DNA from: Tabrizicola sp. TH137
Lineage (GTDB): Bacteria > Pseudomonadota > Alphaproteobacteria > Rhodobacterales > Rhodobacteraceae
Assembly: GCF_002855575.1 (NCBI RefSeq)
Contig: NZ_PKRQ01000001.1
Coordinates: forward strand, 744,001-808,000
Direction: 5' to 3'
DNA: 64,000 nt
Below are positions 1 through 64,000 of this stretch, piece after piece. A model generated the notes under the pieces. It saw only the letters and a program-made list of their open reading frames with translations. It searched no databases and was not told the DNA's origin. Numbering within the stretch: the first letter of the stretch is position 1; every line of letters starts with the position of its first letter. The position numbers and the translations under genes are program-made.

Positions 1-122
1 CGCTGAACGGCACCGAGGTTGCGGCCCTTCTGCCCGCAGGCCAGCCCGTGCCGGAACCGGGCGCCACCGTGGGCCTCGCCTTCGATCCCGCTGCGCTGCA
101 TGTGATGGAGGGCGAGGGATGA
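1..122 (+). CDS. ABC transporter ATP-binding protein, C-terminal fragment
   Basis: Only the last ~39 codons lie in the window; the frame starts at base 3 and ends with TGA at 120-122. The residues (LNGTEVAALLP, then a hydrophobic strand ending [16 protein letters not shown]) resemble the C-terminal TOBE domain of PotA/CysA-type import ATPases. The stop overlaps the ATG of the next permease gene (ATGA, 119-122), so the two are probably translationally coupled. This would be the ATPase of the polyamine-type importer that follows. The Walker motifs lie outside the window, so the assignment rests on the tail and the context. Confidence 0.7.
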   Translation, partial: LNGTEVAALLPAGQPVPEPGATVGLAFDPAALHVMEGEG

Positions 123-1063
123 CCTCCCCCACCCCCGCCATCCTGCCCGAACGCGGGCTTGCCGACCGGCTCACCGCGCTTTTCTGGCGCCATCCGCGCC
201 TGCTGCTGGCCGTCCTTCTCACCCCGCCGCTGCTCTGGCTGGGGGTCGTCTATCTCGGCTCGCTCTTTGCCCTGCTGCTGCAATCCTTCTATTCGATCGA
301 CGAATTCTCCGGCGTGGTGAAAGAGGAATTCACCCTCAAGACCTATGCCGAGCTGTTCCGCGCCCAGAACCTCGACATCATCATCCGCACGCTGGTCATG
401 TCCGCCGCCGTCACCATCGGCTGCGCGCTGATCGCCTTTCCCATCGCCTATTACGCCGCCCGCTTCGCGCGGGGAAAGTGGAAGGCCGTCTTCTACCTTG
501 GCGTCATGCTGCCGCTCTGGTCCTCCTACCTCGTCAAGGTCTATGCGTGGAAACTGATCCTCGCGAAGGAAGGCATCATCACCTGGGCCGCCGAAGGCGT
601 GGGCCTGTCGATGATCCTGAACGCCATCCTCGCCATCCCCGGCATCGGCGGGAACTCCCTCTCCACCAGCCCGCTCGGCACTTTCATCGTCTTCGTCTAT
701 GTCTGGCTGCCCTACATGATCCTGCCGATGCAGGCCGCGCTGGAACGCGTGCCCACCTCGATGCTGGAAGCCTCCGCTGACCTTGGCGCCTCGCGGGCGC
801 AGACCTTCCGCACGGTGATCCTGCCATTGGCCATGCCGGGCGTCATCGCGGGGTCGATCTTCACCTTCTCGCTGACGATGGGCGATTACATCATCCCGCA
901 GATCGTCGGCACCTCGGCCCGTTTCATCGGGCTGGCGGTGTATCAGTTGCAGGGGACCGCCGGGAACATCCCGCTGGCCGCCGCCTTCGCCGTGGTCCCC
1001 ATCGTCATCATGCTGATCTACCTGACCATCGCGAAACGGAAGGGGGCCTTCGATGCACTCTGA
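119..1063 (+). CDS. Polyamine-type ABC transporter permease, PotB-like
   Basis: 314 residues, the usual size for the first inner-membrane permease of spermidine/putrescine importers. A cytoplasmic N-terminus is followed by about six membrane segments. The ATPase-contact EAA loop is visible at about residues 217-240 ([14 protein letters not shown] then LPLAMPG). The start overlaps the stop of the ATPase gene, and the end overlaps the next permease by 11 bp, a tight operon. The following aminoaldehyde dehydrogenase supports putrescine or a related polyamine as substrate, but the substrate is inferred because no binding-protein gene lies in the window. Confidence 0.88.
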
Positions 1064-1859
1064 CCGCGCCTCGCTGGGATTGAAGATCGCCGCCGTCGGG
1101 GGCCTGCTGTTCCTCCACCTGCCGATCCTGCTGATCTTCCTCTACGCCTTCACGACCGAGGACAAATCCTACCAGTTCCCGCCCCCCGGCCTGACCACCC
1201 AATGGTTCGGCGTGGCCTGGAACCGCGAGGATATCTGGCCGCCCCTCTACCTCTCGCTCTGGGTCGCCACGATTGCCACCTTCCTCGCCATGATCCTCGG
1301 CACGCTGGTTTCTGCCGCCATGGCGCGCACCGCCTTCTTCGGGCGCGAACAGATCAGCCTTCTGATCATCCTGCCCATCGCGCTGCCCGGCGTCATCACT
1401 GGCATGTCGCTGCGGTCGGCCTTCTCGATCATGGACATACCCTTCTCCACCTGGACCATCATCCTCGGCCACGCGACCTTCTGCATCGTGATCGTCTATA
1501 ACAACGCCGTCGCCCGCTTCCGCCGCCTGTCTGGCGGCATCTTGGAGGCCTCTGCCGACCTCGGCGCCAACAGCTTCCAGACCTTCCGCTATGTCCTGCT
1601 GCCCAACCTCGGCACCGCCCTTCTGGCAGGCGGGATGCTCGCCTTCGCCCTGTCGTTTGACGAGGTGATCGTCACCACCTTCACCGCCGGCCAGCAAAGC
1701 ACCCTGCCCATCTGGATGCTTCAGGAACTGGTCCGCCCGCGCCAGCGGCCGGTGACCAATGTGGTGGCCATCGTCGTCTTCCTCGCCACCTTCGTCCCCA
1801 TCCTCATCGCCTATTACCTCACCCGCGGCGGGTCCGAGACCGCCGGTGCGGGCAAATGA
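1053..1859 (+). CDS. Polyamine-type ABC transporter permease, PotC-like
   Basis: 268 residues, the shorter second permease of a PotB/PotC pair. The N-terminal membrane segment is at about 10-32, and the EAA loop at about 164-190 ([14 protein letters not shown], then LPNLGT) contacts the ATPase. The start is an ATG inside the end of the upstream permease gene (11-bp overlap). Together with the upstream proteins it forms the membrane channel of the importer. The dehydrogenase gene begins 16 bp downstream behind a strong AGGGAGG ribosome-binding site. Confidence 0.88.
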
Positions 1860-1875
1860 CCAAAGGGAGGTCCAA

Positions 1876-3321
1876 ATGGACAGCGCACTCATGACCATCG
1901 ACACCCAGCTTCTGATCGGCGCCGCTTTTGAGCCCGGGCAAGAGGCCAAGGAGCCGATCCTCAACCCCCGCACCGGCGGCCTGATCCTCGAGGTGCCCGA
2001 GGCCTCCACCGCGCAGGTGGACCGCGCCGTCGCCGCCGCCCGCAAGGCGTTCGAGTCATGGTCCCGCACCACCCCCGCCGAACGCGCCGCAGCCCTTCTC
2101 CGCATCGCCGACCGGGTGGAGGCCGAGGCCGACAGCTTCGCCGCGCTGGAGGCGCTGAACTGCGGCAAACCGATCAATGCCGCCCGCAATGACGAGATTC
2201 CCGCCATCGTGGATTGCTACCGCTTCTTCGCCGGGGCCGTGCGCTGCCAGCATGGCGCAGTGGCAGGCGAATACCTCGCCGGCCACACCTCCATGATCCG
2301 CCGCGATCCCATCGGCGTCGTCGCCTCCATCGCGCCATGGAACTATCCGCTGATGATGATGGCCTGGAAACTCGGCCCCGCCATCGGCGGCGGCAATACG
2401 GTCGTGTTCAAACCCTCGGAACAGACGCCCCTCACCGCGCTCAAGATGGCGCGCATCCTGGCGGAAGAACTGCCCGAAGGCGTGGTCAACATCGTGGCAG
2501 GGCGCGGCCAGACCGTCGGCAACTACCTCATCAACCACCCCCATGTGGACATGATCTCGCTCACCGGCGATGTGGCCACGGGCAAGAAGATGCTGGATGC
2601 CGCCGCCAAGACGGTAAAGCGCACCCATCTGGAACTGGGCGGCAAGGCCCCCGTCATCGTCTTTGATGATGCCGATGTGGGCGAGGTTGTCGATGGCCTG
2701 CGCGCCTTCGGCTATTACAATGCAGGTCAGGACTGCACCGCCGCCTGCCGCATCTATGCCGGGAAAAAGGTCTATGACCGTCTGGTGGCCGAACTGACCT
2801 CTGCCGTCTCCACCATCGCCCTGGGGAACGAGGATGACAGCACCAACGAAATCGGCCCCCTGATTTCCCTCCGCCAGCGCGACCGCGTGGCAAGCTTCGT
2901 CAACCGCGCCCGCGAGGTGAACCATATCGAGATCACCACAGGGGGCGAGGTGATGGATCAGGGCTTCTACTACCGCCCCACCGTCATCGCCGGCGCGAAG
3001 CAGGAAGACGAGATCGTCCGGCGCGAGGTGTTTGGCCCCGTCGTCTCCATCACCCCCTTCTCCGATTTGGATACGGCGGTGAACTGGGCCAATGACAGCG
3101 ACTATGGCCTCGCCTCCTCGGTCTGGACCAGGGATGTCGGGCGCGCCATGGCGACGGCGGCGCGGCTGCGCTATGGCTGCACCTGGATCAACACGCATTT
3201 CATGCTGACCAACGAAATGCCCCATGGCGGGCTGAAACAGTCCGGCTATGGCAAGGACATGTCGGCCTATGCGCTGGAGGATTACACCGTCGTCCGCCAT
3301 GTGATGGTGAAACACGGCTGA
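1876..3321 (+). CDS. Aminoaldehyde (gamma-aminobutyraldehyde-type) dehydrogenase
   Basis: 481 residues, NAD(P)-dependent aldehyde dehydrogenase. Family landmarks are visible: Asn156 in PWNYP, the general-base Glu253 in LELGGK and the catalytic Cys287 in NAGQDC. The frame is open further upstream, but AGGGAGG at 1864-1870 ends 5 bp before the ATG at 1876 and the protein then begins like the family. Being the last gene of a polyamine-importer operon suggests oxidation of 4-aminobutanal or a similar product of polyamine breakdown; betaine aldehyde or another omega-aminoaldehyde is an alternative. Two inverted repeats follow the gene. Confidence 0.85.
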
Positions 3322-3388
3322 CTGTCACCCTCTGTTTACACCTTCGCGTCATCCTCCCTCTAAGACGCGCGAAGGGCCAACCGTTCCT

Positions 3389-3417
3389 GTTCCTGCGCGA
3401 GGAGGACGCGCAGGAAC
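3389..3417 (+). other. Inverted repeat, possible transcription end of the polyamine operon
   Basis: A perfect 11-bp stem (GTTCCTGCGCG / CGCGCAGGAAC) around a 7-base loop lies 67 bp after the dehydrogenase stop. A second, imperfect pair (CTTCGCGTC / GACGCGCGAAG) lies just before it at about 3344-3375. There is no T-run, so a rho-independent terminator is not certain. It could also protect the transcript 3' end. Confidence 0.4.
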
Positions 3418-3480
3418 CAGCCTGCACGTGATCTCGACAGGACCGCGTTTCGATCACGGCCGGATGCCCGGCCCGGAACC

Positions 3481-3972
3481 ATGGGACATGACACAATGAT
3501 CTGCGCGCCACAGGCCACCACCCTTGCCGAACTGCTCGCCCCCTATCTGCGCGCCGAATGGCGCGACCAGATCGAAGGGGATGGCTCGCTCCGCCGCTCT
3601 GCCCGGCTGGGGCATGACCTCTGCGGATCGCTTCACGCCGAACGCGGCGAGGCCGGGTGGAACGTGCTCGGCTGGACCCATGCCCCGCATCCCGAGGATG
3701 GCACCCCCGCCCTGCGGCTGCGCCTGAAGACGCGGCTCGATCTGGAAACCCCCTGCGCCCAGCGCGCCACGCGGCATCTGCTGGAAGAGGTGCTGACCTC
3801 CATCCTGCTGGAGGACCTGCCTGCCGGGCGTCCCTGGTGGTCGCAGGTCGATCTGCTGCGGATCGAGGATATCGACGGCCTGCATCGCGCGCTGTCGGCC
3901 CAGACCCACGGCCTGCTGAAGGCCCGCAGCCTGCCCGATCTGCTGGCGGAACTGGGCCAGACCATCCATTGA
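3481..3972 (+). CDS. Hypothetical protein, family not recognised
   Basis: 163 residues, no recognised domain, no signal peptide or membrane segment; mixed charged/hydrophobic composition consistent with a soluble alpha-rich protein. I prefer this strand to the antisense open frame because its residues look like a folded protein (for example LLEEVLTSILLEDL, WWSQVDLLRIEDIDGL). The start is uncertain: ATG at 3481 or ATG at 3496. It stands alone between the polyamine operon and the convergent flavoprotein gene. No function can be proposed. Confidence 0.5.
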   Translation: MGHDTMICAPQATTLAELLAPYLRAEWRDQIEGDGSLRRSARLGHDLCGSLHAERGEAGWNVLGWTHAPHPEDGTPALRLRLKTRLDLETPCAQRATRHLLEEVLTSILLEDLPAGRPWWSQVDLLRIEDIDGLHRALSAQTHGLLKARSLPDLLAELGQTIH

Positions 3973-4056
3973 CCCAGCGGCGCGCGCCCCGCAGGCGGGC
4001 CGCGCAAGCCTTTCCTGTCGCCTCCCGCGCGTGCCGCGCGTCCGGCTCCGCGTGAA

Positions 4057-4133
4057 GGGGCGTTCCGCCCCCTCTTGGCGCATGCGCGCCAATTCACCCC
4101 CTGAGAGTATTTGGGGCCAAGATGAAAGCAGCC
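4057..4133 (+). repeat. Palindrome-rich intergenic element of Rhodobacteraceae type
   Basis: Two adjacent perfect hairpins, GGGGCG-TTC-CGCCCC (4057-4071) and TTGGCGC-ATGC-GCGCCAA (4075-4092), are followed by a CCCCCTGAGAGTATTT stretch and CCAAGATGAAAG. It sits between two convergent gene ends, where it may serve as a two-way terminator. I recall near-identical strings scattered between genes in Rhodobacter and Paracoccus relatives. There is only one copy in this window, so calling it a dispersed repeat rests on memory, not on the sequence given. Confidence 0.5.
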
Positions 4134-4155
4134 GCTTCCTCCTGGCCTCAAAGGC

Positions 4156-5313
4156 TCACTCGCCGAGGTTTCCGCTCCGGGCCGCCGCCCGCCCCGCCCA
4201 GCGCCCCGTCGCCCAGCAGCCGGTCAGCAGATAGCCGCCCGTCGGCGCCTCCCAATCCAGCATCTCGCCGCAGGCAAATACCCCCGGCATCGCCCGCAAC
4301 TCCAACCCCTCCGTCAGCGCCGCCTGCGTGATCCCCCCGGCGGAGGAGATCGCCTCGGCGATCGGCCTTGGCCCCGCCAGCCGCAGGGGCAGCGCCTTCA
4401 CCGCCTGAAGGATCGGCAGCGCGCGCCCGAATTCCATCACCAGGGCCACCGCCACCGGCGCAAGGCCCAGCTTGCGCAGCCGGTTGGCCAGCGTCTCGCC
4501 CGGCTTCATCCGCGCCAGCCGCGCGGCCACCTCGGCCTCGGCCAGATCGGGCAGGAGATCCACCGCCAGCCCCGCACCGTCGCGCAGCGCGGCCGAGACG
4601 GCATAGACCCCGCCCCCTTCGATCCCCCGCGCCGAGATGACGAATTCCCCCCGCTCCCGCCGATCCCCCACCAGCAGCGCCGCGCCCTTCACCGGCTGCC
4701 CGAACTGCCGCGCCATATGCGGCGACCAGTCCACCGCAAAGCCCATATTGGCAGGCCGGAAGGGCGCGACCTCCACCCCCTTTTCCCGCAGCCACGGCAC
4801 CCAGGCCGCATCCGACCCCAGCCTCGGCCAGCTTGCCCCGCCCAAGGCCAGCACCACGACCCGAGGCTCCAGCACCTCCACCCCGCCCGGCGTATCGAAC
4901 CGCCAGCCCGCGCCCTGAAACCCCGTCCAGCGCCAGCGCAGCCGCAGCTCCACCCCCGCAGCGCCCAGCCGCCCCAGCCAGGCCCGCAGCAAGGGCGACC
5001 CCTTCATCGCCATCGGAAACACCCGCCCCGAGCTGCCGGTAAACACCTCCTGCCCCAGCGCCCGGCACCAGTCCTGCACCGCCTGCGGCCCGAACGCCCG
5101 CAGCACCGGCTCCAGCCAGCCCGCGCCATAGGCCGCCAGAAAGGCCGCCTCGCCTTCATCCTTGGTGACGTTCAGCCCCGACTTCCCCGCCATCAGGAAC
5201 TTCCGCCCCGCCGAGGGCTTGGCCTCGCAGACCACCACCCGCCGCCCGGCGCGCGCCAGTTCCTCCGCCGCCATCAGACCCGCAGGCCCCGCCCCGATCA
5301 CCAGCGCATCCAT
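4156..5313 (-). CDS. HI0933/BaiN-like NAD(P)/FAD-dependent flavoprotein
   Basis: 385 residues. The N-terminus shows a Rossmann dinucleotide-binding motif (GAGPAG at residues 7-12), then the HI0933-family motif around residues 37-50 (RKFLMAGKSGLNVT). The C-terminus has the expected second FAD contact (GVFACGEMLDWEAPTGGYL). The length fits the shorter 'TIGR03862' branch of the family. Homologues are soluble flavoproteins of mostly unknown substrate; reduction of unsaturated compounds is known for BaiN. It is a single gene, divergent from the small HNH gene 35 bp away. Confidence 0.85.
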   Translation of the reverse strand: MDALVIGAGPAGLMAAEELARAGRRVVVCEAKPSAGRKFLMAGKSGLNVTKDEGEAAFLAAYGAGWLEPVLRAFGPQAVQDWCRALGQEVFTGSSGRVFPMAMKGSPLLRAWLGRLGAAGVELRLRWRWTGFQGAGWRFDTPGGVEVLEPRVVVLALGGASWPRLGSDAAWVPWLREKGVEVAPFRPANMGFAVDWSPHMARQFGQPVKGAALLVGDRRERGEFVISARGIEGGGVYAVSAALRDGAGLAVDLLPDLAEAEVAARLARMKPGETLANRLRKLGLAPVAVALVMEFGRALPILQAVKALPLRLAGPRPIAEAISSAGGITQAALTEGLELRAMPGVFACGEMLDWEAPTGGYLLTGCWATGRWAGRAAARSGNLGE

Positions 5314-5348
5314 CTTGCCCCCACCGCCGCCCGCGCCATCATCGCCCC

Positions 5349-5633
5349 ATGGACCCGATCTGCCCTCTCTGCCTGCGCCCCATCCCCGAGGGCGTGCCGC
5401 AAAGCCTGCACCACCTGATCCCGAAACTGAAAGGGGGCAAGGGGGGGCCGACGGTGCTGGTGCATCACATCTGCCACAAGGAAATCCACGCCCGCTTTTC
5501 CGAGGCCGAACTCGCCCGCCAGTTCAACACGCCCGAGGCGATCCGCGCCGATCCCCGGATGCAGGGCTTCCTGACCTGGGTCGCCAAACGCCCGCCCGAA
5601 TTCCTGTCGCGCGTGCCGAAACGGCGGCGCTGA
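5349..5633 (+). CDS. Small stand-alone HNH-type protein
   Basis: 94 residues. The C5-x2-C8 pair, H21-H22 in LHHLIPKLKGG, and the H39-H40-x-C42-H43...H47 cluster match a zinc-ribbon HNH (beta-beta-alpha metal) nuclease fold. The C-terminus is basic (KRRR). Such short HNH proteins are conserved in Rhodobacteraceae, and their substrate is not known to me. It begins 35 bp from the divergent flavoprotein gene and ends 6 bp before the end of the convergent crotonase-like gene. Nothing around it suggests a mobile element or restriction system. Confidence 0.72.
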   Translation: MDPICPLCLRPIPEGVPQSLHHLIPKLKGGKGGPTVLVHHICHKEIHARFSEAELARQFNTPEAIRADPRMQGFLTWVAKRPPEFLSRVPKRRR

Positions 5634-5639
5634 GGCGCG

Positions 5640-6245
5640 TCAGAACATCGCCTTCATCCGCCGCACATGCGCCGCATCCGCCCCCAGCGCATCGGCGGCC
5701 AGCAGCAGCGCGCCCTCCACCGCTTCCTCGGCGACAAGGTCCAGAAGCCCCCAGTCCCGCGCCTCGGCCGCGCCGATGCGGCGGCCCGCAAGGATGATCT
5801 GCCTCGCCCGCGCCGGCCCCACCAGCGCCGCCAGCCGGCGCGGGTCCGACGGTTGCGGCAGATAGCCCCGCTTCATCACCGGATAGAAGAACTCCGCCCC
5901 CGGCACCGCCACCCGCAGATCGCAGGCCAGCACCATGCCGAAGGCGCCCCCCGCCAGCGTCCCGTTCAGCGCGGCCAGCGTCAGCCCCGGATAGGCCGCG
6001 ATCCGGGCCGACAGCACCTCCCATTCCGGCGCCTGGCCCAGCCCCTGAGCCATCCCCTCCAGATCCGCCCCGGCGGAAAACACCTTTCCCGCCCCGGTCA
6101 GGATCAGCACCGCCACGCCCTCCGCCGCCGCCTGCGCCACGGCGGCATCCAGCGCGGCCAGCATGTCCTGCGTCAGGGCATTGGCCTTTTCCACCCGGTC
6201 CAGCGTGATGATCCGCGCCCCGCCGCGATCCTCGACCCGGATCAC
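5640..6245 (-). CDS. Short enoyl-CoA hydratase/isomerase-family protein, probably not a hydratase
   Basis: 201 residues against about 255 for a usual crotonase. The CoA/oxyanion-hole elements are present (FSAGADL at 56-62, NGTLAGGAFG at 94-103). The two positions that carry the catalytic glutamates in hydratases appear to hold Met (GMVLACD) and Val (FYPVMKRG), and the C-terminal helices are shortened. It starts at GTG (6245), whose bases overlap the TGA of the upstream SDR gene (GTGA), so the pair is coupled. A CoA-ester hydrolase, isomerase or non-catalytic role is possible. Confidence 0.75.
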   Translation of the reverse strand: MIRVEDRGGARIITLDRVEKANALTQDMLAALDAAVAQAAAEGVAVLILTGAGKVFSAGADLEGMAQGLGQAPEWEVLSARIAAYPGLTLAALNGTLAGGAFGMVLACDLRVAVPGAEFFYPVMKRGYLPQPSDPRRLAALVGPARARQIILAGRRIGAAEARDWGLLDLVAEEAVEGALLLAADALGADAAHVRRMKAMF

Positions 6246-6988
6246 GGGATCAACCCCACGGCGCGCCGCACGCCCTCATCCCGCAGGGAAACATCGCGCC
6301 CCAGCCAGCCATCCGCCGCCGGCCCGCACATCCAGACCAGCGCCCGCGCCGGCCATTCGGGGGGAATGTGGTCCTCCCAGGCGATCTGGCTCACCGGGTT
6401 GATCCCCGATGCCCTGATCTTGCGCTGCATCTCGGTCGCCACCGTGCCCGGCGACAGGCCCAGAACGCGGATGCCATGCGGCCCCTCTTCCAGATGCGCC
6501 GCCTGCGTCAGCATCAGCGCCCCCGCCTTCGACGCGCAATAGGCGCTCCAGCCTTCCAGCGGCCGCACCGCCGCGCCCGAAGAGACGGTGATGATCGTCC
6601 CGCCCCCCTGCGCCCGCATCGCGGGGATCACCGCCTTCATCCCGTGAAAGACGCCCTTCAGGTTGATGTCCTGCACCCGGCCCCAGTCTGCCGGGTCCGC
6701 CTCGGCCAGCCGCGCGATGGGCTCCAGCACGCCCGCATTGTTCACCAGCACGTCGATCCGCCCGAACCGCGCCATGACCTGCGCCACCGCGCCCTGCACC
6801 TGCCCCCAATCGGCCACGTCGCAGCCCAGCGCCATCGCCTCCGGCCCGATCTCCCCGGCCAGCGCGGCGATGGCCGCCGCATCCCGCGCCAGCAGCGCCA
6901 CCCGCGCGCCTTCGGCCGCAAAGGCCCGCGCCGCCGCCGCGCCGATCCCCCGGCTTGCCCCGGTGATCACCACCACCTTGCCTTGCAT
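6242..6988 (-). CDS. Short-chain dehydrogenase/reductase
   Basis: 248 residues, classical SDR. The cofactor motif TGASRGIG is at 9-16, NNAG at 83-86, catalytic Ser137, and Tyr150-x3-Lys154. The long open frame continues upstream only as an antisense artefact; the ATG at 6988 begins the canonical MQGKVVVITGASRG N-terminus. The last bases overlap the start of the crotonase-like gene, suggesting that both act on one acyl or keto substrate, for example a 3-hydroxyacyl-CoA. Substrate is not deducible. Divergent from the DUF2125-like gene across 144 bp. Confidence 0.88.
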   Translation of the reverse strand: MQGKVVVITGASRGIGAAAARAFAAEGARVALLARDAAAIAALAGEIGPEAMALGCDVADWGQVQGAVAQVMARFGRIDVLVNNAGVLEPIARLAEADPADWGRVQDINLKGVFHGMKAVIPAMRAQGGGTIITVSSGAAVRPLEGWSAYCASKAGALMLTQAAHLEEGPHGIRVLGLSPGTVATEMQRKIRASGINPVSQIAWEDHIPPEWPARALVWMCGPAADGWLGRDVSLRDEGVRRAVGLIP

Positions 6989-7132
6989 CTGCCCTGCCCC
7001 CTGCCTGTCCGCGATCACAATTCTGCCACGGACATAAGCCATGCCAGCGCGGCGTTGGAAACCCTTGACCCGGCCAAGCCCGGGGTGGATGCTCCGCGCC
7101 GACTGATTTTTTGCATCGAAACGAGGTTGATT

Positions 7133-8695
7133 ATGCGCATCCGCAGGCTGGCAGGCAGCACTGCCCTGGTCATGGCCCTGGCCGCACCGGCCATGGCCGA
7201 CGTGACGCCGGAACAGGTTTGGGAAAACTGGCTCGCCCTGGCACAAAGCAACGGGCAGACGGTCACCACCGAAAGCGTCGTCCGCGATGGCGATACCCTG
7301 GTGGTCACTGGCCTGTCGCTGGATTTCGCGCAGGAAGGCGTGACGGGCGAAGGCAGCATCGGAGAGATGCGCTTTACCGATCAGGGCGACGGCACCGTCG
7401 CCGTGACCATGTCGGAAAACTATCCGATCTCGCTCACCTTCCCGCCGCCGCCGGATGCGCTCGAGGATGAGAACGAACCCACCACCATCACCGTGGACAT
7501 CACCCAGCCCGGCCTGTCGATCATCGCCAGCGGCGACTCGGCGGAAACGACCTATGACTTCACCGCCCCCACCTTCACCGTGGCGCTGACCAGCATCGAA
7601 GGCGTCGATGCCGCCGCCGTGGATGCCAAGGCTGAGGCGACGCTGAGCAATGTCACCGGCACCTATCTCTTCGTCGCCGGCGAAGGCGAAGCGGCGACGT
7701 CCGACCTCACCTCCAGCTTCGCCGCCGACTCCATGACCCTTGTCGTCAACGGCACCGATCCCGATCCCAGCCCGGCTGATGACGGCACGGCGGCCGGCCC
7801 CTCGACCGTCAAGGTGAATGTCACCATGAACGATATCACCGGCACCACCGACGGCACGCTTCTGGCCACCGCCGCCATGGCCGACATGGCCAGCGCGCTG
7901 GAGGCGGGCTTCACCTCCGAAGGCACGTTCAACATCGGCACCACCACCTATGACATGGAAGTGACCGATCCGACGGGCGTGACCAAGATCACCGGAACCG
8001 GCGAAAGCAGCAATATCGCCTTCGCCATGGATGCCACGCGCCTGTCCTATTCCGGCGGGGCGAAGAATGCCGTCACCTCCATCTCGGCCCCCGACATCCC
8101 CTTCCCCGAGGTCAAGATCACCTATGGCGAGGCGGCCTTCGGCTTCCTCATGCCGGTCGGCGTGACAGAGGAACCCGCCGATTTCACCTTCCTGACCCGC
8201 CTCGTCGATTTCTCCATTTCGGAAGAGATCTGGGCGCTCTTCGATCCGACGAACCAGCTTCCGCGCGATCCCGCCACGCTGATCATCGACACCAAGGGCA
8301 CCGCCAAGCTGGCCGTCAACCTGATGGACCCGGCGGCGATGGAGGCGATGGGCGACGCCCCTCCCGGCGAGTTGAACTCGCTCGACATCACCGAACTGCG
8401 CGCCAAGGTGGCCGGGGCCGAACTCACCGGCACCGGTGCGCTGACCTTCGACAACACCGATCTGGTGACCTTCGGCGGCATGCCCGCCCCCACCGGCAAG
8501 ATCGACCTGAAACTCACCGGCGGCAACACCCTGATGGACAAGCTGGTCCAGATGGGCCTGCTGCCGGAAGATCAGGCGATGGGCTTCCGCATGATGCTGT
8601 CGATGTTCGCCAATGCGACGGGCGAGGATGAACTTTCCTCCGTCCTCGAATTCAAGGATGGCGGCTTCTTCGCCAACGGCCAGCAGCTTCAGTAA
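7133..8695 (+). CDS. Exported DUF2125-like protein
   Basis: 520 residues. The N-terminus is a clear Sec signal peptide (MRIRRLAGSTALVMALAAPAMA, cleavage expected before DVTP). The mature part is rich in beta-strand-like Thr/Val/Asp repeats, has no cysteine clusters, and matches my memory of DUF2125 proteins, which are periplasmic or envelope-located in alphaproteobacteria and of unknown function. The ATG at 7133 is chosen because the signal peptide begins there; the open frame further upstream is antisense to the SDR gene. A strong terminator follows at 8717-8748. Confidence 0.8.
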   Translation: MRIRRLAGSTALVMALAAPAMADVTPEQVWENWLALAQSNGQTVTTESVVRDGDTLVVTGLSLDFAQEGVTGEGSIGEMRFTDQGDGTVAVTMSENYPISLTFPPPPDALEDENEPTTITVDITQPGLSIIASGDSAETTYDFTAPTFTVALTSIEGVDAAAVDAKAEATLSNVTGTYLFVAGEGEAATSDLTSSFAADSMTLVVNGTDPDPSPADDGTAAGPSTVKVNVTMNDITGTTDGTLLATAAMADMASALEAGFTSEGTFNIGTTTYDMEVTDPTGVTKITGTGESSNIAFAMDATRLSYSGGAKNAVTSISAPDIPFPEVKITYGEAAFGFLMPVGVTEEPADFTFLTRLVDFSISEEIWALFDPTNQLPRDPATLIIDTKGTAKLAVNLMDPAAMEAMGDAPPGELNSLDITELRAKVAGAELTGTGALTFDNTDLVTFGGMPAPTGKIDLKLTGGNTLMDKLVQMGLLPEDQAMGFRMMLSMFANATGEDELSSVLEFKDGGFFANGQQLQ

Positions 8696-8716
8696 CGCCG
8701 GTCCCGACCGCAGCAC

Positions 8717-8748
8717 AGGCCCCCGCCGCCGGGCGGGGGCCTTTCGCT
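8717..8748 (+). terminator. Rho-independent terminator after the DUF2125-like gene
   Basis: A perfect 10-bp G+C stem (GGCCCCCGCC / GGCGGGGGCC) with loop GCCG is followed by TTTCGCTT. It lies 22 bp after the stop codon. Confidence 0.75.
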
Positions 8749-8821
8749 TGCCCCCCCCTCTCCGCTTGCACAGGCGCCCATGCCGGACTACCTGCAAGGC
8801 GTCTCTGATCAAGGACTGGCC

Positions 8822-10165
8822 ATGACCGCATCGCTTCCCGACCTGACCGCCCGCCTTCTCGACGCCGCCCGCAAGGCGGGGGCCGAGGCGGCGGATGCGC
8901 TGGCCATCCACGGCACCTCCACCACCATCGACGTGCGGCGCGGCGCGCTGGAACAGGCCGAACGGGCCGAGGGCACGGAAATCGGCCTCCGCGTCCTTTT
9001 CGGCGGCAAACAGGCCTGCGTCTCCTCCTCCGACATCTCGGATCGCACCATCGCCGCGCTGGCCGAACGCGCCGTCGCCATGGCGCGCGAGGCGCCGAAT
9101 GACCCCTATGCCGGTCTGGCCGATCCCGATGCCATCGCCCGCGACTGGAACCTTGCCGCGCTCGATCTGGCCGATCCCGCGCCCGAACCCGATGCCGCCA
9201 CGCTGGAATCCGACTGCCGCGCCGTAGAGGCCGCCGCCCTCGCCGCCCATGGCATCACGCAGGTCGAGGCATCGGCAGGCTATTCCGCCCGCGCCATGCA
9301 CCTGGCCGCTTCCAACGGCTTTTCGGGTGGCTATGCGCGCACCTCCCGCTCCCTCTCTGCCGTGGCCTTCACCGGCGAAGGCACGGGGATGGAGCGTGAC
9401 TGGGCCGGCGAATCCCGCACCTACCAATCCGACCTGCCCGATGCGGCGGGCATCGGCGCCCTTGCCGCCGAACGCGCCCTCTCCCGCGCGGGCGCGGTGA
9501 AACCCGTCACCGGCACCTATCCCGTCCTTTTCGACGAACGCATCGCCTCGTCCCTCATCGGCCACCTCCTCTCGGCGGTGAACGGCGCGGCCATCGCCCG
9601 CGGCGCAAGCTGGCTGCGCGACGCGCTGGGCCAGCAGGTCCTGCCCACCGGCCTTTCCGTCATCGAAGACCCGCACCGCCCCCGCATCGGCGCCTCGCGC
9701 CCCTTCGATGGCGAAGGCCTGCCCACCCGCCGCCGCGCCATCGTCGAAGACGGCATCCTCACCGGCTGGACGCTCGACCTCGCCACGGGGCGCAAGCTCG
9801 GCCTGCCCAGCACCGCCAATGCTGCACGCGGCACCTCTGCGCCCCCGTCACCCTCCACCTCCAACATCGACCTGACGCCAGGAACCCGCACCCGCGATGA
9901 CCTGATCCGCGATATGGGCACCGGCCTTCTCGTCACCTCGATGATCGGCTCCACCATCAACCCGACCACGGGCGATTATTCGCGCGGCGCGGCGGGCTTC
10001 TGGGTGCAGAACGGCGTGATCTCCCATCCCGTCAACGAATGCACCATCGCGGGCAATCTGCGCGACATGCTCCTCCGCCTGATCCCCGCCAATGACGCCC
10101 GCGCGCATCTTTCGACCCGCGTCCCCTCCTGCCTGATCGACGGTCTCACCCTTGCCGGGGCCTGA
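8822..10165 (+). CDS. pmbA: PmbA/TldE-family metalloprotease subunit
   Basis: 447 residues, the usual PmbA length. TldD/TldE proteins form a cytosolic heteromeric protease involved in processing modified peptides; TldD carries the metal site and PmbA/TldE is the partner. Family-like segments include the N-terminal strand with VRRGALEQAE and the C-terminal GNLRDMLL. ATG 8822 is preferred over the in-frame ATG at 8780 because AAGGA (8811-8815) sits 6 bp before it and the protein then starts as usual. The end overlaps the cysQ gene by 14 bp. No tldD lies in the window. Confidence 0.85.
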   Translation: MTASLPDLTARLLDAARKAGAEAADALAIHGTSTTIDVRRGALEQAERAEGTEIGLRVLFGGKQACVSSSDISDRTIAALAERAVAMAREAPNDPYAGLADPDAIARDWNLAALDLADPAPEPDAATLESDCRAVEAAALAAHGITQVEASAGYSARAMHLAASNGFSGGYARTSRSLSAVAFTGEGTGMERDWAGESRTYQSDLPDAAGIGALAAERALSRAGAVKPVTGTYPVLFDERIASSLIGHLLSAVNGAAIARGASWLRDALGQQVLPTGLSVIEDPHRPRIGASRPFDGEGLPTRRRAIVEDGILTGWTLDLATGRKLGLPSTANAARGTSAPPSPSTSNIDLTPGTRTRDDLIRDMGTGLLVTSMIGSTINPTTGDYSRGAAGFWVQNGVISHPVNECTIAGNLRDMLLRLIPANDARAHLSTRVPSCLIDGLTLAGA

Positions 10166-10931
10166 GGACGACCTCTCCCTCCTGATCGAGGCCGCCCGCA
10201 TCGCGGGCCCCATCGCGCTCCGTTATTGGAAGCGGAACCCGAAGGTCTGGCAGAAGGGCGATGAAAGCCCGGTGACAGAGGCCGACCATGCGGTGAATGA
10301 GGCGCTGCATCACCACCTGCAAACCGCCCGCCCCGCCTATGGCTGGCTGTCCGAGGAAAGCCCCGACGACCCCGCCCGCCTTGCCGCCCGCGATGTCTTC
10401 ATCCTCGATCCGATCGACGGCACCCGCGCCTTCATCGACGGCGAAGACAGCTTCAGCCACGCCCTCGCCGTGGCCCGCGACGGGGTGGTGACGGCGGGCG
10501 TCGTCTACCTCCCTGCGCTTGACCGCCTTTTTGCCGCCACGCTGGACGGCCCCGCCACGCTGAACGGCACCCCCATCCATGCCAGCACACAACCCGGCAT
10601 CGAAGGCGCCACGATCCTGACCCCCGCCGTCAACCTGAAACCCGAATTCTGGCCCGGCGGCGTGCCCGATGTGAAACGCAGCTTCCGCACCTCCGTGGCC
10701 TATCGCCTTGCCCTTGTGGCGCAAGGCCGCTTCGACGGAATGCTCTCCTTCCGCCAAGGCTGGGAATGGGACATCGCCGCAGGCAGCCTGATCGCCGCCC
10801 GCGCGGGCGCCACGGTGACGGACAGGCATGGCGCAGCCCTGCACTTCAACCGCCCCACCCCCCGCTCCGACGGCCTGATCGCCGCCGCCCCCGGCCTGCA
10901 CGCCGCCCTGCGGGCGCGGCTTGGCGCTTAG
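10152..10931 (+). CDS. cysQ: 3'(2'),5'-bisphosphate nucleotidase / inositol monophosphatase family
   Basis: 259 residues. Metal-dependent phosphatase motifs are visible: Glu-Glu at about 68-69 (SEES), D86-P-I-D89-G-T and, near residue 204, WDIAAGSLI. The CysQ group removes the 3'-phosphate from PAP formed in sulfate assimilation; an inositol-phosphatase role cannot be excluded. The only sensible start is TTG at 10152, inside the end of pmbA. The stop codon overlaps the convergent mutS stop (10928-10931). Confidence 0.82.
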   Translation: MPGPEDDLSLLIEAARIAGPIALRYWKRNPKVWQKGDESPVTEADHAVNEALHHHLQTARPAYGWLSEESPDDPARLAARDVFILDPIDGTRAFIDGEDSFSHALAVARDGVVTAGVVYLPALDRLFAATLDGPATLNGTPIHASTQPGIEGATILTPAVNLKPEFWPGGVPDVKRSFRTSVAYRLALVAQGRFDGMLSFRQGWEWDIAAGSLIAARAGATVTDRHGAALHFNRPTPRSDGLIAAAPGLHAALRARLGA

Positions 10932-13573
10932 GGCTTCATCAGGTCCTTCAACTCATAGACCAGCCGCAGCGCCTCCATCGGCGTCATCTCATCCGGCAGC
11001 GCCTCTTTCAGCCGCGCCTCCACCGGCGATTCCTTCGCCACCACGCGCGGCGCCGGCGGCGCAGCAGGGGCCACGCTGAACAGCGGCAGATCGTCGATCA
11101 GCGCCTTCGGCCGCGCCCCCCCCTGCCGTTCGCCGGATTCCAGCGCCTCCAGCACCACCTTCGCCCGGTCCACCACCGCCTGAGGCAGCCCCGCCAGCCG
11201 CGCCACCTGCACGCCATAGGACCGGTCCGCCGCCCCCTTCCGCACCTCATGCAGGAAGATGACCTCGCCCTCCCACTCCTTCACCCGCACGGTGGCATTC
11301 TCCACCCCCGGCAGCTTGCCCGCCAGCGCCGTCATCTCATGGTAATGCGTGGCAAAGAGCGCGCGGCAGCGGTTCACCCCGTGCAGATGCTCCATCGTCG
11401 CCCAGGCGATGGACAGCCCGTCATAGGTCGCCGTCCCCCGCCCGATCTCGTCCAGGATCACCAGCGCCCGGTCATCCGCCTGATTCAGGATCGCCGCCGT
11501 TTCCACCATTTCCACCATGAAGGTGGATCGCCCCCGCGCCAGATCATCCGCCGCGCCCACGCGGCTGAACAACTGGCTGACAACACCGACATGCGCGCGG
11601 CTTGCAGGCACAAAACTCCCCGCCTGCGCCAGCAGCGCAATCAACGCGTTCTGCCGCAGGAAGGTGGATTTCCCCGCCATGTTCGGCCCGGTCAGCAGCC
11701 AGACCGCCGGCGTCTCCCCCTCCGTCAGCGCGCAGTCATTGGCCACAAACGGCCCCGCCCCCTGCCGCCGAAGCGCCCGCTCCACCACCGGATGGCGCCC
11801 GCCCTCCACCACGAAGGCGCGGCTGTCATCCACCACCGGCTCCGCCCAGCCCTCCTCCGCCGCCAGATCGGCCCAGGCCGCCGCCAGATCCACCTCGGCC
11901 AAGGCCCGCGCCGCTGCCCCCACAGGCCCACTTGCCGCCAGCACCGCCGCCCGCAGCGCCTCGAAATGCCGCTTCTCGATCTCCAGCGCATGGTTCCCGG
12001 CATTCAGGATGCGCGTCTCCATCTCCGACAGGTCCACCGTGGTAAACCGCACCTGCCCCGCCGTCGTCTGCCGATGGATGAAGGTCTCCGACAAGGGCGG
12101 CGACAGCATCCGCTCCGCATGGGTGGACGTCGTCTCAATAAAGTAACCCAGCACATTGTTATGCTTGATCTTCAGGCTCTGAATGCCCGTCTGCGCGATG
12201 AAATCCGCCTGCATCGCGGCGATCACCCCGCGCCCCTCATCCCGCAAGCGCCGCGCCTGATCTAGGTCCTCGTCATATCCCGGCGCGATGAAGCCCCCAT
12301 CCCGCGCCAGAAGCGGCGGCTCCGCCACCAGCGCCTGATCCAAGAGGTCCACCAGCGCCTCATGCCCCAGCAGCGCCGCCGCCGCCTCGGCCAGCAGCAC
12401 AGGCGCCCCCTCCAGCCGCGCCGCCACCGATACCGCCTGCGTCAGCCCCGCCCGGATCGCGGCAAGGTCACGCGGCCCGCCCCGATCCAGCGCCAGCCGC
12501 GACAGCGCGCGGTCCATGTCCGGCACCCGACGCAGCGCATCGCGCAATTCGGCGCGCAACAGGCTCTGTTCCAGCAGAAAACGCACCGAGTCCAGCCGCG
12601 CATGGATCACGGAAAGGTCACGCGACGGCGAAGACACCCGCCGTTCCAGCAGCCTTGCCCCCGGCGCCGTCACCGTCCGATCCACCGCCGCCAGCAGCGA
12701 TCCGTCCCGCCCGCCGCTCAAGGCCTGCGTCAGTTCCAGATTGCGCCGCGTCGCGGCGTCGATCTGCATCGCGCCCCCCGCCGCCTCTTTCACCGGGGGC
12801 CGCAGCAAGGGCAGCTTCCCCCGCTGCGTCAGGTCCAGATAATCGACCAGCGCCCCCATGGCCGAAAGTTCCGCCCGGTCAAACCGCCCGAACCCTTCCA
12901 GCGTCCCCACATCGAACAGCGCGCACAGCCGCTTTTCCGCCGAGACGCTATCAAAAGACCCCCGTGCCAACCGCGTCAGCGATGCGCCGGATTCAGTCAC
13001 TATTCCGGCCCAATCCGCCTCTCGCGCCTCGGAAATCAGCACCTCGCGCGGGGCCAGCCGCGCCAGTTCCGGGCCCAGCCGCGCCGGCGCACAGGGCATC
13101 ACCCGCAACTCGCCCGTCGAAATATCCGCCCAGGCCAGCGCCGCCTCGTCCCGCACCTCGCTGAACGCACAGAGGAAGTTATGCCGCCGCGCCTCCAGCA
13201 GCGCATCTTCGGTCAGCGTGCCGGGTGTCACCAGCCGCACCACATCCCGCCGCACCACCGCCTTGGACCCGCGCTTCTTCGCCTCGGCCGGGTCCTCCAA
13301 CTGTTCCGCAATCGCCACGCGAAACCCCTTGCGGATCAGCGTCAGCAGATAGCCTTCCGCGGAATGCACCGGCACCCCGCACATCGCGATGGGCTCACCC
13401 AGATGAAACCCCCGCTTCGTCAGCGCGATATCCAGCGCCTCTGCCGCCGCGACCGCATCCTCGAAGAACATCTCGTAGAAATCGCCCATCCGGTAGAACA
13501 GCAAGGCGCCGGGGTTCTGCGCCTTGATCTCCAGATATTGCGCCATCATCGGCGTCACGCTGTCTTCGGTCAT
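10928..13573 (-). CDS. mutS: DNA mismatch repair protein MutS
   Basis: 881 residues, full length. The mismatch-recognition Phe-x-Glu is at 32-34 in GDFYEMF. The Walker A is at about 625 (TGPNMAGKST) and the Walker B at about 705 (LVILDEIGRGTATYDG), followed by the conserved dimer-contact region. It binds base mismatches and small loops and recruits MutL. The C-terminus (MTPMEALRLVYELKDL) is the usual tetramerisation helix. Starts at ATG 13573. mutL is not in the window. Confidence 0.98.
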   Translation of the reverse strand: MTEDSVTPMMAQYLEIKAQNPGALLFYRMGDFYEMFFEDAVAAAEALDIALTKRGFHLGEPIAMCGVPVHSAEGYLLTLIRKGFRVAIAEQLEDPAEAKKRGSKAVVRRDVVRLVTPGTLTEDALLEARRHNFLCAFSEVRDEAALAWADISTGELRVMPCAPARLGPELARLAPREVLISEAREADWAGIVTESGASLTRLARGSFDSVSAEKRLCALFDVGTLEGFGRFDRAELSAMGALVDYLDLTQRGKLPLLRPPVKEAAGGAMQIDAATRRNLELTQALSGGRDGSLLAAVDRTVTAPGARLLERRVSSPSRDLSVIHARLDSVRFLLEQSLLRAELRDALRRVPDMDRALSRLALDRGGPRDLAAIRAGLTQAVSVAARLEGAPVLLAEAAAALLGHEALVDLLDQALVAEPPLLARDGGFIAPGYDEDLDQARRLRDEGRGVIAAMQADFIAQTGIQSLKIKHNNVLGYFIETTSTHAERMLSPPLSETFIHRQTTAGQVRFTTVDLSEMETRILNAGNHALEIEKRHFEALRAAVLAASGPVGAAARALAEVDLAAAWADLAAEEGWAEPVVDDSRAFVVEGGRHPVVERALRRQGAGPFVANDCALTEGETPAVWLLTGPNMAGKSTFLRQNALIALLAQAGSFVPASRAHVGVVSQLFSRVGAADDLARGRSTFMVEMVETAAILNQADDRALVILDEIGRGTATYDGLSIAWATMEHLHGVNRCRALFATHYHEMTALAGKLPGVENATVRVKEWEGEVIFLHEVRKGAADRSYGVQVARLAGLPQAVVDRAKVVLEALESGERQGGARPKALIDDLPLFSVAPAAPPAPRVVAKESPVEARLKEALPDEMTPMEALRLVYELKDLMKP

Positions 13574-13634
13574 CGGTCCCCCTGTTCGGGGGAAACCCTA
13601 CAAAAGCGTCAAGTCCCGCGAAAGGCCCCGCCCG

Positions 13635-14282
13635 CTATTTCGCGAAGGCCGCCTGATCGCCCCAGACCGCCTTCACCCGCGCATCCCGCCCGCAGGACTC
13701 GCGGTAAAAGGCATAGGCATTCCGCTTCTGCTTTGGCCCCGCCCGCGTCAGCACGATATCCCGGCTCTTGTAGTAATCCTGATGATAGTCCTCGGCCTCA
13801 TAGAACGGCCCCGCCGCCAGAACGGGCGTGACGACAGCCGCACCCAAAGCCCGCGATGCCTCCGCCACCGCCGCCTCTGCGCTGGCCTTTTCCGCAGAGT
13901 TAGAGACGAAAATCGCCGTCCGATAGCTGTCCCCCCGGTCGCAGAACTGCCCGCCGTCATCCAACGGATCGACCGATCGCAGGAACAGCCGCAGCACCTC
14001 GTCATAGCTGATCTTTGCGGTGTCGAAGGTGATCTCCACCGCCTCGTAATGCCCGGTTCCTCCGGCCACCACCTGCTTGTAGGTCGGGTTCTCCACCGTC
14101 CCGCCGGTAAAGCCCGACACGACGGAAATCACCCCCGGCACCTTTTCGAAATCCGCCTCCACGCACCAGAAACATCCCCCCGCCACCACCGCCTTCCCCG
14201 TGGCGGCATGGCTGGCGGCCCCCAGAACGGCCGACAGGAAAACAGTGACGATCACGGCAGCAAGGGTGAACAGACGATGCAT
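13635..14282 (-). CDS. msrA: Exported peptide-methionine (S)-S-oxide reductase MsrA
   Basis: 215 residues. A hydrophobic signal peptide (about 1-26, ending AASHA) precedes the catalytic motif GGCFWC with nucleophile Cys37. The family's YHQDYY segment is present, and a further Cys lies near the C-terminus (ESCGRD). It reduces S-methionine sulfoxide, here probably in the periplasm rather than the cytosol. There is no MsrB gene next to it. It is divergent from the aminotransferase gene across 142 bp. Confidence 0.92.
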
Positions 14283-14424
14283 CGGCGAAACTCCTTTGCC
14301 CGCACCCTCGCCCCCGCGCCCGTTCCCCGCAACTCACCCTGCCGTGACCTCACGCACAGGTGACAGGCCCCCTTCCCCTTCCGCCAACCCCCCACTACCC
14401 TCGCCGCAACAGCAGAGGGCCCCC

Positions 14425-15351
14425 ATGATGGACGCCATGACCGACCCCATGACCAACCACGTCTCCACCCACGCCGCGGAAGAGGATATCCGCAACGAAA
14501 GCATCCTCATCTATGTCAACGGCCGCATCGTCCCGAAAAACCAGGCGCTGATCTCGGTTTACGACTCGGGCTTCATGCTGGGCGATGGCGTCTGGGAAGG
14601 CATCCGCCTCTATGATGGCAAATGGGCCTTCATCACCGAACATATGGACAGGCTGTATGAGGCGGCAAAGGCCATCGACCTCGACATCGGCATGACGCCG
14701 GACCAGATGATTTCCGCCGTGTTAGAGACGCAAAAGGCCAATGGGATGCACACCGATGCCCATTGCCGCCTGATGGTCACGCGGGGGGTGAAGACCCGCC
14801 CCTTCCAGAACCCACGCCTGTCGCAGCAGGGGCCGACCGTCGCCATCATCATGGAACACTCGCGCCCCAAACTCCCGCGCCCCATCACGCTCGCCACCGT
14901 GCCCCACCTGCGCGGCCTGCCCATGACGCAGGACCCCAAGCTGAACAGCCATTCCAAGCTGAACTGCATCCTCGCCTGCATTGCCGCGCAAAAGGCCGGC
15001 GCGGATGAGGCGCTGATGCTCGATGTCCATGGCTTCGTGAACACCACCAACGCCTGCAACTTCTTCATCGTCCGCAAGGGCGAGGTCTGGACGAGCACAG
15101 GCGACTACTGCATGAACGGCATCACCCGGCAAAAGGTCATCGACCTCTGCCGCGAAAACGGCATCCCGGTATTTGAACGCAACTTCTCCCTCGTCGATAC
15201 CTATGGCGCCGATGAGGCGTTTCTGACCGGCACCTTCGGCGCGCAGACGCCCGTGGGCATCATCGACGGGCGGCAGATCGGCACCGGCCAGATGGGACCG
15301 ATGACCGAACGGCTGCGCGGTCTTTACAAGGCCTTGATCGCCCGTTCGTAG
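14425..15351 (+). CDS. Class IV PLP-dependent aminotransferase
   Basis: 308 residues of the branched-chain / D-amino-acid aminotransferase fold. The N-terminal SVYDSGFMLGDGVWEG is typical, and the PLP lysine is most likely the one in LNSHSKLNC. The frame is open upstream, but an AGAGG box 7-8 bp before ATG 14425 fixes the start. Substrate is not evident; BCAT, D-alanine transaminase and aminodeoxychorismate lyase branches are hard to separate by eye. The sulfotransferase-like gene starts 56 bp downstream, separated by a four-unit 12-bp repeat. Confidence 0.85.
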   Translation: MMDAMTDPMTNHVSTHAAEEDIRNESILIYVNGRIVPKNQALISVYDSGFMLGDGVWEGIRLYDGKWAFITEHMDRLYEAAKAIDLDIGMTPDQMISAVLETQKANGMHTDAHCRLMVTRGVKTRPFQNPRLSQQGPTVAIIMEHSRPKLPRPITLATVPHLRGLPMTQDPKLNSHSKLNCILACIAAQKAGADEALMLDVHGFVNTTNACNFFIVRKGEVWTSTGDYCMNGITRQKVIDLCRENGIPVFERNFSLVDTYGADEAFLTGTFGAQTPVGIIDGRQIGTGQMGPMTERLRGLYKALIARS

Positions 15352-15354
15352 CGT

Positions 15355-15397
15355 GGCCACACATTGCGGCACAGAATACGGCACAACATCCGGCACA
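15355..15397 (+). repeat. Four-unit 12-bp-periodic repeat (CGGCACA units), copy 1
   Basis: Units begin at 15355 (GGCCACA), 15367, 15379 and 15391 (all CGGCACA), each exactly 12 bp apart with variable 5-bp spacers. The block fills the gap between the aminotransferase stop and the next ATG (15408). A second block with the same phasing and much of the same spacer sequence lies at 62880-62922. The even, near-one-helical-turn spacing suggests an array of protein-binding sites, but no family is recognised. Confidence 0.65.
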
Positions 15398-15407
15398 GGG
15401 AAAACAG

Positions 15408-16124
15408 ATGAAAATAGCCATGTGGTCCGGCCCCCGGAACCTCTCCACCGCCATGATGTATGCCTTCGCCGCAAGGGGCGATTGCGCGGTCTGGGATGAA
15501 CCCTTCTACGCCGCCTACCTGTCCGCCACCGGCATCCACCACCCGATGCGGGATGAAATCATCGCCGCCCATGACCCCGATCCCGCATCGGTCGCCGCCG
15601 CATGCATCGGCGCTATTCCGGCTGGAAAATCAATCCATTACCAGAAACACATGACGCTCCACATGATCCCTGAATTCGACCGGGGCTTCATGCGCGACCT
15701 CACCAATGTCTTCCTGATCCGCCACCCCGCCCGCGTCGTGGCCAGCTACAGCCAGAAACGCGAAGCCCCCACCCTCGCCGATATCGGCTTCGTGCAGCAG
15801 GCCGAACTCTTCGACGAAGTGGCGCAATGGATGGGCCGCCCGCCGCTGGTGATCGACAGCGCAGATATCCGCGCCAACCCACGGGAATCGTTGACAAAAC
15901 TCTGCGCCGCCCTTGGCATCCCCTTCACCGAAAACATGCTCCACTGGCCCGCCGGACCCAAACCCTATGACGGCGTCTGGGCCCCGCATTGGTACAACGC
16001 CGTCCACGCCTCCACCGGCTTCGGCGATGCGGAAGGCCCGCTTCCCACCCTTCCCGCCGATTACGCCCCCTTGGTGGAACAGGCCCTCCCGCATTATCAA
16101 AGACTTGCACGGTTCAAGCTCTGA
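15408..16124 (+). CDS. Sulfotransferase-like P-loop protein
   Basis: 238 residues. It has the 5'-phosphosulfate loop WSGPRNLSTAMM (6-17) and the 3'-phosphate-binding segment RHPARVVASY (105-114) characteristic of PAPS sulfotransferases. I recall plant proteins named branched-chain aminotransferase-like in which such a domain is joined to a class IV aminotransferase, so adjacency to such a gene here may reflect a functional partnership. The acceptor is unknown. A purine-rich box (GGGAAAAC) precedes the ATG. A PhyH-type gene follows after 79 bp. Confidence 0.75.
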   Translation: MKIAMWSGPRNLSTAMMYAFAARGDCAVWDEPFYAAYLSATGIHHPMRDEIIAAHDPDPASVAAACIGAIPAGKSIHYQKHMTLHMIPEFDRGFMRDLTNVFLIRHPARVVASYSQKREAPTLADIGFVQQAELFDEVAQWMGRPPLVIDSADIRANPRESLTKLCAALGIPFTENMLHWPAGPKPYDGVWAPHWYNAVHASTGFGDAEGPLPTLPADYAPLVEQALPHYQRLARFKL

Positions 16125-16203
16125 CGGTTTCCCATCAACCGCGCGCTTGCCCCAGGGCGCGCGGCAAAGCAAACTCCCCTTAACCAGCATCGGGGAGGAT
16201 GCC

Positions 16204-17397
16204 ATGCTCAACCACTCCACCGCCGCCGCCCGCACCGCGCGCGTCTATCTCAGGGCCGAAGATTGCAAACTCGACGACCTCGCAACCCTTTGTTCGCAAA
16301 CCGTTTCCCTCGCGGATTACCCTTTCGCGGCGGATGTGCAGAAGAATATCCTGATCTATGATTGCCCCAAACTCCTGCCCGCCCTGTCAAACCCCGATGA
16401 CCGCCGCGCCCTGATGGCCGAATGGGCCGAGGCGATGCTCACAGGCCCCGGCGTGGTGGTGCTCAAGGGCGCCGAACCCGACCTTGCGATGATCGACGAG
16501 GCGAGCGCCATCTTCTGGCGCCTGATCGAGGAGCAGAACCGTTCAGGCACCGGCGGCGGCGACCATTTCGCCAAGCCGGGAGCGAATGACCGGCTCTGGA
16601 ATTCCTTGGAAAAACATTGCCTTGCGGACCCTGCCAATTTCGCCCGCTACTACGCCAACCCCTTCCTCGCCGCGATATCCGAGGCATGGCTTGGCCCCCA
16701 TTACCAGATCACCGCGCAACTGAACGTGGTCAACCCCGGCGGCGCGGCACAGTCGCCGCATCGCGACTACCATCTCGGTTTCCAGTCGGCGGCGCAGATC
16801 GAACGCTATCCCCGCCATGTGCAACTCCTCTCGCCCGTCCTCACGCTCCAGGGCGCCATCGCCCATGTCGATGCCACCATCGAAACCGGTCCCACCCAAC
16901 TCCTGCCGTTCTCGCAGGCATACGAGGCGGGCTACCTCGCCATGAACCGTCCCGACTTCCGCGCCTATTTCGTTGAAAACCATGTGCAATTGCCGCTGGC
17001 CAAGGGCGACATGCTGTTCTTTTCGCCCGCCCTTCTGCATGCCGCCGGCACCAACCGCAGCGCCGATATCCGCCGCATGGTGAACCTGTTCCAGGTCTCC
17101 TCCGCCTATGGCCGCGCGATGGAAACGGTGGATCGCAGGCGGATGACAAAGGCGCTCTATCCCCTTCTGCGCGCTGCGAAAAACGACGGCAGCCTTTCGG
17201 ATACCCAGATCGCCCACGCCATCGCCGCCTCTGCCGAAGGCTACAGCTTCCCCACTAACTTGGATCGTGACCCACCCTTGGGCGGCATGGCCCCCAAGAC
17301 TCAGGCGGCACTGGTGGCCGAGGCTTTGGCAGCGGACTGGGAAGCCGAAAGACTCAATGCTGCGCTGGACGAACAGGCCGCGAAGAAGTGCGCCTAA
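16204..17397 (+). CDS. Phytanoyl-CoA dioxygenase (PhyH) family protein
   Basis: 397 residues. Iron(II)/2-oxoglutarate oxygenase signature: His186-x-Asp188 in PHRDYHLGF and distal His279 in LLHAAGTNRS, with Arg290 a candidate 2-oxoglutarate contact. It probably hydroxylates a small molecule. GGGGAGG (16193-16199) sets the start at ATG 16204; the open frame before it is antisense to real coding. It follows the aminotransferase and sulfotransferase-like genes on the same strand and may belong with them. Confidence 0.82.
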   Translation: MLNHSTAAARTARVYLRAEDCKLDDLATLCSQTVSLADYPFAADVQKNILIYDCPKLLPALSNPDDRRALMAEWAEAMLTGPGVVVLKGAEPDLAMIDEASAIFWRLIEEQNRSGTGGGDHFAKPGANDRLWNSLEKHCLADPANFARYYANPFLAAISEAWLGPHYQITAQLNVVNPGGAAQSPHRDYHLGFQSAAQIERYPRHVQLLSPVLTLQGAIAHVDATIETGPTQLLPFSQAYEAGYLAMNRPDFRAYFVENHVQLPLAKGDMLFFSPALLHAAGTNRSADIRRMVNLFQVSSAYGRAMETVDRRRMTKALYPLLRAAKNDGSLSDTQIAHAIAASAEGYSFPTNLDRDPPLGGMAPKTQAALVAEALAADWEAERLNAALDEQAAKKCA

Positions 17398-17443
17398 ATC
17401 CACCGCAGTTGACAAGGAACCGGCATGGGACAGACATTGCGGC

Positions 17444-17896
17444 ATGGTGCCGAGTGATCCTTTGTTCCGCTTGTATTCGCTCCTGAACGGTGAGGCATCC
17501 TTCTCCCCGCTGCGTGTCGCCGAAATCCCCCTACCGGCATCCAGAAAGCTGAAATGGTCGGCACGCTCTGTGTACATCACGGTGCGCGACGCACAAAAAA
17601 TCGCGCATCATCCCATGCACGGAATGGACGCGACCAAGGGGCTTTGTTTGCCCACGGTCATTCAGGACGGCGACTATTTCCAGTCGACGAAACGCGGTTC
17701 AGACCTTCAGATTGAAGTTGTCCTTCACGACGCCGCAAATCCAAAGCGCGCCTACTTTCTTGTCCTCAGCCGCAATCGCGAAGATACCGGAATCTTCATT
17801 CGCACATTCTACTTCACGTCAGAATTATCGCGAAACAAGATGAAAGGCGCGACACGCCTTCACATCCAAAGCCACCACAACTTCTTTGGAATGTGA
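17444..17896 (+). CDS. Orphan lower-GC protein, possible BECR-fold nuclease
   Basis: 150 residues, not firmly recognised. The pattern SVYITVRDAQKIAHHPMHG, a central IEVVLHD strand, KRAYFLVLSRN and the terminal FIRTFYFTSE reminds me of the phage Barnase-EndoU-ColicinE5/D-RelE (PBECR) nuclease families, in which His, Arg and Thr/Ser line the active site. Base composition drops to roughly 50% GC over the last 200 bp, unlike its neighbours, which suggests transfer. The ATG at 17444 is the likely start. No antitoxin-like gene is beside it. Function unproven. Confidence 0.55.
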   Translation: MVPSDPLFRLYSLLNGEASFSPLRVAEIPLPASRKLKWSARSVYITVRDAQKIAHHPMHGMDATKGLCLPTVIQDGDYFQSTKRGSDLQIEVVLHDAANPKRAYFLVLSRNREDTGIFIRTFYFTSELSRNKMKGATRLHIQSHHNFFGM

Positions 17897-17919
17897 GGGG
17901 GGGACCCACAGCTCCCCCC
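17897..17919 (+). terminator. G/C-run hairpin after the orphan gene
   Basis: A run of seven G (17897-17903) directly after the stop can pair with six C (17914-17919) across a 10-base loop. There is no T-run, so termination efficiency is uncertain. Confidence 0.4.
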
Positions 17920-17972
17920 AATACATAGGCCCATCTTGCGATGACCTGCGGACGTGGGATTTACCGCATCAC

Positions 17973-18055
17973 TCACATGAGGAACATAGTATCCTCACAT
18001 CCTTTAGTCAAGCTAACGCCTTGATTCAACAAGGATTAATCCGATAGCAAAAAGA
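17973..18055. other. A+T-rich inverted-repeat segment between the orphan gene and argG
   Basis: This short gap is much richer in A+T than the rest of the window. It holds CTCACATGAG (17973-17982), TGAGGA-N8-TCCTCA (17978-17997), CCTTG-N6-CAAGG and ATCCGA-N14-TCGGAT (about 18021-18055). The last pair could end the argG transcript on the minus strand. No open frame of note is present; an unannotated small RNA is possible but unsupported. Confidence 0.4.
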
Positions 18056-18071
18056 CTCTCGGATCAATGAC

Positions 18072-19298
18072 TTAGCTCTTCACCCGCGCGTTCCGCGTGG
18101 CAATCAGCTTCAACCGCAGCGCGTTCAGCCGGATGAACCCTTCGGCATCCTTCTGGTCATAGGCCCCCGCGTCTTCCTCGAAGGTCACATGCTTCTCGGA
18201 ATAGAGCGAATGGTCCGACCACCGCGCCACCGTCCGGGCCGATCCCTTGTAAAGCTTCACCCGCACCGTGCCCGTCACATGCTCCTGCGTCTTGTCGATC
18301 AGGGCCTGCAAAGCCTCCCGCTCGGGGCTGAACCAGAAGCCGTTATAGATCAGTTCCGCATAGCGCGGCATGATCGAATCCTTCAGATGGCCCGCACCGG
18401 AATCCAGCGTGATCTGCTCAATCCCGCGATGCGCCTCCAAGAGGATCGTCCCGCCGGGGGTTTCATAGAGCCCCCGCGACTTCATCCCGACAAAGCGGTT
18501 CTCCACCAGATCCAGCAGGCCAACCCCATGCCGCCCGCCCATCTCGTTCAGCCGGGTCAGGATGGTGGCGGGCGACAGCGCCTCGCCATTGATCGCGACG
18601 GCATCGCCGCGTTCGAAGGAAATCTCAACGAATTCAGGGGTATCCGGCGCCTTCTCCACCGGGACCACGCGCTGATACACGAATTCCGGCGCTTCCTCGG
18701 CGGGGTTTTCCAGCACCTTCCCCTCGGAAGAGGTGTGCAAAAGGTTCGCATCCACCGAAAACGGCGCCTCGCCCCGCTTGTCCTTGGCGATCGGAATCTG
18801 GTTCGCCTCGGCGAATTCCAAAAGCTTCGTCCGGCTGGTCAGATCCCACAGCCGCCACGGCGCGATCACCTTGATCGACGGGTCCAGCGCCGCCACGCCC
18901 AGTTCGAACCGGACCTGGTCATTGCCCTTCCCCGTCGCCCCATGCGCCACGGCATCGGCACCCGTTTCCTGCGCGATCCGCACCAGTTCCTTGGAAATCA
19001 GCGGCCGCGCGATGGACGTGCCCAGCAGATAAAGCCCTTCATACAGCGCATTGGCCCGGAACATCGGGAAGACGAAGTCGCGCACGAATTCCTCGCGCAC
19101 ATCCACGATATGGATGTTTTCCGCCTTGATCCCCATCAGCAGCGCCTTCTGCCGCGCCGGTTCCAGCTCCTCGCCCTGCCCGAGATCGGCGGTGAAGGTC
19201 ACCACCTCGCAGCCATATTCCGTCTGGAGCCATTTCAGGATGATCGAGGTATCCAGCCCGCCCGAATAGGCGAGGACGACTTTCTTCGGCTTCAGCAT
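18072..19298 (-). CDS. argG: Argininosuccinate synthase
   Basis: 408 residues, full length. The ATP pyrophosphatase P-loop AYSGGLDTS is at 10-18 and the protein continues collinearly with ArgG ([32 protein letters not shown]). It joins citrulline and aspartate using ATP in arginine synthesis. ATG 19298. Single gene, divergent from ilvA with 184 bp between starts. The shift back to high GC occurs at its stop codon. Confidence 0.98.
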
Positions 19299-19482
19299 GG
19301 TGCAGCGCCCTTATCCTTGGGTTTTCCGGCGCGGGGTGTATCGGGTAATCCCCTTGCGGGCAAGGGCGGCGCGGGCCATGAGGGGAGGCCAGGCGCAAGG
19401 ATGGAACCTTGCCGAAAGCTCGCATAGGCTAAAGCGCGGCATGGGGCCATTCTGGCCGCTGCAACAAGGGGATTTCTACCGG

Positions 19483-20730
19483 ATGTCGGACTTCACCACC
19501 CGTGCCCGCCACGCGACAGCCGCCCTCCGGGACCTGTTTCCCGAAACACCCCTGCAACGCAACGAACACCTGTCGCAGCGCTATGAGGCCGACATCTGGC
19601 TGAAACGCGAAGACCTGACCCCCGTCCGCAGCTACAAGCTGCGCGGCGCCTTCACCGCCATGCGCCATGTGCTGGACGAAACGCCCGACCGCCGCCATTT
19701 CGTCTGCGCCAGCGCAGGCAACCACGCGCAGGGATTGGCCTTCGCCTGCCGCCATTTCGGGGTTGAGGGCACGATCTTCATGCCCGTCACCACCCCCCAG
19801 CAAAAGATCGACAAGACCCGCGCCTTCGGCGGCGAAAACGTTCGCATCGTCCTGACCGGCGACTATTTTGACCAGACGCTGGCCGCCGCGCAATCCTTCT
19901 GCGCCGAACGGCAGGCGCATTTCCTGTCGCCCTTCGACGATCCCGACGTGATCCTCGGCCAATCCTCCGTCGGCGTCGAAATCCTTGACCAACTCGGTCA
20001 GGCGCCCGATCTGGTGATCCTGCCGGTGGGCGGGGGCGGCCTGTCTTCCGGCGTCACCGCCTACCTTCGGCAGGCCGCACCCGCCACCGACTACCGCTTC
20101 GTCGAACCGCTTGGCGGCGCCAGCCTGATGGCCGCCCTGCGTGCGGGCGAACCGTCCAAACTTCCCCGCGTCAACAGCTTCGTCGATGGGGCCGCCGTGG
20201 CGCGGCTGGGTGACATCACCTATCGCCATCTGGACTGGATCGACGCGACCAATGTCCTCCTCGCCCCCGAAGACCGCATCTGCGTCACCATGCTGGAAAT
20301 GCTTAATGTCGAAGGCATCGTGCTGGAACCGGCAGGTGCGCTGTCGGTGGACGTGCTGCCCGAACTGGCCGAGGAAATCCGCGGCAAGACGGTGGTCTGC
20401 GTCACCTCCGGCGGGAATTTCGATTTCGAACGCCTGCCCGAGGTGAAGGAACGCGCCCAGCGCTATTCGGGCGTGAAGAAGTATTTCATCCTGCGGATGC
20501 CCCAACGCCCCGGCGCCTTGCGCGAATTCCTCGGGATGCTCGGCCCGGATGACGATATTGCCCGCTTTGAATACCTGAAGAAATCCGCGCGCAACTTCGG
20601 CTCCGTCCTGATCGGGATCGAAACCAGCCGGCCCGAGAATTTCCGCGACCTCTTCGCCAAGCTGGACGCGGCCGCCTTCACCTATCGCGACATCACCAGC
20701 GACGAGATACTGGCCGAATTCCTGATCTAG
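19483..20730 (+). CDS. ilvA: Threonine ammonia-lyase, biosynthetic short form
   Basis: 415 residues. PLP lysine Lys52 is in VRSYKLRGAF; the phosphate-binding glycine loop is VGGGGLSSG, and SAGNHAQG follows the lysine as in the family. A single ACT-like regulatory segment occupies about 325-400, as in the short type. It makes 2-oxobutanoate for isoleucine. ATG 19483 is preferred (AAGGGG upstream); ATG 19441 in the same frame would add 14 residues. The stop overlaps the stop of the convergent Hpt gene. Confidence 0.92.
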   Translation: MSDFTTRARHATAALRDLFPETPLQRNEHLSQRYEADIWLKREDLTPVRSYKLRGAFTAMRHVLDETPDRRHFVCASAGNHAQGLAFACRHFGVEGTIFMPVTTPQQKIDKTRAFGGENVRIVLTGDYFDQTLAAAQSFCAERQAHFLSPFDDPDVILGQSSVGVEILDQLGQAPDLVILPVGGGGLSSGVTAYLRQAAPATDYRFVEPLGGASLMAALRAGEPSKLPRVNSFVDGAAVARLGDITYRHLDWIDATNVLLAPEDRICVTMLEMLNVEGIVLEPAGALSVDVLPELAEEIRGKTVVCVTSGGNFDFERLPEVKERAQRYSGVKKYFILRMPQRPGALREFLGMLGPDDDIARFEYLKKSARNFGSVLIGIETSRPENFRDLFAKLDAAAFTYRDITSDEILAEFLI

Positions 20731-21038
20731 GCCATCGCCACCTCCAGCCTTGCCAGCGCGGCACGCGACCGGGCGAACAGATCGGCCAGCGCGGCGGGGT
20801 CGAAGGATTGTCCCTGCTCCACCCTGCGGCAGCAGTCCGCCAGATCCTCCAGCCCCATGGTCAGCGCCGATCCCTTCAGGAAGTGCAGATCGGCGGCCAT
20901 GGCAACCGGGTCATCCATCGCCCGAAGCCGCGCCACGACCTGCGCGCTTTCTTCAAGAAACAGCGCCAGCACGTCGGGAAAGGCCTCCGCCCCGATCTCG
21001 TCACGCAGGGACTGCACCCGTATGGGATTCACCAGCAT
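20727..21038 (-). CDS. Histidine phosphotransfer (Hpt) domain protein
   Basis: 103 residues, a single four-helix Hpt domain with phospho-acceptor His52 in LHFLKGSALTMG. It would relay a phosphate between a hybrid kinase and a response regulator. The ATG at 21038 gives a domain-length protein; the longer open frame adds an unlikely N-terminus. It lies divergent to the response-regulator phosphatase gene, the likely receiver, with 144 bp between the two starts. No histidine kinase is nearby. Confidence 0.85.
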   Translation of the reverse strand: MLVNPIRVQSLRDEIGAEAFPDVLALFLEESAQVVARLRAMDDPVAMAADLHFLKGSALTMGLEDLADCCRRVEQGQSFDPAALADLFARSRAALARLEVAMA

Positions 21039-21182
21039 CGCACCCTCCGTCCGGCCTGTCACACAGGATGCAGGCCAATCCTTCACGCCGGGTGAACGCC
21101 TCCCCGAAAAAGCACGCAATCTTAGGGGTTTACCGGGGGTTAAGCCGCACCCGTCCAGAATGGGCGCGGAAAGGATTGGCCC

Positions 21183-22376
21183 ATGTCACAGGATGCCCCG
21201 CGACAGGTGCTTGTCGTCGATGACAGCGCCGCACAACGCCAGATGCTCTCCCGGCAACTGGCGCGCTGGGGCTATGGCGTGGTGCAGGCCGCCTCGGGGG
21301 GCGAGGCACTGGCGCTGGCCCGGGCCACAGATTTCGACATCGTCCTGTCGGATTGGGTCATGCCCGGCATGTCGGGGCCGGACTTCTGCCGTGCCTTCCG
21401 CGCCCTTCCTCGGGCGGGCTACGGCTATTTCGTCCTGCTCAGCGCGAAATCCTCCAAGGACGACATCGCCATCGGGCTCGACAGCGGGGCCGACGACTTC
21501 CTCACCAAACCCGTGGATGCGACGGAACTCCTCTCCCGCCTCCATGCCGGCGAGCGGATCCTTGCGATGCAGGCCGAACTGCGCCGCCGCAATGCCGATC
21601 TGGAACGCATCCATGCCGATCTGCATCGTGATCTGGCCGAGGCGCGGCGCCTGCAACTATCCCTCGCGCCCGAACCTGTTGTTGCCCTTGGCCCGGCCGA
21701 ACTCGTGTTCCTCCTGCGCCCCTCCGGAATGCTGGGGGGCGATCTGGTCGGCTGGTTCCCCATCGCCGCAGGGCGCATCCTGCTGTTTGCCGTCGATGTT
21801 TCCGGCCATGGCGTTGCCGCCGCCCTGATGATCGCGCGGCTTTCGGCCCTGCTGGCCACTGGGTCGCGCGACCAGAACATCGCCTTCCACAATGGCCGCC
21901 CCCTGCCGGTGGAGGCGGTGGTGGCCCGCCTGAACCGCATCCTGCTGTCCGACCGGACCGGCGACCTCTACCTCACCCTCCTCTGCGCCGAACTCGACCT
22001 TGCCACCGGCCATCTGCGGCTGGTGCAGGCGGGCCATCCCCATCCGCTGCTCCTGCGGGCCGATGGCGCGGTGCTTGCGCTGGGCGAAGGCGGGCTGCCC
22101 GTGGGGCTGGTGCCCGATCCCGGCCATTGCGCCCTCGACCTGCATCTGCATCCCGGCGACCGCCTCTTCATCGGCTCGGACGGGCTGATCGAATGCCCCG
22201 GCCCGGGGCGGGGCGATCTGGGCGATGACGGGCTGGTCCGCCTGCTTCTCGGCCAAAGCCAGCAGCGCGGCACCGCCCTTGCCGACGGTGTCATCGCGGC
22301 GCTGTCGGATCATGCCGGAACCGCCGACTTTCCCGATGACGTCTCCGCCATCGTGCTCGACTGGCACGGACCCTAG
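21183..22376 (+). CDS. Response regulator with PP2C-type (SpoIIE/RsbU) phosphatase domain
   Basis: 397 residues. Receiver domain at 1-125: acidic pair D13-D14, phospho-acceptor Asp57 (LSDWVMPGMSG) and Lys109 in LTKP. A coiled-coil linker runs at about 128-160, then a PP2C-like phosphatase with metal-site motifs FAVDVSGHGVAAA, LFIGSDGLIE and FPDDVSAIVL. Such proteins dephosphorylate anti-sigma-factor antagonists or control partner-switching systems. The divergent Hpt gene is the likely upstream relay. The stop overlaps the convergent Nudix stop. Confidence 0.9.
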   Translation: MSQDAPRQVLVVDDSAAQRQMLSRQLARWGYGVVQAASGGEALALARATDFDIVLSDWVMPGMSGPDFCRAFRALPRAGYGYFVLLSAKSSKDDIAIGLDSGADDFLTKPVDATELLSRLHAGERILAMQAELRRRNADLERIHADLHRDLAEARRLQLSLAPEPVVALGPAELVFLLRPSGMLGGDLVGWFPIAAGRILLFAVDVSGHGVAAALMIARLSALLATGSRDQNIAFHNGRPLPVEAVVARLNRILLSDRTGDLYLTLLCAELDLATGHLRLVQAGHPHPLLLRADGAVLALGEGGLPVGLVPDPGHCALDLHLHPGDRLFIGSDGLIECPGPGRGDLGDDGLVRLLLGQSQQRGTALADGVIAALSDHAGTADFPDDVSAIVLDWHGP

Positions 22377-22843
22377 CGCAGCAGGCCCAGAACCCGCGCC
22401 AGCATCGCCCGGTCCCCGTCATTGCCCAGCAGGTCCAGCCCCGCCCGCGCTGGCATCCACACCGCGCGATGCCCCGCCTCGGAGGGCGGACCGAGCCGGC
22501 GCACCGGATGCGCCAGGTAGATGGAACAGACCTTCTCCGCCCACAGATCGTATTCCGGCATATAGGTGAACCGCCGGAAGGCCCCCAGCCGCCGTGTCAC
22601 CGCGATCTTCCACCCGGTCTCTTCAAACACCTCGCGGTGCAGCGCGGCCACGGGATGTTCGCCCGGATCAATCCCGCCACCGGGAAGCTGATACTCCGGC
22701 ACAGGCTCGGCCTGATGCGTCGCCAGCAACTCCTCCCCGTCAAGAAGGATGGCATAGACCCCCGGCCGCCGCTTGTAGCGTTGACCTTGCTTCACTTGTT
22801 CCCCATATCGGCGGATCATCTCTTCGGTCCCGTGTTTGCGCAT
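22373..22843 (-). CDS. Nudix hydrolase
   Basis: 156 residues. A complete Nudix box is at about 56-78 (GGIDPGEHPVAALHREVFEE then TGW), with Glu residues for the metal. It hydrolyses a nucleoside diphosphate linked to another group; substrate not evident. The start is uncertain between ATG 22843 and ATG 22819 eight codons later; the longer frame upstream is antisense to hslO. Starts 45 bp from the divergent hslO. Confidence 0.82.
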   Translation of the reverse strand: MRKHGTEEMIRRYGEQVKQGQRYKRRPGVYAILLDGEELLATHQAEPVPEYQLPGGGIDPGEHPVAALHREVFEETGWKIAVTRRLGAFRRFTYMPEYDLWAEKVCSIYLAHPVRRLGPPSEAGHRAVWMPARAGLDLLGNDGDRAMLARVLGLLR

Positions 22844-22888
22844 GCCATATTGGCGCGGTATCAGGGGTCGGCACAATCGGGAAACCCA

Positions 22889-23884
22889 ATGACCATCGGC
22901 TCTCAACTCGCCTGGGACGATACTGTCCTGCCGTTTCAGCTTGACCGCTCGGATATCCGCGGCCGTGTCGCGCGTCTCGATGGCGTGCTGGATCAGGTGC
23001 TGAAGCAACACGCCTATCCCCCGGTGATCGAGGCGCTGGTGGCCGAAGCCGCCCTCCTCACCGCGCTGATCGGCCAGACGATCAAGCTGCGCTGGAAGCT
23101 GTCGCTGCAAATCCGCGGCAACGGCCCCGCCCGGCTGATCGCGACGGATTACTACGGCCCGTCCGAGGATGGCCAATCAGCCCGCATCCGGGCCTATGCC
23201 AGCTTCGACCGCGACAGGCTCGACCATGCCGCCCATCCCTTCAGCCAGATCGGACAGGGTTATCTTGCCATCCTGATCGACCAGGGCGAAGGCACGGTCC
23301 CCTATTCCGGCATCACGCCCATCGCGGGCGGCTCGCTCTCGGCTTGCGCGGAAACCTATTTCGCGCAATCCGAACAGCTTCCCACGCGCTTTGCCGTCAC
23401 CTTCGGCAAAAGCCAGACCCCCGGCTCCGCGCCGCATTGGCGCGCCGGAGGCGTGATGCTCCAGCACATGCCCAAGGCTTCGCCCTTCGTGGCGGGCGGC
23501 GGCGGCACGGGCGAAGGCGGCCTTCTGACCCATGCCGACATCCTGTCGGGCGACGAGGGCGAGAACTGGACCCGCGCAAACCTCCTCCTCGACACGGTCG
23601 AAGAGATGGAACTCATCGGTCCCTCCGTGCAACCGACCGACCTTCTGGTCCGCCTGTTCCACGAAGAAGAACCGCGCGTCTTCGATGCCCAGCCGATCCG
23701 CTTTGGCTGCTCCTGCTCGGAAGAGAAGGTCCGCAACTCGCTGTCCATCTATTCCGCCAAGGACATCGCCTATATGACCACCGACAAGGGCGTGGTGACG
23801 GCGGATTGCCAGTTCTGCGGGGCGCATTACGAACTCGATCCAAGGACCGTCGGCTTCGAGGCGGCAAAAGCCCCCGATGCATGA
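22889..23884 (+). CDS. hslO: Redox-regulated chaperone Hsp33
   Basis: 331 residues. The C-terminal zinc/redox switch has Cys274-x-Cys276 and Cys307-x2-Cys310; on oxidation, zinc is lost, disulfides form and the holdase is activated. The N-terminal chaperone domain runs from about 10. ATG 22889 starts the normal N-terminus; the upstream open frame is antisense. The end overlaps the next Nudix gene by 8 bp, so hslO, the CoA pyrophosphatase and cca probably share a transcript. Confidence 0.93.
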   Translation: MTIGSQLAWDDTVLPFQLDRSDIRGRVARLDGVLDQVLKQHAYPPVIEALVAEAALLTALIGQTIKLRWKLSLQIRGNGPARLIATDYYGPSEDGQSARIRAYASFDRDRLDHAAHPFSQIGQGYLAILIDQGEGTVPYSGITPIAGGSLSACAETYFAQSEQLPTRFAVTFGKSQTPGSAPHWRAGGVMLQHMPKASPFVAGGGGTGEGGLLTHADILSGDEGENWTRANLLLDTVEEMELIGPSVQPTDLLVRLFHEEEPRVFDAQPIRFGCSCSEEKVRNSLSIYSAKDIAYMTTDKGVVTADCQFCGAHYELDPRTVGFEAAKAPDA

Positions 23885-24473
23885 CGCCGAAACCCGGCTG
23901 CGCGCGGCCCTTTCCCGCCCCGCGCGGCCGTCGTCGGATTTCGACCTCAATCCCGCCCTCTCCCTCCCGCCGGGCCGGAGCCTGCGCCCCGCCGCGGTGC
24001 TGGTCCCCGTCTGGCTGCGCCCCGAGGGTGCGCGGCTTATCCTCACGAAACGCGCCTCGCATCTGAAACATCACCCCGGCCAGATCGCCTTTCCGGGCGG
24101 CAAGGTCGATGCGGAGGACGATGGCCCCATCGGTGCCGCGCTCCGCGAAAGCCGCGAAGAGGTGGGGCTTCCCTTCGATCTGGTGGAAATCGCGGGCACG
24201 CTGCCGGAACATGAAACCGTGACCGGCTTTTCCGTGACCCCCGTCCTCGGCTTCATCCGCGATGACTTCACCCCCCTCCCCGAGGCGGGCGAGGTGGAAG
24301 AGGTTTTTTCCCTGCCGCTGTCCCATGTGCTGACGCCGGCCAACTATGCCATCGAACGCCGCCGCTGGCGCGAGGAATGGCGCAGATACTATGCGGTGCC
24401 CTATGGTCCCTATTACATCTGGGGGGCCACCGCGCGCATCCTGCGCGGTCTGGCCGACCGGGCGCAGGGGTAA
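23877..24473 (+). CDS. CoA pyrophosphatase-type Nudix hydrolase
   Basis: 198 residues. The coenzyme-A signature precedes the Nudix box: LTKRASHLKHHPGQIAFPGG at 56-75, then REESREEVGL-like glutamates (observed RESREEVGL at 90-98). This arrangement marks the NudL/NUDT7 group that cleaves CoA or acyl-CoA to 4'-phosphopantetheine and 3',5'-ADP. It overlaps hslO upstream by 8 bp, and cca starts 4 bp after its stop. Confidence 0.88.
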   Translation: MHDAETRLRAALSRPARPSSDFDLNPALSLPPGRSLRPAAVLVPVWLRPEGARLILTKRASHLKHHPGQIAFPGGKVDAEDDGPIGAALRESREEVGLPFDLVEIAGTLPEHETVTGFSVTPVLGFIRDDFTPLPEAGEVEEVFSLPLSHVLTPANYAIERRRWREEWRRYYAVPYGPYYIWGATARILRGLADRAQG

Positions 24474-24476
24474 GGC

Positions 24477-25616
24477 ATGAGGCTTTCGGGCGACTGGCTG
24501 ACAAATCCCGCCGCGCAATCCGTCTGCGCCGCCTTGACGGCGGCCGGGCATCAGGCGCTTTTCGTCGGTGGCTGCGTCCGCAACGGCCTGCTTGCCATGC
24601 CCGTGGGCGATATCGACATCGCGACCGATGCCCCCCCGGATCGCGTCTGCGCGCTGACCCAGGCGGCGGGGCTGAAATGCATACCGACGGGCATCGACCA
24701 CGGCACCGTCACCATCATCGCCGGGGGCCGGCCCCACGAAGTCACCACCTTCCGCCGCGATGTCGAAACCGATGGCCGCCACGCCACCGTCGCCTTCTCG
24801 ACCCGGATCGAGGAAGATGCCGCCCGCCGCGACTTCACCATGAACGCGCTCTATGCCCGCCCCGATGGCACGCTGGTCGATCCGCTGGGGGGCCTGCCCG
24901 ACCTGCACGCCCGCCATGTGCGATTTGTCGGCAATCCAGACCAGCGAATCCGCGAGGATTATCTCCGTATCCTGCGCTTCTTCCGTTTCACCGCCTGGTA
25001 TGGCGATCCTGCCCTGGGGATGGATGCCGACGGTCTGGCCGCCTGCGCCGCCGGGATATCCGGCCTCGCCGACCTGTCGCGCGAAAGGGTGGGGGCAGAG
25101 ATGCGCAAACTCCTTGCCGCGCCCGATCCCGCCCCCGCCGTGGCCAGCATGGCGCAGGCGGGCATCCTTGCCGCGCTCCTGCCCGGCACCGACCACCGCG
25201 CCCTTGCGCCGCTGATCCATCTGGAACAGGGCGAACCGATCCGCTGGCTGCGCCGCATGGCGGCGCTGGGCGGCGGCGACCCGACCGATGCGCTCCGCCT
25301 TTCCCGCGCCGAAGCGCGCGATCTTGCCCGCCTGCGCGAAGCGATGGCCGGAACCGGAACACCCGCCATGCTTGGCCATGACCTCGGCACGGCGCTGGCC
25401 TTCGATGCCCTCCTCCTGCGGGCTGCGCTCCTGGAACAGCCCCTTCCGCAAGGCGCACGGGACGAGGTGGCGCGCGGCAGCACCACCGCCTTCCCGATCA
25501 CCGCCGCAGACCTTCCCGCCCTGTCCGGCCCTGCGCTCGGCCAGGAACTGAAGCGGCTGAAATCCCTCTGGCTGGCCTCCGACCTGCGGTTGTCGCGGTC
25601 ACAACTGCTTTCCTGA
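24477..25616 (+). CDS. cca: CCA tRNA nucleotidyltransferase / poly(A) polymerase family
   Basis: 379 residues. The nucleotidyltransferase head has GGCVRNGLL (31-39) and the metal-binding DIDIATD (Asp45, Asp47). The family's RRDFTMNAL and the RIREDYLRILRFFRF tRNA-binding segment follow. It adds or repairs the 3' CCA end of tRNAs. Alphaproteobacterial Cca proteins of this length lack the HD domain found in E. coli, as here. Third gene of the hslO set; the ABC exporter starts 60 bp later. Confidence 0.9.
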   Translation: MRLSGDWLTNPAAQSVCAALTAAGHQALFVGGCVRNGLLAMPVGDIDIATDAPPDRVCALTQAAGLKCIPTGIDHGTVTIIAGGRPHEVTTFRRDVETDGRHATVAFSTRIEEDAARRDFTMNALYARPDGTLVDPLGGLPDLHARHVRFVGNPDQRIREDYLRILRFFRFTAWYGDPALGMDADGLAACAAGISGLADLSRERVGAEMRKLLAAPDPAPAVASMAQAGILAALLPGTDHRALAPLIHLEQGEPIRWLRRMAALGGGDPTDALRLSRAEARDLARLREAMAGTGTPAMLGHDLGTALAFDALLLRAALLEQPLPQGARDEVARGSTTAFPITAADLPALSGPALGQELKRLKSLWLASDLRLSRSQLLS

Positions 25617-25676
25617 CGGTTTCCCTTCCCGGCGAAGGGGTCTATATGGTGGGGTCTGGAAAAGAGGCTTCACCCC

Positions 25677-27524
25677 GTGTTTCGTTTTTTCGAAGGCCTC
25701 GTTGACCCCTACGGTCCCTACGAGCAAACCGATACGCCGCCCCGGCGGCTCTGGCCCTTTCTGAAGGACTATATCCGCCCTTTCCGGGGGGTGTTTGCCG
25801 TCACGGCCATCCTGTCGGTGCTCACCGCCTTCGCCGATGTGGCGCTGATCTGGTATGTCGGGCGACTTGTGGACCTTCTGGCCGAGAACGGCCCGCAGCA
25901 GGCCTGGGCGCTCTACGGGACCGAGATGATCGCCGTCGCGCTGGCCGTCCTGATCCTGCGCCCGATCCTTCTGGTGGGCAATGTCGCGCTTCTGCACAAC
26001 ACCATCCTGCCGAATTTCGGCACGATGATCCGCTGGCGCGCCCATGCCCATGTCATCCGCCAACCCGTCGGCTGGTTCGAATCGGATTTCGCGGGCCGCA
26101 TCGCCAACCGCATCATGCAGACGCCCCCGGCGGCAGGCGATGCCGTGTTCCAGACCTTCGACGCCGTCGCCTTCGCCTCGATCACCGTGGTCGGCGCGGG
26201 CATCATGCTGGCCGATGCCGACCCGCGGCTTCTTCTGCCGCTGATCATCTGGTTCGCGCTTTATGCCGCGCTGGTGCGCTGGACGATCCGCCACGCAGGC
26301 CCCGCCGCCAAGGCCAGCTCCGACGCCCGCTCTGCCGTCACGGGGCGGGTGGTGGATGCCTATACCAACATCCATTCCGTCAAGCTCTTCGCCCATGACG
26401 CCCGCGAACTCGATTACGCCAAGGAGTCGATCGAGCACGCGCGCGAGACGTTCAAGCAAGAGATGCGGATCATCACCAAGATGGACCTCGCGCTGACGGT
26501 CCTGAACGGCTTCCTCATCGTCGCCATCACCGGCTGGGCGATCCTTCTGTGGTATCAGGGCGCGGCCACCATCGGCACCGTCGCCGCCGCCTCGGCCCTC
26601 GTCCTGCGGCTCAACAACATGACCTACTGGATCATGTGGGCCTTCTCCTCGCTCGTGCAGGCCTTGGGCGTGGTGCAGGAAGGGATGGAAACGATCACCC
26701 ATCCCATCGGCCTTGTGGATGCGCCGAACGCCAAACCGCTCCAGTTCCGCGAAGGCCGGGTCGAGCTGGACAATATCCAGCACCATTACGGGCGCGACTC
26801 GGGCGGGTTGCAGGGCGTCACGCTGACCATCAACCCCGGTGAAAAGATCGGCGTTGTGGGCCGCTCCGGCGCGGGCAAGTCCACGCTGGTCAAACTGATG
26901 CTGCGCTTCTACGACTGCGAAAGGGGCCGCATCCTGATCGACGGTCAGGACATCGCAAAGGTTACCCAGAACAGCCTGCGCAGCCGAATCGGCATGGTGC
27001 AGCAGGACAGCTCGCTCCTCCACCGCTCTGTCCGCGACAACATCCTCTACGGCCGCCCCGACGCGACGGAAGACGAGATGATCACCGCCGCAAAGCGGGC
27101 CGATGCCCATGACTTCATCCTCACGCTGGAAGACCCGCAAGGTCGCCGCGGCTACGACGCCCATGTCGGCGAACGCGGCGTCAAACTCTCCGGCGGTCAG
27201 CGGCAGCGCGTGGCGCTGGCCCGCGTCATCCTCAAGGACGCCCCCATCCTCATCCTCGACGAGGCGACCTCGGCGCTGGACTCCGAGGCCGAGGCCGCCA
27301 TTCAGGATGCGCTTTACGGCGTCATGCAGGGCAAGACCGTCATCGCCATCGCGCATCGCCTGTCCACCATCGCCGCCATGGACCGCATCATCGTGCTGGA
27401 AGACGGCCGCATCGCCGAACAGGGCACCCATGCCGACCTTTTGGCGCGCGGCGGGCTTTATGCCCGCTTCTGGGCGCGGCAATCGGGCGGCTTCATCGGT
27501 CTGGAAGAAGAGGCTGCCGAATGA
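25677..27524 (+). CDS. ABC exporter half-transporter 1
   Basis: 615 residues: an N-terminal six-helix membrane domain (about 45-330) and a C-terminal ATPase. Walker A GRSGAGKS is at about 396-403, signature LSGGQ at about 504, and Walker B ILILDEATSALD at about 525. It starts at GTG 25677 (VFRFFEG..., read as Met). Its last bases overlap the ATG of the second half-transporter (ATGA, 27521-27524). The two probably form a heterodimer exporting lipid or drug-like compounds; the cargo cannot be deduced. Confidence 0.9.
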   Translation: MFRFFEGLVDPYGPYEQTDTPPRRLWPFLKDYIRPFRGVFAVTAILSVLTAFADVALIWYVGRLVDLLAENGPQQAWALYGTEMIAVALAVLILRPILLVGNVALLHNTILPNFGTMIRWRAHAHVIRQPVGWFESDFAGRIANRIMQTPPAAGDAVFQTFDAVAFASITVVGAGIMLADADPRLLLPLIIWFALYAALVRWTIRHAGPAAKASSDARSAVTGRVVDAYTNIHSVKLFAHDARELDYAKESIEHARETFKQEMRIITKMDLALTVLNGFLIVAITGWAILLWYQGAATIGTVAAASALVLRLNNMTYWIMWAFSSLVQALGVVQEGMETITHPIGLVDAPNAKPLQFREGRVELDNIQHHYGRDSGGLQGVTLTINPGEKIGVVGRSGAGKSTLVKLMLRFYDCERGRILIDGQDIAKVTQNSLRSRIGMVQQDSSLLHRSVRDNILYGRPDATEDEMITAAKRADAHDFILTLEDPQGRRGYDAHVGERGVKLSGGQRQRVALARVILKDAPILILDEATSALDSEAEAAIQDALYGVMQGKTVIAIAHRLSTIAAMDRIIVLEDGRIAEQGTHADLLARGGLYARFWARQSGGFIGLEEEAAE

Positions 27525-29371
27525 ACCTTGCCCGCACCCTCGGCAACGCCATCGACGCCTTCCGCCCCGCCGACGGCCCCCCGCCCGAACGGCTCGGCGC
27601 CTTCTTCCGCTGGTCGCTCAAGGGCTCCTGGCCCGCCCTCGTCGTGGCGGGCATCCTCTCGTCCCTCGCGGGTGTCACAGAGGTCGTCTCCGCCCTCATC
27701 CTCGGCTGGGTGATCGACGCGGCGTTGGTCTCCGGTCCCGACCGGTTCTTCGTGGATCACGGGCTGCTGATCGCCACCTTCCTGATCTTCTACATGGTCC
27801 TGCGCCCGCTGGCTTTCGGCATCTCTTCGGCCTCGAACTCCATCGTCGTCGGCCCCAATGTCCTTCCCCTCGTCCTGTCGCGCCTGCACCGCTGGACGCT
27901 CGGGCAGGCCGTCACCTTCTTCGACAATGATTTCGCAGGCCGCATCGCCACGAAACAGATGCAGGCCGCCCGCGCCGTCACCGATGTGGCGACCGAGGTC
28001 ATCAACACCGTCTGCTTCGCGCTGGCCTCCGTCATCGGATCGGTCGTCTTCCTGATCGCCATCGACAACCGCATCGCGCTGGCCCTGGCCGTCTGGCTGG
28101 TGGCCTATATCCTGCTGATCCGCTTCTTCATGCCCCGCGTGCGGGTCAACTCCGCCGCCCGCGCCTCCTCCCGCGCGATGGTTTCGGGGCAGGTCGTGGA
28201 CACGATCACCAATATCAAGACGGTAAAGCTTTTCGCCCATGCCGCCTTCGAAGACCGCGTCGCCCTGAAATCAATGGAGGTCTTCCGCGAGAAATCCCTT
28301 GAATTCGGCGTCATCTCCACCTGGTTCCGCCTGTCGCTGATGACACTGGCAGGGGTGCTGCCCGTCCTTCTGATCGGCGGCGCGGTGCTGCTGTGGATGC
28401 AGGGCGCGGCCACCGCCGGCGACATCGCCGCCGCCGGTGCCATCGCCATGCGCATCGCCCAGATGTCGGGCTGGGTCAGCTTCACCCTCATGTCGATCTA
28501 CACCAGCGTGGGCGAGGTCGAGGATGGCATGAAGACCCTCGCCGTCCCCCATGCGCTGGCCGATGCGCCGGATGCGCATGAACTCCCGCCCATCCGGGGC
28601 GAGATCCGTTTCGATCACGCCTCCTTCGCCTATGGGCGCAAGCGGGGCGGTGTGGCCGATATCGACCTGCACATCCGCGCGGGCGAAAAGCTCGGCATCG
28701 TCGGCGCCTCGGGCGCGGGGAAATCCTCGCTCGTCTCGCTGCTTCTGCGGCTCTACGACACGGAATCAGGCGCGGTTCTGGTCGATGGCCATGACCTGCG
28801 CACCATCACGCAGGAAAGCCTGCGCCGCCAGATCGGCATGGTCACGCAGGAAACCGCGATGTTCAACCGCTCCGCCCGCGACAACATCGCCTATGGCAAG
28901 CCTGATGCGACCGAAGAGGAAATCATCGCCGCCGCCAAGGCCGCCGAGGCGCATGATTTCATCATGCAGATGGTCGATCACAATGGCCGCAAGGCCTATG
29001 ACGCCTTCCTCGGCGAACGCGGGGTAAAGCTCTCGGGCGGCCAGCGCCAGCGCATCGCCCTTGCCCGTGCCTTCCTGAAGGACGCGCCCATCCTCGTGCT
29101 GGACGAGGCGACCTCCGCCCTCGACTCCGAAGTCGAGGCGAACATCCAGGATGCACTTTCCCGCGTCATGGAAGGCAAGACGGTGCTGGCCATCGCGCAT
29201 CGCCTCTCCACCATCTCGGCGATGGACCGCATCGTCGTGCTTGACGAGGGCCGCATCGTCGAAGAAGGCACGCATGAGACGCTGCTCGCCAAGGGCGGCC
29301 TCTACGCCCGCTACTGGAACCGCCAATCGGGCGGCTTCATCGGCATCGACGAAAAGGAAGCGGCAGAGTGA
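27521..29371 (+). CDS. ABC exporter half-transporter 2
   Basis: 616 residues, same architecture as the upstream gene: membrane domain, then Walker A GASGAGKS at about 396, LSGGQ at about 504 and ILVLDEATSALD. Both members keep a full signature and Walker B with the catalytic Glu, so neither half looks degenerate, unlike TM287/288-type exporters. Coupled by ATGA to half 1 and by GTGA (29368-29371) to the RNA methyltransferase gene. Confidence 0.9.
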   Translation: MNLARTLGNAIDAFRPADGPPPERLGAFFRWSLKGSWPALVVAGILSSLAGVTEVVSALILGWVIDAALVSGPDRFFVDHGLLIATFLIFYMVLRPLAFGISSASNSIVVGPNVLPLVLSRLHRWTLGQAVTFFDNDFAGRIATKQMQAARAVTDVATEVINTVCFALASVIGSVVFLIAIDNRIALALAVWLVAYILLIRFFMPRVRVNSAARASSRAMVSGQVVDTITNIKTVKLFAHAAFEDRVALKSMEVFREKSLEFGVISTWFRLSLMTLAGVLPVLLIGGAVLLWMQGAATAGDIAAAGAIAMRIAQMSGWVSFTLMSIYTSVGEVEDGMKTLAVPHALADAPDAHELPPIRGEIRFDHASFAYGRKRGGVADIDLHIRAGEKLGIVGASGAGKSSLVSLLLRLYDTESGAVLVDGHDLRTITQESLRRQIGMVTQETAMFNRSARDNIAYGKPDATEEEIIAAAKAAEAHDFIMQMVDHNGRKAYDAFLGERGVKLSGGQRQRIALARAFLKDAPILVLDEATSALDSEVEANIQDALSRVMEGKTVLAIAHRLSTISAMDRIVVLDEGRIVEEGTHETLLAKGGLYARYWNRQSGGFIGIDEKEAAE

Positions 29372-30588
29372 AACTGGTGATCGAACGGCTCGGCCACCTC
29401 GGCGATGGCATCGCGCGGGGGCCGGACGGCCCGGTCTATATCCCCGGCCTCCTGCCGGGCGAAGAGGTGGAAGGCACGCTGAACGGCGACCGCCTGATCG
29501 ACCCGCGCATCGTCACCCCGTCACCCGACCGCAAGAAACCACCCTGCCCCCATGCCCGCACCTGTGGCGGCTGCCTGATGCAGCACGCCGCCGATCCTTT
29601 CGTGACCGCGTGGAAAGAGGGGATCGTGAAGGGCGCGCTGGCAGGCCAGGGCCTCGACGCCCCCTTCCGCCCCTCCCACAGCTCGCCCCCCAACTCCCGC
29701 CGCCGCGCCACGTTGGCCGCACGCAAGACGAAGGGCGGCGCGCTGATCGGCTTTCACGCCCGCGGGTCGGACCTCATCATCCCGGTCCCGTATTGCCACC
29801 TTCTGCACCCCGACCTCCTCGCCACCCTTCCGGCGCTGGAGGCGCTCACCCGCGCGGGCGGGTCACGCTCCACCGAACTGGCCCTTACCGTGACCCGCAG
29901 CCTCTCCGGCCCCGATGTCTCTGTCTCCGGTGGCAAGGAACTCGACGGCGCCCTGCGGATGGACCTCGCCCGCATCGCCGAAACCCACGGCCTCGCCCGC
30001 CTCACCTGGGACGGTGAAACCGTCGCCCTGCGCACCGCCCCGATGCAGCGCTTCGGCAAGGCCCTCGTCGCCCCACCGCCCGGCGCCTTCCTTCAGGCCA
30101 CCCCGGACGGCGAAGCCGCCCTCCTCTCCGCCGTGACCGAGGCCGTGGGGGGTGCGAAACGGATCGCCGACCTTTTCGCCGGCTGCGGCACCTTCGCCCT
30201 GCCTTTATCCGAACAGGCCGAACTCCATGCCGTGGAAGGCGAAACCGCCATGACCGCCGCGCTGGAAAAGGGCTGGCGCGCCACCCCCGGCCTCAAGAAA
30301 CTCACCACCGAAACCCGCGATCTCTTCCGCCGTCCGCTGGAACCCGACGAACTCCGCGCCTTCGACGCCGTGGTGATCGACCCGCCAAGGGCAGGGGCCG
30401 AGGCGCAATTCGCCACCCTTGCCCGCAGCGCCGTGCCGGTGGTGGCAGCCGTCTCCTGCAACCCCGTCACCTTCGCCCGCGATGCCCGCCTGTTGACGGC
30501 CGCGGGCTTCCGTCTCGACTGGGTGCAAGTCATCGACCAGTTCCGCTGGTCCGCCCATGTCGAACTCGCCGCCCGCTTCTCGCGTTGA
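29368..30588 (+). CDS. Fe-S class I RNA (uracil-5-)methyltransferase, RumA/TrmA type
   Basis: 406 residues. An N-terminal TRAM-like RNA-binding part (1-45) is followed by the 4Fe-4S ligands Cys60, Cys66, Cys69 and Cys143, then a SAM-binding methyltransferase (IADLFAGCGTFALPL). The nucleophile Cys is in VSCNPVTFARDA near 372, and DQFRWSAHVE follows. It should make 5-methyluridine in rRNA, or in tRNA as an alternative. GTG start overlaps the upstream stop. Its coupling to an ABC exporter is probably transcriptional convenience. Confidence 0.88.
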   Translation: MKLVIERLGHLGDGIARGPDGPVYIPGLLPGEEVEGTLNGDRLIDPRIVTPSPDRKKPPCPHARTCGGCLMQHAADPFVTAWKEGIVKGALAGQGLDAPFRPSHSSPPNSRRRATLAARKTKGGALIGFHARGSDLIIPVPYCHLLHPDLLATLPALEALTRAGGSRSTELALTVTRSLSGPDVSVSGGKELDGALRMDLARIAETHGLARLTWDGETVALRTAPMQRFGKALVAPPPGAFLQATPDGEAALLSAVTEAVGGAKRIADLFAGCGTFALPLSEQAELHAVEGETAMTAALEKGWRATPGLKKLTTETRDLFRRPLEPDELRAFDAVVIDPPRAGAEAQFATLARSAVPVVAAVSCNPVTFARDARLLTAAGFRLDWVQVIDQFRWSAHVELAARFSR

Positions 30589-30692
30589 CGAAGCCGTGAG
30601 CGACCCGTCCGAAAGGTCGCCTAGCCAGACCCGCCGATTTCGGCTATGCCACTGAAAAACGAAGAACAAGATACGGCGAGGCGGGCAGTTTC

Positions 30693-31190
30693 ATGCGGTG
30701 GTTCCTGAAGGTTTTTCTCATTCTCGCGCTGGCGGTGGGTCTTTCGGCCTGCGGCGGTGGCAAGTTCCGCAAGTATAACGGGCCAGAGGTCACCTCGGTT
30801 CAGGTCCACAAGGCCGCGCGGAAGATGTATCTGCTGCATCACGGTCGGGTGCTGGAATCCTATGACATCTCGCTTGGCTTCGCCCCCGAAGGCCACAAGC
30901 AGTTCGAAGGTGACGGCAAGACGCCCGAAGGCGCCTATTACATCACCCACCGGAACCCGAAGTCGCGCTTCCACCTGTCGCTGGGCATCTCTTACCCCAA
31001 CACGACCGATGTCGCTTTTGCCGAAGCCGCAGGCAAATCGCCGGGCGGCGACATCTTCATCCACGGCGGCCCGCGCCGCCCTGTCTCGCGCCGCGACTGG
31101 ACGGAAGGCTGCATCGCCGTCTCCGACAAGGAGATGGAGGTGATCTATTCGATGGTGGAACCCGGAACCGTCATCCACATCCTGCCCTGA
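30693..31190 (+). CDS. L,D-transpeptidase lipoprotein (YkuD/YafK type)
   Basis: 165 residues. Lipobox LSAC gives a lipidated Cys20, so it is anchored in the outer or inner membrane. The YkuD catalytic motif is complete: His124 in IFIHGGP and Cys140 in WTEGCIAVS. It should act on peptidoglycan cross-links in the periplasm. A 7-bp hairpin spans its stop codon (31181-31200). A CAP-domain lipoprotein converges on it and a second YkuD protein lies beyond. Confidence 0.88.
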   Translation: MRWFLKVFLILALAVGLSACGGGKFRKYNGPEVTSVQVHKAARKMYLLHHGRVLESYDISLGFAPEGHKQFEGDGKTPEGAYYITHRNPKSRFHLSLGISYPNTTDVAFAEAAGKSPGGDIFIHGGPRRPVSRRDWTEGCIAVSDKEMEVIYSMVEPGTVIHILP

Positions 31191-31200
31191 TCGGGGCAGG
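31181..31200. terminator. Short two-way hairpin between convergent genes
   Basis: CCTGCCC-TGATCG-GGGCAGG spans the stop codon of the transpeptidase gene and lies 12 bp from the end of the convergent CAP gene. No T-run on either strand. Confidence 0.35.
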
Positions 31201-31211
31201 CAGGACCGGCC

Positions 31212-31778
31212 TCACCCGGCGAAAGCCGCGCTCTGGAACCCGGCCCCGAAGCCGCCGCTCGATCCGGTCACCAGCGTCCACCAGATCTTGCCATTCGGCT
31301 CCTGGAACCAGGCAAAGCCGATATCCGTCGCCGCCGGATCAAGGATGACATTCCGCATGTCCGGGCTTTCCATCCAGGTCGCCAGCGTTTCCAGCTCCGT
31401 CTCGTAGGTTTCCGAGATCAGCTCGCCCAGCAGCTTTCCGGTATAGCCCACGCGCTGCACCCGCGTCAGGGGCGATGACCCGTCCGATCCGAAATGCCAG
31501 GGCCGGTTCTGCACCGACATGTCACGCGCATGTGTCGCCGCTGCCGCGTTCAACTGCGCATTGAAGGTCAGCGCCCCGAGGCCCCGCGCCTGACGCAGCG
31601 CATTCACCGAATCAAGCAGCCGGTATTCGATCGTCCCCGCCCCTTGCGACGCGGTGGGATAGACCTGCGGCAAGGGCTGGCCATCCGGCCCCAGCTTCGG
31701 CCCTGCGCCCATCGTGGGCGAACAGGCCGCAAGCGCCGCCGCAGCACCGCCCAGCATCAGCATCGTCCGTCTGTCCAT
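31212..31778 (-). CDS. CAP-domain (SCP/PR-1-like) lipoprotein
   Basis: 188 residues. The N-terminus has arginines and a hydrophobic stretch with lipobox LAAC (Cys19), so it is probably a lipoprotein. The body matches bacterial CAP domains: LNAAAATHARDM, NRPWHFGSDGSS, GELISE and WMESPDMRNVILDP. Function of bacterial CAP lipoproteins is unclear; cell-wall association is likely given the two flanking L,D-transpeptidases. Divergent from the second transpeptidase across 199 bp. Confidence 0.88.
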   Translation of the reverse strand: MDRRTMLMLGGAAAALAACSPTMGAGPKLGPDGQPLPQVYPTASQGAGTIEYRLLDSVNALRQARGLGALTFNAQLNAAAATHARDMSVQNRPWHFGSDGSSPLTRVQRVGYTGKLLGELISETYETELETLATWMESPDMRNVILDPAATDIGFAWFQEPNGKIWWTLVTGSSGGFGAGFQSAAFAG

Positions 31779-31977
31779 CTTCCTGCCCGCCCCAGTTGCG
31801 CCGCAGCGCCGGTTCTTTGTGCCGTTCTTTATCGAAAGCGCGGAAACAGTTCAAACCCAACCGAACAGGGGACGCTTTCCCTGCGGCCCTTTGCCGACTG
31901 ACATGCGTTTGATTTGCCGAAACGGGCCGAAATCGCTATCACGCCGGAAAAAGAGACAATCAGAAAGGGGCAAGCAG

Positions 31978-32583
31978 ATGAGTGCCGACCGCAAGGTCCC
32001 CATGGACCGCCGCTATTTCCTCGCCGGGGCCGCCGCCGCCATTGGCGGGGCCGCCGCCCTTCCCGCAGCCGCGATGGAAGGCTCCACCGAAATGCTGCCG
32101 GGCGCGTCAAGCTCGGTGCGCAACAACGCGTCCAGCTTCCGGATGCTGGATTGGCAGAACTATTTCGACAACACCCGCAGGGGGGCGATCCTCGTCGATC
32201 TCACCTCGCGCGCCTTGCATTTCTGGTCCGAGGATCAATCGACCTACCGCCTCTACCCGACCTCGGTCCCCCTGTCCGAAGACCTCACCCGTCGCGGCCG
32301 GACGGAAGTGGTTCAGAAGGTCGTCGCCCCCACTTGGCGTCCGACTCCCGCGATGCGCGAGCGCAACCCGGAATGGCCCGAAGTCGTGGAAGGCGGGTCG
32401 CCCGACAACCCGCTCGGCACCCATGCGCTCTACCTGTCCTGGACCTATTACCGCATCCACGGCACCCATGACACGCGCAAGATCGGCCGCCGCTCATCCA
32501 ACGGCTGCGTCGGGCTTTACAACGAGCATATTCAGGAATTGTTCGCCCTGACACAAGTCGGGACGCAGGTGTTGCTAATTTGA
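31978..32583 (+). CDS. Exported L,D-transpeptidase (YkuD)
   Basis: 201 residues. An RRYFLAG twin-arginine-like signal is followed by an alanine-rich hydrophobic stretch (about 15-33), pointing to export by Tat or Sec. The catalytic pair is His161 (YRIHGTHD) and Cys177 (SSNGCVGL). AAAGGGG at 31974 and upstream places the start at ATG 31978. It forms or trims L,D cross-links or attaches proteins to peptidoglycan. A perfect terminator follows immediately. Confidence 0.88.
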   Translation: MSADRKVPMDRRYFLAGAAAAIGGAAALPAAAMEGSTEMLPGASSSVRNNASSFRMLDWQNYFDNTRRGAILVDLTSRALHFWSEDQSTYRLYPTSVPLSEDLTRRGRTEVVQKVVAPTWRPTPAMRERNPEWPEVVEGGSPDNPLGTHALYLSWTYYRIHGTHDTRKIGRRSSNGCVGLYNEHIQELFALTQVGTQVLLI

Positions 32584-32584
32584 C

Positions 32585-32609
32585 GAAAAGCGCCGGAACG
32601 GCGCTTTTC
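32585..32609 (+). terminator. Rho-independent terminator after the L,D-transpeptidase gene
   Basis: Perfect 10-bp stem GAAAAGCGCC / GGCGCTTTTC with loop GGAAC, starting 2 bp after the stop; the T-run is inside the descending arm. Confidence 0.7.
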
Positions 32610-32728
32610 GCGCAAGCAGCAAGTTGCAATCCGCCGACGTTGCTGCTTAACAAGGGCCACGAGGTATATCTTGGGTGCATGGCGTCGCCTCTGCAACATC
32701 CGTCGTCATGCAATAACTGGAGGTTAAC

Positions 32729-32908
32729 ATGAAGAAACTCGCGCTCGCTGCCGCTCTGACGGTTGCCGCCTCGACCGCTTTCGCTGGCGGCATGGCTGAA
32801 CCGGTGATGGAACCGGAAGTTGTTGAAGCGAACACGTCGTCCTCGGCTGGCGGCATCGTTGTTCCGCTGCTGCTCCTGCTGGTCATCGCGGCTGCTGCCT
32901 CGAACTGA
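32729..32908 (+). CDS. 59-residue exported or membrane-anchored peptide
   Basis: The signal peptide MKKLALAAALTVAASTAFA is followed by a short acidic linker and a terminal hydrophobic helix (about 42-57, GGIVVPLLLLLVIAAAASN), so the product is either a membrane-spanning mini-protein or a processed peptide. GGAGG (32719-32723) lies 5 bp before the ATG, and a 14-bp terminator follows at once, marking an independent, probably well expressed gene. Similar small genes occur near hemH in Rhodobacteraceae as I remember it. Function unknown. Confidence 0.8.
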   Translation: MKKLALAAALTVAASTAFAGGMAEPVMEPEVVEANTSSSAGGIVVPLLLLLVIAAAASN

Positions 32909-32928
32909 TCTTCCGGATCGCGTATAGG

Positions 32929-32965
32929 AAAGGGTCGGCGAAGCAGTTCGCCGACCCTTTTCTAT
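32929..32965 (+). terminator. Strong rho-independent terminator after the 59-residue gene
   Basis: Perfect 14-bp stem AAAGGGTCGGCGAA / TTCGCCGACCCTTT with loop GCAG, then TCTATTT. It lies between the small gene and the end of the convergent hemH and could serve both. Confidence 0.85.
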
Positions 32966-32990
32966 TTCCGGTCCGACAGGCCGCCGCGCC

Positions 32991-34100
32991 TTAGCGCAGC
33001 CAGCCCGTCAGGTTCTCTTCGATGACCGCAACCAGCGCCTCGATATGCGCCGCGTCATCGTTCAGGCAGGGGATATAGGTAAACACCTCGCCCCCCTCAT
33101 GCTCGAAGGCCTCGCGGATTTCGCCGTTGATCTCTTCCAGCGTCTCGATGCAATCGGCCGAAAAGGCCGGCGCGATCACCGCGATCTTCTTCTTCCCCTG
33201 CTTGGCCAGTTCCGCCACATGCTCCACCGTATAGGGGCGCAGCCATTCCTCGGGGCCAAAGACCGACTGGAAGGTCGTGTCGATCGACCCCTTCTCCCAT
33301 CCCAGCCGTTCCCGCAGCAGGCGCGAGGTCTTGGCGCATTGGCAATGATAGGGGTCACCCGACATCAGATAGCGCTTCGGCATCCCGTGATAGGACGCGA
33401 CAAGGACATCGGGGGTGTGATCCAGCGCCGCATAGGCCTTTTCCACCGATTGCGCCAGCGCCTCGATATAGGCGGGATGTTCGAAATATTCCGGCACTGT
33501 CCGCACTGCGGGCTGCCGCTTTTCCTTCATCAACGCCCGAAAGAACTGGTCATTCGCGGTGGCCGAGGTCGCGCCCGCGTAATGCGGATATAGCGGGAAG
33601 AACAGGATCTTCTCGCAGCCCGCCTCCACCATCGCGCGCACCTTCGATTCCGTCGAAGGATTGCCATAGCGCATGCAGAAATCGACCATGATCTCGTCGC
33701 CATGCCTGCCCGCGATGGCCTCGGCGATCTTCCGGGTCTGGCCCTTCGTGATGGTCAGAAGCGGGCTTTCGTTCAACTCGTGGTTCCAGATCAGCTTGTA
33801 ATTCGCCCCCGATGAAAAGGGCCGCTTCGACAGGATCACCAGTTGCAGCAGAGGCTGCCAGATCCAGGCCGAATAATCGACCACCCGCTTGTCCGACAGG
33901 AATTCGTTCAGATAGCGCCGCATCGACCAGTAGTCGTAATTGTCCGGCGTGCCCAGATTGGCCAGCAGCACCCCGATCTTGGCCTTGCGCACCGGCGGGT
34001 GATCGGCCTGCGCATGGGCCAGCCGTCCCTGACCGGGGTGGATCATGCCCGCGTCATGGCCCGTCACGGCACCCTGCATCGAAGGCTTGGCATCCAGCAT
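32991..34100 (-). CDS. hemH: Ferrochelatase
   Basis: 369 residues. Ferrochelatase motifs include VLLANLGTPD, FPLYPHYAGATSA, the active-site His in VASYHGMPKRYL and the iron-side Glu-rich ECLETLEEIN-like stretch (observed DCIETLEEINGE). It inserts Fe2+ into protoporphyrin IX. ATG 34100, with AAGGA 8 bp upstream, is preferred to the in-frame TTG at 34115. About 30 extra N-terminal residues precede the usual start of homology. Confidence 0.95.
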   Translation of the reverse strand: MLDAKPSMQGAVTGHDAGMIHPGQGRLAHAQADHPPVRKAKIGVLLANLGTPDNYDYWSMRRYLNEFLSDKRVVDYSAWIWQPLLQLVILSKRPFSSGANYKLIWNHELNESPLLTITKGQTRKIAEAIAGRHGDEIMVDFCMRYGNPSTESKVRAMVEAGCEKILFFPLYPHYAGATSATANDQFFRALMKEKRQPAVRTVPEYFEHPAYIEALAQSVEKAYAALDHTPDVLVASYHGMPKRYLMSGDPYHCQCAKTSRLLRERLGWEKGSIDTTFQSVFGPEEWLRPYTVEHVAELAKQGKKKIAVIAPAFSADCIETLEEINGEIREAFEHEGGEVFTYIPCLNDDAAHIEALVAVIEENLTGWLR

Positions 34101-34157
34101 CGCGGTTTCCTTCAAATCTTTAATGTTTCGCCGGACATAAAGGCTTCTGGGCCGGGG

Positions 34158-34985
34158 TCAACCGTTCCCACCCCTGTCAGGCAGTCGCAACTCCGCCGTG
34201 CCCAACGCATCGGCCAATCTTTGGGCAGCCGATCCGGGGCGCAACGGCTTTTGCTGGCTGTCATCGGGGGCCCAGCCCGTCAGGCAGATGATCTCGAAGG
34301 TCGCGCGCACCCGGCCATCCGCCCCGGCATGATGCGCCGCATAAAGCGCCGCCGCCCGCAACAGCACCGCCCGCCGCGTGGGCCTGCGCAGCCGCGCCAT
34401 CAGCGCATTCCCCTCGCCCATCGCGCGCAGATCGCGCATCAGGGCCAGCGCATCGCCATAAGTCACCGTTTTCGTGAAACTGTCCGCCACCGGCAGGGCA
34501 AATCCCGCCCGTTGCAGCAAGGCGCCCAGGTCGCGAATTTCCCCCATCGGCAGAACGCGCGGCGACAGGCCCCCTGTCACCTCCGCCTCGGCCTGCGCGA
34601 GGCAGGCCCGCAATTCGGCCAGCGTCTGCCCCCCGTAAAGGAAGCCAAGGAACAGGCCGTCGGCCTTCAGCGCGCGGCGGCACTGCACCAACTGCCCCAC
34701 CGGATCATTCGCCCAATGCAGGGCCAGCGCATGGATCACCAGATCGTGACCCGCCACCGGCAGCGCCAGCACCTCGTCATCCGGCACCACCACGGCCCCC
34801 GGCAGGCCCCAGACCGCAGGAAAACCCGTCACCACGGCGGGCGCCGTAAACCGCCTGTTAACCTCGGCGAGTCTCTCCTCCACCTCGGCCCGCACCTCGT
34901 CGTGCAGGAACAAGGCCCCCGCATCGGCGCGGGCGCGTTGGCGCAGCAGGGCAGGGCGGTCAGTCAGAAGGGGCGGGGTCTGCAT
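34158..34985 (-). CDS. Class I SAM-dependent methyltransferase-fold protein, BioC/NDUFAF5-like
   Basis: 275 residues. The motif-IV region DLVIHALALHWANDPVGQL and the following ALKADGLFLGFLYGG match the NDUFAF5/BioC branch, but the glycine-rich SAM loop is poorly recognisable by eye. NDUFAF5 homologues modify a complex I arginine; this role is only a possibility here. ATG 34985 is chosen; the divergent comF starts 31 bp away. Confidence 0.78.
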   Translation of the reverse strand: MQTPPLLTDRPALLRQRARADAGALFLHDEVRAEVEERLAEVNRRFTAPAVVTGFPAVWGLPGAVVVPDDEVLALPVAGHDLVIHALALHWANDPVGQLVQCRRALKADGLFLGFLYGGQTLAELRACLAQAEAEVTGGLSPRVLPMGEIRDLGALLQRAGFALPVADSFTKTVTYGDALALMRDLRAMGEGNALMARLRRPTRRAVLLRAAALYAAHHAGADGRVRATFEIICLTGWAPDDSQQKPLRPGSAAQRLADALGTAELRLPDRGGNG

Positions 34986-35016
34986 GGCGCGGACCTTGGG
35001 CAAAAAGGGCGTCGGA

Positions 35017-35730
35017 ATGCAAGCACTGCTCCAACTTCTCTATCCTCCGCAATGCCTGTCCTGCGGGGGGCTGGTGGACAGCGACTTCGCGCTCTGCCCC
35101 GAATGCTGGCGCGATACGCCCTTCATCACCGGCCTCGTCTGCGACAGTTGCGGCACCCCCCTGCCCGGAGAGGATGACGCCACGGTCCATTGCGACGACT
35201 GCCTGACCATCGCCCGCCCCTGGGCGCAGGGCCGCGCCGCGCTGCTCTATCGCGACCGGGGCCGCGACATTCCCCTCGCGCTGAAACATGGCGACCGGAC
35301 CGATCTCGCCGGTCCCGCCGCCCGCTGGCTCTTGCGCGCAGCGCAGCCCATCCTGCGCCCCGGCATGATCCTGGCCCCGGTGCCGCTGCACTGGCTGCGG
35401 CTCTTCCGCCGCCGCTACAACCAGTCGGCCCTTCTCTCCGCCGCTCTCGCCCGCCTCGCCGGGCTTGACCATGTCCCCGACCTGCTGATCCGGTCGCGCC
35501 GCACGCCCACGCAGGACGGGCGCGATCGGGATGGCCGCTTCCGCAATGTCACCGGCGCGATTCGCGCCCATCCCCGCCATGCCCCGCGTCTGAAAGGCGC
35601 TGAAATCCTGCTCATCGACGATGTGATGACCAGCGGCGCCACCCTCGCCGCCGCGACGGAGGCCTGCCTTGCCGCCGGTGCAATGCGGGTTTCCGTTGCC
35701 GTGCTGGCCCGCGTTGCGAAGGATGCCTAA
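35017..35730 (+). CDS. ComF family phosphoribosyltransferase-like protein
   Basis: 237 residues. The N-terminal zinc-ribbon pairs are Cys13/16, Cys27/30, Cys42/45 and Cys59/62. The C-terminal PRTase domain carries the PRPP loop ILLIDDVMTSGAT at about 197-209. ComF proteins aid DNA uptake in competent bacteria, and are widely conserved with unclear biochemical activity. ATG 35017 begins the usual N-terminus (MQALLQLLYPPQC). Confidence 0.9.
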   Translation: MQALLQLLYPPQCLSCGGLVDSDFALCPECWRDTPFITGLVCDSCGTPLPGEDDATVHCDDCLTIARPWAQGRAALLYRDRGRDIPLALKHGDRTDLAGPAARWLLRAAQPILRPGMILAPVPLHWLRLFRRRYNQSALLSAALARLAGLDHVPDLLIRSRRTPTQDGRDRDGRFRNVTGAIRAHPRHAPRLKGAEILLIDDVMTSGATLAAATEACLAAGAMRVSVAVLARVAKDA

Positions 35731-35780
35731 ATCCCTATAGTTCCGCGCAACCCCGCGCGTGATGTCATAGGACCCAAGCC

Positions 35781-36044
35781 ATGCCCGCCACCAAACCGGT
35801 CGAAATCTACACCACGCCCATCTGCCCCTATTGCCTCGCCGCCAAGCGCCTGCTCACGAAAAAAGGCGTGGATTTCACCGAAATCGACGTCAGCCGCGAT
35901 CCGGCGCTGCGCGATGCCATGACGGCCCGCGCCCATGGCCGCCGCACCGTCCCGCAGATCTTCATCGGCGGCACCCATGTCGGCGGCTGCGATGACCTGC
36001 ACGCGCTGGAGGCGGATGGCAAACTCGACCCGATGCTTGCCTGA
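35781..36044 (+). CDS. grxC: Glutaredoxin 3
   Basis: 87 residues. Dithiol active site Cys15-Pro-Tyr-Cys18; the TVPQIFIGGTHVGGCDDL segment provides the cis-Pro and glutathione-binding residues. A cytosolic thiol-disulfide reductant. The TGA overlaps the ATG of the nitrilase gene (TGATG, 36042-36046), so the two are coupled. Confidence 0.95.
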   Translation: MPATKPVEIYTTPICPYCLAAKRLLTKKGVDFTEIDVSRDPALRDAMTARAHGRRTVPQIFIGGTHVGGCDDLHALEADGKLDPMLA

Positions 36045-36880
36045 TGCGCGCGGGCCTGGTGCAACTCACCGTCACGGATGATCCGGGCCAGAACCTGCCC
36101 GTCACCCTGTCGCATATCGCCACCGCCGCCACTGGCGGCGCGGGCTTCGTGCTGACGCCGGAATGCACCAATGCGCTCTCGTCAAACCGCGCCCGCCTGC
36201 GCAGCCTGCTGCACCCCGAAGAAACCGACCCCACCCTCGCCGCCCTGCGCGAGGCCGCCGCGAAACACGGCATCTGGCTGCTGGTGGGCTCCCTCGGCCT
36301 GCTCACCACCGATGCCGATGGCCGCTTCGCCAACCGCTCCCTCCTCATCGCGCCCAGCGGCGACATCCACGCCCGCTATGACAAGATCCACATGTTCGAC
36401 GTCAACGTGTCGGAAACCGAGGTCTATCGCGAATCCGCAGGCTACCGCCCCGGCAACCGCGCCGTGCTGACCGACACCCCTTTTGCGAAGATCGGCATGA
36501 CAGTCTGCTACGACGTCCGCTTCCCGCACCTCTACCGCCGCCTCGCCAAATCCGGCGCGCAAATCCTCACCGTTCCCGCCGCCTTCAACCACATCACCGG
36601 CGCGGCGCATTGGGAAACCCTGCTCCGCGCCCGCGCCATCGAAACCGGCTGCTTCATCCTCGCCCCCGCCCAGACCGGCTTCCACCCGGAACATGAGGGC
36701 AAGGGCCGCCGCACCCATGGCCACTCCCTCGCCATCGCACCTTGGGGCGAGGTTCTGGCCGATGCAGGCACTGAACCCTGCGTGACCTTCGTCGATCTCG
36801 ACCTGGACGAAGTGACCAAGGCCCGCGCCCGCATCCCCTCCCTCTCCCATGACCGGGATTTCACGGGTCCCGATCCATGA
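36044..36880 (+). CDS. Carbon-nitrogen hydrolase (Nit1-like amidase)
   Basis: 278 residues. The nitrilase triad is visible: Glu40 (LTPECTN), Lys114 (RYDKIHMFD) and Cys155 (TVCYDVRFP). The sequence around them is of the Nit1/NIT2 branch, where deaminated glutathione amidase or omega-amidase activity is known. Coupling to grxC supports a glutathione-repair role. The ATGA at 36877-36880 couples it to the MarR gene. Confidence 0.9.
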   Translation: MRAGLVQLTVTDDPGQNLPVTLSHIATAATGGAGFVLTPECTNALSSNRARLRSLLHPEETDPTLAALREAAAKHGIWLLVGSLGLLTTDADGRFANRSLLIAPSGDIHARYDKIHMFDVNVSETEVYRESAGYRPGNRAVLTDTPFAKIGMTVCYDVRFPHLYRRLAKSGAQILTVPAAFNHITGAAHWETLLRARAIETGCFILAPAQTGFHPEHEGKGRRTHGHSLAIAPWGEVLADAGTEPCVTFVDLDLDEVTKARARIPSLSHDRDFTGPDP

Positions 36881-37338
36881 AGCCCGCCGACAAGCCCACG
36901 GTCGAGAAAACCGAAGACATCGCCGTCGCCCTCTTCGGCGAACTCTTCATGGCGGATCAGCTCGCCCGCAACCGCATCTCCAAGGTTCTGCCCAAGGGGA
37001 TGGAACTGTCTCATTTCAGCGTGCTGAACCATCTGGCGCGCGTGAACGATGAACGCACCCCCGCCCAGCTTGCCCGCGCCTTCCACGTCACGCGCGGGGC
37101 GATGACCAACACGCTGAACCGGCTGGAATGGGCAGGCCACATCCACATCCGCCCGGATTGGGACGACGCCCGCCGCAAATTCGTGGCGATCAGCCCCGCT
37201 GGCCGCGCCGCCCGCGATGCGGCGGTGCAATCCGTCGCTCCCCTCATCGCCGAAGTGGTGCAGGCGCTGGGCGCCGACCGCGTCCGCGCCGTGCTGCCGG
37301 TGCTACGCGAGATGCGGACAAGGCTGGAAGGCGAGTAG
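36877..37338 (+). CDS. MarR family transcriptional regulator
   Basis: 153 residues. A winged helix lies at about 40-110: ELSHFSVLNHL, TPAQLARAFHVTRGAMTNTLNRLEWAGHI (read in two parts), then the wing RPDWDDARRKFVAISPAGR. It binds DNA as a dimer. Overlaps the nitrilase gene by 4 bp and ends 8 bp from the convergent dhaL. Its ligand and targets are unknown. Confidence 0.9.
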   Translation: MKPADKPTVEKTEDIAVALFGELFMADQLARNRISKVLPKGMELSHFSVLNHLARVNDERTPAQLARAFHVTRGAMTNTLNRLEWAGHIHIRPDWDDARRKFVAISPAGRAARDAAVQSVAPLIAEVVQALGADRVRAVLPVLREMRTRLEGE

Positions 37339-37346
37339 GGCGGGGT

Positions 37347-37949
37347 TCACCCCGCCATACCCACCAGCCCCGCCACCATGATGGCCGCCGAAGCCGCGCC
37401 GGGGTCCATATGCCCCAACACCCGATCCCCCAACCGCTCGGCCCGGCCCAAACCGGCGACCATCCCCTTCGTCGCCTCCGCCCCGGCTTCAGCCGCCGCC
37501 ACGATCTCCGCCGACGTTCCGCCCGCCAGCGCGCATTCCGCCGCCGGATGCCAGGCGTCCAGCATCGTCTTCATCCCCGGTGCCGCCTTCCCGCGATGCA
37601 CGATCCCGTCCCGCATCGCCGGGATGGCCAGCCGCCCAAAATCGCCCTCTGCCACCGCCTCCACCGCGCCCAGCGCCTTGCCCATCCGCAGGAACCCCGT
37701 CGCATAAAGCGGCCCGGAGGAGGCACCGACCGCATTCAGAAACCCCTTCGCCGCCGCGTTGCAGATCTCCTGCAAGCTGCCCTCCACCGCTACCGCAGCC
37801 TCTGCCGCCGCCTTCATCCCCTGCTCCATGGCGATCCCGTGATCGCCATCCCCCACCGCACCATCCAGCGCGCAAAGCGCATCCCGTTCCGCCGCCATCC
37901 GCGTGGCCAGCGCCGCCAGCCGGGCCTTCAGCACCGCCGCATCCACCAT
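37347..37949 (-). CDS. dhaL: Dihydroxyacetone/tetrulose kinase, DhaL subunit
   Basis: 200 residues. The nucleotide-binding DhaL domain has the metal-binding aspartates in LDGAVGDGDHG (about 28-38) and the family's GASSGPLYATGFLRMG and PGAASAA. It is the last gene of the ten-gene operon, 4 bp after dhaK. No DhaM (PTS phosphodonor) gene is present, so an ATP-using two-subunit kinase is likely. In this operon the substrate may be erythrulose rather than dihydroxyacetone. Confidence 0.92.
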   Translation of the reverse strand: MVDAAVLKARLAALATRMAAERDALCALDGAVGDGDHGIAMEQGMKAAAEAAVAVEGSLQEICNAAAKGFLNAVGASSGPLYATGFLRMGKALGAVEAVAEGDFGRLAIPAMRDGIVHRGKAAPGMKTMLDAWHPAAECALAGGTSAEIVAAAEAGAEATKGMVAGLGRAERLGDRVLGHMDPGAASAAIMVAGLVGMAG

Positions 37950-37953
37950 GGCC

Positions 37954-38958
37954 TCACCCCTGCCGGAACATCGCGCAGTCGCAGGGATGGTCGATCAGCC
38001 GCGTCAGTTCCGCGTCCAGATGCATCACCGTGATCGACGCCCCCGCCATGTCGAGAGAGGTGCAATACGGCCCCACCAGCGCCCGATGCACCTCCAGCCC
38101 CGCCTGCGCCAGCCGCGCCGCCACCCGCGCATGCAGGATGTAAAGCTCCATCAAGGGCGTCGCCCCCAGCGAATTGACCAGCACCGCCACCCGGTCCCCC
38201 CGCGCCGCGCCCATCTCGGCTAGGATGGCATCCATGATCTCGTCCACCACCTCATCCGCCGGGCGCAGCGGCCCGCGCCGCACCCCCGGCTCGCCATGGA
38301 TGCCCATGCCGATCTCCATCTCGCCCACCGGCAGGTCGAAACTCGGCCGCCGCGTCTGCGGCAGCGAACAGGAGGACAGCGCCACCCCCATCGTGAAGGT
38401 TCGCGCATTGGCATGGCGCGCGATCCGCTCCACCTCGTCCAGCGGCAGCATCAGGTCCGCCGCCGCCCCCGCCGCCTTGAAGATGAAGACATTGCCCGCC
38501 ACCCCCCGCCGCTTCGCCCGGTCGGGGGAGGACGCGATGTCATCCGTGGTCAGCACCGTCCGCGCCTCCACCCCTTCCATCTCCAGCAGTTCGGTCGCCA
38601 TGTCGAAATTCATCACGTCACCGGCATAGTTGCCGTACATGAACAGGACGCCCGCCCCACCCTGCGCCGCCAGCGCCGCATCGACGGCAGGCTGCGGCGG
38701 TGGCGAGGCGAAGACATTCCCCACCGCGCAGGCATCCGCCAGGCCCTTGCCGACAAATCCAAGGAAGGTCGGCTCATGCCCCGATCCGCCCCCGATCACC
38801 AGCGCCACCTTGCCCTGACGCGGGCCATGCCGTGCGATCACCGCGCGCGGCGCATGGGCAGGCCGCCAAAGGTGACCGGGATGCGCGGCCATGACGCCCG
38901 CAAGCATCTCGTCCACAGCGGCATTGCCGTCATTGATCAGCTTCTGCGTCAGAGCCAT
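37954..38958 (-). CDS. dhaK: Dihydroxyacetone/tetrulose kinase, DhaK subunit
   Basis: 334 residues. It has the substrate-binding IGGGSGHEPTFLGFVGKG and, at about 219, the histidine of MGIHGEPG that forms the covalent hemiaminal with the keto substrate. The real start is ATG 38958; the upstream open frame crosses a 70-bp gap from the aldolase gene. In Mycobacterium smegmatis, DhaK/DhaL-type kinases phosphorylate D- and L-erythrulose, which makes a tetrulose a plausible substrate beside the ery genes. Dihydroxyacetone remains the alternative. Confidence 0.93.
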   Translation of the reverse strand: MALTQKLINDGNAAVDEMLAGVMAAHPGHLWRPAHAPRAVIARHGPRQGKVALVIGGGSGHEPTFLGFVGKGLADACAVGNVFASPPPQPAVDAALAAQGGAGVLFMYGNYAGDVMNFDMATELLEMEGVEARTVLTTDDIASSPDRAKRRGVAGNVFIFKAAGAAADLMLPLDEVERIARHANARTFTMGVALSSCSLPQTRRPSFDLPVGEMEIGMGIHGEPGVRRGPLRPADEVVDEIMDAILAEMGAARGDRVAVLVNSLGATPLMELYILHARVAARLAQAGLEVHRALVGPYCTSLDMAGASITVMHLDAELTRLIDHPCDCAMFRQG

Positions 38959-39028
38959 CGCATCCTCCCCCACCCGCCTCGGCGGGCAGAGTAGAACCAG
39001 CGCCCGCCCTGCGGCAAGCCTGCCGCCC

Positions 39029-40063
39029 TCAGGCCCGCCGCGCCATCGCCTCCAGCGGCAGGGGACGGATGCGGTCGGCATGGCCCGCCGTGCCAAAGGC
39101 CTCGAACCGCTGGCGGCAGACCTCCTGCATCATCGCAATCGCGGGCTTCAGGTATTTGCGCGGGTCGAATTCCGACGGGTCCTCTGCCAGCGTCCGCCGG
39201 ATCGCCGCGGTCATGGCCAGCCGGTTGTCGGTGTCGATGTTCACCTTCCGCACACCGGACCGGATGCCGCGCTGAATTTCTTCCACCGGCACGCCCCATG
39301 TCGGGCGGATGTCCCCGCCATGGCTGTTGATGATCGCCTGCAAATCCTCGGGCACCGACGAAGAGCCGTGCATCACCAGATGCGTATCCGGCAGGCGGCG
39401 GTGAATCTCCTCGATCACATGCATCGCAAGGATCGCCCCGTCCGGCTTGCGGGTAAACTTGTAGGCCCCGTGGCTCGTCCCCATCGCGATGGCCAGCGCA
39501 TCCACCCCCGTCTCGGCCACAAAGCGCGCGGCCTCGTCGGGATCGGTCAGAAGCTGCTCTTCGCCCAGCTTCTCGGTCGCGCCATGGCCATCCTCCTGAT
39601 CGCCCATCCCCGTCTCCAGACTGCCCAGAACGCCCAGTTCGCCTTCGACCGACACGCCGCAGGCATGGGCCATCTGCACCACCGCGCGGGTGATATCGCG
39701 GTTACAGGCGTAATCCGCAGGGGTCTTGCCATCCTCGCGCAGCGACCCGTCCATCATCACCGACGTAAACCCCTGCTGGATCGCGGTCGCGCAGGTGGCA
39801 AGGCTGTTACCATGGTCCAGATGCATGCAGACGGGAATGCCGGGATACATCTCGACCAGCCCGTCGATCAGCCGCGCCAGAACCCGGTCCCCCGCATAGG
39901 CCCGCGCCCCGCGCGACGCCTGCAAGATCACCGGCGCATTGCACTGATGCGCCGCGGCCATGATCGCAAGGCCCTGCTCCATGTTCGAGATGTTGAAGGC
40001 GGGCACGGCATAGCCATGCTCGGCAGCATGGTCGAGAAGCTGACGAAGGGTGATGCGGGCCAT
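39029..40063 (-). CDS. Class II fructose-bisphosphate aldolase, Calvin-cycle subtype
   Basis: 344 residues. Zinc-ligand and catalytic motifs: [33 protein letters not shown] and [12 protein letters not shown]. The length and the C-terminal [10 protein letters not shown] extension fit the CbbA/Calvin subtype. Such aldolases also make sedoheptulose-1,7-bisphosphate from erythrose-4-phosphate and DHAP, which fits a pathway that delivers erythrose-4-phosphate. It follows fbp by 7 bp. Confidence 0.93.
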
Positions 40064-40070
40064 GATATCC

Positions 40071-41069
40071 TCAGTTTTCCATCGGCACGGTGCCGGATTG
40101 CAGTGAAAGCGCGCGGGCGATGATCTCCACCTCCGCCTTCGCGCCAAAGACAAGCGGGGTATTCTCGTGCAGCATGGCGGGCACCCGGTCGAGGATCGGG
40201 CGCAGCCCATCCGTCGCCGCCCCGCCCGCCTGTTCGATCAGAAAGGCGATGGGCACCGCCTCGTAAAGCGTCCGCAACCGCCCTTGGGCATAGCCGGTGC
40301 GACGGTCCGCCGGGTAAAGAAAGCAGCCGCCCTGCAACAGGATGCGGTGCAGCTCGCCCACCGCCGCCGCCAGCCAGCGCATGTTGAAATCGCGGCCGCG
40401 CGGCCCCTCCTTGCCCGCCCGCAGATCGCACGCCCAGGCCTGAAGTGCCTCGGGCCAGTGCCGCTCGTTCGATGCGTTATAGGCGATGACCTTCGCCTCC
40501 TCGGCCAGCCGCACCCCCTGCCGCGTGACGTGGAACCGCCCGCTCTCCGGGTGCAGCGTGGCGATGTCCACGCCTTGCCCGACCGAAAACCCGAAATCGC
40601 AGGAATGCCCGAAGGATGCATAGCCCGCCGCCGCCACCACGCGCCCGGACCGCAGGAACCCCTCCGCCCCGGCCGGATAGACGGCGAAAAGCAATCCCAG
40701 CGGCGCACCGATCCCGATGGACCCCGACCCGTCGATCGGGTCGATGGCCACGTCCCAGGCCCCGCCCGGGGTCAGCACCGCCACCTCTTCCGCCTCTTCC
40801 GATAGCACCTGCCGCACCCCGGCCGCACGCAGCGCCGCCAGCATGTGCTCATGCGCCCCGACATCCAGCGCCTTCTGCCGGTCACCGCTGTCATTCACCC
40901 CGACGATGGCTGTCGGATCGCCCGGAATCCGCCCCGCCGCCAGCCGCGCGACAAGCGGCGGCAGGGCGGCGGCGATAGCCAGAACGATCCGTTCCACCCC
41001 GCCCCGGTCAGGCAAATGATCCTCCAGCAGCCCGGCCGATGGCGGGCCGTCTTGCGGCAATCGCAGCAT
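40071..41069 (-). CDS. fbp: Class 1 fructose-1,6-bisphosphatase (possible sedoheptulose bisphosphatase)
   Basis: 332 residues. The metal and phosphate signature is SEEAEE (about 90-95) and D110[11 protein letters not shown]. Class 1 enzymes of Calvin-cycle organisms often also accept sedoheptulose-1,7-bisphosphate. Next to the aldolase and downstream of the erythritol enzymes, it would finish a route from erythrose-4-phosphate to sedoheptulose-7-phosphate, or simply permit hexose synthesis on erythritol. 20 bp separates it from rpiB. Confidence 0.93.
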
Positions 41070-41089
41070 GTTCGGTCCCTCGCTCCGCC

Positions 41090-41551
41090 TCAGCGGCGGT
41101 TGTACTTCGCGTCCACCGCGTCGATGGCATCCACATTCCCGGCGGACCGGCCCGCCGGATCGAAATCCTTCGTCACCGCCAGCCAGGCATCGGCAATCGC
41201 CTTGGCCAGTTCCGGCCCGATCACCCGCGATCCCATGGTGATGATCTGCGCATTGTTCGACAAAGCCGCCCGTTCGGCGGAATAGGTGTCATGCGTCAGC
41301 GCGGCACGAATGCCCGGCACCTTGTTCGCCGCGATGCAGACCCCGATCCCCGTCCCGCAGACCAGGATCGCGCGGTCATAGGTCCCGTCCAGAACCGCGC
41401 TCGCCACCCGGTCGGACAGATTGGCATAAAAGGCATCCGCCCCCGCCTCCGTCCGGCTGATCTCCGCCACCTCGAAGCGGCCCTTCAGATGGTCGGCCAG
41501 CACCTTCGCCAGACCCTCGCCCGCGCTGTCTCCAGCAATCGCCAGTTTCAT
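41090..41551 (-). CDS. rpiB: RpiB-type isomerase, probable erythrulose-4-phosphate isomerase
   Basis: 153 residues. The LacAB/RpiB fold shows active-site Cys65 ([14 protein letters not shown]) and His of THDTYSAE. In Brucella and rhizobial ery clusters the RpiB homologue (EryI) converts D-erythrulose-4-phosphate into D-erythrose-4-phosphate. ATG 41551 gives the usual N-terminus ([11 protein letters not shown]). It begins 10 bp after the tpiA-like stop. Confidence 0.9.
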
Positions 41552-41561
41552 CTCGCTCTCC

Positions 41562-42326
41562 TCACAATTTGGCGGCGCATCGCGCCAGGATGTCGAGGTA
41601 TCCCTCAACGGCCCAGGCCGAACGCCCGATGAAAAGCCCGTCCACATGCGGGCAGGTGATCAGTTCCTCGCAATTGCCGGGATTGACGGAACCGCCGTAA
41701 AGGCAGGGCACCCGCCGCCCCAGCACATCCTGCGCCACGGCGATGATCTCGGCCTGGCGCGCATCGGCATAATCCGCCGTCGCCGGGATGCCGTTCACCC
41801 CGATGGCCCAGACCGGCTCATAGGCCAGCAGGACCGTCGCCTTGCGCTGCTCGGCCGACAACCGGCCCAGCGCACCGCGCACCTGGCGTTCCAGAACCTC
41901 CGCCGCGCGCCCGGCCTGCCGCTCCTCCAGCGTCTCGCCGATGCAGATCAACGGCACCAGCCCGTGCCGCACCGCCGCCTCCACCTTCAGCCCGACGGTT
42001 TCATCCGTCTCGCCGAAATGCTCCCGCCGCTCCGAATGGCCAAGCTCGACAAGGTCCAGCCCGCAATCCGTCAGCATCACGGGGCTGATCTCGCCCGTCC
42101 AGGCGCCCTGATCGGCCCAATGCATGTTCTGCGCGCCCACCTTGACCGACGTCCCCGCCAGCAGCGCCTTCACCTCGCGCACCGCCGTGAAGGGCGGGAT
42201 GACAAAGCGCTGGATGCGCGCATCCCGCCCCGCCTCGGCCGCGATCAGGCCCTCGGCAAAGACGCGCGCCTCGGCCAGCGTCTTGTGCATCTTCCAGCTC
42301 GTGCCGATCCAGCAGGTCGCGCTCAT
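41562..42326 (-). CDS. tpiA: Triosephosphate isomerase paralogue (EryH/TpiA2-like)
   Basis: 254 residues. TIM-barrel isomerase with Lys12 (GTSWKMHK, where triosephosphate isomerases usually have GNWKMN), His in VELGHSERR, the catalytic Glu in [10 protein letters not shown] and the phosphate loop LYGGSVNP. The Thr-Ser replacement in the first motif is like that of EryH, which isomerises L-erythrulose-1-phosphate. ATG 42326 has an AAGGA box; ATG 42350 would add 8 residues. It follows eryD. Confidence 0.88.
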
Positions 42327-42351
42327 TCCCGTTCCTTCGCCTTCTTCCATC

Positions 42352-43311
42352 TCACACCAGCAGCGCCCGCGCCGTGGCCTCGTCTGTGATCAAGCCGCGC
42401 AGCCGCCCGCTCTCCAGCACCGACCGGATCGCAGCCACCTTGCCGCGCCCGCCCGCGATGGCCACGATCCGCGCCTCCTTCGGCCCGTCCAGATCGACGG
42501 CAAGCAGCCGCGCCGTCAGCGCCGTCTCCACGATCCGCCCGCGCGCGTCGAAGAAATGGCCCAGCATCTCGCCCACGCCGCCCGCCGCCTCGATCTCGTC
42601 GATCTCGCCCGCCTCGATCATGCCGGATGCCACCAGTTGCGCATCCGCCGCCACCGTGCCGATCCCGACGATCTTCAGCGGCGCGCCCCGCGACATGTCA
42701 AAGATCTCCTGCACCCCCGGCTGCGACAGGATCGTCACCCGGTCCTCCGGCGAATTCACGAAGAACGGCACCGGCAGGACAAAGGCCTGCGCCCCCGTCC
42801 TGGCCGCAAGGTTGTGCATCACGTCATGCGGGTTCGCCGCATAGTTCCGCGTCAGCCCGCCCAGCAGCGACACAAATCGCACCGTCCCGGCCTCGATCCG
42901 CGGCATCGCGGTCACCGCCGCCGCCAGCGTCCGCCCATGGCCCAGCCCGATCACCCGGTCGCCGCCCTGTTCGATCTCGCGCCGCAGGAACCCGGCCCCT
43001 GCCACACCCAGCGCGCGCAGCGGCAACCCATCCTCTCCCAGATCGGGCGCCACTTCGGCCTGATCCAGCCCGAAGCTGCGGCACAGCGCATTCTCCAGCC
43101 GGATGCAGTCCACCATCGGGCCATCCACGCTGATCTTCACCAGACCGGCATCCACCGCCCGCGCGATCAACCGATGCGCCTTCACCGAAGGCACGCCCAT
43201 CCGCTTGGCCACAGCCGCCTGCGTCAGCCCGCCCACGTAGTGCAGCCAGGCCGCCCGCACGGCAAGGCTCAGCTCCGGGTCCATGTCGATGCTGCGCGGC
43301 GTCTGGTCCAT
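42352..43311 (-). CDS. eryD: SorC/DeoR-type regulator of erythritol catabolism
   Basis: 319 residues. N-terminal helix-turn-helix at about 28-55 (TQAAVAKRMGVPSVKAHRLI), then a sugar-binding SorC domain (VIGLGHGRTLAAAV, SLLGGLTRNYA, MLGHFFDARG). Brucella EryD is an erythritol-responsive repressor, and position fourth in eryABCD order is the same here. Likely target: the inverted repeat at 47743-47767. It lies 2 bp after the eryC stop. Confidence 0.9.
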   Translation of the reverse strand: MDQTPRSIDMDPELSLAVRAAWLHYVGGLTQAAVAKRMGVPSVKAHRLIARAVDAGLVKISVDGPMVDCIRLENALCRSFGLDQAEVAPDLGEDGLPLRALGVAGAGFLRREIEQGGDRVIGLGHGRTLAAAVTAMPRIEAGTVRFVSLLGGLTRNYAANPHDVMHNLAARTGAQAFVLPVPFFVNSPEDRVTILSQPGVQEIFDMSRGAPLKIVGIGTVAADAQLVASGMIEAGEIDEIEAAGGVGEMLGHFFDARGRIVETALTARLLAVDLDGPKEARIVAIAGGRGKVAAIRSVLESGRLRGLITDEATARALLV

Positions 43312-43313
43312 CC

Positions 43314-44246
43314 CTACACCCGCAAGTCGGCCGCGCCGCTGTCGATATGCGGCGCCCAGAAGGCCACACTTTCGGCAATCTGCGCGATCACCTGCCGGTC
43401 ATTCGGCTCGCGCTCCTTGAAGGACAGTTCCAGACAGATCTCGTTGTCCACTGCCCCGCCTTCCGCAAGCGCCGCCAGCAAGGGCGCAGGCTGCACCCGC
43501 CCCTTCGCATTGTATTCCGCCGTAAAGGGCCGATGCCCCGACTTGTCCATCATCGACTGCTTGATATGGATGATCGGGCTCACCTTCGGGACCGCCCGCG
43601 CCCAGGCGAAGGGGTCGGTATCATCGGGGTTCGGGCTGGTCACGTCGCCATGGTCGATATCGGCCATCATCCACATCGGCACCGCCATCCCCGCCGCCGT
43701 CAGCCGATCCTGCAAGGACAGGCAAGCGGCAATCGTCTCGCCGAACTCCCGCCCGATGCTCATCGGCTCCCAGAAGACATAGGAAAGCCCCGCCGCCCGC
43801 GCATGTTCCGCCACCTCGGCCCAGCAATCGATGGCAATGCGGATCAATTCCTCGCGCCGCGCCGGATCGTCATAGTCGCGATAGGTGAAGATGGCGAATT
43901 GCGTCCCGACCGACGTGCCGCCCAGATCGCCGATGATATCGGCAAAGGTCTTGAACCAGTCCACGTAATAGCGCCGCACGTCGCGGTCGGGATGGCCGAA
44001 ATGGTTCAGCCGCCCGTAGGGCCCCGTCATCCCCGACGTCACCCGCACCCCCGTCCGCTCCAGCGCCGCGCCCATCTGGCGCGTCATCCGGCGGATCACC
44101 GGCGCGGGCCAGGACGGGTTGATGAATTCATGCGTCAACTGAAGGTCGCGGATGCGCAACGCGCGCGCCACCGTCTCGATCAGGTCATCCGGGTCGGCAA
44201 AGCGGTTGACCAGCGGATTGGTGTTCAGCGAAAGCGTCAGACCCAT
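43314..44246 (-). CDS. eryC: TIM-barrel tetrulose-phosphate epimerase/racemase
   Basis: 310 residues of the sugar-phosphate isomerase/epimerase (AP endonuclease 2-like) barrel. Metal-ligand candidates are the Glu in YVFWEPMSIG, Asp/His in MMADIDHGDV, His in IIHIKQS and Glu in ICLELSF. In Brucella EryC converts 3-keto-L-erythrose-4-phosphate to L-erythrulose-1-phosphate. ATG 44246. It starts 7 bp after the eryB stop. Confidence 0.87.
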   Translation of the reverse strand: MGLTLSLNTNPLVNRFADPDDLIETVARALRIRDLQLTHEFINPSWPAPVIRRMTRQMGAALERTGVRVTSGMTGPYGRLNHFGHPDRDVRRYYVDWFKTFADIIGDLGGTSVGTQFAIFTYRDYDDPARREELIRIAIDCWAEVAEHARAAGLSYVFWEPMSIGREFGETIAACLSLQDRLTAAGMAVPMWMMADIDHGDVTSPNPDDTDPFAWARAVPKVSPIIHIKQSMMDKSGHRPFTAEYNAKGRVQPAPLLAALAEGGAVDNEICLELSFKEREPNDRQVIAQIAESVAFWAPHIDSGAADLRV

Positions 44247-44253
44247 GATGTCC

Positions 44254-45768
44254 TCAGGCAGCGGCCAGATGCGCCCGGCCGAACCATTCGGCAAAGGCGG
44301 CGCGTTCGGCCTCGGTCAGGTGCAGGTAATGCTTCGTCCGGCGATACAGCACATCCTCCGCGGTCATCGCCCATTCCCGCTCCACCAGATAGCGCGCCTC
44401 CGCCTCGTAAAGCTGGCCGCCGAAATGCCGCCCCAGCGCCGTCAGCCCCTCGGCCGCGCCCACAAGATCGCGCGTCCGGCTGCCGTAAAGCCGCCCGTAA
44501 TGCTGCACCAGGGCGCGCGGCATCCACGGATAGTCCTCGCGCAGCGCATTGGCGAAAGTCTCGTAATCCGCCCCCGGCATCTCGCCACCCGGCAGCGGTT
44601 CCTGGGCCGTCCAGTCCCCGCCCATCTGCGGAAAGACCGACCGCAGCCGGTGCATCCCCCGCTCGGCCAGTTCACGATAGGTGGTGATCTTGCCGCCGAA
44701 GACGTTCATCAGCGGCGCCCCGCCGGTTTCGTCCAGGTCGAACACATAATCCCGCGTCACCGCCGAGGGGTTGCCCTTCCCGTCATCGAACAGTGGCCGC
44801 ACGCCCGAAAAACTGTGCAGCACGTCCGACCGCCGGAGCTTTTCCTTGAAATAGCGGTTCACCGCCTTCAGCAGATAGTCGATCTCGGACTCATCCGCCG
44901 CCACATCCTCGGCCCGCCCCTCATAAGAGATGTCCGTCGTCCCGATCAGCGCCTTGTCCCCTTCATAGGGGTTGATGAAGATCACCCGCTTGTCGTGGTT
45001 CTGCACCAGATAGGCATTCGACCCGGTCCACCATTTCGGCACGATGATATGGCTGCCCTTCACCAGCCGCACATTGCGGCTGCTGTTCGACCCGGCCACC
45101 CGCCCGATCACGTCCGAAACCCAGGGACCGGCGCAATTCACGATGCAGCGCGCCCGGAACGTCCGCAATTCGCCCGTCGGCAGGTGCTTCACCGTCACCG
45201 TCCAGGCCCCGTTCTCGCGCCGGGCCGAAACCGCCGGGCTGCGCGTCAGGACCAGCGCCCCCTTTTCCCGCGCCGCCACCGCGTTCAGGATCACCAGCCG
45301 CGCATCATCCACCCAGCAATCCGAATACTCGAACCCCTTGGTGTACTGGTCCAGCAGCGCCGCCCCCTCGGGATCGCGCCGCAGGTCCAGAACGCGCGTC
45401 CCCGGCAGCCGCTTCCGCCCGCCCAGATGGTCGTAAAGGAACAGCCCCAGCCGCACCAGCCAGGCAGGCCGGTCCTGCGGCGAATGCGGCAGAACGAACC
45501 GCATCGGCCAGATGATGTGCGGCGCCGCCTGCAACAACACCTCGCGCTCGATCAGCGCCTCGCGCACCAGGCGGAATTCGTAATACTCCAGATAACGCAG
45601 CCCGCCATGCACCAGCTTCCCCGACCGGGACGAGGTGCCTTCCGCCAGATCGCCCTTCTCGCACAGCACGACCTTCAGCCCGCGCCCCGCGGCATCGCGC
45701 GCCACACCGGCGCCGTTGATGCCGCCGCCGATCACGAAAAGGTCGATCATCTCTGCCGTATCCGTCAT
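44254..45768 (-). CDS. eryB: FAD-dependent erythritol-phosphate dehydrogenase (GlpD family)
   Basis: 504 residues. FAD Rossmann motif IGGGINGAGVARDAA (13-27), then the GlpD-family GTSSRSGKLVHGGLRYLE and HSFSGVRPLFDD. It oxidises erythritol phosphate and passes electrons to the quinone pool at the membrane. A second GlpD-like gene (54791) in the window is clearly different, with a shorter FAD-domain identity by eye. The order A-B-C-D supports this copy as EryB rather than glycerol-3-phosphate dehydrogenase. Confidence 0.9.
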   Translation of the reverse strand: MTDTAEMIDLFVIGGGINGAGVARDAAGRGLKVVLCEKGDLAEGTSSRSGKLVHGGLRYLEYYEFRLVREALIEREVLLQAAPHIIWPMRFVLPHSPQDRPAWLVRLGLFLYDHLGGRKRLPGTRVLDLRRDPEGAALLDQYTKGFEYSDCWVDDARLVILNAVAAREKGALVLTRSPAVSARRENGAWTVTVKHLPTGELRTFRARCIVNCAGPWVSDVIGRVAGSNSSRNVRLVKGSHIIVPKWWTGSNAYLVQNHDKRVIFINPYEGDKALIGTTDISYEGRAEDVAADESEIDYLLKAVNRYFKEKLRRSDVLHSFSGVRPLFDDGKGNPSAVTRDYVFDLDETGGAPLMNVFGGKITTYRELAERGMHRLRSVFPQMGGDWTAQEPLPGGEMPGADYETFANALREDYPWMPRALVQHYGRLYGSRTRDLVGAAEGLTALGRHFGGQLYEAEARYLVEREWAMTAEDVLYRRTKHYLHLTEAERAAFAEWFGRAHLAAA

Positions 45769-45779
45769 GCCTCTCTCCT

Positions 45780-47345
45780 TCAGACCCCCCGTCGCGCCCG
45801 CGCCAGCGCCGCCCAGACGGGCGCGCCACCCTGCCGCGCGGCCAGGAAGGCCGGGAACAACCGGTCATAGGTCGCGGCCAGCCGGTCATCCGGCGGCTGC
45901 GCCTCGCTCAAAAGGGGCGTCACCCATTCCGCGATGCAGGCCTCCATGTCGGGATAGGCCCCGATGGCCACCGCGGCCATCATCGCGGCCCCGGCCGCCC
46001 CCGCCTCTTCCCGCGCCGAGGTCCGCACCCGCGCCCGGATCGCCCCGCCAAGAATGGCGCGCAACTGCGCCGACCGCGCCGCGCCGCCGGTCAGCCGCAA
46101 CTCATCCGGCAACGGCCCCATCGCGGCATAGCAATCCCGCATCGCCATCCCCAACCCTTCCACCACGGCGCGCACCATGTCGGGATAACGCGTCGCCATC
46201 GACAGCCCGGCAAACCCCGCCCGCGCCTCGGCATTGACGAAAGGCCCCCGTTCTCCGGCGTCCGAGATATAGGGCAGATAGGCCACCTGTCCCGGCGCGC
46301 TCGCCGCCAGCCAGCCATCCACCCGCGCCACCAAGTCGCGCGGCGCGACCTCCTGCCCGAAGCTGCGCATCACATCCGCCGCCAGCGACAGAACCCAATC
46401 CAGGTTCAGCGTCGCCGCCATGTTCGTCTGCACCTGCGTCACGATCCCCGGCACCGGCAGGCAGATCACATAGCCTGTGCCCTCGGCATTCAGATGCACC
46501 CGCTCCCACGGCACCGCCCGCATGTGGACGCCCGTCGATCCCACCGTCGAACAGGCGATATCGCCACCGTCGCCGCCATGCACGCCCGCGCCCAGCGCCG
46601 TCATAACCATGTCCACATAGCCCAGGCTGACCGGAGTCCCCGCCCGCAGCCCGGTCGCCGCCGCCGCCGCCGGCGTCAGCGGATGCGTGACCTGCGTGCC
46701 ATCCACGATCTCGGGCAGCAGCCCTCGCCGATGCCGCAAGCCCAGCGCCGCGATCACCCCGTCGTCATATTGCCGCGTGCGGAAATTGCCGAAGGTAAAG
46801 CTCGCCTCCGACGGATCGGTCGCCCGCACACCCGTCAGGTTCAGATAAAGCCAGTCCTTGCAATGCAGCGCCACCTCGGCGCGGTCCAGCATCTCGGGCA
46901 TATGCGCATCCATATGCGCCATCTGGCTGCCCTGCTGGCAGGTGTTCAGCCCCGTCCCCGTCGCTTCGAACCGCGCCCGGTTTTCCGCACCCGCCGCCAG
47001 CCGCACCACTGTCGGCGCAGCCCGCGCGTCCAGCCACAGCCAGGCCTCTGCCACCGGGGCATCCTCGGCGCCCACCAGCCAGGTGCCATCGCCCTGCCCT
47101 GTCACGGCCAGCGCCGCCACCCGCGCGCCAAGATCGGCGACATGTTGCGACAAACCGCGAATCGCCGCCACGCAATCCATCCATGTGGTAGCCAGCGACT
47201 GCGTCACCGCCCCCTCCGACGTCGCGCTGTAGCGGTTCGGCACCGCCGACACCGCCACCTGCCGACCGGTCAGATCAAAGGCCACCGCCTTGATGACAGA
47301 CGTGCCCGCATCAATCCCGATGATCAGATCGCCCGTCGAACCCAT
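45780..47345 (-). CDS. eryA: Erythritol kinase (FGGY family)
   Basis: 521 residues. FGGY fold with ATP-site GIDAGTSVIKAVAFD (10-24), substrate-contact VTGQGDGTWL and catalytic Asp in LGYVDMVMTALGAG. The sequence matches my memory of Brucella EryA. First gene of the operon; GGGGGAGGACGGG lies directly before the ATG at 47345. The 585 bp upstream hold the control region shared with the divergent transporter. Confidence 0.9.
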   Translation of the reverse strand: MGSTGDLIIGIDAGTSVIKAVAFDLTGRQVAVSAVPNRYSATSEGAVTQSLATTWMDCVAAIRGLSQHVADLGARVAALAVTGQGDGTWLVGAEDAPVAEAWLWLDARAAPTVVRLAAGAENRARFEATGTGLNTCQQGSQMAHMDAHMPEMLDRAEVALHCKDWLYLNLTGVRATDPSEASFTFGNFRTRQYDDGVIAALGLRHRRGLLPEIVDGTQVTHPLTPAAAAATGLRAGTPVSLGYVDMVMTALGAGVHGGDGGDIACSTVGSTGVHMRAVPWERVHLNAEGTGYVICLPVPGIVTQVQTNMAATLNLDWVLSLAADVMRSFGQEVAPRDLVARVDGWLAASAPGQVAYLPYISDAGERGPFVNAEARAGFAGLSMATRYPDMVRAVVEGLGMAMRDCYAAMGPLPDELRLTGGAARSAQLRAILGGAIRARVRTSAREEAGAAGAAMMAAVAIGAYPDMEACIAEWVTPLLSEAQPPDDRLAATYDRLFPAFLAARQGGAPVWAALARARRGV

Positions 47346-47419
47346 CCCGTCCTCCCCCGCACCAGTCCGGCGGGCCGGCAGCAGGCCTGTCACAGGCCCG
47401 CCCTCTCGCGACCCGCTAA

Positions 47420-47432
47420 ATAACATAGTTAT
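47420..47432. promoter_or_regulatory. Short palindrome on the eryA side
   Basis: ATAAC-ATA-GTTAT, 75 bp before the eryA ATG, in an A+T-rich patch. Its GTTATATC edge loosely resembles the TTATCAC half-site of the stronger operator, so it may be a second, weaker regulator site. This is only a resemblance. Confidence 0.35.
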
Positions 47433-47737
47433 ATCGCAAGGGTAGTATTTTTTTGCAGACTGCGTAAAAAATTTCCGTTACGATCAAGAAAAGGCAGCAA
47501 TTCAAGGGCGCTTCCACGCAGGGCGCCCGGCCCCCAGACAGCAGAATTCCGCAATCAAGGCGCCAGCGCCGTCACGGCTGTTTTTGCTGTATTCCTCAAT
47601 GTTTTCTCGCATTTTCGCTGCGTTGCAGCGCAATGGGCGCATCTGTCCCGCCCTCGCCCCACACCGGGAATCACCGCAACACCCCTCACGCGCCCGCCAA
47701 GCAGCGAAGACGGTCGCAGCTTCAGCAAAGAAGTGTA

Positions 47738-47767
47738 TTGACGTGATAACTAGGTTAGATTTATCAC
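47738..47767 (+). promoter_or_regulatory. Promoter-like hexamers with overlapping perfect operator
   Basis: TTGACG at 47738-47743 could be a -35 box, with TTATCA (47761-47766) or TTTATC one base earlier as a -10 at a 16-17 bp spacing. Overlaid is a perfect inverted repeat GTGATAA (47743-47749) N11 TTATCAC (47761-47767). A repressor bound there would cover the promoter of the transporter genes. EryD and the DeoR protein at 52412 are the two local candidates. Confidence 0.55.
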
Positions 47768-47842
47768 ATAAGCGTGCCAAGGCACATCCGAAGGCCGCGG
47801 GGAAGCCTGCATTGCCCTCGGAAACAGGGAGGAGGACCCAGC

Positions 47843-47926
47843 ATGACCCATGCCACAGCCGCGCTGTGCGCCTGTTGGCCGGTGCCACCGGCCCCTCACC
47901 GCATGACCTTCGCGCCACGGACCTGA
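47843..47926 (+). CDS. 27-codon leader ORF upstream of the transporter operon
   Basis: ATG at 47843 has an excellent ribosome-binding site (AGGGAGGAGGA, 47827-47837). The peptide begins MTHATAALCACWPVPPAP and ends four bases before the next gene's ATG (47931). Inside it, GGCCGGT-GCC-ACCGGCC (47877-47893) forms a perfect 7-bp hairpin. The DUF2291 gene itself has no good ribosome-binding site, so it may depend on translation of the leader. A spurious short frame is the alternative. Confidence 0.45.
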   Translation: MTHATAALCACWPVPPAPHRMTFAPRT

Positions 47927-47930
47927 CGCC

Positions 47931-48587
47931 ATGACCGACGCCACCCCCTCCTCGCAGAAGGCCGCCGCCGGGTCGCGCCGCACCCTGGCGCTTGTCGCCG
48001 CAGGGGTCCTCGCCCTCGCCGCCGCCATCGCCGCCGACACCACCGTCGTCCATATCGGGTCCGAGGCGGATGTCCGCAAGCAGGCCTTCTCTCCCGATGC
48101 CTTCGGTCAGGCCGAATTCCCCCGCATCCAGACCTTCGTGATGGAAAAGGCCGTCGATGGCGTGACCATCGCGCCCGAGGTCCTCGCCGACAAGGCCGCC
48201 GCCTCCGCGAAATACGGCACCGCCTCCTCCACCGGCGCAATTTTGATGGTCCGTCTCACCGGCACGGCGGGCGAGGCGAAGGCTGGCATCTATGATCTCG
48301 CCGTCACCGGAATGCCGCCCGAAATCCGCGTCCGCGTGCAGACCGGCCCCGCCATCAACGGCACCGACCTGCGCGACGCGCCCGGCGACATCGAATTCGG
48401 CGCCTTCAAGAACCAGATCGAATACCAGGATGCCGGGTCCGGCATCAACCGCGCCATGAAGGCCGCCGTCCTCGATTCCATCGACACCGCCACCCTCACC
48501 GGCAAGACAATCGAGGTGGTGGGGGCCTTCCGCCTGATCAATCCGAAGAACTGGCTGATCACCCCGGTCAGCGTCAGCGTGAAGTGA
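47931..48587 (+). CDS. DUF2291 protein of the sugar/polyol ABC transporter operon
   Basis: 218 residues. One N-terminal membrane anchor (about 17-36) is followed by a periplasmic domain typical of DUF2291 (QTFVMEKAVDG, KYGTASSTGAILMVRLTG, KNWLITPVSVSVK). This family sits with ribose-type importers and erythritol importers in rhizobia; its role is unknown. The stop overlaps the ATPase start (GTGA at 48584-48587). Confidence 0.8.
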   Translation: MTDATPSSQKAAAGSRRTLALVAAGVLALAAAIAADTTVVHIGSEADVRKQAFSPDAFGQAEFPRIQTFVMEKAVDGVTIAPEVLADKAAASAKYGTASSTGAILMVRLTGTAGEAKAGIYDLAVTGMPPEIRVRVQTGPAINGTDLRDAPGDIEFGAFKNQIEYQDAGSGINRAMKAAVLDSIDTATLTGKTIEVVGAFRLINPKNWLITPVSVSVK

Positions 48588-50128
48588 TCCGCGCCATGCC
48601 CGACCGCACCCCCATGGCAAAAGGCGAAACCGTCCTCGCGGCGCGCAACATCGCCAAATCCTACGGCGCGATCCAGGCGCTCAAGGGGGTGAATTTCGAC
48701 ATTCACCGCGGTCAGGTGACCACGCTCTTCGGCGAAAACGGCGCGGGCAAATCCACCCTGATGAAGATCCTTTCGGGCATCGTCCGGCCCACCTCGGGCC
48801 AGATCATCCTCGACGGCCAGCCGGTCATCCTTGCCAATGCCAACGACGCCCGCGCCCGCGGCATTTCCATCATCCATCAGGAACTCAGCCTCGCCCCGAA
48901 CCTCTCCGTCCGCGACAACATCTTCATGGGGCGCGAAATTCCCGGCACCTTCGGCGTGGACTATGCCGAAGAGGAACGCCAGGTCCGCCGCCTGATGACG
49001 GAACTGGAAGAGGATATCGACCCGCTCACCCCGGTCGAGGATCTCCGCCTCGGCCAGCAGCAGATCGTGGAAATCGCCCGCGCCCTCTCCGTGGACAGCC
49101 GCATCCTCATCATGGACGAACCCACCTCCGCCCTTTCGGCGACCGAGGTGGAGGTGCTCTTCAAGGTCATCCGCGACCTCACCGCCAAGGGCGTCAGCAT
49201 CGTCTATATCTCGCACCATCTCGAAGAGGCGCTCCAGATCACCGATCACGCCGTCGTCCTGCGCGACGGCACCATGACAGCCAGCGCCCCCCGCGCCGAG
49301 ATCGACCTCGAATGGATCGTCCGCAACATGGTGGGCGAAAACTACGATCTCGGTTCCCCGCCCGAAACGGAATTCGGCCCCGTCGCGCTCTCCATCCGCG
49401 ACCTGACGGTGAAAGATCCGCAGGGCGCCGGCTACAATGTGGTGGACCGCCTCTCGCTCGACGTCCGCGCCGGCGAGGTGGTCTGCATCTACGGCCTGAT
49501 GGGCGCGGGCCGCACCGAACTTCTGGAAACCGTCGCAGGCCGCCTGCGCGCCTCCGGTGGCCAGATCCTGCACAAGGGCGAAGAGGTCTCCCACCTCTCG
49601 ATTGCCCAGCGCATCGCGCGGGGCCTCGCCCTTGTTCCCGAAGACCGCCAGCGTGACGGGCTGGTGCAGACCATGACCGTCGGGCAGAACCTGTCGCTCG
49701 CCTCCATCATGGCCTTCACCCGCGGCCTGTTCACCAGTCGCAGCGCCGAACAGGCCATCATCGACGACACGATCCGCAAGGTCACGGTCAAGACCGACGG
49801 CGGCGAGGCCGCCATCGGCTCGCTCTCGGGCGGCAACCAGCAGAAGGTCGTCATCGGCAAGATGCTGGCCACCGATCCCAGCGTGATCCTGCTCGACGAA
49901 CCCAGCCGCGGCATCGACATCGGCGCCAAGGGCGAGGTGTTCCGCCTTCTGGCCGAACGCGCGAAACAGGGCCTCGCCGTGATCTACTCCACCTCCGAAG
50001 TCGGCGAATGCCTGTCGATCGCCCATCGGATCATCGTCATGCACAAGGGCCGGATCTCGGCCGAATTCGATTCCACCGTCAGCAAGGAAATGATCATGGC
50101 CGCCTCGGGCGAGTCCGTGGCGGCCTGA
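48584..50128 (+). CDS. Sugar/polyol ABC importer ATPase with two ATPase domains
   Basis: 514 residues, RbsA/XylG/MglA layout. Domain 1 has Walker A GENGAGKST near residue 50 and a degenerate signature (LRLGQQQ). Domain 2 near 305 has the family's altered Walker A (GLMGAGRTELLE) and a signature LSGGN near 415. Start may be GTG 48584 (GTGA overlap) or the ATGs at 48596 and 48614. It should energise erythritol uptake (EryE/F/G-type system), judged from its place opposite eryA. Confidence 0.88.
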   Translation: MIRAMPDRTPMAKGETVLAARNIAKSYGAIQALKGVNFDIHRGQVTTLFGENGAGKSTLMKILSGIVRPTSGQIILDGQPVILANANDARARGISIIHQELSLAPNLSVRDNIFMGREIPGTFGVDYAEEERQVRRLMTELEEDIDPLTPVEDLRLGQQQIVEIARALSVDSRILIMDEPTSALSATEVEVLFKVIRDLTAKGVSIVYISHHLEEALQITDHAVVLRDGTMTASAPRAEIDLEWIVRNMVGENYDLGSPPETEFGPVALSIRDLTVKDPQGAGYNVVDRLSLDVRAGEVVCIYGLMGAGRTELLETVAGRLRASGGQILHKGEEVSHLSIAQRIARGLALVPEDRQRDGLVQTMTVGQNLSLASIMAFTRGLFTSRSAEQAIIDDTIRKVTVKTDGGEAAIGSLSGGNQQKVVIGKMLATDPSVILLDEPSRGIDIGAKGEVFRLLAERAKQGLAVIYSTSEVGECLSIAHRIIVMHKGRISAEFDSTVSKEMIMAASGESVAA

Positions 50129-50152
50129 GCGGGAAAGTAGCGGAGCCAACCG

Positions 50153-51190
50153 ATGTCGGACACGACCATTTCCAGAAAAAGCGGCGGCAAGCCCCTCAGC
50201 CTCGGCCGGCTTCTGCTGGAAGGGCGGGCCTTCTTCGCCCTCATCGCCATCGTGGCCGTGTTCTCCTTCCTTTCGCCGAACTACTTCACCGTCTCGAACT
50301 TCCTCATCATGGCCAGCCAGGTGGCGATCTACGGCATCCTCGCCATCGGGATGCTGCTCGTGATCCTCAATGGCGGGATCGACCTGTCGGTCGGCTCCGT
50401 GCTCGCGCTCTGCGGCGTACTTGCCGGGGCAATGATGCAGGGGCTCGAACTGACCTCGCTCGGCGTGATCCTCTACTTCCCGGTCTGGGCCGTGGTCGTC
50501 CTCACCGTCGCCATCGGCGGCGCAGTGGGGGCGATCAACGGCATCCTCATCGCCTGGTTCCGCGTCCCCGCCTTCGTCGCCACCCTCGGCGTGATGTATG
50601 TCGCCCGCGGTGTCGCCCTGCTGCTCACCAACGGGCTGACCTACAACAATCTCTCGGGCCGCCCCGAGCTTGGCAATACCGGCTTCGACTGGATCGGCTT
50701 CAACCGCCTCGCGGGCATCCCGATCTCGGTCCTCATCCTCTTCGGCATCGCCATCCTCGCCGGGCTGATGCTTTCGCGCTCCTCCTTCGGGCGCTGGCTC
50801 TATGCCTCGGGCGGCAACGAACGCGCCGCCGATCTGTCCGGCGTCCCGGTCAAGCGGGTGCAGATCACCGTCTATACCCTGTCGGGGATGCTGGCCGCCA
50901 TCGCGGGCCTCGTCCTGTCCTCGCAGCTCACCTCGGCCGGCCCCACCGCCGGCACCACCTACGAACTGACGGCCATCGCTGCCGTCGTCATCGGCGGGGC
51001 CGCCCTGACCGGCGGGCGCGGCACGGTGCGCGGCACCATGCTGGGCGCCTTCGTCATCGGCTTCCTGTCCAACGGCCTCGTGATCATCGGCGTGTCCTCC
51101 TACTGGCAGACCGTCTTCACCGGGGCGGTGATCGTCCTCGCGGTGCTCACCAACTCCATCCAATACGGCAAGGGCACCCGAAAGACCTGA
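50153..51190 (+). CDS. Sugar/polyol ABC importer permease
   Basis: 345 residues, RbsC-type membrane protein with about 8-10 hydrophobic segments. Family motifs are visible: ILNGGIDLSVGSVLAL, FVATLGVMYVARG, and GGNERAADLSGVPVKRVQ followed by GGRGTVRGTMLGAF. GGAGCCAACC precedes the ATG. Probably the channel for erythritol or a related tetritol/pentitol. Confidence 0.9.
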   Translation: MSDTTISRKSGGKPLSLGRLLLEGRAFFALIAIVAVFSFLSPNYFTVSNFLIMASQVAIYGILAIGMLLVILNGGIDLSVGSVLALCGVLAGAMMQGLELTSLGVILYFPVWAVVVLTVAIGGAVGAINGILIAWFRVPAFVATLGVMYVARGVALLLTNGLTYNNLSGRPELGNTGFDWIGFNRLAGIPISVLILFGIAILAGLMLSRSSFGRWLYASGGNERAADLSGVPVKRVQITVYTLSGMLAAIAGLVLSSQLTSAGPTAGTTYELTAIAAVVIGGAALTGGRGTVRGTMLGAFVIGFLSNGLVIIGVSSYWQTVFTGAVIVLAVLTNSIQYGKGTRKT

Positions 51191-51291
51191 CGCCGAACCT
51201 TCTTCTCTGTCCGGGACCGGCAATGGGTCGGCCCGCACGGGAAAGCTGCCCGGAAACGGCAAAAGACCACTGTCCAAGAGGGAGAGAGACA

Positions 51292-52239
51292 ATGTTGAAA
51301 CTGACCCGCCGCACCCTGATGGCCGCCGTCGCCATCACGCCGCTGATGTCCTTCGCCGCCAGCGCCGAAGGCCTGATCTCGATCATCGTGAACGACCCGG
51401 CCAACCCCTACTGGTTCACCGAAGGCGAAGTCGCCAAGGCCACGGCGGAAAGCCTCGGCTACAGCGCCAATGTCTCGGCCCACAAGGGCGACACCAACAC
51501 CGAAAGCACCCTGATCGACACCGCGATCACCAACCAGTCCGTCGCCATCATCCTTGACCCGGCCAATGCCGACGGTTCCATCGGCGCCGTCAAGAAGGCC
51601 GTCGATGCGGGCATCCCGGTCTTCCTCGTGAACGCCGAGATCAACCAGGAAGGTCTGGCCAAGGCACAGCTCGTGTCGAACAACGCGCAGGGCGCGGCCA
51701 TGGGCGCGGAACAGTGGGTCTCCGTCATGGGCGACACCGGCACCTATGTCGAACTCTTCGGCAACCCGGCCGACAACAACGCCGCCACCCGCTCCAACGG
51801 CTACACCACCGTCATCAGCCAGTATCCCGATCTGGTGAAGGTCGGCCAGGAAGTCGCCAACTGGGACCGCACGCAGGGCTACCAGAAGATGCAGGCGCTG
51901 CTTCAGGCGAATCCCGACATCAACGGCGTGATCTCCGGCAATGATGAAATGGCCCTCGGCGCCATCGCCGCGCTCAAGGAAGCGGGCAAGCTCGACCAGG
52001 TCAAGGTCGGCGGCTTCGACGGCTCGCCCGACGCGGTCGAGGCGGTGAAGGCCGGCGAAATGGCCTATACCGTGCTCCAGCCCGTCGCCGTCTTCTCGGC
52101 CGAGGCAGTGCGTCAGGCCGACAACTTCATCAAGACCGGCTCCACCGGCGCCGCGACCGAGAAGCAGCTCTTCGACTGCCTGCTGATCACGCCGGAAAAC
52201 GTGGACAAGTACACCGCAGCCTTCACCCTGTCCGAGTAA
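51292..52239 (+). CDS. Periplasmic sugar/polyol-binding protein
   Basis: 315 residues. The signal peptide MLKLTRRTLMAAVAITPLMS ends near ASA-EGL. The mature part is RbsB-like: ISIIVNDPANPYW, two lobes, DANGVISGNDEM-like hinge (observed INGVISGNDEMALGA) and VGGFDGSPDA. AGAGGGAGAGAG lies just before ATG 51292. It collects the polyol for the upstream permease/ATPase. A strong terminator closes the unit. Confidence 0.9.
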   Translation: MLKLTRRTLMAAVAITPLMSFAASAEGLISIIVNDPANPYWFTEGEVAKATAESLGYSANVSAHKGDTNTESTLIDTAITNQSVAIILDPANADGSIGAVKKAVDAGIPVFLVNAEINQEGLAKAQLVSNNAQGAAMGAEQWVSVMGDTGTYVELFGNPADNNAATRSNGYTTVISQYPDLVKVGQEVANWDRTQGYQKMQALLQANPDINGVISGNDEMALGAIAALKEAGKLDQVKVGGFDGSPDAVEAVKAGEMAYTVLQPVAVFSAEAVRQADNFIKTGSTGAATEKQLFDCLLITPENVDKYTAAFTLSE

Positions 52240-52254
52240 GCGGTATCCTGTTGG

Positions 52255-52287
52255 AAAAGGGGGCGGCCCCAGACCGCCCCCTTTTTC
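52255..52287 (+). terminator. Rho-independent terminator after the transporter operon
   Basis: Perfect 12-bp stem AAAAGGGGGCGG / CCGCCCCCTTTT with loop CCCCAGA, ending in TTTTTC. It separates the transporter unit from the DeoR/kinase/dehydrogenase unit. Confidence 0.88.
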
Positions 52288-52411
52288 GCACCCCGGACGC
52301 AAGTCCCGACTTTCCTTTCCACCCCGCTGGTAACTGGGCCGCCCTTTCTGGCACGATATCCCGATCACGGTTCCCCGGGCCCGCGCATGGCCCAAGCTGG
52401 CAGAGGCAGAA

Positions 52412-53278
52412 GTGACTGACGCAAGACCGACCGACGATCTGGCCATCGAACGGCTTGCCGGGGACCCGCTTCCCGCCGACAGCCGCCATGCCCGCCAGAT
52501 CGCACGCCGCCAGATGATCGCCGAGGCGGTCATGGCCGAAGGCTCCCTGCGGATCGAGGATCTGACCGAACGCTTCGGCATCAGCCTGATGACCGCCCAT
52601 CGCGATCTCGACGAACTGGCCAGCCGCGGCCTTCTGCGCAAGACGCGCGGCATCGTCTCTGCCGCCCCCACACGTCTGGTCGAGGCCAGCGATGTCTATC
52701 GCTCCTCCCGCCAGTCCGCCGAGAAACGCGCCATCGCCGCCGCCGCCGCCGCCCATGTCGAAAGCGGTCAGGCCATCTTCCTCGACTGTTCCACCACCGT
52801 CCTCCAGATGGTTCCGCATCTGTCGATGCGCGTGCCACTGACCGCCATCACCTATTCCCTGTCGATGATGAACGCCCTGCGCGAGATGCGCGACATCTCG
52901 CTCCTCGGTCTCGGCGGGCAGTATTACAACTGGTGCAATGCCTTCCTCGGCCACATCACCATCGCCGAAATCCGCCGCCTGCGCGCCGATGTGGCCTTCC
53001 TCTCGCTCTCCGCCATCACAGATGGCATGGCCTTCCACCAAAGCCCCGAAATGGTGGAAACCAAACGCGCCATGTTCGACTGCGCGCACAAGCGCGTCCT
53101 CTTGGCCGACCATTCCAAATTCGAACGCCGCGCCCTGCATGCCATGTGCGCGCTTCAGGATTTCGACGTGGTGATCGTCGATGCCGCCACGCCCTCGGCC
53201 ACCGTCTCCGCCATGCGCGCCCGCGGCGTGACGGTCGAGATTGCCCCCGCAGTGACGACCGTTCCGCCCGATGCCTGA
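52412..53278 (+). CDS. DeoR/GlpR-family transcriptional regulator
   Basis: 288 residues. The helix-turn-helix is at about 45-75 (SLRIEDLTERFGISLMTAHR), then the DeoR sensor domain with the sugar-phosphate motif IFLDCSTTVLQM and the C-terminal HKRVLLADHSKF. Starts at GTG 52412 with AGAGG 6 bp upstream. It overlaps the kinase gene by 8 bp. Probably a repressor released by a phosphorylated polyol or tetrulose made by the downstream kinase/dehydrogenase. Confidence 0.9.
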   Translation: MTDARPTDDLAIERLAGDPLPADSRHARQIARRQMIAEAVMAEGSLRIEDLTERFGISLMTAHRDLDELASRGLLRKTRGIVSAAPTRLVEASDVYRSSRQSAEKRAIAAAAAAHVESGQAIFLDCSTTVLQMVPHLSMRVPLTAITYSLSMMNALREMRDISLLGLGGQYYNWCNAFLGHITIAEIRRLRADVAFLSLSAITDGMAFHQSPEMVETKRAMFDCAHKRVLLADHSKFERRALHAMCALQDFDVVIVDAATPSATVSAMRARGVTVEIAPAVTTVPPDA

Positions 53279-54794
53279 CATGACGCCCTGCCTTCTCGGG
53301 ATCGACAACGGCCTGACCATGACCAAGGCCGTGGTCTTCGATGCCATGGGCCAGGTCCTTGCCGTGTCGCGCCGCCGCATCGCCCAGTCCATCCCGGCCC
53401 CCCGCTTCGTCGAACGCGACATGGAGGCGCTCTGGTCCGCCACCGCCCAGGCGATGGCCGAGGCCGTCACCGCTTCCGGCGCCGCAGGCCGCATCGCCGC
53501 CATCGCCGCCACCGCCCATGGCGACGGGCTCTATCTGCTTGACCGTGACCGCCGCCCGCTCGGCCCCGGCATCCTCTCGCTCGACAGCCGCGCCGGTGCC
53601 ATCGCCGACGCCTGGGCAGCGGACGGCACCGCCGCCAGGGCGCTCGCGCTCTCCGGCCAGATGCCCCATGCCTCCGCCCCGGCCACGCTTCTCGCCTGGA
53701 TGCGGCGCGAAGAGCCCGCCCGCTTCGCCCGCATCGGCCACATCCTCGCCTGCAAGGACTGGCTGCGCTTCTGCCTCACCGGCAGCATCGGCACGGACCT
53801 GACCGAAGCCAGCACCTCCTTCACCGATGTCCGCAGCCAGACCTATTCCGACGACATCCTCGCCCTCTATGGCCTCTCCGCCCTGCGCGACGCCCTGCCG
53901 CCGATGGACCGCCCCGATACCGTCGTGGGCACCCTCCGCCCCGAGTCCGCCGCGCTTTGCGGCCTGCCCGCAGGCATTCCCGTCGTCGCCGGTCTGCATG
54001 ACGTCACCGCCTCCGCGCTCGGGATCGGCGGGCATGGGCAGGGCCGTGTTGCCATCGTCGCCGGGACCTATTCCATCAACGAAACCGTCTCCTCCCGCCC
54101 GCAGATCGACGCCCGCTGGTTCTGCCGCAACGGCCTGCGCCCCGGCGAATGGAACAACATGGCGATCTCCCCCGCCTCCGCCGCCAATTACGACTGGTTC
54201 CTCGACACCTTCTGCGGCACCGACCGCGCAAGGGCCGAAGCGGCAGGCCAGTCCATCCACGCCCTCCTCGCCCCTGAAATCGAGGCCGCGCTCGCCCGCC
54301 CCTCCACCCTGCTCTTCCACCCCTATCTCTACGGCTCGCCCCATGGCCCGCAGGCCAGCGCGGGCTTCATCGGCCTGCACGGCTGGCACGACCGGGGCGA
54401 CATGCTCCGCGCCGTGATCGAAGGCATCGCCTTCAACCACCGCGTCCATGTCGATGCCCTGCGCGACGGTTTCGCCCCGACCGAGGCCCGGCTCACCGGC
54501 GGCATCTCCCGCAGCCCGCTCTTCGCCCAGGTCTTCGCCGATGCGCTGGGCCTCTCCGTCACCGTCACCGAAACCGACGAAGCCGCTGCATGGGGCGCCG
54601 CCCTCTGCGCCGGGGCGGGCATCGGCCTCTTCGCCGCCCCCACCGACGATCCGCGCGACCTTGCCGCAACCTCCCGCCACTACCACCCCGACCCGGACCG
54701 CAGCGCCGCGCTGGCCACCCGTTACCGCCTCCATTGCGACATCAGCGCCGCCATGGCCCCGCTCTGGCCCCGCATCGAAGCCCCCGCATCATGA
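53271..54794 (+). CDS. Second FGGY-family carbohydrate kinase
   Basis: 507 residues. ATP-site GIDNGLTMTKAVVFD (10-24), ATAHGDGLYLLD substrate region and catalytic Asp in AGLHDVTASALG. It is distinct from EryA in this window: the motifs align but identity looks low. The family includes kinases for xylulose, ribulose, glycerol and tetritols. Coupled upstream to a DeoR regulator and downstream (ATGA, 54791-54794) to a GlpD-like dehydrogenase, repeating the EryA-EryB logic. Substrate possibly another tetritol or pentitol; not provable here. Confidence 0.88.
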   Translation: MPDMTPCLLGIDNGLTMTKAVVFDAMGQVLAVSRRRIAQSIPAPRFVERDMEALWSATAQAMAEAVTASGAAGRIAAIAATAHGDGLYLLDRDRRPLGPGILSLDSRAGAIADAWAADGTAARALALSGQMPHASAPATLLAWMRREEPARFARIGHILACKDWLRFCLTGSIGTDLTEASTSFTDVRSQTYSDDILALYGLSALRDALPPMDRPDTVVGTLRPESAALCGLPAGIPVVAGLHDVTASALGIGGHGQGRVAIVAGTYSINETVSSRPQIDARWFCRNGLRPGEWNNMAISPASAANYDWFLDTFCGTDRARAEAAGQSIHALLAPEIEAALARPSTLLFHPYLYGSPHGPQASAGFIGLHGWHDRGDMLRAVIEGIAFNHRVHVDALRDGFAPTEARLTGGISRSPLFAQVFADALGLSVTVTETDEAAAWGAALCAGAGIGLFAAPTDDPRDLAATSRHYHPDPDRSAALATRYRLHCDISAAMAPLWPRIEAPAS

Positions 54795-56443
54795 CCCAGC
54801 CCACCGAAATCGACGTCCTCATCCTCGGCGCCGGAATCAACGGCGCGGGCCTGTTCCGCGACCTTTGCGAACAGGGCCTGACCTGCGTGATCCTGGACAA
54901 GGCCGATTTCGCCTCCGGCACCTCCGCCGCGCCCTCCCGCCTCATCCATGGCGGCATCAAATATCTGGAAACCGGCGAATTCCGCCTCGTCGCGCAATCC
55001 ACGCTGGAACGGAACCTGCTCCTGCGCAACGCGCCCCATTCCGTCCGCCCGCTGCCCACCGTCATTCCCATCTTCTCGTGGTTCAAGGGCATTCCCGCCG
55101 CCCTGCGCACGCTTTTCGGCTCCACCACCGCGCCGCGCAGCCGGGGGGCGGTGCTGATGAAGATCGGCCTGGCGCTCTATGATTTCTATGGCTCCCGCGC
55201 CCGCGTCATGCCGCGCCACGCGCTCTGGTCGCGCCACCGCGCCCTGGCGACCCTGCCGCCGCTCACCCCCCGCATCGTCGCCGCCGGCACCTATTACGAT
55301 GCCTTCGTGACTCAACCCGAACGGCTCGTCCTCGAACTCGTGCAGGACGGCATCGCCGCCAGCCCCGCCTCCCGCGCCCTGACCTACGCCACGCTCGACG
55401 GCACGGAAGGCGGCACCGTCCACCTGAGCGATGCCACCGGCAGGCCGCATGCCCTGCGCCCCCGGATCACCGTCAACGCCGCCGGTCCCTGGATCGACGC
55501 CGTCAACCGCCAGCTCGGCCATGACAGCCGCCTGATCGGCGGCACCAAGGGCTCGCATATCCTGCTCGACCATCCCGATCTCATCCGCGCCCTGAACGGC
55601 CGGATGATCTATTTCGAGGCCGATGACGGCCGCATCTGCCTCGTCTTCGATTATCTCGGCCGCGCCCTTGTCGGCTCCACCGACATCCGCGCCGACGATC
55701 CCGAAACCGTCCGCTGCGAAGAGGATGAAATCGCCTATTTCCTCGACAGCCTCCGCAGCCTCCTGCCCGGCCTGTCCTTCGACCGGTCGCAAATCGTCGC
55801 CTGCTATTCCGGCATCCGCCCCTTGCCCCGCTCCGACGGCACCGCCGCCGGTCTCATCAGCCGCGATCACTCCGCCCCTGTGGCCGAACCCACCGCCACC
55901 CGCCCCTTCCCCATCATCTCTCTCGTGGGCGGCAAGTGGACCACCTTCCGCGGCTTCGCCGAAGAGGTGGCCGACGACATCCTGAAACGCCTCGCCCGCC
56001 CCCGCCGCGTCTCCACCCGCGACCTGCCCATCGGCGGCGGCCGCAGCTTCCCGCAAGACCCCGCCGCCTTCGCCGCCGCCCTCGCCCGCGACACCGGCCT
56101 CACCCAGGCCCGCGCCGCCGAATTGCTGGATCGATACGGCACCACCGCCACCGCCTTCGCGCAGGTTGAGGCGAATTCCCCCCGCCTCCCCGACGCCCCC
56201 ACCTGGTCCGAGGCCGAAATCACCCACATCGCCCGCAGCGAACAGGTCACCCACCTGACCGACATCCTGCTCCGCCGCACGCCCCTCGCCCTGACCGGCG
56301 AAGTCACCCCCCGCAACCTGCCCCGCATCGCCGAACTGGCCGCCGCCGCGCTGGGCTGGTCGCCCGAAAGGATGCAGCAGGAACTGGAAGAAACCCGCGC
56401 CCTGCTTACCCACCGCCACCGCCTGCGCGGCTTTGCCGTCTGA
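54791..56443 (+). CDS. Second GlpD-like FAD-dependent polyol-phosphate dehydrogenase
   Basis: 550 residues. FAD motif LGAGINGAGLFRDL (11-24), then GTSAAPSRLIHGGIKYLE and YSGIRPLPRSDG. It is about 45 residues longer than the EryB in this window and has a full C-terminal GlpD helical domain (about 420-545). Likely oxidises the phosphorylated product of the upstream kinase and reduces quinone. True sn-glycerol-3-phosphate dehydrogenase is the main alternative, but an ordinary GlpK/GlpD pair would usually come with glycerol transport. Confidence 0.88.
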   Translation: MTQPTEIDVLILGAGINGAGLFRDLCEQGLTCVILDKADFASGTSAAPSRLIHGGIKYLETGEFRLVAQSTLERNLLLRNAPHSVRPLPTVIPIFSWFKGIPAALRTLFGSTTAPRSRGAVLMKIGLALYDFYGSRARVMPRHALWSRHRALATLPPLTPRIVAAGTYYDAFVTQPERLVLELVQDGIAASPASRALTYATLDGTEGGTVHLSDATGRPHALRPRITVNAAGPWIDAVNRQLGHDSRLIGGTKGSHILLDHPDLIRALNGRMIYFEADDGRICLVFDYLGRALVGSTDIRADDPETVRCEEDEIAYFLDSLRSLLPGLSFDRSQIVACYSGIRPLPRSDGTAAGLISRDHSAPVAEPTATRPFPIISLVGGKWTTFRGFAEEVADDILKRLARPRRVSTRDLPIGGGRSFPQDPAAFAAALARDTGLTQARAAELLDRYGTTATAFAQVEANSPRLPDAPTWSEAEITHIARSEQVTHLTDILLRRTPLALTGEVTPRNLPRIAELAAAALGWSPERMQQELEETRALLTHRHRLRGFAV

Positions 56444-56497
56444 CAGCCGCCACGGCGGCAATTGCCCCACCCCCGCACTTCCCCTACCCTCAGGCCC

Positions 56498-57322
56498 ATG
56501 CGCCTGCCCAACATTCCCGTCATCCTCAAGGACCTCTGGCACCTCTCCGACGAGAGGGAGCTTGATCTCATCGCCGCGGGCATCGCCTTCTACGGCTTCC
56601 TCGCGCTCTTCCCCGCTGCCGCCGCCGTCATCGCCATCTGGGGCAGCTTCGCCGATGCCACCCTGATCCGGCAGGAACTGGAACTCGCCCGCGACTACCT
56701 GCCCCCCGATGCCTGGGCGCTGATCTCCAACCAGATCGAGGCATTGCTGGCCGTGCAATCCGGCCTCGGCCTTGCCACGGTCATTTCCATCGCCCTCGCG
56801 CTCTGGACGGCCCGCGCCTCGGTCGCGGCGCTGATGCGCGGGCTCAATGCCATCCACGGCCTGCCCAACCGCGCGGGCCACTGGCACCAGCTCCGCGCGC
56901 TTCTTCTGACCTTCGTCATGATCGGCCTTGCCATCGCGGCCCTGATGGCCGCCGTCATCGGCCCCCTGATCCTCAGCTTCCTGCCGCTCGGCGCCTTCGC
57001 CACACTGGCCCTCGAAGGCGTGCAACTGATCGTCAGCCTGATGATCGTCGTCATCGGCGTGGCGCTGATCTACCGGCTCGGCCTCAACCGCCGGATCCAG
57101 CATCCGCTCTTCACGCGCGGCATCCTTGTCGCCGTCATCATCTGGATTGCCGCCTCACGCGGGCTGGTGGTCTATCTGGCGAATTTCGACACCTACAACC
57201 GCATCTACGGCTCCATCGGGGCGGTCGCCGCGCTGCTCGTCTGGCTTTACCTCTCCGGCTACGCGATCCTTCTGGGCGCGGCAGTCGATGCCGCCCGCGC
57301 CCGCCGCGCGACCGATCAGTAA
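56498..57322 (+). CDS. YihY/BrkB family inner-membrane protein
   Basis: 274 residues with about six membrane segments. BrkB-family landmarks are LIAAGIAFYGFLALFPAAAA, the RASVAALMRGLN loop and GSIGAVAALLVWLYLSGYAILLGA (read as two strings). Function uncertain; a lipid- or envelope-transport role has been proposed for the family. ATG 56498. Its end overlaps the end of the convergent tamB by 7 bp. Confidence 0.9.
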   Translation: MRLPNIPVILKDLWHLSDERELDLIAAGIAFYGFLALFPAAAAVIAIWGSFADATLIRQELELARDYLPPDAWALISNQIEALLAVQSGLGLATVISIALALWTARASVAALMRGLNAIHGLPNRAGHWHQLRALLLTFVMIGLAIAALMAAVIGPLILSFLPLGAFATLALEGVQLIVSLMIVVIGVALIYRLGLNRRIQHPLFTRGILVAVIIWIAASRGLVVYLANFDTYNRIYGSIGAVAALLVWLYLSGYAILLGAAVDAARARRATDQ

Positions 57323-60300
57323 TCCTTCTCGAAGAATATCCCCAACCCCGTCTCGCCGGTCGATCCCGTGCGCCCCCGCACCGTCACGCTGTCGGTCAGA
57401 TCAAGGTTCAGGTTGATCTGGCTCTGGCCTTTGTCATCCACCTCGATCTGGGAATAGACGTTCTCCGACAGATACTTCCCCGCCCGCACCGTGGCCCCGC
57501 CATCCGCCCCGGTCTGCACGTCCAGATCATCCAGCCCGAACCCCTCGCGCAGCCGCCCGACAATCCCGATCCCGCCACGCCCGGCCAGGGTCGCCACTGC
57601 ACTGGCCAGTTGCGCCGCCTGCAAGGCCGACAGCGAGTCGATCCCCCGCCCGAACAGCAGCCGCGACAGCACCTCCTCCTCCGGCAGTTCGGGGGTGGAG
57701 GTGAAGCTCACCTCCGGCTCCGTCGCCGGCCCGTCGATCCGCACGAAACTGGTGATCCCGTCGCTTTCATTCGATGCCGCCACCGCTAGCATCGGCACGA
57801 AATCCCCCTCCAGCGTCAGCGAGGCCTGCGTCAGGTCCAGCCGCTTGCCCAGAATATCCAGCCGCCCCCGGATCAGGTCGAACGCCCCCGACGGCACCAC
57901 CGCCGCCGTCGTCCCGCCCAGCCGCAACTCGCCCCCCAGTTCCGCATCCAGCCCCCGCCCCCGGATATAGATCTGCGACGGCGCGGATATCGTTAGGTCG
58001 AGCGCGATGGGCCGCCCCCCGCCGCCACCACCCCCGCCCGACCCGTCATCCAGCAAGCCCGCCCGCGCCCGCATCTCCCGCACCGCACCTGGCTCGTTCA
58101 CATGGCGCAGATCGGGAATATCCGCCGCCCCGCCCAGACCGGTGGACGGAATCTGCACCTCCGTCTCGCTCAGCACGATGCGCCCAGCCAGAACCGCGCC
58201 CCCCGTCACCGGCCCGCGCAGGGTAATCTCGCCATTCGCCGTGGTCTGGAACAGTTGCGGATCGCGCAGGATCGCGCCTTGCAACCCCACCCGCAAATCG
58301 GCCGGGAAGGGCGCGGTCAGCCCGACCGTGCCGCCCAACTCCACCCGCCCACCGCTCGTCAGCGCCGCACCGCCCGCAATCTGCGCGCGCCCCTGCGCCA
58401 GATCGGCCGTCACGCCCACATCCTGCAAGGCGAGGAACACCGACGGATCGGCGATCCGCCCCCCGCTCAGCGCCACCCGCCCCGACAGGGACGACACCGC
58501 CGCAGGCCCCGCCATCCGCAGATCGAACCGCACCGGGCCAGAGATCAACTGCCCCGCAAGAAAGGCATTGGCCAGCCCCGCCTGCGCCTGCCCTGCAATG
58601 GTCAGGTCCGCAGTGCCAGTCTCCAGCAACCGCCCCGCCACCCGCGCATCAATCCCCCCCGGCCCCTGCCCGCGCATATCAAGGCGAATCCCGCCCCCCT
58701 CCTGCGCCGCCGTCCCGGCCACGGTCAGCGGCCCGGGAAACTCCGGCAACAAAAGCGCAAGGTCCGCGATTCGCGCCGTCAGGTCCAGCGCCTCGCCCCG
58801 CGACGCGGCGCGCAAGGAAACCTGCGGATTGCTCACCTCCACCCGGTTCACCGTCAAGCGCGCGCCCGTCTCCACATCCAGCGCCAGCAGCGTCTCGCCC
58901 CGCAGCAGACGGTCCGCTTCGGCCTGCCCTACGGCCAAGCCCCGCCCCCGCCCGTCCAGCACAAGCCGCGCCGCCTCGGGCGCGCCCGTCACCCGCAGCT
59001 CGCCAGCCAGCGCCCCCCGGAACCCGCCACCCAGCGCCGCCAGATCGCGAAAATCCACCCGCGCCGTCAGGTCCAGCGCCCCGCTCGTCACCCGCCCCTG
59101 CGCCGTCGCGTCCAGCATCCCCGCCGCCACCGACAGTGCCCGCAACTCCGTCCCCGTCTCGTCCCGCTTTGCCGACAGGTCGATCCGCGCCAGCCCGCGC
59201 AGCAGCGCATCCGCCTGTGCCTGCCCGATGGCAACATCCGTCCCCTCGACCGTCACCTCCCCATCGAAGGCCCCGGTCAGCGGGCTCGCCGCACCCTCCA
59301 CCACCACACGCGCCGCGCCACCAAGCGGACGCCCCGCCAGACCCGACAACCGCCCCAGATCATCCACCGTCGCCTCGGCCTGCCCCGATACGCGCAGCGC
59401 CGCCTCCAGCCCTTCGATCAGGGCCCGACCCTGCAACGCATAACTCTGACCGTTCAGCACGATCTTCGGCAGGCGCAACCCATCGCCCCCCTGCCGCCAG
59501 GACAGGACGACAGACCCCGTCACCTCCGACCCCAGCGCCGTTGCCAGCGCCGCGTCCTCCGGCACCAGCCCCGCGCCCGCGAAATCCAGGACCGCGCCCA
59601 GATGCGCCGCCCCCTCCCGCCGCCACAGCCGCCCCGCCCCATCCAGCGCCAGCCGCTCTGCCGCGAATCCCGGCTGATCCAGCCCCGCAATCACCAGATC
59701 CGCCGTCCACCCCTCGCCGGCCGCCCGGTCATAGCCCACATCCAGATCGACAGACCGCACCCGCATCTCGCCCGACACCGGCAGCAGCACGGGCGACCCA
59801 TCCGCCAGCCCGATCCGCCCCGCCACGTCAAAGGCGAGGGGCATCCCATCCGCCCCCACCGTCGCCGCCCCGCGCAGCGCCAACGCCTGCGCCGACAGGT
59901 CAAAGGACCGCAGCCGCAGCACCCCCTCCACCGACCGCTCGCCCTCCGCCACCAGCGCGATCCGGTCTCCGAAGAAGGCCGCGTAATCCGGCAACCACAG
60001 CGGCGCGAGGTCGCCCGCCAGATCGACCGCAAACCCCTGCCCGCCATCCTCCGCGCCCAGCAGTTCCACCGTCCCCGCCAGCCGCTCCTGCCCGTCCGTC
60101 GTCAAGCCAACCGTTGCCGTGAAATCGCTGATCGGTCCCTCGCCCTGCACCGCCAGCCGCGCCGCAGGCGCGCCCGGAATGCCCAGCTTGGATACAGCGA
60201 TCCCGCCCGCCTCTTCCTCGGCCACCAGATCCAGCAGGAATTGCCCGCTCGCATTCGCATAGGCCGCCGTCAGGTCCAGCCGCCCAGCAGGCCCATCATC

Positions 60301-60828
60301 CACCCGCTCCAGCAAAAGCTCTGTCCGCCCCTCGCCCCCCGCCAGCGTCGCCGATGCCTCCAGCCGCCCCTCGATCCCCTCGCCCAGCACGGCCTCGCCC
60401 AGCACGATCCGCTCCGCCGCCAGCCGCCCGATGGAAATGCTCACCGGCAATTCCGGCAGCGCAAACGTCCCCGCCTCCGGCGACGGCGCCGCCTCCTCGC
60501 CCTCCGGCACCCGCTCCAGCACGATCTCCCGCGCCGAAAGCTCCGACACATTCACCTCGCCACGCAGCAGGGCAGACCGGCTCCAGTCCAGCACCACCCC
60601 ATCCAGCGTCAGCCAGATGCCCGCATCATCCGCGATGGTCAGCCGGTCAATCGTCGCCCGCGACGACAACGCCCCGGCAAAACCGGTGATCGTCACCTGC
60701 CGCCCGGCACCTGAAAGATTGTCCTCCAGAAAGGCCGTCAGGAAATCGCGGTCATCCTCCTGCGCCGCCGCCCCGATGGGCAAAAGGCACAGCGCCAGAA
60801 CCGGCAGCGATGGGCGCCATCCCCGCAT
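57316..60828 (-). CDS. tamB: Translocation and assembly module protein TamB
   Basis: 1170 residues. An N-terminal signal/anchor (about 5-23) precedes a very long beta-rich region with repeating VDLAG/LDGRG strands, then the conserved C-terminal DUF490 domain (about 830-1170: LIRGRLDILGKRLDLTQASL, EEVLSRLLFGRG, VRAGKYLSENVYSQIEVDD as shorter strings). TamB spans the periplasm and moves phospholipids or outer-membrane proteins with TamA. Start ATG 60828 overlaps the tamA stop by 1 bp. Confidence 0.93.
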   Translation of the reverse strand: MRGWRPSLPVLALCLLPIGAAAQEDDRDFLTAFLEDNLSGAGRQVTITGFAGALSSRATIDRLTIADDAGIWLTLDGVVLDWSRSALLRGEVNVSELSAREIVLERVPEGEEAAPSPEAGTFALPELPVSISIGRLAAERIVLGEAVLGEGIEGRLEASATLAGGEGRTELLLERVDDGPAGRLDLTAAYANASGQFLLDLVAEEEAGGIAVSKLGIPGAPAARLAVQGEGPISDFTATVGLTTDGQERLAGTVELLGAEDGGQGFAVDLAGDLAPLWLPDYAAFFGDRIALVAEGERSVEGVLRLRSFDLSAQALALRGAATVGADGMPLAFDVAGRIGLADGSPVLLPVSGEMRVRSVDLDVGYDRAAGEGWTADLVIAGLDQPGFAAERLALDGAGRLWRREGAAHLGAVLDFAGAGLVPEDAALATALGSEVTGSVVLSWRQGGDGLRLPKIVLNGQSYALQGRALIEGLEAALRVSGQAEATVDDLGRLSGLAGRPLGGAARVVVEGAASPLTGAFDGEVTVEGTDVAIGQAQADALLRGLARIDLSAKRDETGTELRALSVAAGMLDATAQGRVTSGALDLTARVDFRDLAALGGGFRGALAGELRVTGAPEAARLVLDGRGRGLAVGQAEADRLLRGETLLALDVETGARLTVNRVEVSNPQVSLRAASRGEALDLTARIADLALLLPEFPGPLTVAGTAAQEGGGIRLDMRGQGPGGIDARVAGRLLETGTADLTIAGQAQAGLANAFLAGQLISGPVRFDLRMAGPAAVSSLSGRVALSGGRIADPSVFLALQDVGVTADLAQGRAQIAGGAALTSGGRVELGGTVGLTAPFPADLRVGLQGAILRDPQLFQTTANGEITLRGPVTGGAVLAGRIVLSETEVQIPSTGLGGAADIPDLRHVNEPGAVREMRARAGLLDDGSGGGGGGGGRPIALDLTISAPSQIYIRGRGLDAELGGELRLGGTTAAVVPSGAFDLIRGRLDILGKRLDLTQASLTLEGDFVPMLAVAASNESDGITSFVRIDGPATEPEVSFTSTPELPEEEVLSRLLFGRGIDSLSALQAAQLASAVATLAGRGGIGIVGRLREGFGLDDLDVQTGADGGATVRAGKYLSENVYSQIEVDDKGQSQINLNLDLTDSVTVRGRTGSTGETGLGIFFEKDY

Positions 60829-62648
60829 CAGAAGGCCTGCCCCAGACCGACATAGATCTGCACGCCATCCCCCGTCGTCCCGCCAACCGGCGCCGCCACG
60901 TCCAGCCGGATCGGGCCAAAGCCGGTATCATAGCGCACCCCGATCCCGGCCCCGGAATGCCAGTCGCCCGCCCCGTCGAAGAAGGTCCCCACGTCGATCC
61001 GGCCAGTGTCAAAGAACCCCACCACCCCGATCCGTTCCGTCACCATGGCCCGCGCCTCAAGCTGCGTGCCGATGAAATGCGTCCCGCCGATCTTGGCCGA
61101 CAGCAGCCCGCGCGCCACGCTCACCCCCAGCGACTGATAGGGTTGCCCCCGCACCGTGCCGCCACCGCCGGAATAGAACAGGTCATCCCGCGGCGTCTCC
61201 AGCAGGGCCGACCCGTCGATCATCCCCAGTTGCAACCGCCCCGCCAGAACCACGCCATCTTCCGCCCCAAGGCCAAGATAGCCCCGCGCATCCAGCGTGC
61301 TGCGCGTGCCGCTGCCGGTAGTGCCAAAGCCGAAGAAGGGCTTCACCTCGGCATCCACATAGAACCCGTTCGCGGGGTTCAGCGGATCGTCGCGCCGGTC
61401 CCAGGTCACCCCGATGGGAATGCCCACATTGCGGAACAGGAAGGCATCGAACCCATCCCGCCCCTTGGCATATTCGTATCGAACCCCCAGCCGCCCGGTC
61501 AGCGTCTCGCTGAAGTAATGCGTGGCCTTCACGCCCACCATCGCCACATCGGCGAAGTAATCCTCTTCATCCAGATGCCCGATCTCCGCCTCGATCCCAA
61601 GCGTCGTGTCGGGGGTCAGCGTGGCAGGCCGGTCGATGGTCACGCCCAAAGCATAGTCGATGCCGGAATTCTGCGCCCCGATATTGGTGATCGACCCGTC
61701 GATCCGCAGCCGCTCCGCCCCGCCCAGCAGGTTGCGATGCAGCCAGAACCCGGTCAGCGACAGACCTTCCTCCGTCGCCACCTCGGCCCCGAAGCTGTAG
61801 CGGCGCGGCTTTTCCTCCACCACCGTCGCCGTGATCGGCAGAAGGTCGGGCGCCAGCACATCCCCCTCGGTCAGCGTGACCGACTTGAACACCCCCGTCC
61901 GCCGCAATCGCTGCGCCGCGCGGTTCAGTTCGGCGGGGGAATAGACCTCGCCCTCCGGCAGCCCAGCGATCTTGACGACACGCCGCACCTCCATCCGCTC
62001 CGCCCCCGTCACCGCCAGCGGACCAAAACGCAGCCGCGGCCCCGGCTCCAGCGCGATCCGCGCGGCCAGCGTGGCATCAGCATGGTTTGCCACCACCTCC
62101 TGCCCCGCGACCCCGGCCTTCGCATGGCCCTGATCGCGCCAGCCATTCACCCCTGCCGCCGCCGCCTCGCGGATGATCCCCGAAGGCGCGGGCTGTCCCA
62201 CGGCAAAACCCTTCGGCAGCACCGTCCCCGGTGCCAGCGGCGCGACCCGCGCCTCCGACAGGCGGAAGGCCGGCCCCGGCTCCACCCGCACCTCGATCAC
62301 GTCGATCCGGTCCGGCGCATCCAGCGGCGCGATCCCCGCCGCCTCGCGCCCATCGACACGCACCGAGATCACCCCGGAATAATGCCCCGCCCCGTACAGC
62401 GCACCCAGCAACCGCCCGTATTCCGCCCGCGCCGCGGCGAACAGATCCTGCGCGTCCTCCTGCCCGTCCAGTTCCGATGCCACCAGAAGGGATGCGCCCC
62501 GCAGGGTCTTCACCAGCGCCTCATCCGCCCCCGGTGCGGTGAAGTCCAGCCGTTCCAGGGCCATCACAGGCCCGGCCAGACCGGCCGTCAGGGCCACCAC
62601 TGCCGCAACAGCGCGGCAGGGCGACAAACGGGGGGAAAAAGCGATCAA
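60828..62648 (-). CDS. tamA: Outer-membrane TamA (BamA family)
   Basis: 606 residues. The signal peptide (about 1-30, ending VMA) is followed by POTRA domains to about 290 and a C-terminal Omp85 barrel that ends in Phe (GLGQAF). The start is TTG at 62648: GGAGG lies 5 bp before it and no ATG offers a complete signal peptide. Partner of TamB in the same operon. The 324-bp upstream gap contains the second 12-bp-periodic repeat. Confidence 0.93.
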   Translation of the reverse strand: MIAFSPRLSPCRAVAAVVALTAGLAGPVMALERLDFTAPGADEALVKTLRGASLLVASELDGQEDAQDLFAAARAEYGRLLGALYGAGHYSGVISVRVDGREAAGIAPLDAPDRIDVIEVRVEPGPAFRLSEARVAPLAPGTVLPKGFAVGQPAPSGIIREAAAAGVNGWRDQGHAKAGVAGQEVVANHADATLAARIALEPGPRLRFGPLAVTGAERMEVRRVVKIAGLPEGEVYSPAELNRAAQRLRRTGVFKSVTLTEGDVLAPDLLPITATVVEEKPRRYSFGAEVATEEGLSLTGFWLHRNLLGGAERLRIDGSITNIGAQNSGIDYALGVTIDRPATLTPDTTLGIEAEIGHLDEEDYFADVAMVGVKATHYFSETLTGRLGVRYEYAKGRDGFDAFLFRNVGIPIGVTWDRRDDPLNPANGFYVDAEVKPFFGFGTTGSGTRSTLDARGYLGLGAEDGVVLAGRLQLGMIDGSALLETPRDDLFYSGGGGTVRGQPYQSLGVSVARGLLSAKIGGTHFIGTQLEARAMVTERIGVVGFFDTGRIDVGTFFDGAGDWHSGAGIGVRYDTGFGPIRLDVAAPVGGTTGDGVQIYVGLGQAF

Positions 62649-62972
62649 TGAATCCTCCGGGCGCGCTGTTCAGACTATCGCAACTCCCCCAGCGCGGCGC
62701 AATCGCCGTCCCGGAAAGGCTGCCGATTTTCGCCGTCGCTCGGCAGGCCACGTCAGCCCCGCCGGTCAAGGGGCGGCCCGTCGAACCTCTCCTGCCGCCG
62801 AAAACATTAACCTCTCGGCCGGCGCCGAACCTCGCAAACGATGAACCTTAACGCCCTTCCATTGCACCGCACGCTGCGTGGCCACAGTTTGCGGCACAGA
62901 ATGCGGCACGCCCCGCGGTACAGCCGATGCAGCCCGAAAACGGCAGGGTGAAACCCCTTCGCCACCCGAATC
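62649..62972. other. 324-bp gap between tamA and the ROK gene
   Basis: No gene is supported. It contains the tamA ribosome-binding site (GGAGG on the minus strand at about 62654-62658) and the four-unit repeat at 62880-62922. Short open frames over the repeat read as a 4-residue periodic x-GT pattern, which is a by-product of the 12-bp period. Confidence 0.6.
62880..62922 (+). repeat. Four-unit 12-bp-periodic repeat (CGGCACA units), copy 2
   Basis: Units at 62880 (GGCCACA), 62892 (CGGCACA), 62904 (CGGCACG) and 62916 (CGGTACA), exactly 12 bp apart. Flanks and spacers are also shared with copy 1 at 15355: GCGTGGCCACA before unit 2, then TTG, and AGAAT between units 2 and 3. Here it lies upstream of tamA (minus strand) and downstream of the ROK gene. 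Confidence 0.65.
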
Positions 62973-64000
62973 CTACTGCGCCGCCAGCTCCCGCGCGGGA
63001 ACCAGAATCCCCTCGCTCACGAAAGACAGGGCCAGCGCCGCCGCCCCATGCGCCCAAAGCAGGTCGCCCCAGGCATGGATCTCGATCGGCGGGCGCGGCC
63101 GCCCGGTCTGGATCGCCAGCGCCTCCATCTCTGCCAGCGTCTCCTGCGCATAAAGGTAATCATAGCGCATCCGCTCACCCGACAGGATGATCAGCGCCGG
63201 ATCGAACAGGTTGATGACATTGGACAATCCCACCGCCAGATAGCGCCCCGCGCGGCGAAAGATCGACCGTGCCGCCGTATTCCCGGCCTTGGCATGGTCA
63301 TAGAGCGACTCCAGCAGCACGCTGATCGACTGCCCCTCCCGATGCGTCCAGTTCAACGCCGTCGTCGCCTCGCGTGCCAGCGCATAGTCGGCGATGTAGG
63401 CCTCAAGGCATCCCCTCTGCCCGCAACGGCACAGCGCTCCGTCCAGTTGCACCTTGGTATGGCCCAACTCCATGCCAAGCCCCTGGGTTCCCCGGTAAAT
63501 CCGGTGGTTGATGACATAGCCCATCCCCACCCCATGCTCGATGGTGACCACCGCGAAATCCGCCAGCCCCCGCCCCGCGCCGAACCACAGTTCCGCCAGC
63601 GTCACGAGGTTGGCGTCATTGTCGATCACCACCGGCAACCCCAACCGCGCCTGCGCCACCGCCGCCAGCGGCACCGCCCGATCCGACAGGACCGACGACC
63701 ACATCACCATCCCGGCCACGGAATCGACAAATCCCGGCACCCCGATCCCCACCGCAGAAAGCTCACCCCGCCCCAGCCCCGCCTTGGCGCAGACCCGGTC
63801 CAGCAGCGTCTCGATAGCGGCCAGCATTTCGGGCATCGTCATCGGCCCGGGCCGCCGCGGGATCACGTCATCGGCGATCAGGTTGCCCGCGAAATCCACG
63901 ATCACCGCCGTATGCTCGCGATCCGAAAGCTTCATCCCCGCCACGCGATGCGCGCCCGCCTTCACGCCCAGCAGGACAGCGGGCCGTCCCCGCCCCTGCT
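62973..64000 (-). CDS. ROK family transcriptional regulator, 5' end outside the window
   Basis: The frame stays open to the window edge; residues before the GTG at 63965 (RPAVLLGVKAGAHRVAG) continue a ROK domain, so the start and the N-terminal helix-turn-helix lie beyond 64000. Visible: VGIGVPGFVDSVAG, the ATP/sugar site IDNDANLVTLAE, and the zinc motif CRCGQRGCLEAY; the His of GMELGHTKVQ is the fourth zinc ligand. Such proteins control sugar uptake operons (NagC/XylR type). No target operon lies beside it within the window. Confidence 0.85.
   Translation of the reverse strand, partial: QGRGRPAVLLGVKAGAHRVAGMKLSDREHTAVIVDFAGNLIADDVIPRRPGPMTMPEMLAAIETLLDRVCAKAGLGRGELSAVGIGVPGFVDSVAGMVMWSSVLSDRAVPLAAVAQARLGLPVVIDNDANLVTLAELWFGAGRGLADFAVVTIEHGVGMGYVINHRIYRGTQGLGMELGHTKVQLDGALCRCGQRGCLEAYIADYALAREATTALNWTHREGQSISVLLESLYDHAKAGNTAARSIFRRAGRYLAVGLSNVINLFDPALIILSGERMRYDYLYAQETLAEMEALAIQTGRPRPPIEIHAWGDLLWAHGAAALALSFVSEGILVPARELAAQ

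Follow-up and report, generated by a model that had tools for sequence, protein, structure and literature searches.

Why should an operon for erythritol breakdown carry genes for a fructose-bisphosphate (FBP) aldolase and a fructose-bisphosphatase (FBPase)? The question is raised by a locus of Tabrizicola sp. TH137 that lies in the window, i.e. the whole 64-kb stretch of DNA that was analysed. On the minus strand, from position 47345 to 37347, ten intact and co-directional open reading frames follow one another in the order eryA-eryB-eryC-eryD-tpiA2-rpiB-fbp-fba-dhaK-dhaL. We conclude that this locus is probably an operon for the catabolism of erythritol (tetritol) in which the final enzymes give erythrose-4-phosphate a built-in exit through sedoheptulose-1,7-bisphosphate, beside transaldolase, with DhaKL feeding in erythrulose.

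Organization of the operon

The initial annotation had described ten close-packed genes on one strand, a description borne out by the intact reading frames, the gaps between them and family matches for all ten. As calculated from the coordinates, the gaps in the ery part measure 11 bp (eryA-eryB), 7 bp (eryB-eryC), 2 bp (eryC-eryD) and 25 bp (eryD-tpiA2), and those in the 3' part 10 bp (tpiA2-rpiB), 20 bp (rpiB-fbp), 7 bp (fbp-fba), 70 bp (fba-dhaK) and 4 bp (dhaK-dhaL); all lie in the 2-25 bp range save the 70 bp 5' of dhaK. The gene that follows dhaL, the last of the run, is of the MarR type and lies on the opposite strand. A consensus scan of positions 36800-48700, to which we attach little weight, returned no sigma-70-like promoters (1.3 in shuffles) and nine terminator-like patterns (5.0 in shuffles).

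The first six genes, all on the minus strand, comprise the complete Brucella-type erythritol pathway and its regulator. They specify EryA, an erythritol kinase of the FGGY family (45780..47345; PF00370, 148.6 bits; PF02782, 73.5 bits); EryB, a GlpD-type, FAD-dependent erythritol-phosphate dehydrogenase (44254..45768; PF01266, 217.2 bits; NF009906, 861.8 bits); EryC, a TIM-barrel tetrulose-phosphate racemase/isomerase (43314..44246; PF01261, 39.0 bits); EryD, a SorC-type sugar-binding regulator (42352..43311; PF04198, 237.8 bits); TpiA2/EryH, a triosephosphate-isomerase-like tetrulose-phosphate isomerase (41562..42326; PF00121, 247.4 bits); and RpiB/EryI, which NF051858 assigns to the D-erythrulose-4-phosphate isomerase subtype, the one forming erythrose-4-phosphate (41090..41551; 253.8 bits, cut-off 240). 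EryA is 62-82% identical to its counterparts in the ery loci of relatives, and EryC 83-93% in most of them, the exceptions being L024 (49%) and L052 (64%). By the reactions shown in Brucella, EryA, EryB, EryC, TpiA2/EryH and RpiB/EryI would together convert erythritol to D-erythrose-4-phosphate.

Divergent from the operon, the plus strand carries a sugar ABC transporter set (47931..52239) composed of a DUF2291 lipoprotein, an ATPase, a permease and a periplasmic binding protein, which probably serves in tetritol uptake. In several loci (e.g. L014, L033 and L035), homologues of the ATPase and permease occur close to eryA. The divergent set continues with genes for a DeoR regulator, a second FGGY kinase and a second GlpD-like dehydrogenase (52412..56443, plus strand); the kinase/dehydrogenase pair also occurs 3' of rpiB in L048, L050, L054 and L097.

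A predicted route through sedoheptulose-1,7-bisphosphate

The fba gene (39029..40063, minus strand) encodes a class II ketose-bisphosphate aldolase that probably condenses dihydroxyacetone phosphate (DHAP) with erythrose-4-phosphate (TIGR01521, 594.7 bits, cut-off 496.35). We take TIGR01521 to represent the "Calvin-subtype" aldolases, the profile match itself being labelled only "class II fructose-bisphosphate aldolase". The fbp gene (40071..41069, minus strand) is the only class I FBPase gene found in the genome and belongs to a clade of tetrose-locus enzymes described below; its product exceeds the cut-offs of both Pfam domains (PF00316 and PF18913) and scores 357.9 bits against the class 1 FBPase model NF006780 (curated cut-off 358). 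By analogy with Brucella Fbp, it is probably a sedoheptulose-1,7-/fructose-1,6-bisphosphatase (PMC11005471). Both genes are coupled to the erythritol genes by the short gaps on either side of fbp (20 and 7 bp) and by conserved linkage.

As experiments in Brucella support, Fba would join erythrose-4-phosphate to DHAP, giving sedoheptulose-1,7-bisphosphate, and Fbp would hydrolyse this compound irreversibly to sedoheptulose-7-phosphate. Transketolase would then convert sedoheptulose-7-phosphate to pentose phosphates and, drawing on further erythrose-4-phosphate, produce fructose-6-phosphate, so that on balance three molecules of erythrose-4-phosphate and water would yield two of fructose-6-phosphate and phosphate, the role of triose phosphate being catalytic. 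The transketolase gene, present inside the locus in many relatives, was not found within the 64-kb window and is presumably located elsewhere in the genome. The Fba and Fbp reactions had been predicted in the initial annotation, and both were demonstrated for the Brucella enzymes in 2024 (PMC11005471). In Brucella, this route carries erythritol carbon, and a tal fba double mutant does not grow on erythritol; the kcat/Km values of Fbp are 710 for sedoheptulose-1,7-bisphosphate and 171 for fructose-1,6-bisphosphate, those of GlpX 9 and 74, respectively (PMC11005471).

Transaldolase and the flux model

The initial annotation inferred a transaldolase-free outlet. However, the genome contains, at C36, a transaldolase-family gene (TalC/FSA, a PF00923 member; TIGR00875, 279.7 bits, cut-off 245.95). 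The TIGR00875 model is named fructose-6-phosphate aldolase (fsa_talC_mipB), and the gene is a candidate transaldolase only. In a flux model consisting of a small reaction list written for this analysis, transketolase combined with either transaldolase or the sedoheptulose route gave the full fructose-6-phosphate yield, transaldolase alone doing as well as the alternative. With neither of the two and no oxidative pathway, erythrose-4-phosphate was unusable; without transaldolase and the oxidative pathway, the sedoheptulose route could not yield ribose-5-phosphate as sole product. Since a transaldolase-family gene is present and the modelled yields are equal, the sedoheptulose route is best regarded as a parallel outlet and not as a substitute for transaldolase. 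Two explanations for the module could be dismissed: a yield advantage, by the identical modelled yield with transaldolase, and a missing transaldolase, by the occurrence of a PF00923 gene in 196 of 198 genomes of the family, including all 10 with an ery-type fbp. The route probably pays off by drawing erythrose-4-phosphate away irreversibly and not by a better yield.

Conservation of the gene cluster and FBPase phylogeny

Fetched by similarity to the window FBPase, 80 fbp loci were kept, 5 of them Calvin operons and 75 non-Calvin loci, 15 of the latter shorter than 15 kb. Among the 75, fba adjoins fbp in 65 and is absent as a neighbour in 10; rpiB and tpiA2 are both present in 58, the isomerases being lacking in 17; ery genes occur in 38, transketolase in 49 and transaldolase in 4. 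Queries found gap, GlpX, class I aldolase and phosphoribulokinase in none of them. The initial annotation had suggested a search of other genomes for the same gene order; the ery, isomerase, fbp and fba genes are indeed clustered in many of these, and the arrangement of the operon is therefore not due to chance.

In a survey of 198 genomes of the family, where ery-type fbp denotes at least 58% identity and the DerI-type rpiB count leaves out G022 (171 bits), DerI-type rpiB was found in 16 genomes, ery-type fbp in 10 and both in 7 (Fisher p = 6e-7, kinship ignored). In a control set of 57 genomes with class I FBPase matches of other types, 5 had DerI (p = 0.78, kinship ignored). Yet 9 of the 16 DerI genomes are without ery-type fbp, and in 8 of the 16 isomerase loci neither fbp nor tkt nor tal lies within roughly 9 kb. 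Transketolase, linked in 49/75 of the fbp loci picked by similarity, was linked in only 2/16 of the DerI loci in the family survey. A class-level DerI survey (2 of 385 over cut-off), sampling mostly one or a few genomes per family, was of little use. In family f26, apparently another group than Rhizobiaceae/Brucella and kept as a control, 37 of 200 genomes matched, with phosphoribulokinase beside fbp in 29 of the 30 loci listed.

Could the module serve the Calvin cycle, or be a displaced cbb operon? Identities to Calvin operons L077-L081 reach 60-69% for Fba and 43-48% for Fbp, and the motif GRDFNMRW is common to both groups. However, tetrose-locus FBPases form one clade (77 rows, support 100/100) with Calvin CbbF outside, in a tree that leaves out L076 (too short) and the characterised Brucella Fbp. 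In addition, no phosphoribulokinase (cbbP) match was found within the window, and the genome's sole RuBisCO-family match resembles OiaX most (449 bits, under the OiaX cut-off of 700) and falls far under the cut-offs of the RuBisCO models. The last two findings led us to discard the cbb operon, and a Calvin-cycle role of any kind is extremely improbable.

Gluconeogenesis and the other aldolases and bisphosphatases of the genome

A gluconeogenic role for fba and fbp on erythritol-derived trioses was proposed in 2012 (PMC3522698). Here, the two enzymes would make fructose-6-phosphate from these trioses, and sedoheptulose bisphosphate would be incidental. Such a role accords with the family names (FBP aldolase and class 1 FBPase) and with the activity of the Brucella enzymes on fructose-1,6-bisphosphate (PMC11005471). 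Against it, the genome already encodes, at other sites, GlpX and a class I aldolase whose match is weak but exceeds the cut-off (29.8 bits versus 22.2), and many relatives have transketolase linked to fbp-fba, while gap was not found in the 75 non-Calvin loci. Furthermore, erythritol carbon enters as erythrose-4-phosphate, not as triose, and Brucella Fbp favours the seven-carbon substrate about fourfold (PMC11005471). We therefore think it unlikely that gluconeogenesis is the main purpose, although the two functions can coexist.

The separate location of GlpX and the class I aldolase makes the fbp-fba pair look dedicated to the sedoheptulose route. It also eliminates the operon fbp as the only housekeeping copy and, less firmly given the score of the class I aldolase, the operon fba. 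A pgk gene, recognised by eye, adjoins the class I aldolase gene, and the second class II aldolase of the genome adjoins an IolB-like gene. Of the initial proposal, then, the part that places fba and fbp in the erythritol module stands, supported by genomic context, by the FBPase clade and by the location of GlpX and the class I aldolase apart from the operon; "transaldolase-free" does not.

DhaKL

The run ends with dhaK (37954..38958, minus strand; PF02733, 396.7 bits) and dhaL (37347..37949, minus strand; PF02734, 136.1 bits; TIGR02365, 148.5 bits versus 138.3), encoding the ketose-binding and nucleotide-binding subunits, respectively, of a DhaK-type kinase, proposed to act on erythrulose. 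DhaK is 93%, 92% and 89% identical to the proteins of L003, L004 and L007, and 93% to that of L002 over the 197 residues present there. No DhaM/EIIA gene was found with dhaKL at the locus, at variance with a PTS-dependent DhaKLM system.

The NCBIfam and solved-structure matches of DhaKL are dihydroxyacetone kinases, and dhaKL directly follows fba here, in L003 and in L004, as might be expected if the kinase supplied DHAP to the aldolase. We find this doubtful. In G188 (L103) and G111 (L104), full-length dhaK together with dhaL is found some 5 kb or less from tpiA2-rpiB, and the fetched regions yielded neither fbp nor fba; the order in L097 is tpiA2-rpiB-kinase-dehydrogenase-dhaK-dhaL. (G065 was dropped as a further dhaK-without-fbp locus, its dhaK match covering just 43 residues.) Moreover, triosephosphate isomerase already provides DHAP, three further DhaK genes are present in the genome, and matches to TIGR02363 and NF011049 are below cut-off, for dhaK alone. 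The initial annotation gave dhaKL no role; from gene context, DhaKL most likely phosphorylates erythrulose, a tetrulose kinase being the better reading. It would thereby bring further tetrose into the same isomerases.

Implications

These data suggest that the Brucella route, found by genetics, is written into the genes with which many environmental Alphaproteobacteria use tetritols, which would permit its safe study. The chances seem to us evenly balanced that tetritol loci across this class encode a dedicated sedoheptulose-bisphosphate cycle, with their own FBPase lineage turned sedoheptulose-1,7-bisphosphatase, their own class II aldolase and often their own transketolase. Such a cycle would be an irreversible converter of erythrose-4-phosphate to fructose-6-phosphate, akin to the regenerative part of the Calvin cycle but fixing no CO2. 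The tetrose-locus FBPases, as a clade, are candidates for sedoheptulose bisphosphatases that work outside the Calvin cycle. The compact gene set might also aid bacterial erythritol use: the exit of erythrose-4-phosphate appears limiting, since engineered E. coli grew better on erythritol when tal and tkt were expressed more strongly (PMC10190533).

Comparison with known systems

The initial annotation was unaware of any ery operon described with these genes, yet the Brucella ery cluster BAB2_0364-0378, which includes fbp and fba, had been reported in 2012 as erythritol-induced in B. abortus (PMC3522698). It has the same catabolic genes, fbp beside fba, plus a transporter. In contrast to the single run of the window, its fbp and fba are set apart on the other strand as a unit of their own, eryD and tpiA2 are separated by a DeoR gene absent from our run, and dhaKL, with which our run ends, are not among the genes named (PMC3522698). 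The Fba/Fbp-Bbp bypass of B. suis biovar 5 has the same proposed chemistry, DHAP and erythrose-4-phosphate being joined and the product dephosphorylated to sedoheptulose-7-phosphate; there, gluconeogenesis likewise requires Fba, and Bbp is involved as a third phosphatase (PMC11005471), whereas our genome has separate class I aldolase and GlpX genes.

Among the ery loci of Mesorhizobium and other Rhizobiales, a putative FBP aldolase gene was noted in 2013 beside eryR-tpiB-rpiB in M. loti, with a homologue adjoining rpiB in Brucella (PMC3599248). No bisphosphatase, transketolase, transaldolase or dhaK was found in the main text of that paper. The plasmid locus of Roseibium aggregatum RF14 (L143) has eryA-B-C-D (by homology) and DeoR-tpi-rpiB-fbp-fba in the same direction; it differs in the divergent tkt and the DeoR gene between eryD and tpi, and the stretch shown has no dhaKL. 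The cbb operons L077-L081 likewise group FBPase, aldolase and transketolase of related families, but carry phosphoribulokinase, and neither their FBPase nor their transketolase belongs to the tetrose-locus groups. Among the tetritol loci examined, the window's single run of genes from erythritol to sedoheptulose-7-phosphate is the most compact; the chemistry being known already, what is new here is the packing of this route into one co-directional run.

Operon structure and genomic background

Ten intact genes, eryA-B-C-D-tpiA2-rpiB-fbp-fba-dhaK-dhaL, form an uninterrupted run on the minus strand of the window (47345-37347), with successive gaps, after correction of start sites, of 11, 7, 2, 25, 10, 20, 7, 70 and 4 bp. 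The initial annotation's single-strand run was thus borne out, and family profile searches agreed with its gene families. RpiB exceeds the cut-off of the D-erythrulose-4-phosphate isomerase (DerI) model and the aldolase that of TIGR01521; both Pfam domains are found in the FBPase, which falls 0.1 bit below the cut-off of the nearest NCBIfam model. Across the intergenic region, and opposite to the operon, lie genes for a sugar ABC transporter and a DeoR regulator, along with a further FGGY kinase and a further GlpD-like dehydrogenase. The latter two (53271-56443, downstream of the transporter) recur together after rpiB in several relatives, and they may act on another tetritol, threitol being a guess. 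Transketolase had no match within the 64-kb window.

The assembly (4.66 Mb, 38 contigs, estimated completeness 100%) yields one class I FBPase match, the operon copy. Judged by gene content, fba and fbp of the operon seem not to be needed for housekeeping, since other enzymes are encoded elsewhere: GlpX (338.4 bits; cut-off 259.3), the second of two class II aldolase-family genes, which adjoins an IolB-like gene scoring under the cut-off of its own model, and a weak class I aldolase match above cut-off (29.8 vs 22.2 bits), next to an ORF recognised by eye as pgk. The single PF00923 gene passes the model named fructose-6-phosphate aldolase/TalC and is a candidate transaldolase. Gene content gives no sign of a Calvin cycle: the sole RuBisCO-family match is nearest to OiaX, below the OiaX cut-off (449 bits vs 700). 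The OiaX-like protein at 889-2343 of fetched locus L091 adjoins a GntR/FadR-like regulator, read by eye, and possibly serves in apiose-type sugar use. Elsewhere in this genome, a 699-residue frame (L088, 358-2457) fuses an EryD-like sugar-binding regulator with a complete DhaK domain; the product may be a regulator that uses DhaK to bind a ketose.

Related loci and enzyme lineages

The FBPase query against named genomes found at least 489 relatives. The 80 best loci were retained, five of them Calvin operons with phosphoribulokinase. Among the 75 non-Calvin loci in this best-80 sample (15 of them shorter than 15 kb), fba adjoins fbp on the same strand in 65 and is not adjacent in 10; rpiB and tpiA2 are present in 58, the isomerases being absent from 17; ery genes occur in 38, transaldolase in 4 and a close dhaK in 4. 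Transketolase genes, matching the query at 44-62% identity, lie near fbp-fba in 49 of the 75, and in 44 of the 58 with isomerases. Examples are found at about 4851-6818 in L003, from about 6894 in L048 and from about 6866 in L058. Annotated plasmids carry tkt-fbp-fba-tpi-rpiB (Rhizobium etli; tkt at L141:7827-9836), DeoR-tpi-rpiB-fbp-fba (Paracoccus seriniphilus), and, in Roseibium aggregatum (tkt at L143:4804-6819), genes for a kinase, a dehydrogenase, a TIM-barrel protein and a regulator (eryABCD by homology) with tkt and DeoR-tpi-rpiB-fbp-fba. The transketolases from R. etli and Roseibium score above the TIGR00232 cut-off. Because the R. etli set (L141:7827-16509) has a four-carbon acid sugar kinase nearby and no eryA within 20.8 kb, its module may be used for tetroses besides erythritol. 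Transaldolase-family genes occur in some tetritol loci (L045, L048, L050, L054, and those of survey genomes G039 and G133, L093 and L106).

The FBPases of L003 (Rubellimicrobium) and L004 (Tabrizicola) are among the closest to the window's among the matches listed. Both loci share its gene set, including dhaKL, but there eryD and tpiA2 are separated by a DeoR gene and a divergently read tkt. The window looks like this layout minus those two genes.

In a tree of 83 FBPases (L076, too short, was omitted), all 77 non-Calvin rows cluster together (support 100/100) and exclude the five Calvin enzymes, long branches being flagged. DPxDGSG occurs in 72 of the 77; the five Calvin enzymes and E. coli Fbp all read DPxDGSS. 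The exceptions among the 77 are L057 (GSS) and L027, L028, L031 and L074 (GSN). These last four (three Pseudogemmobacter and one Paracoccus sp.) have compact eryABCD-tpiA2-rpiB-fbp loci without adjacent fba and read DPIDGSN, as if the constraint had changed on fba loss. GRDFNMRW is present in 72/77 non-Calvin and 5/5 Calvin enzymes and missing from E. coli Fbp. The linked transketolases, 50 in number, are likewise set apart from 5 Calvin sequences (SH-aLRT 99) in a quick tree free of alphaproteobacterial housekeeping transketolases. Of 200 genomes in a control alphaproteobacterial family, 37 gave a match; phosphoribulokinase stood beside fbp in 29 of the 30 loci given, and the tpiA2/rpiB pair in none of the 30, each only about 4 kb long.

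Distribution within the family

Among 198 genomes of the host's family, DerI-type rpiB (at least 228 bits, one 171-bit genome being excluded) was found in 16 and ery-type fbp (at least 58% identity) in 10; seven genomes have both (Fisher p 6e-7, uncorrected for kinship). In six of the seven, rpiB and fbp are no more than about 2 kb apart; in G077 they occupy different contigs. No link appeared in genomes with other class I FBPase matches (DerI in 5/57, p 0.78). Eight of the 16 DerI genes have fbp, tkt or tal nearby (15 fetched regions and the window; radius about 9 kb, shorter where a contig ended). The outlet module is thus common and not universal, since the other eight have none of them within about 9 kb. 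Transketolase lies near only two (G039, G042), so the rate of 49/75 among similarity-picked fbp loci reflects the lineages in that sample. Transaldolase also lies near two: in G039 it accompanies fbp and tkt, and in G133, with zero class I FBPase matches, transaldolase adjoins rpiB, an arrangement that fits a choice between transaldolase and FBPase routes. Transaldolase-family genes are present in 196 of the 198 genomes, including all 10 with ery-type fbp.

A possible benefit of the second route

In a small self-written flux model whose sole product besides CO2 was fructose-6-phosphate, ribose-5-phosphate or pyruvate, erythrose-4-phosphate was unusable in every case without transketolase, and its use also required transaldolase, the sedoheptulose-bisphosphate route (Fba, then Fbp) or the oxidative pathway. 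The universal need for transketolase agrees with the presence of its genes in the loci of relatives. Twelve erythrose-4-phosphate gave 8 fructose-6-phosphate via transaldolase alone or the sedoheptulose route alone, and 6 via the oxidative pathway alone. This equality excludes higher yield as the benefit of the sedoheptulose route, which likely lies instead in its being irreversible and not depending on the transaldolase equilibrium. With neither transaldolase nor the oxidative pathway, the sedoheptulose route could not give ribose-5-phosphate as sole product.

Role of DhaKL

The DhaKL pair resembles dihydroxyacetone kinases in profile and solved-structure matches and, encoded directly downstream of fba, might seem to supply DHAP. 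However, G188 and G111 have full-length dhaK and dhaL near tpiA2-rpiB, their fetched regions yielding neither fbp nor fba, and in L097 dhaK-dhaL follow rpiB after a kinase and a dehydrogenase. On balance we favor, as the better guess, an erythrulose kinase feeding the operon's isomerases. The kinases of Mycolicibacterium tetritol pathways are reportedly of the DhaK type. PMC12780249 describes these pathways as running via free erythrulose and erythrulose-4-phosphate.

Comparison with known erythritol loci

The idea that the operon carries its own fba/fbp outlet for erythrose-4-phosphate is mechanistically plausible, and its core scheme is published for Brucella; it is partly supported here, the window enzymes being predicted to have the required activities. 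The central idea is already established in Brucella. PMC3522698 describes the erythritol-induced B. abortus cluster BAB2_0364-0378 (fbp, fba, rpiB, tpiA2, deoR, eryDCBA and a transporter). In Table 1 of PMC11005471, kcat/Km for sedoheptulose-1,7-bisphosphate and fructose-1,6-bisphosphate is 710 and 171 with Brucella Fbp, and 9 and 74 with GlpX. A 2013 survey (PMC3599248) records an aldolase gene among the ery loci of Mesorhizobium and, in Brucella, close to rpiB; term searches of its main text found neither transketolase in ery loci nor this ten-gene order. Nor did our literature search, drawn mainly from open-access texts and so weak evidence of absence, find a report of either. Within the reach of these searches, the novelty lies in the distinct FBPase clade, the association of transketolase with FBPase and aldolase genes across many tetritol loci, and the dhaKL-containing operon in a single run. 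In the B. abortus cluster, fbp-fba lie on the opposite strand (PMC3522698), whereas in the window they are co-directional with the ery genes.
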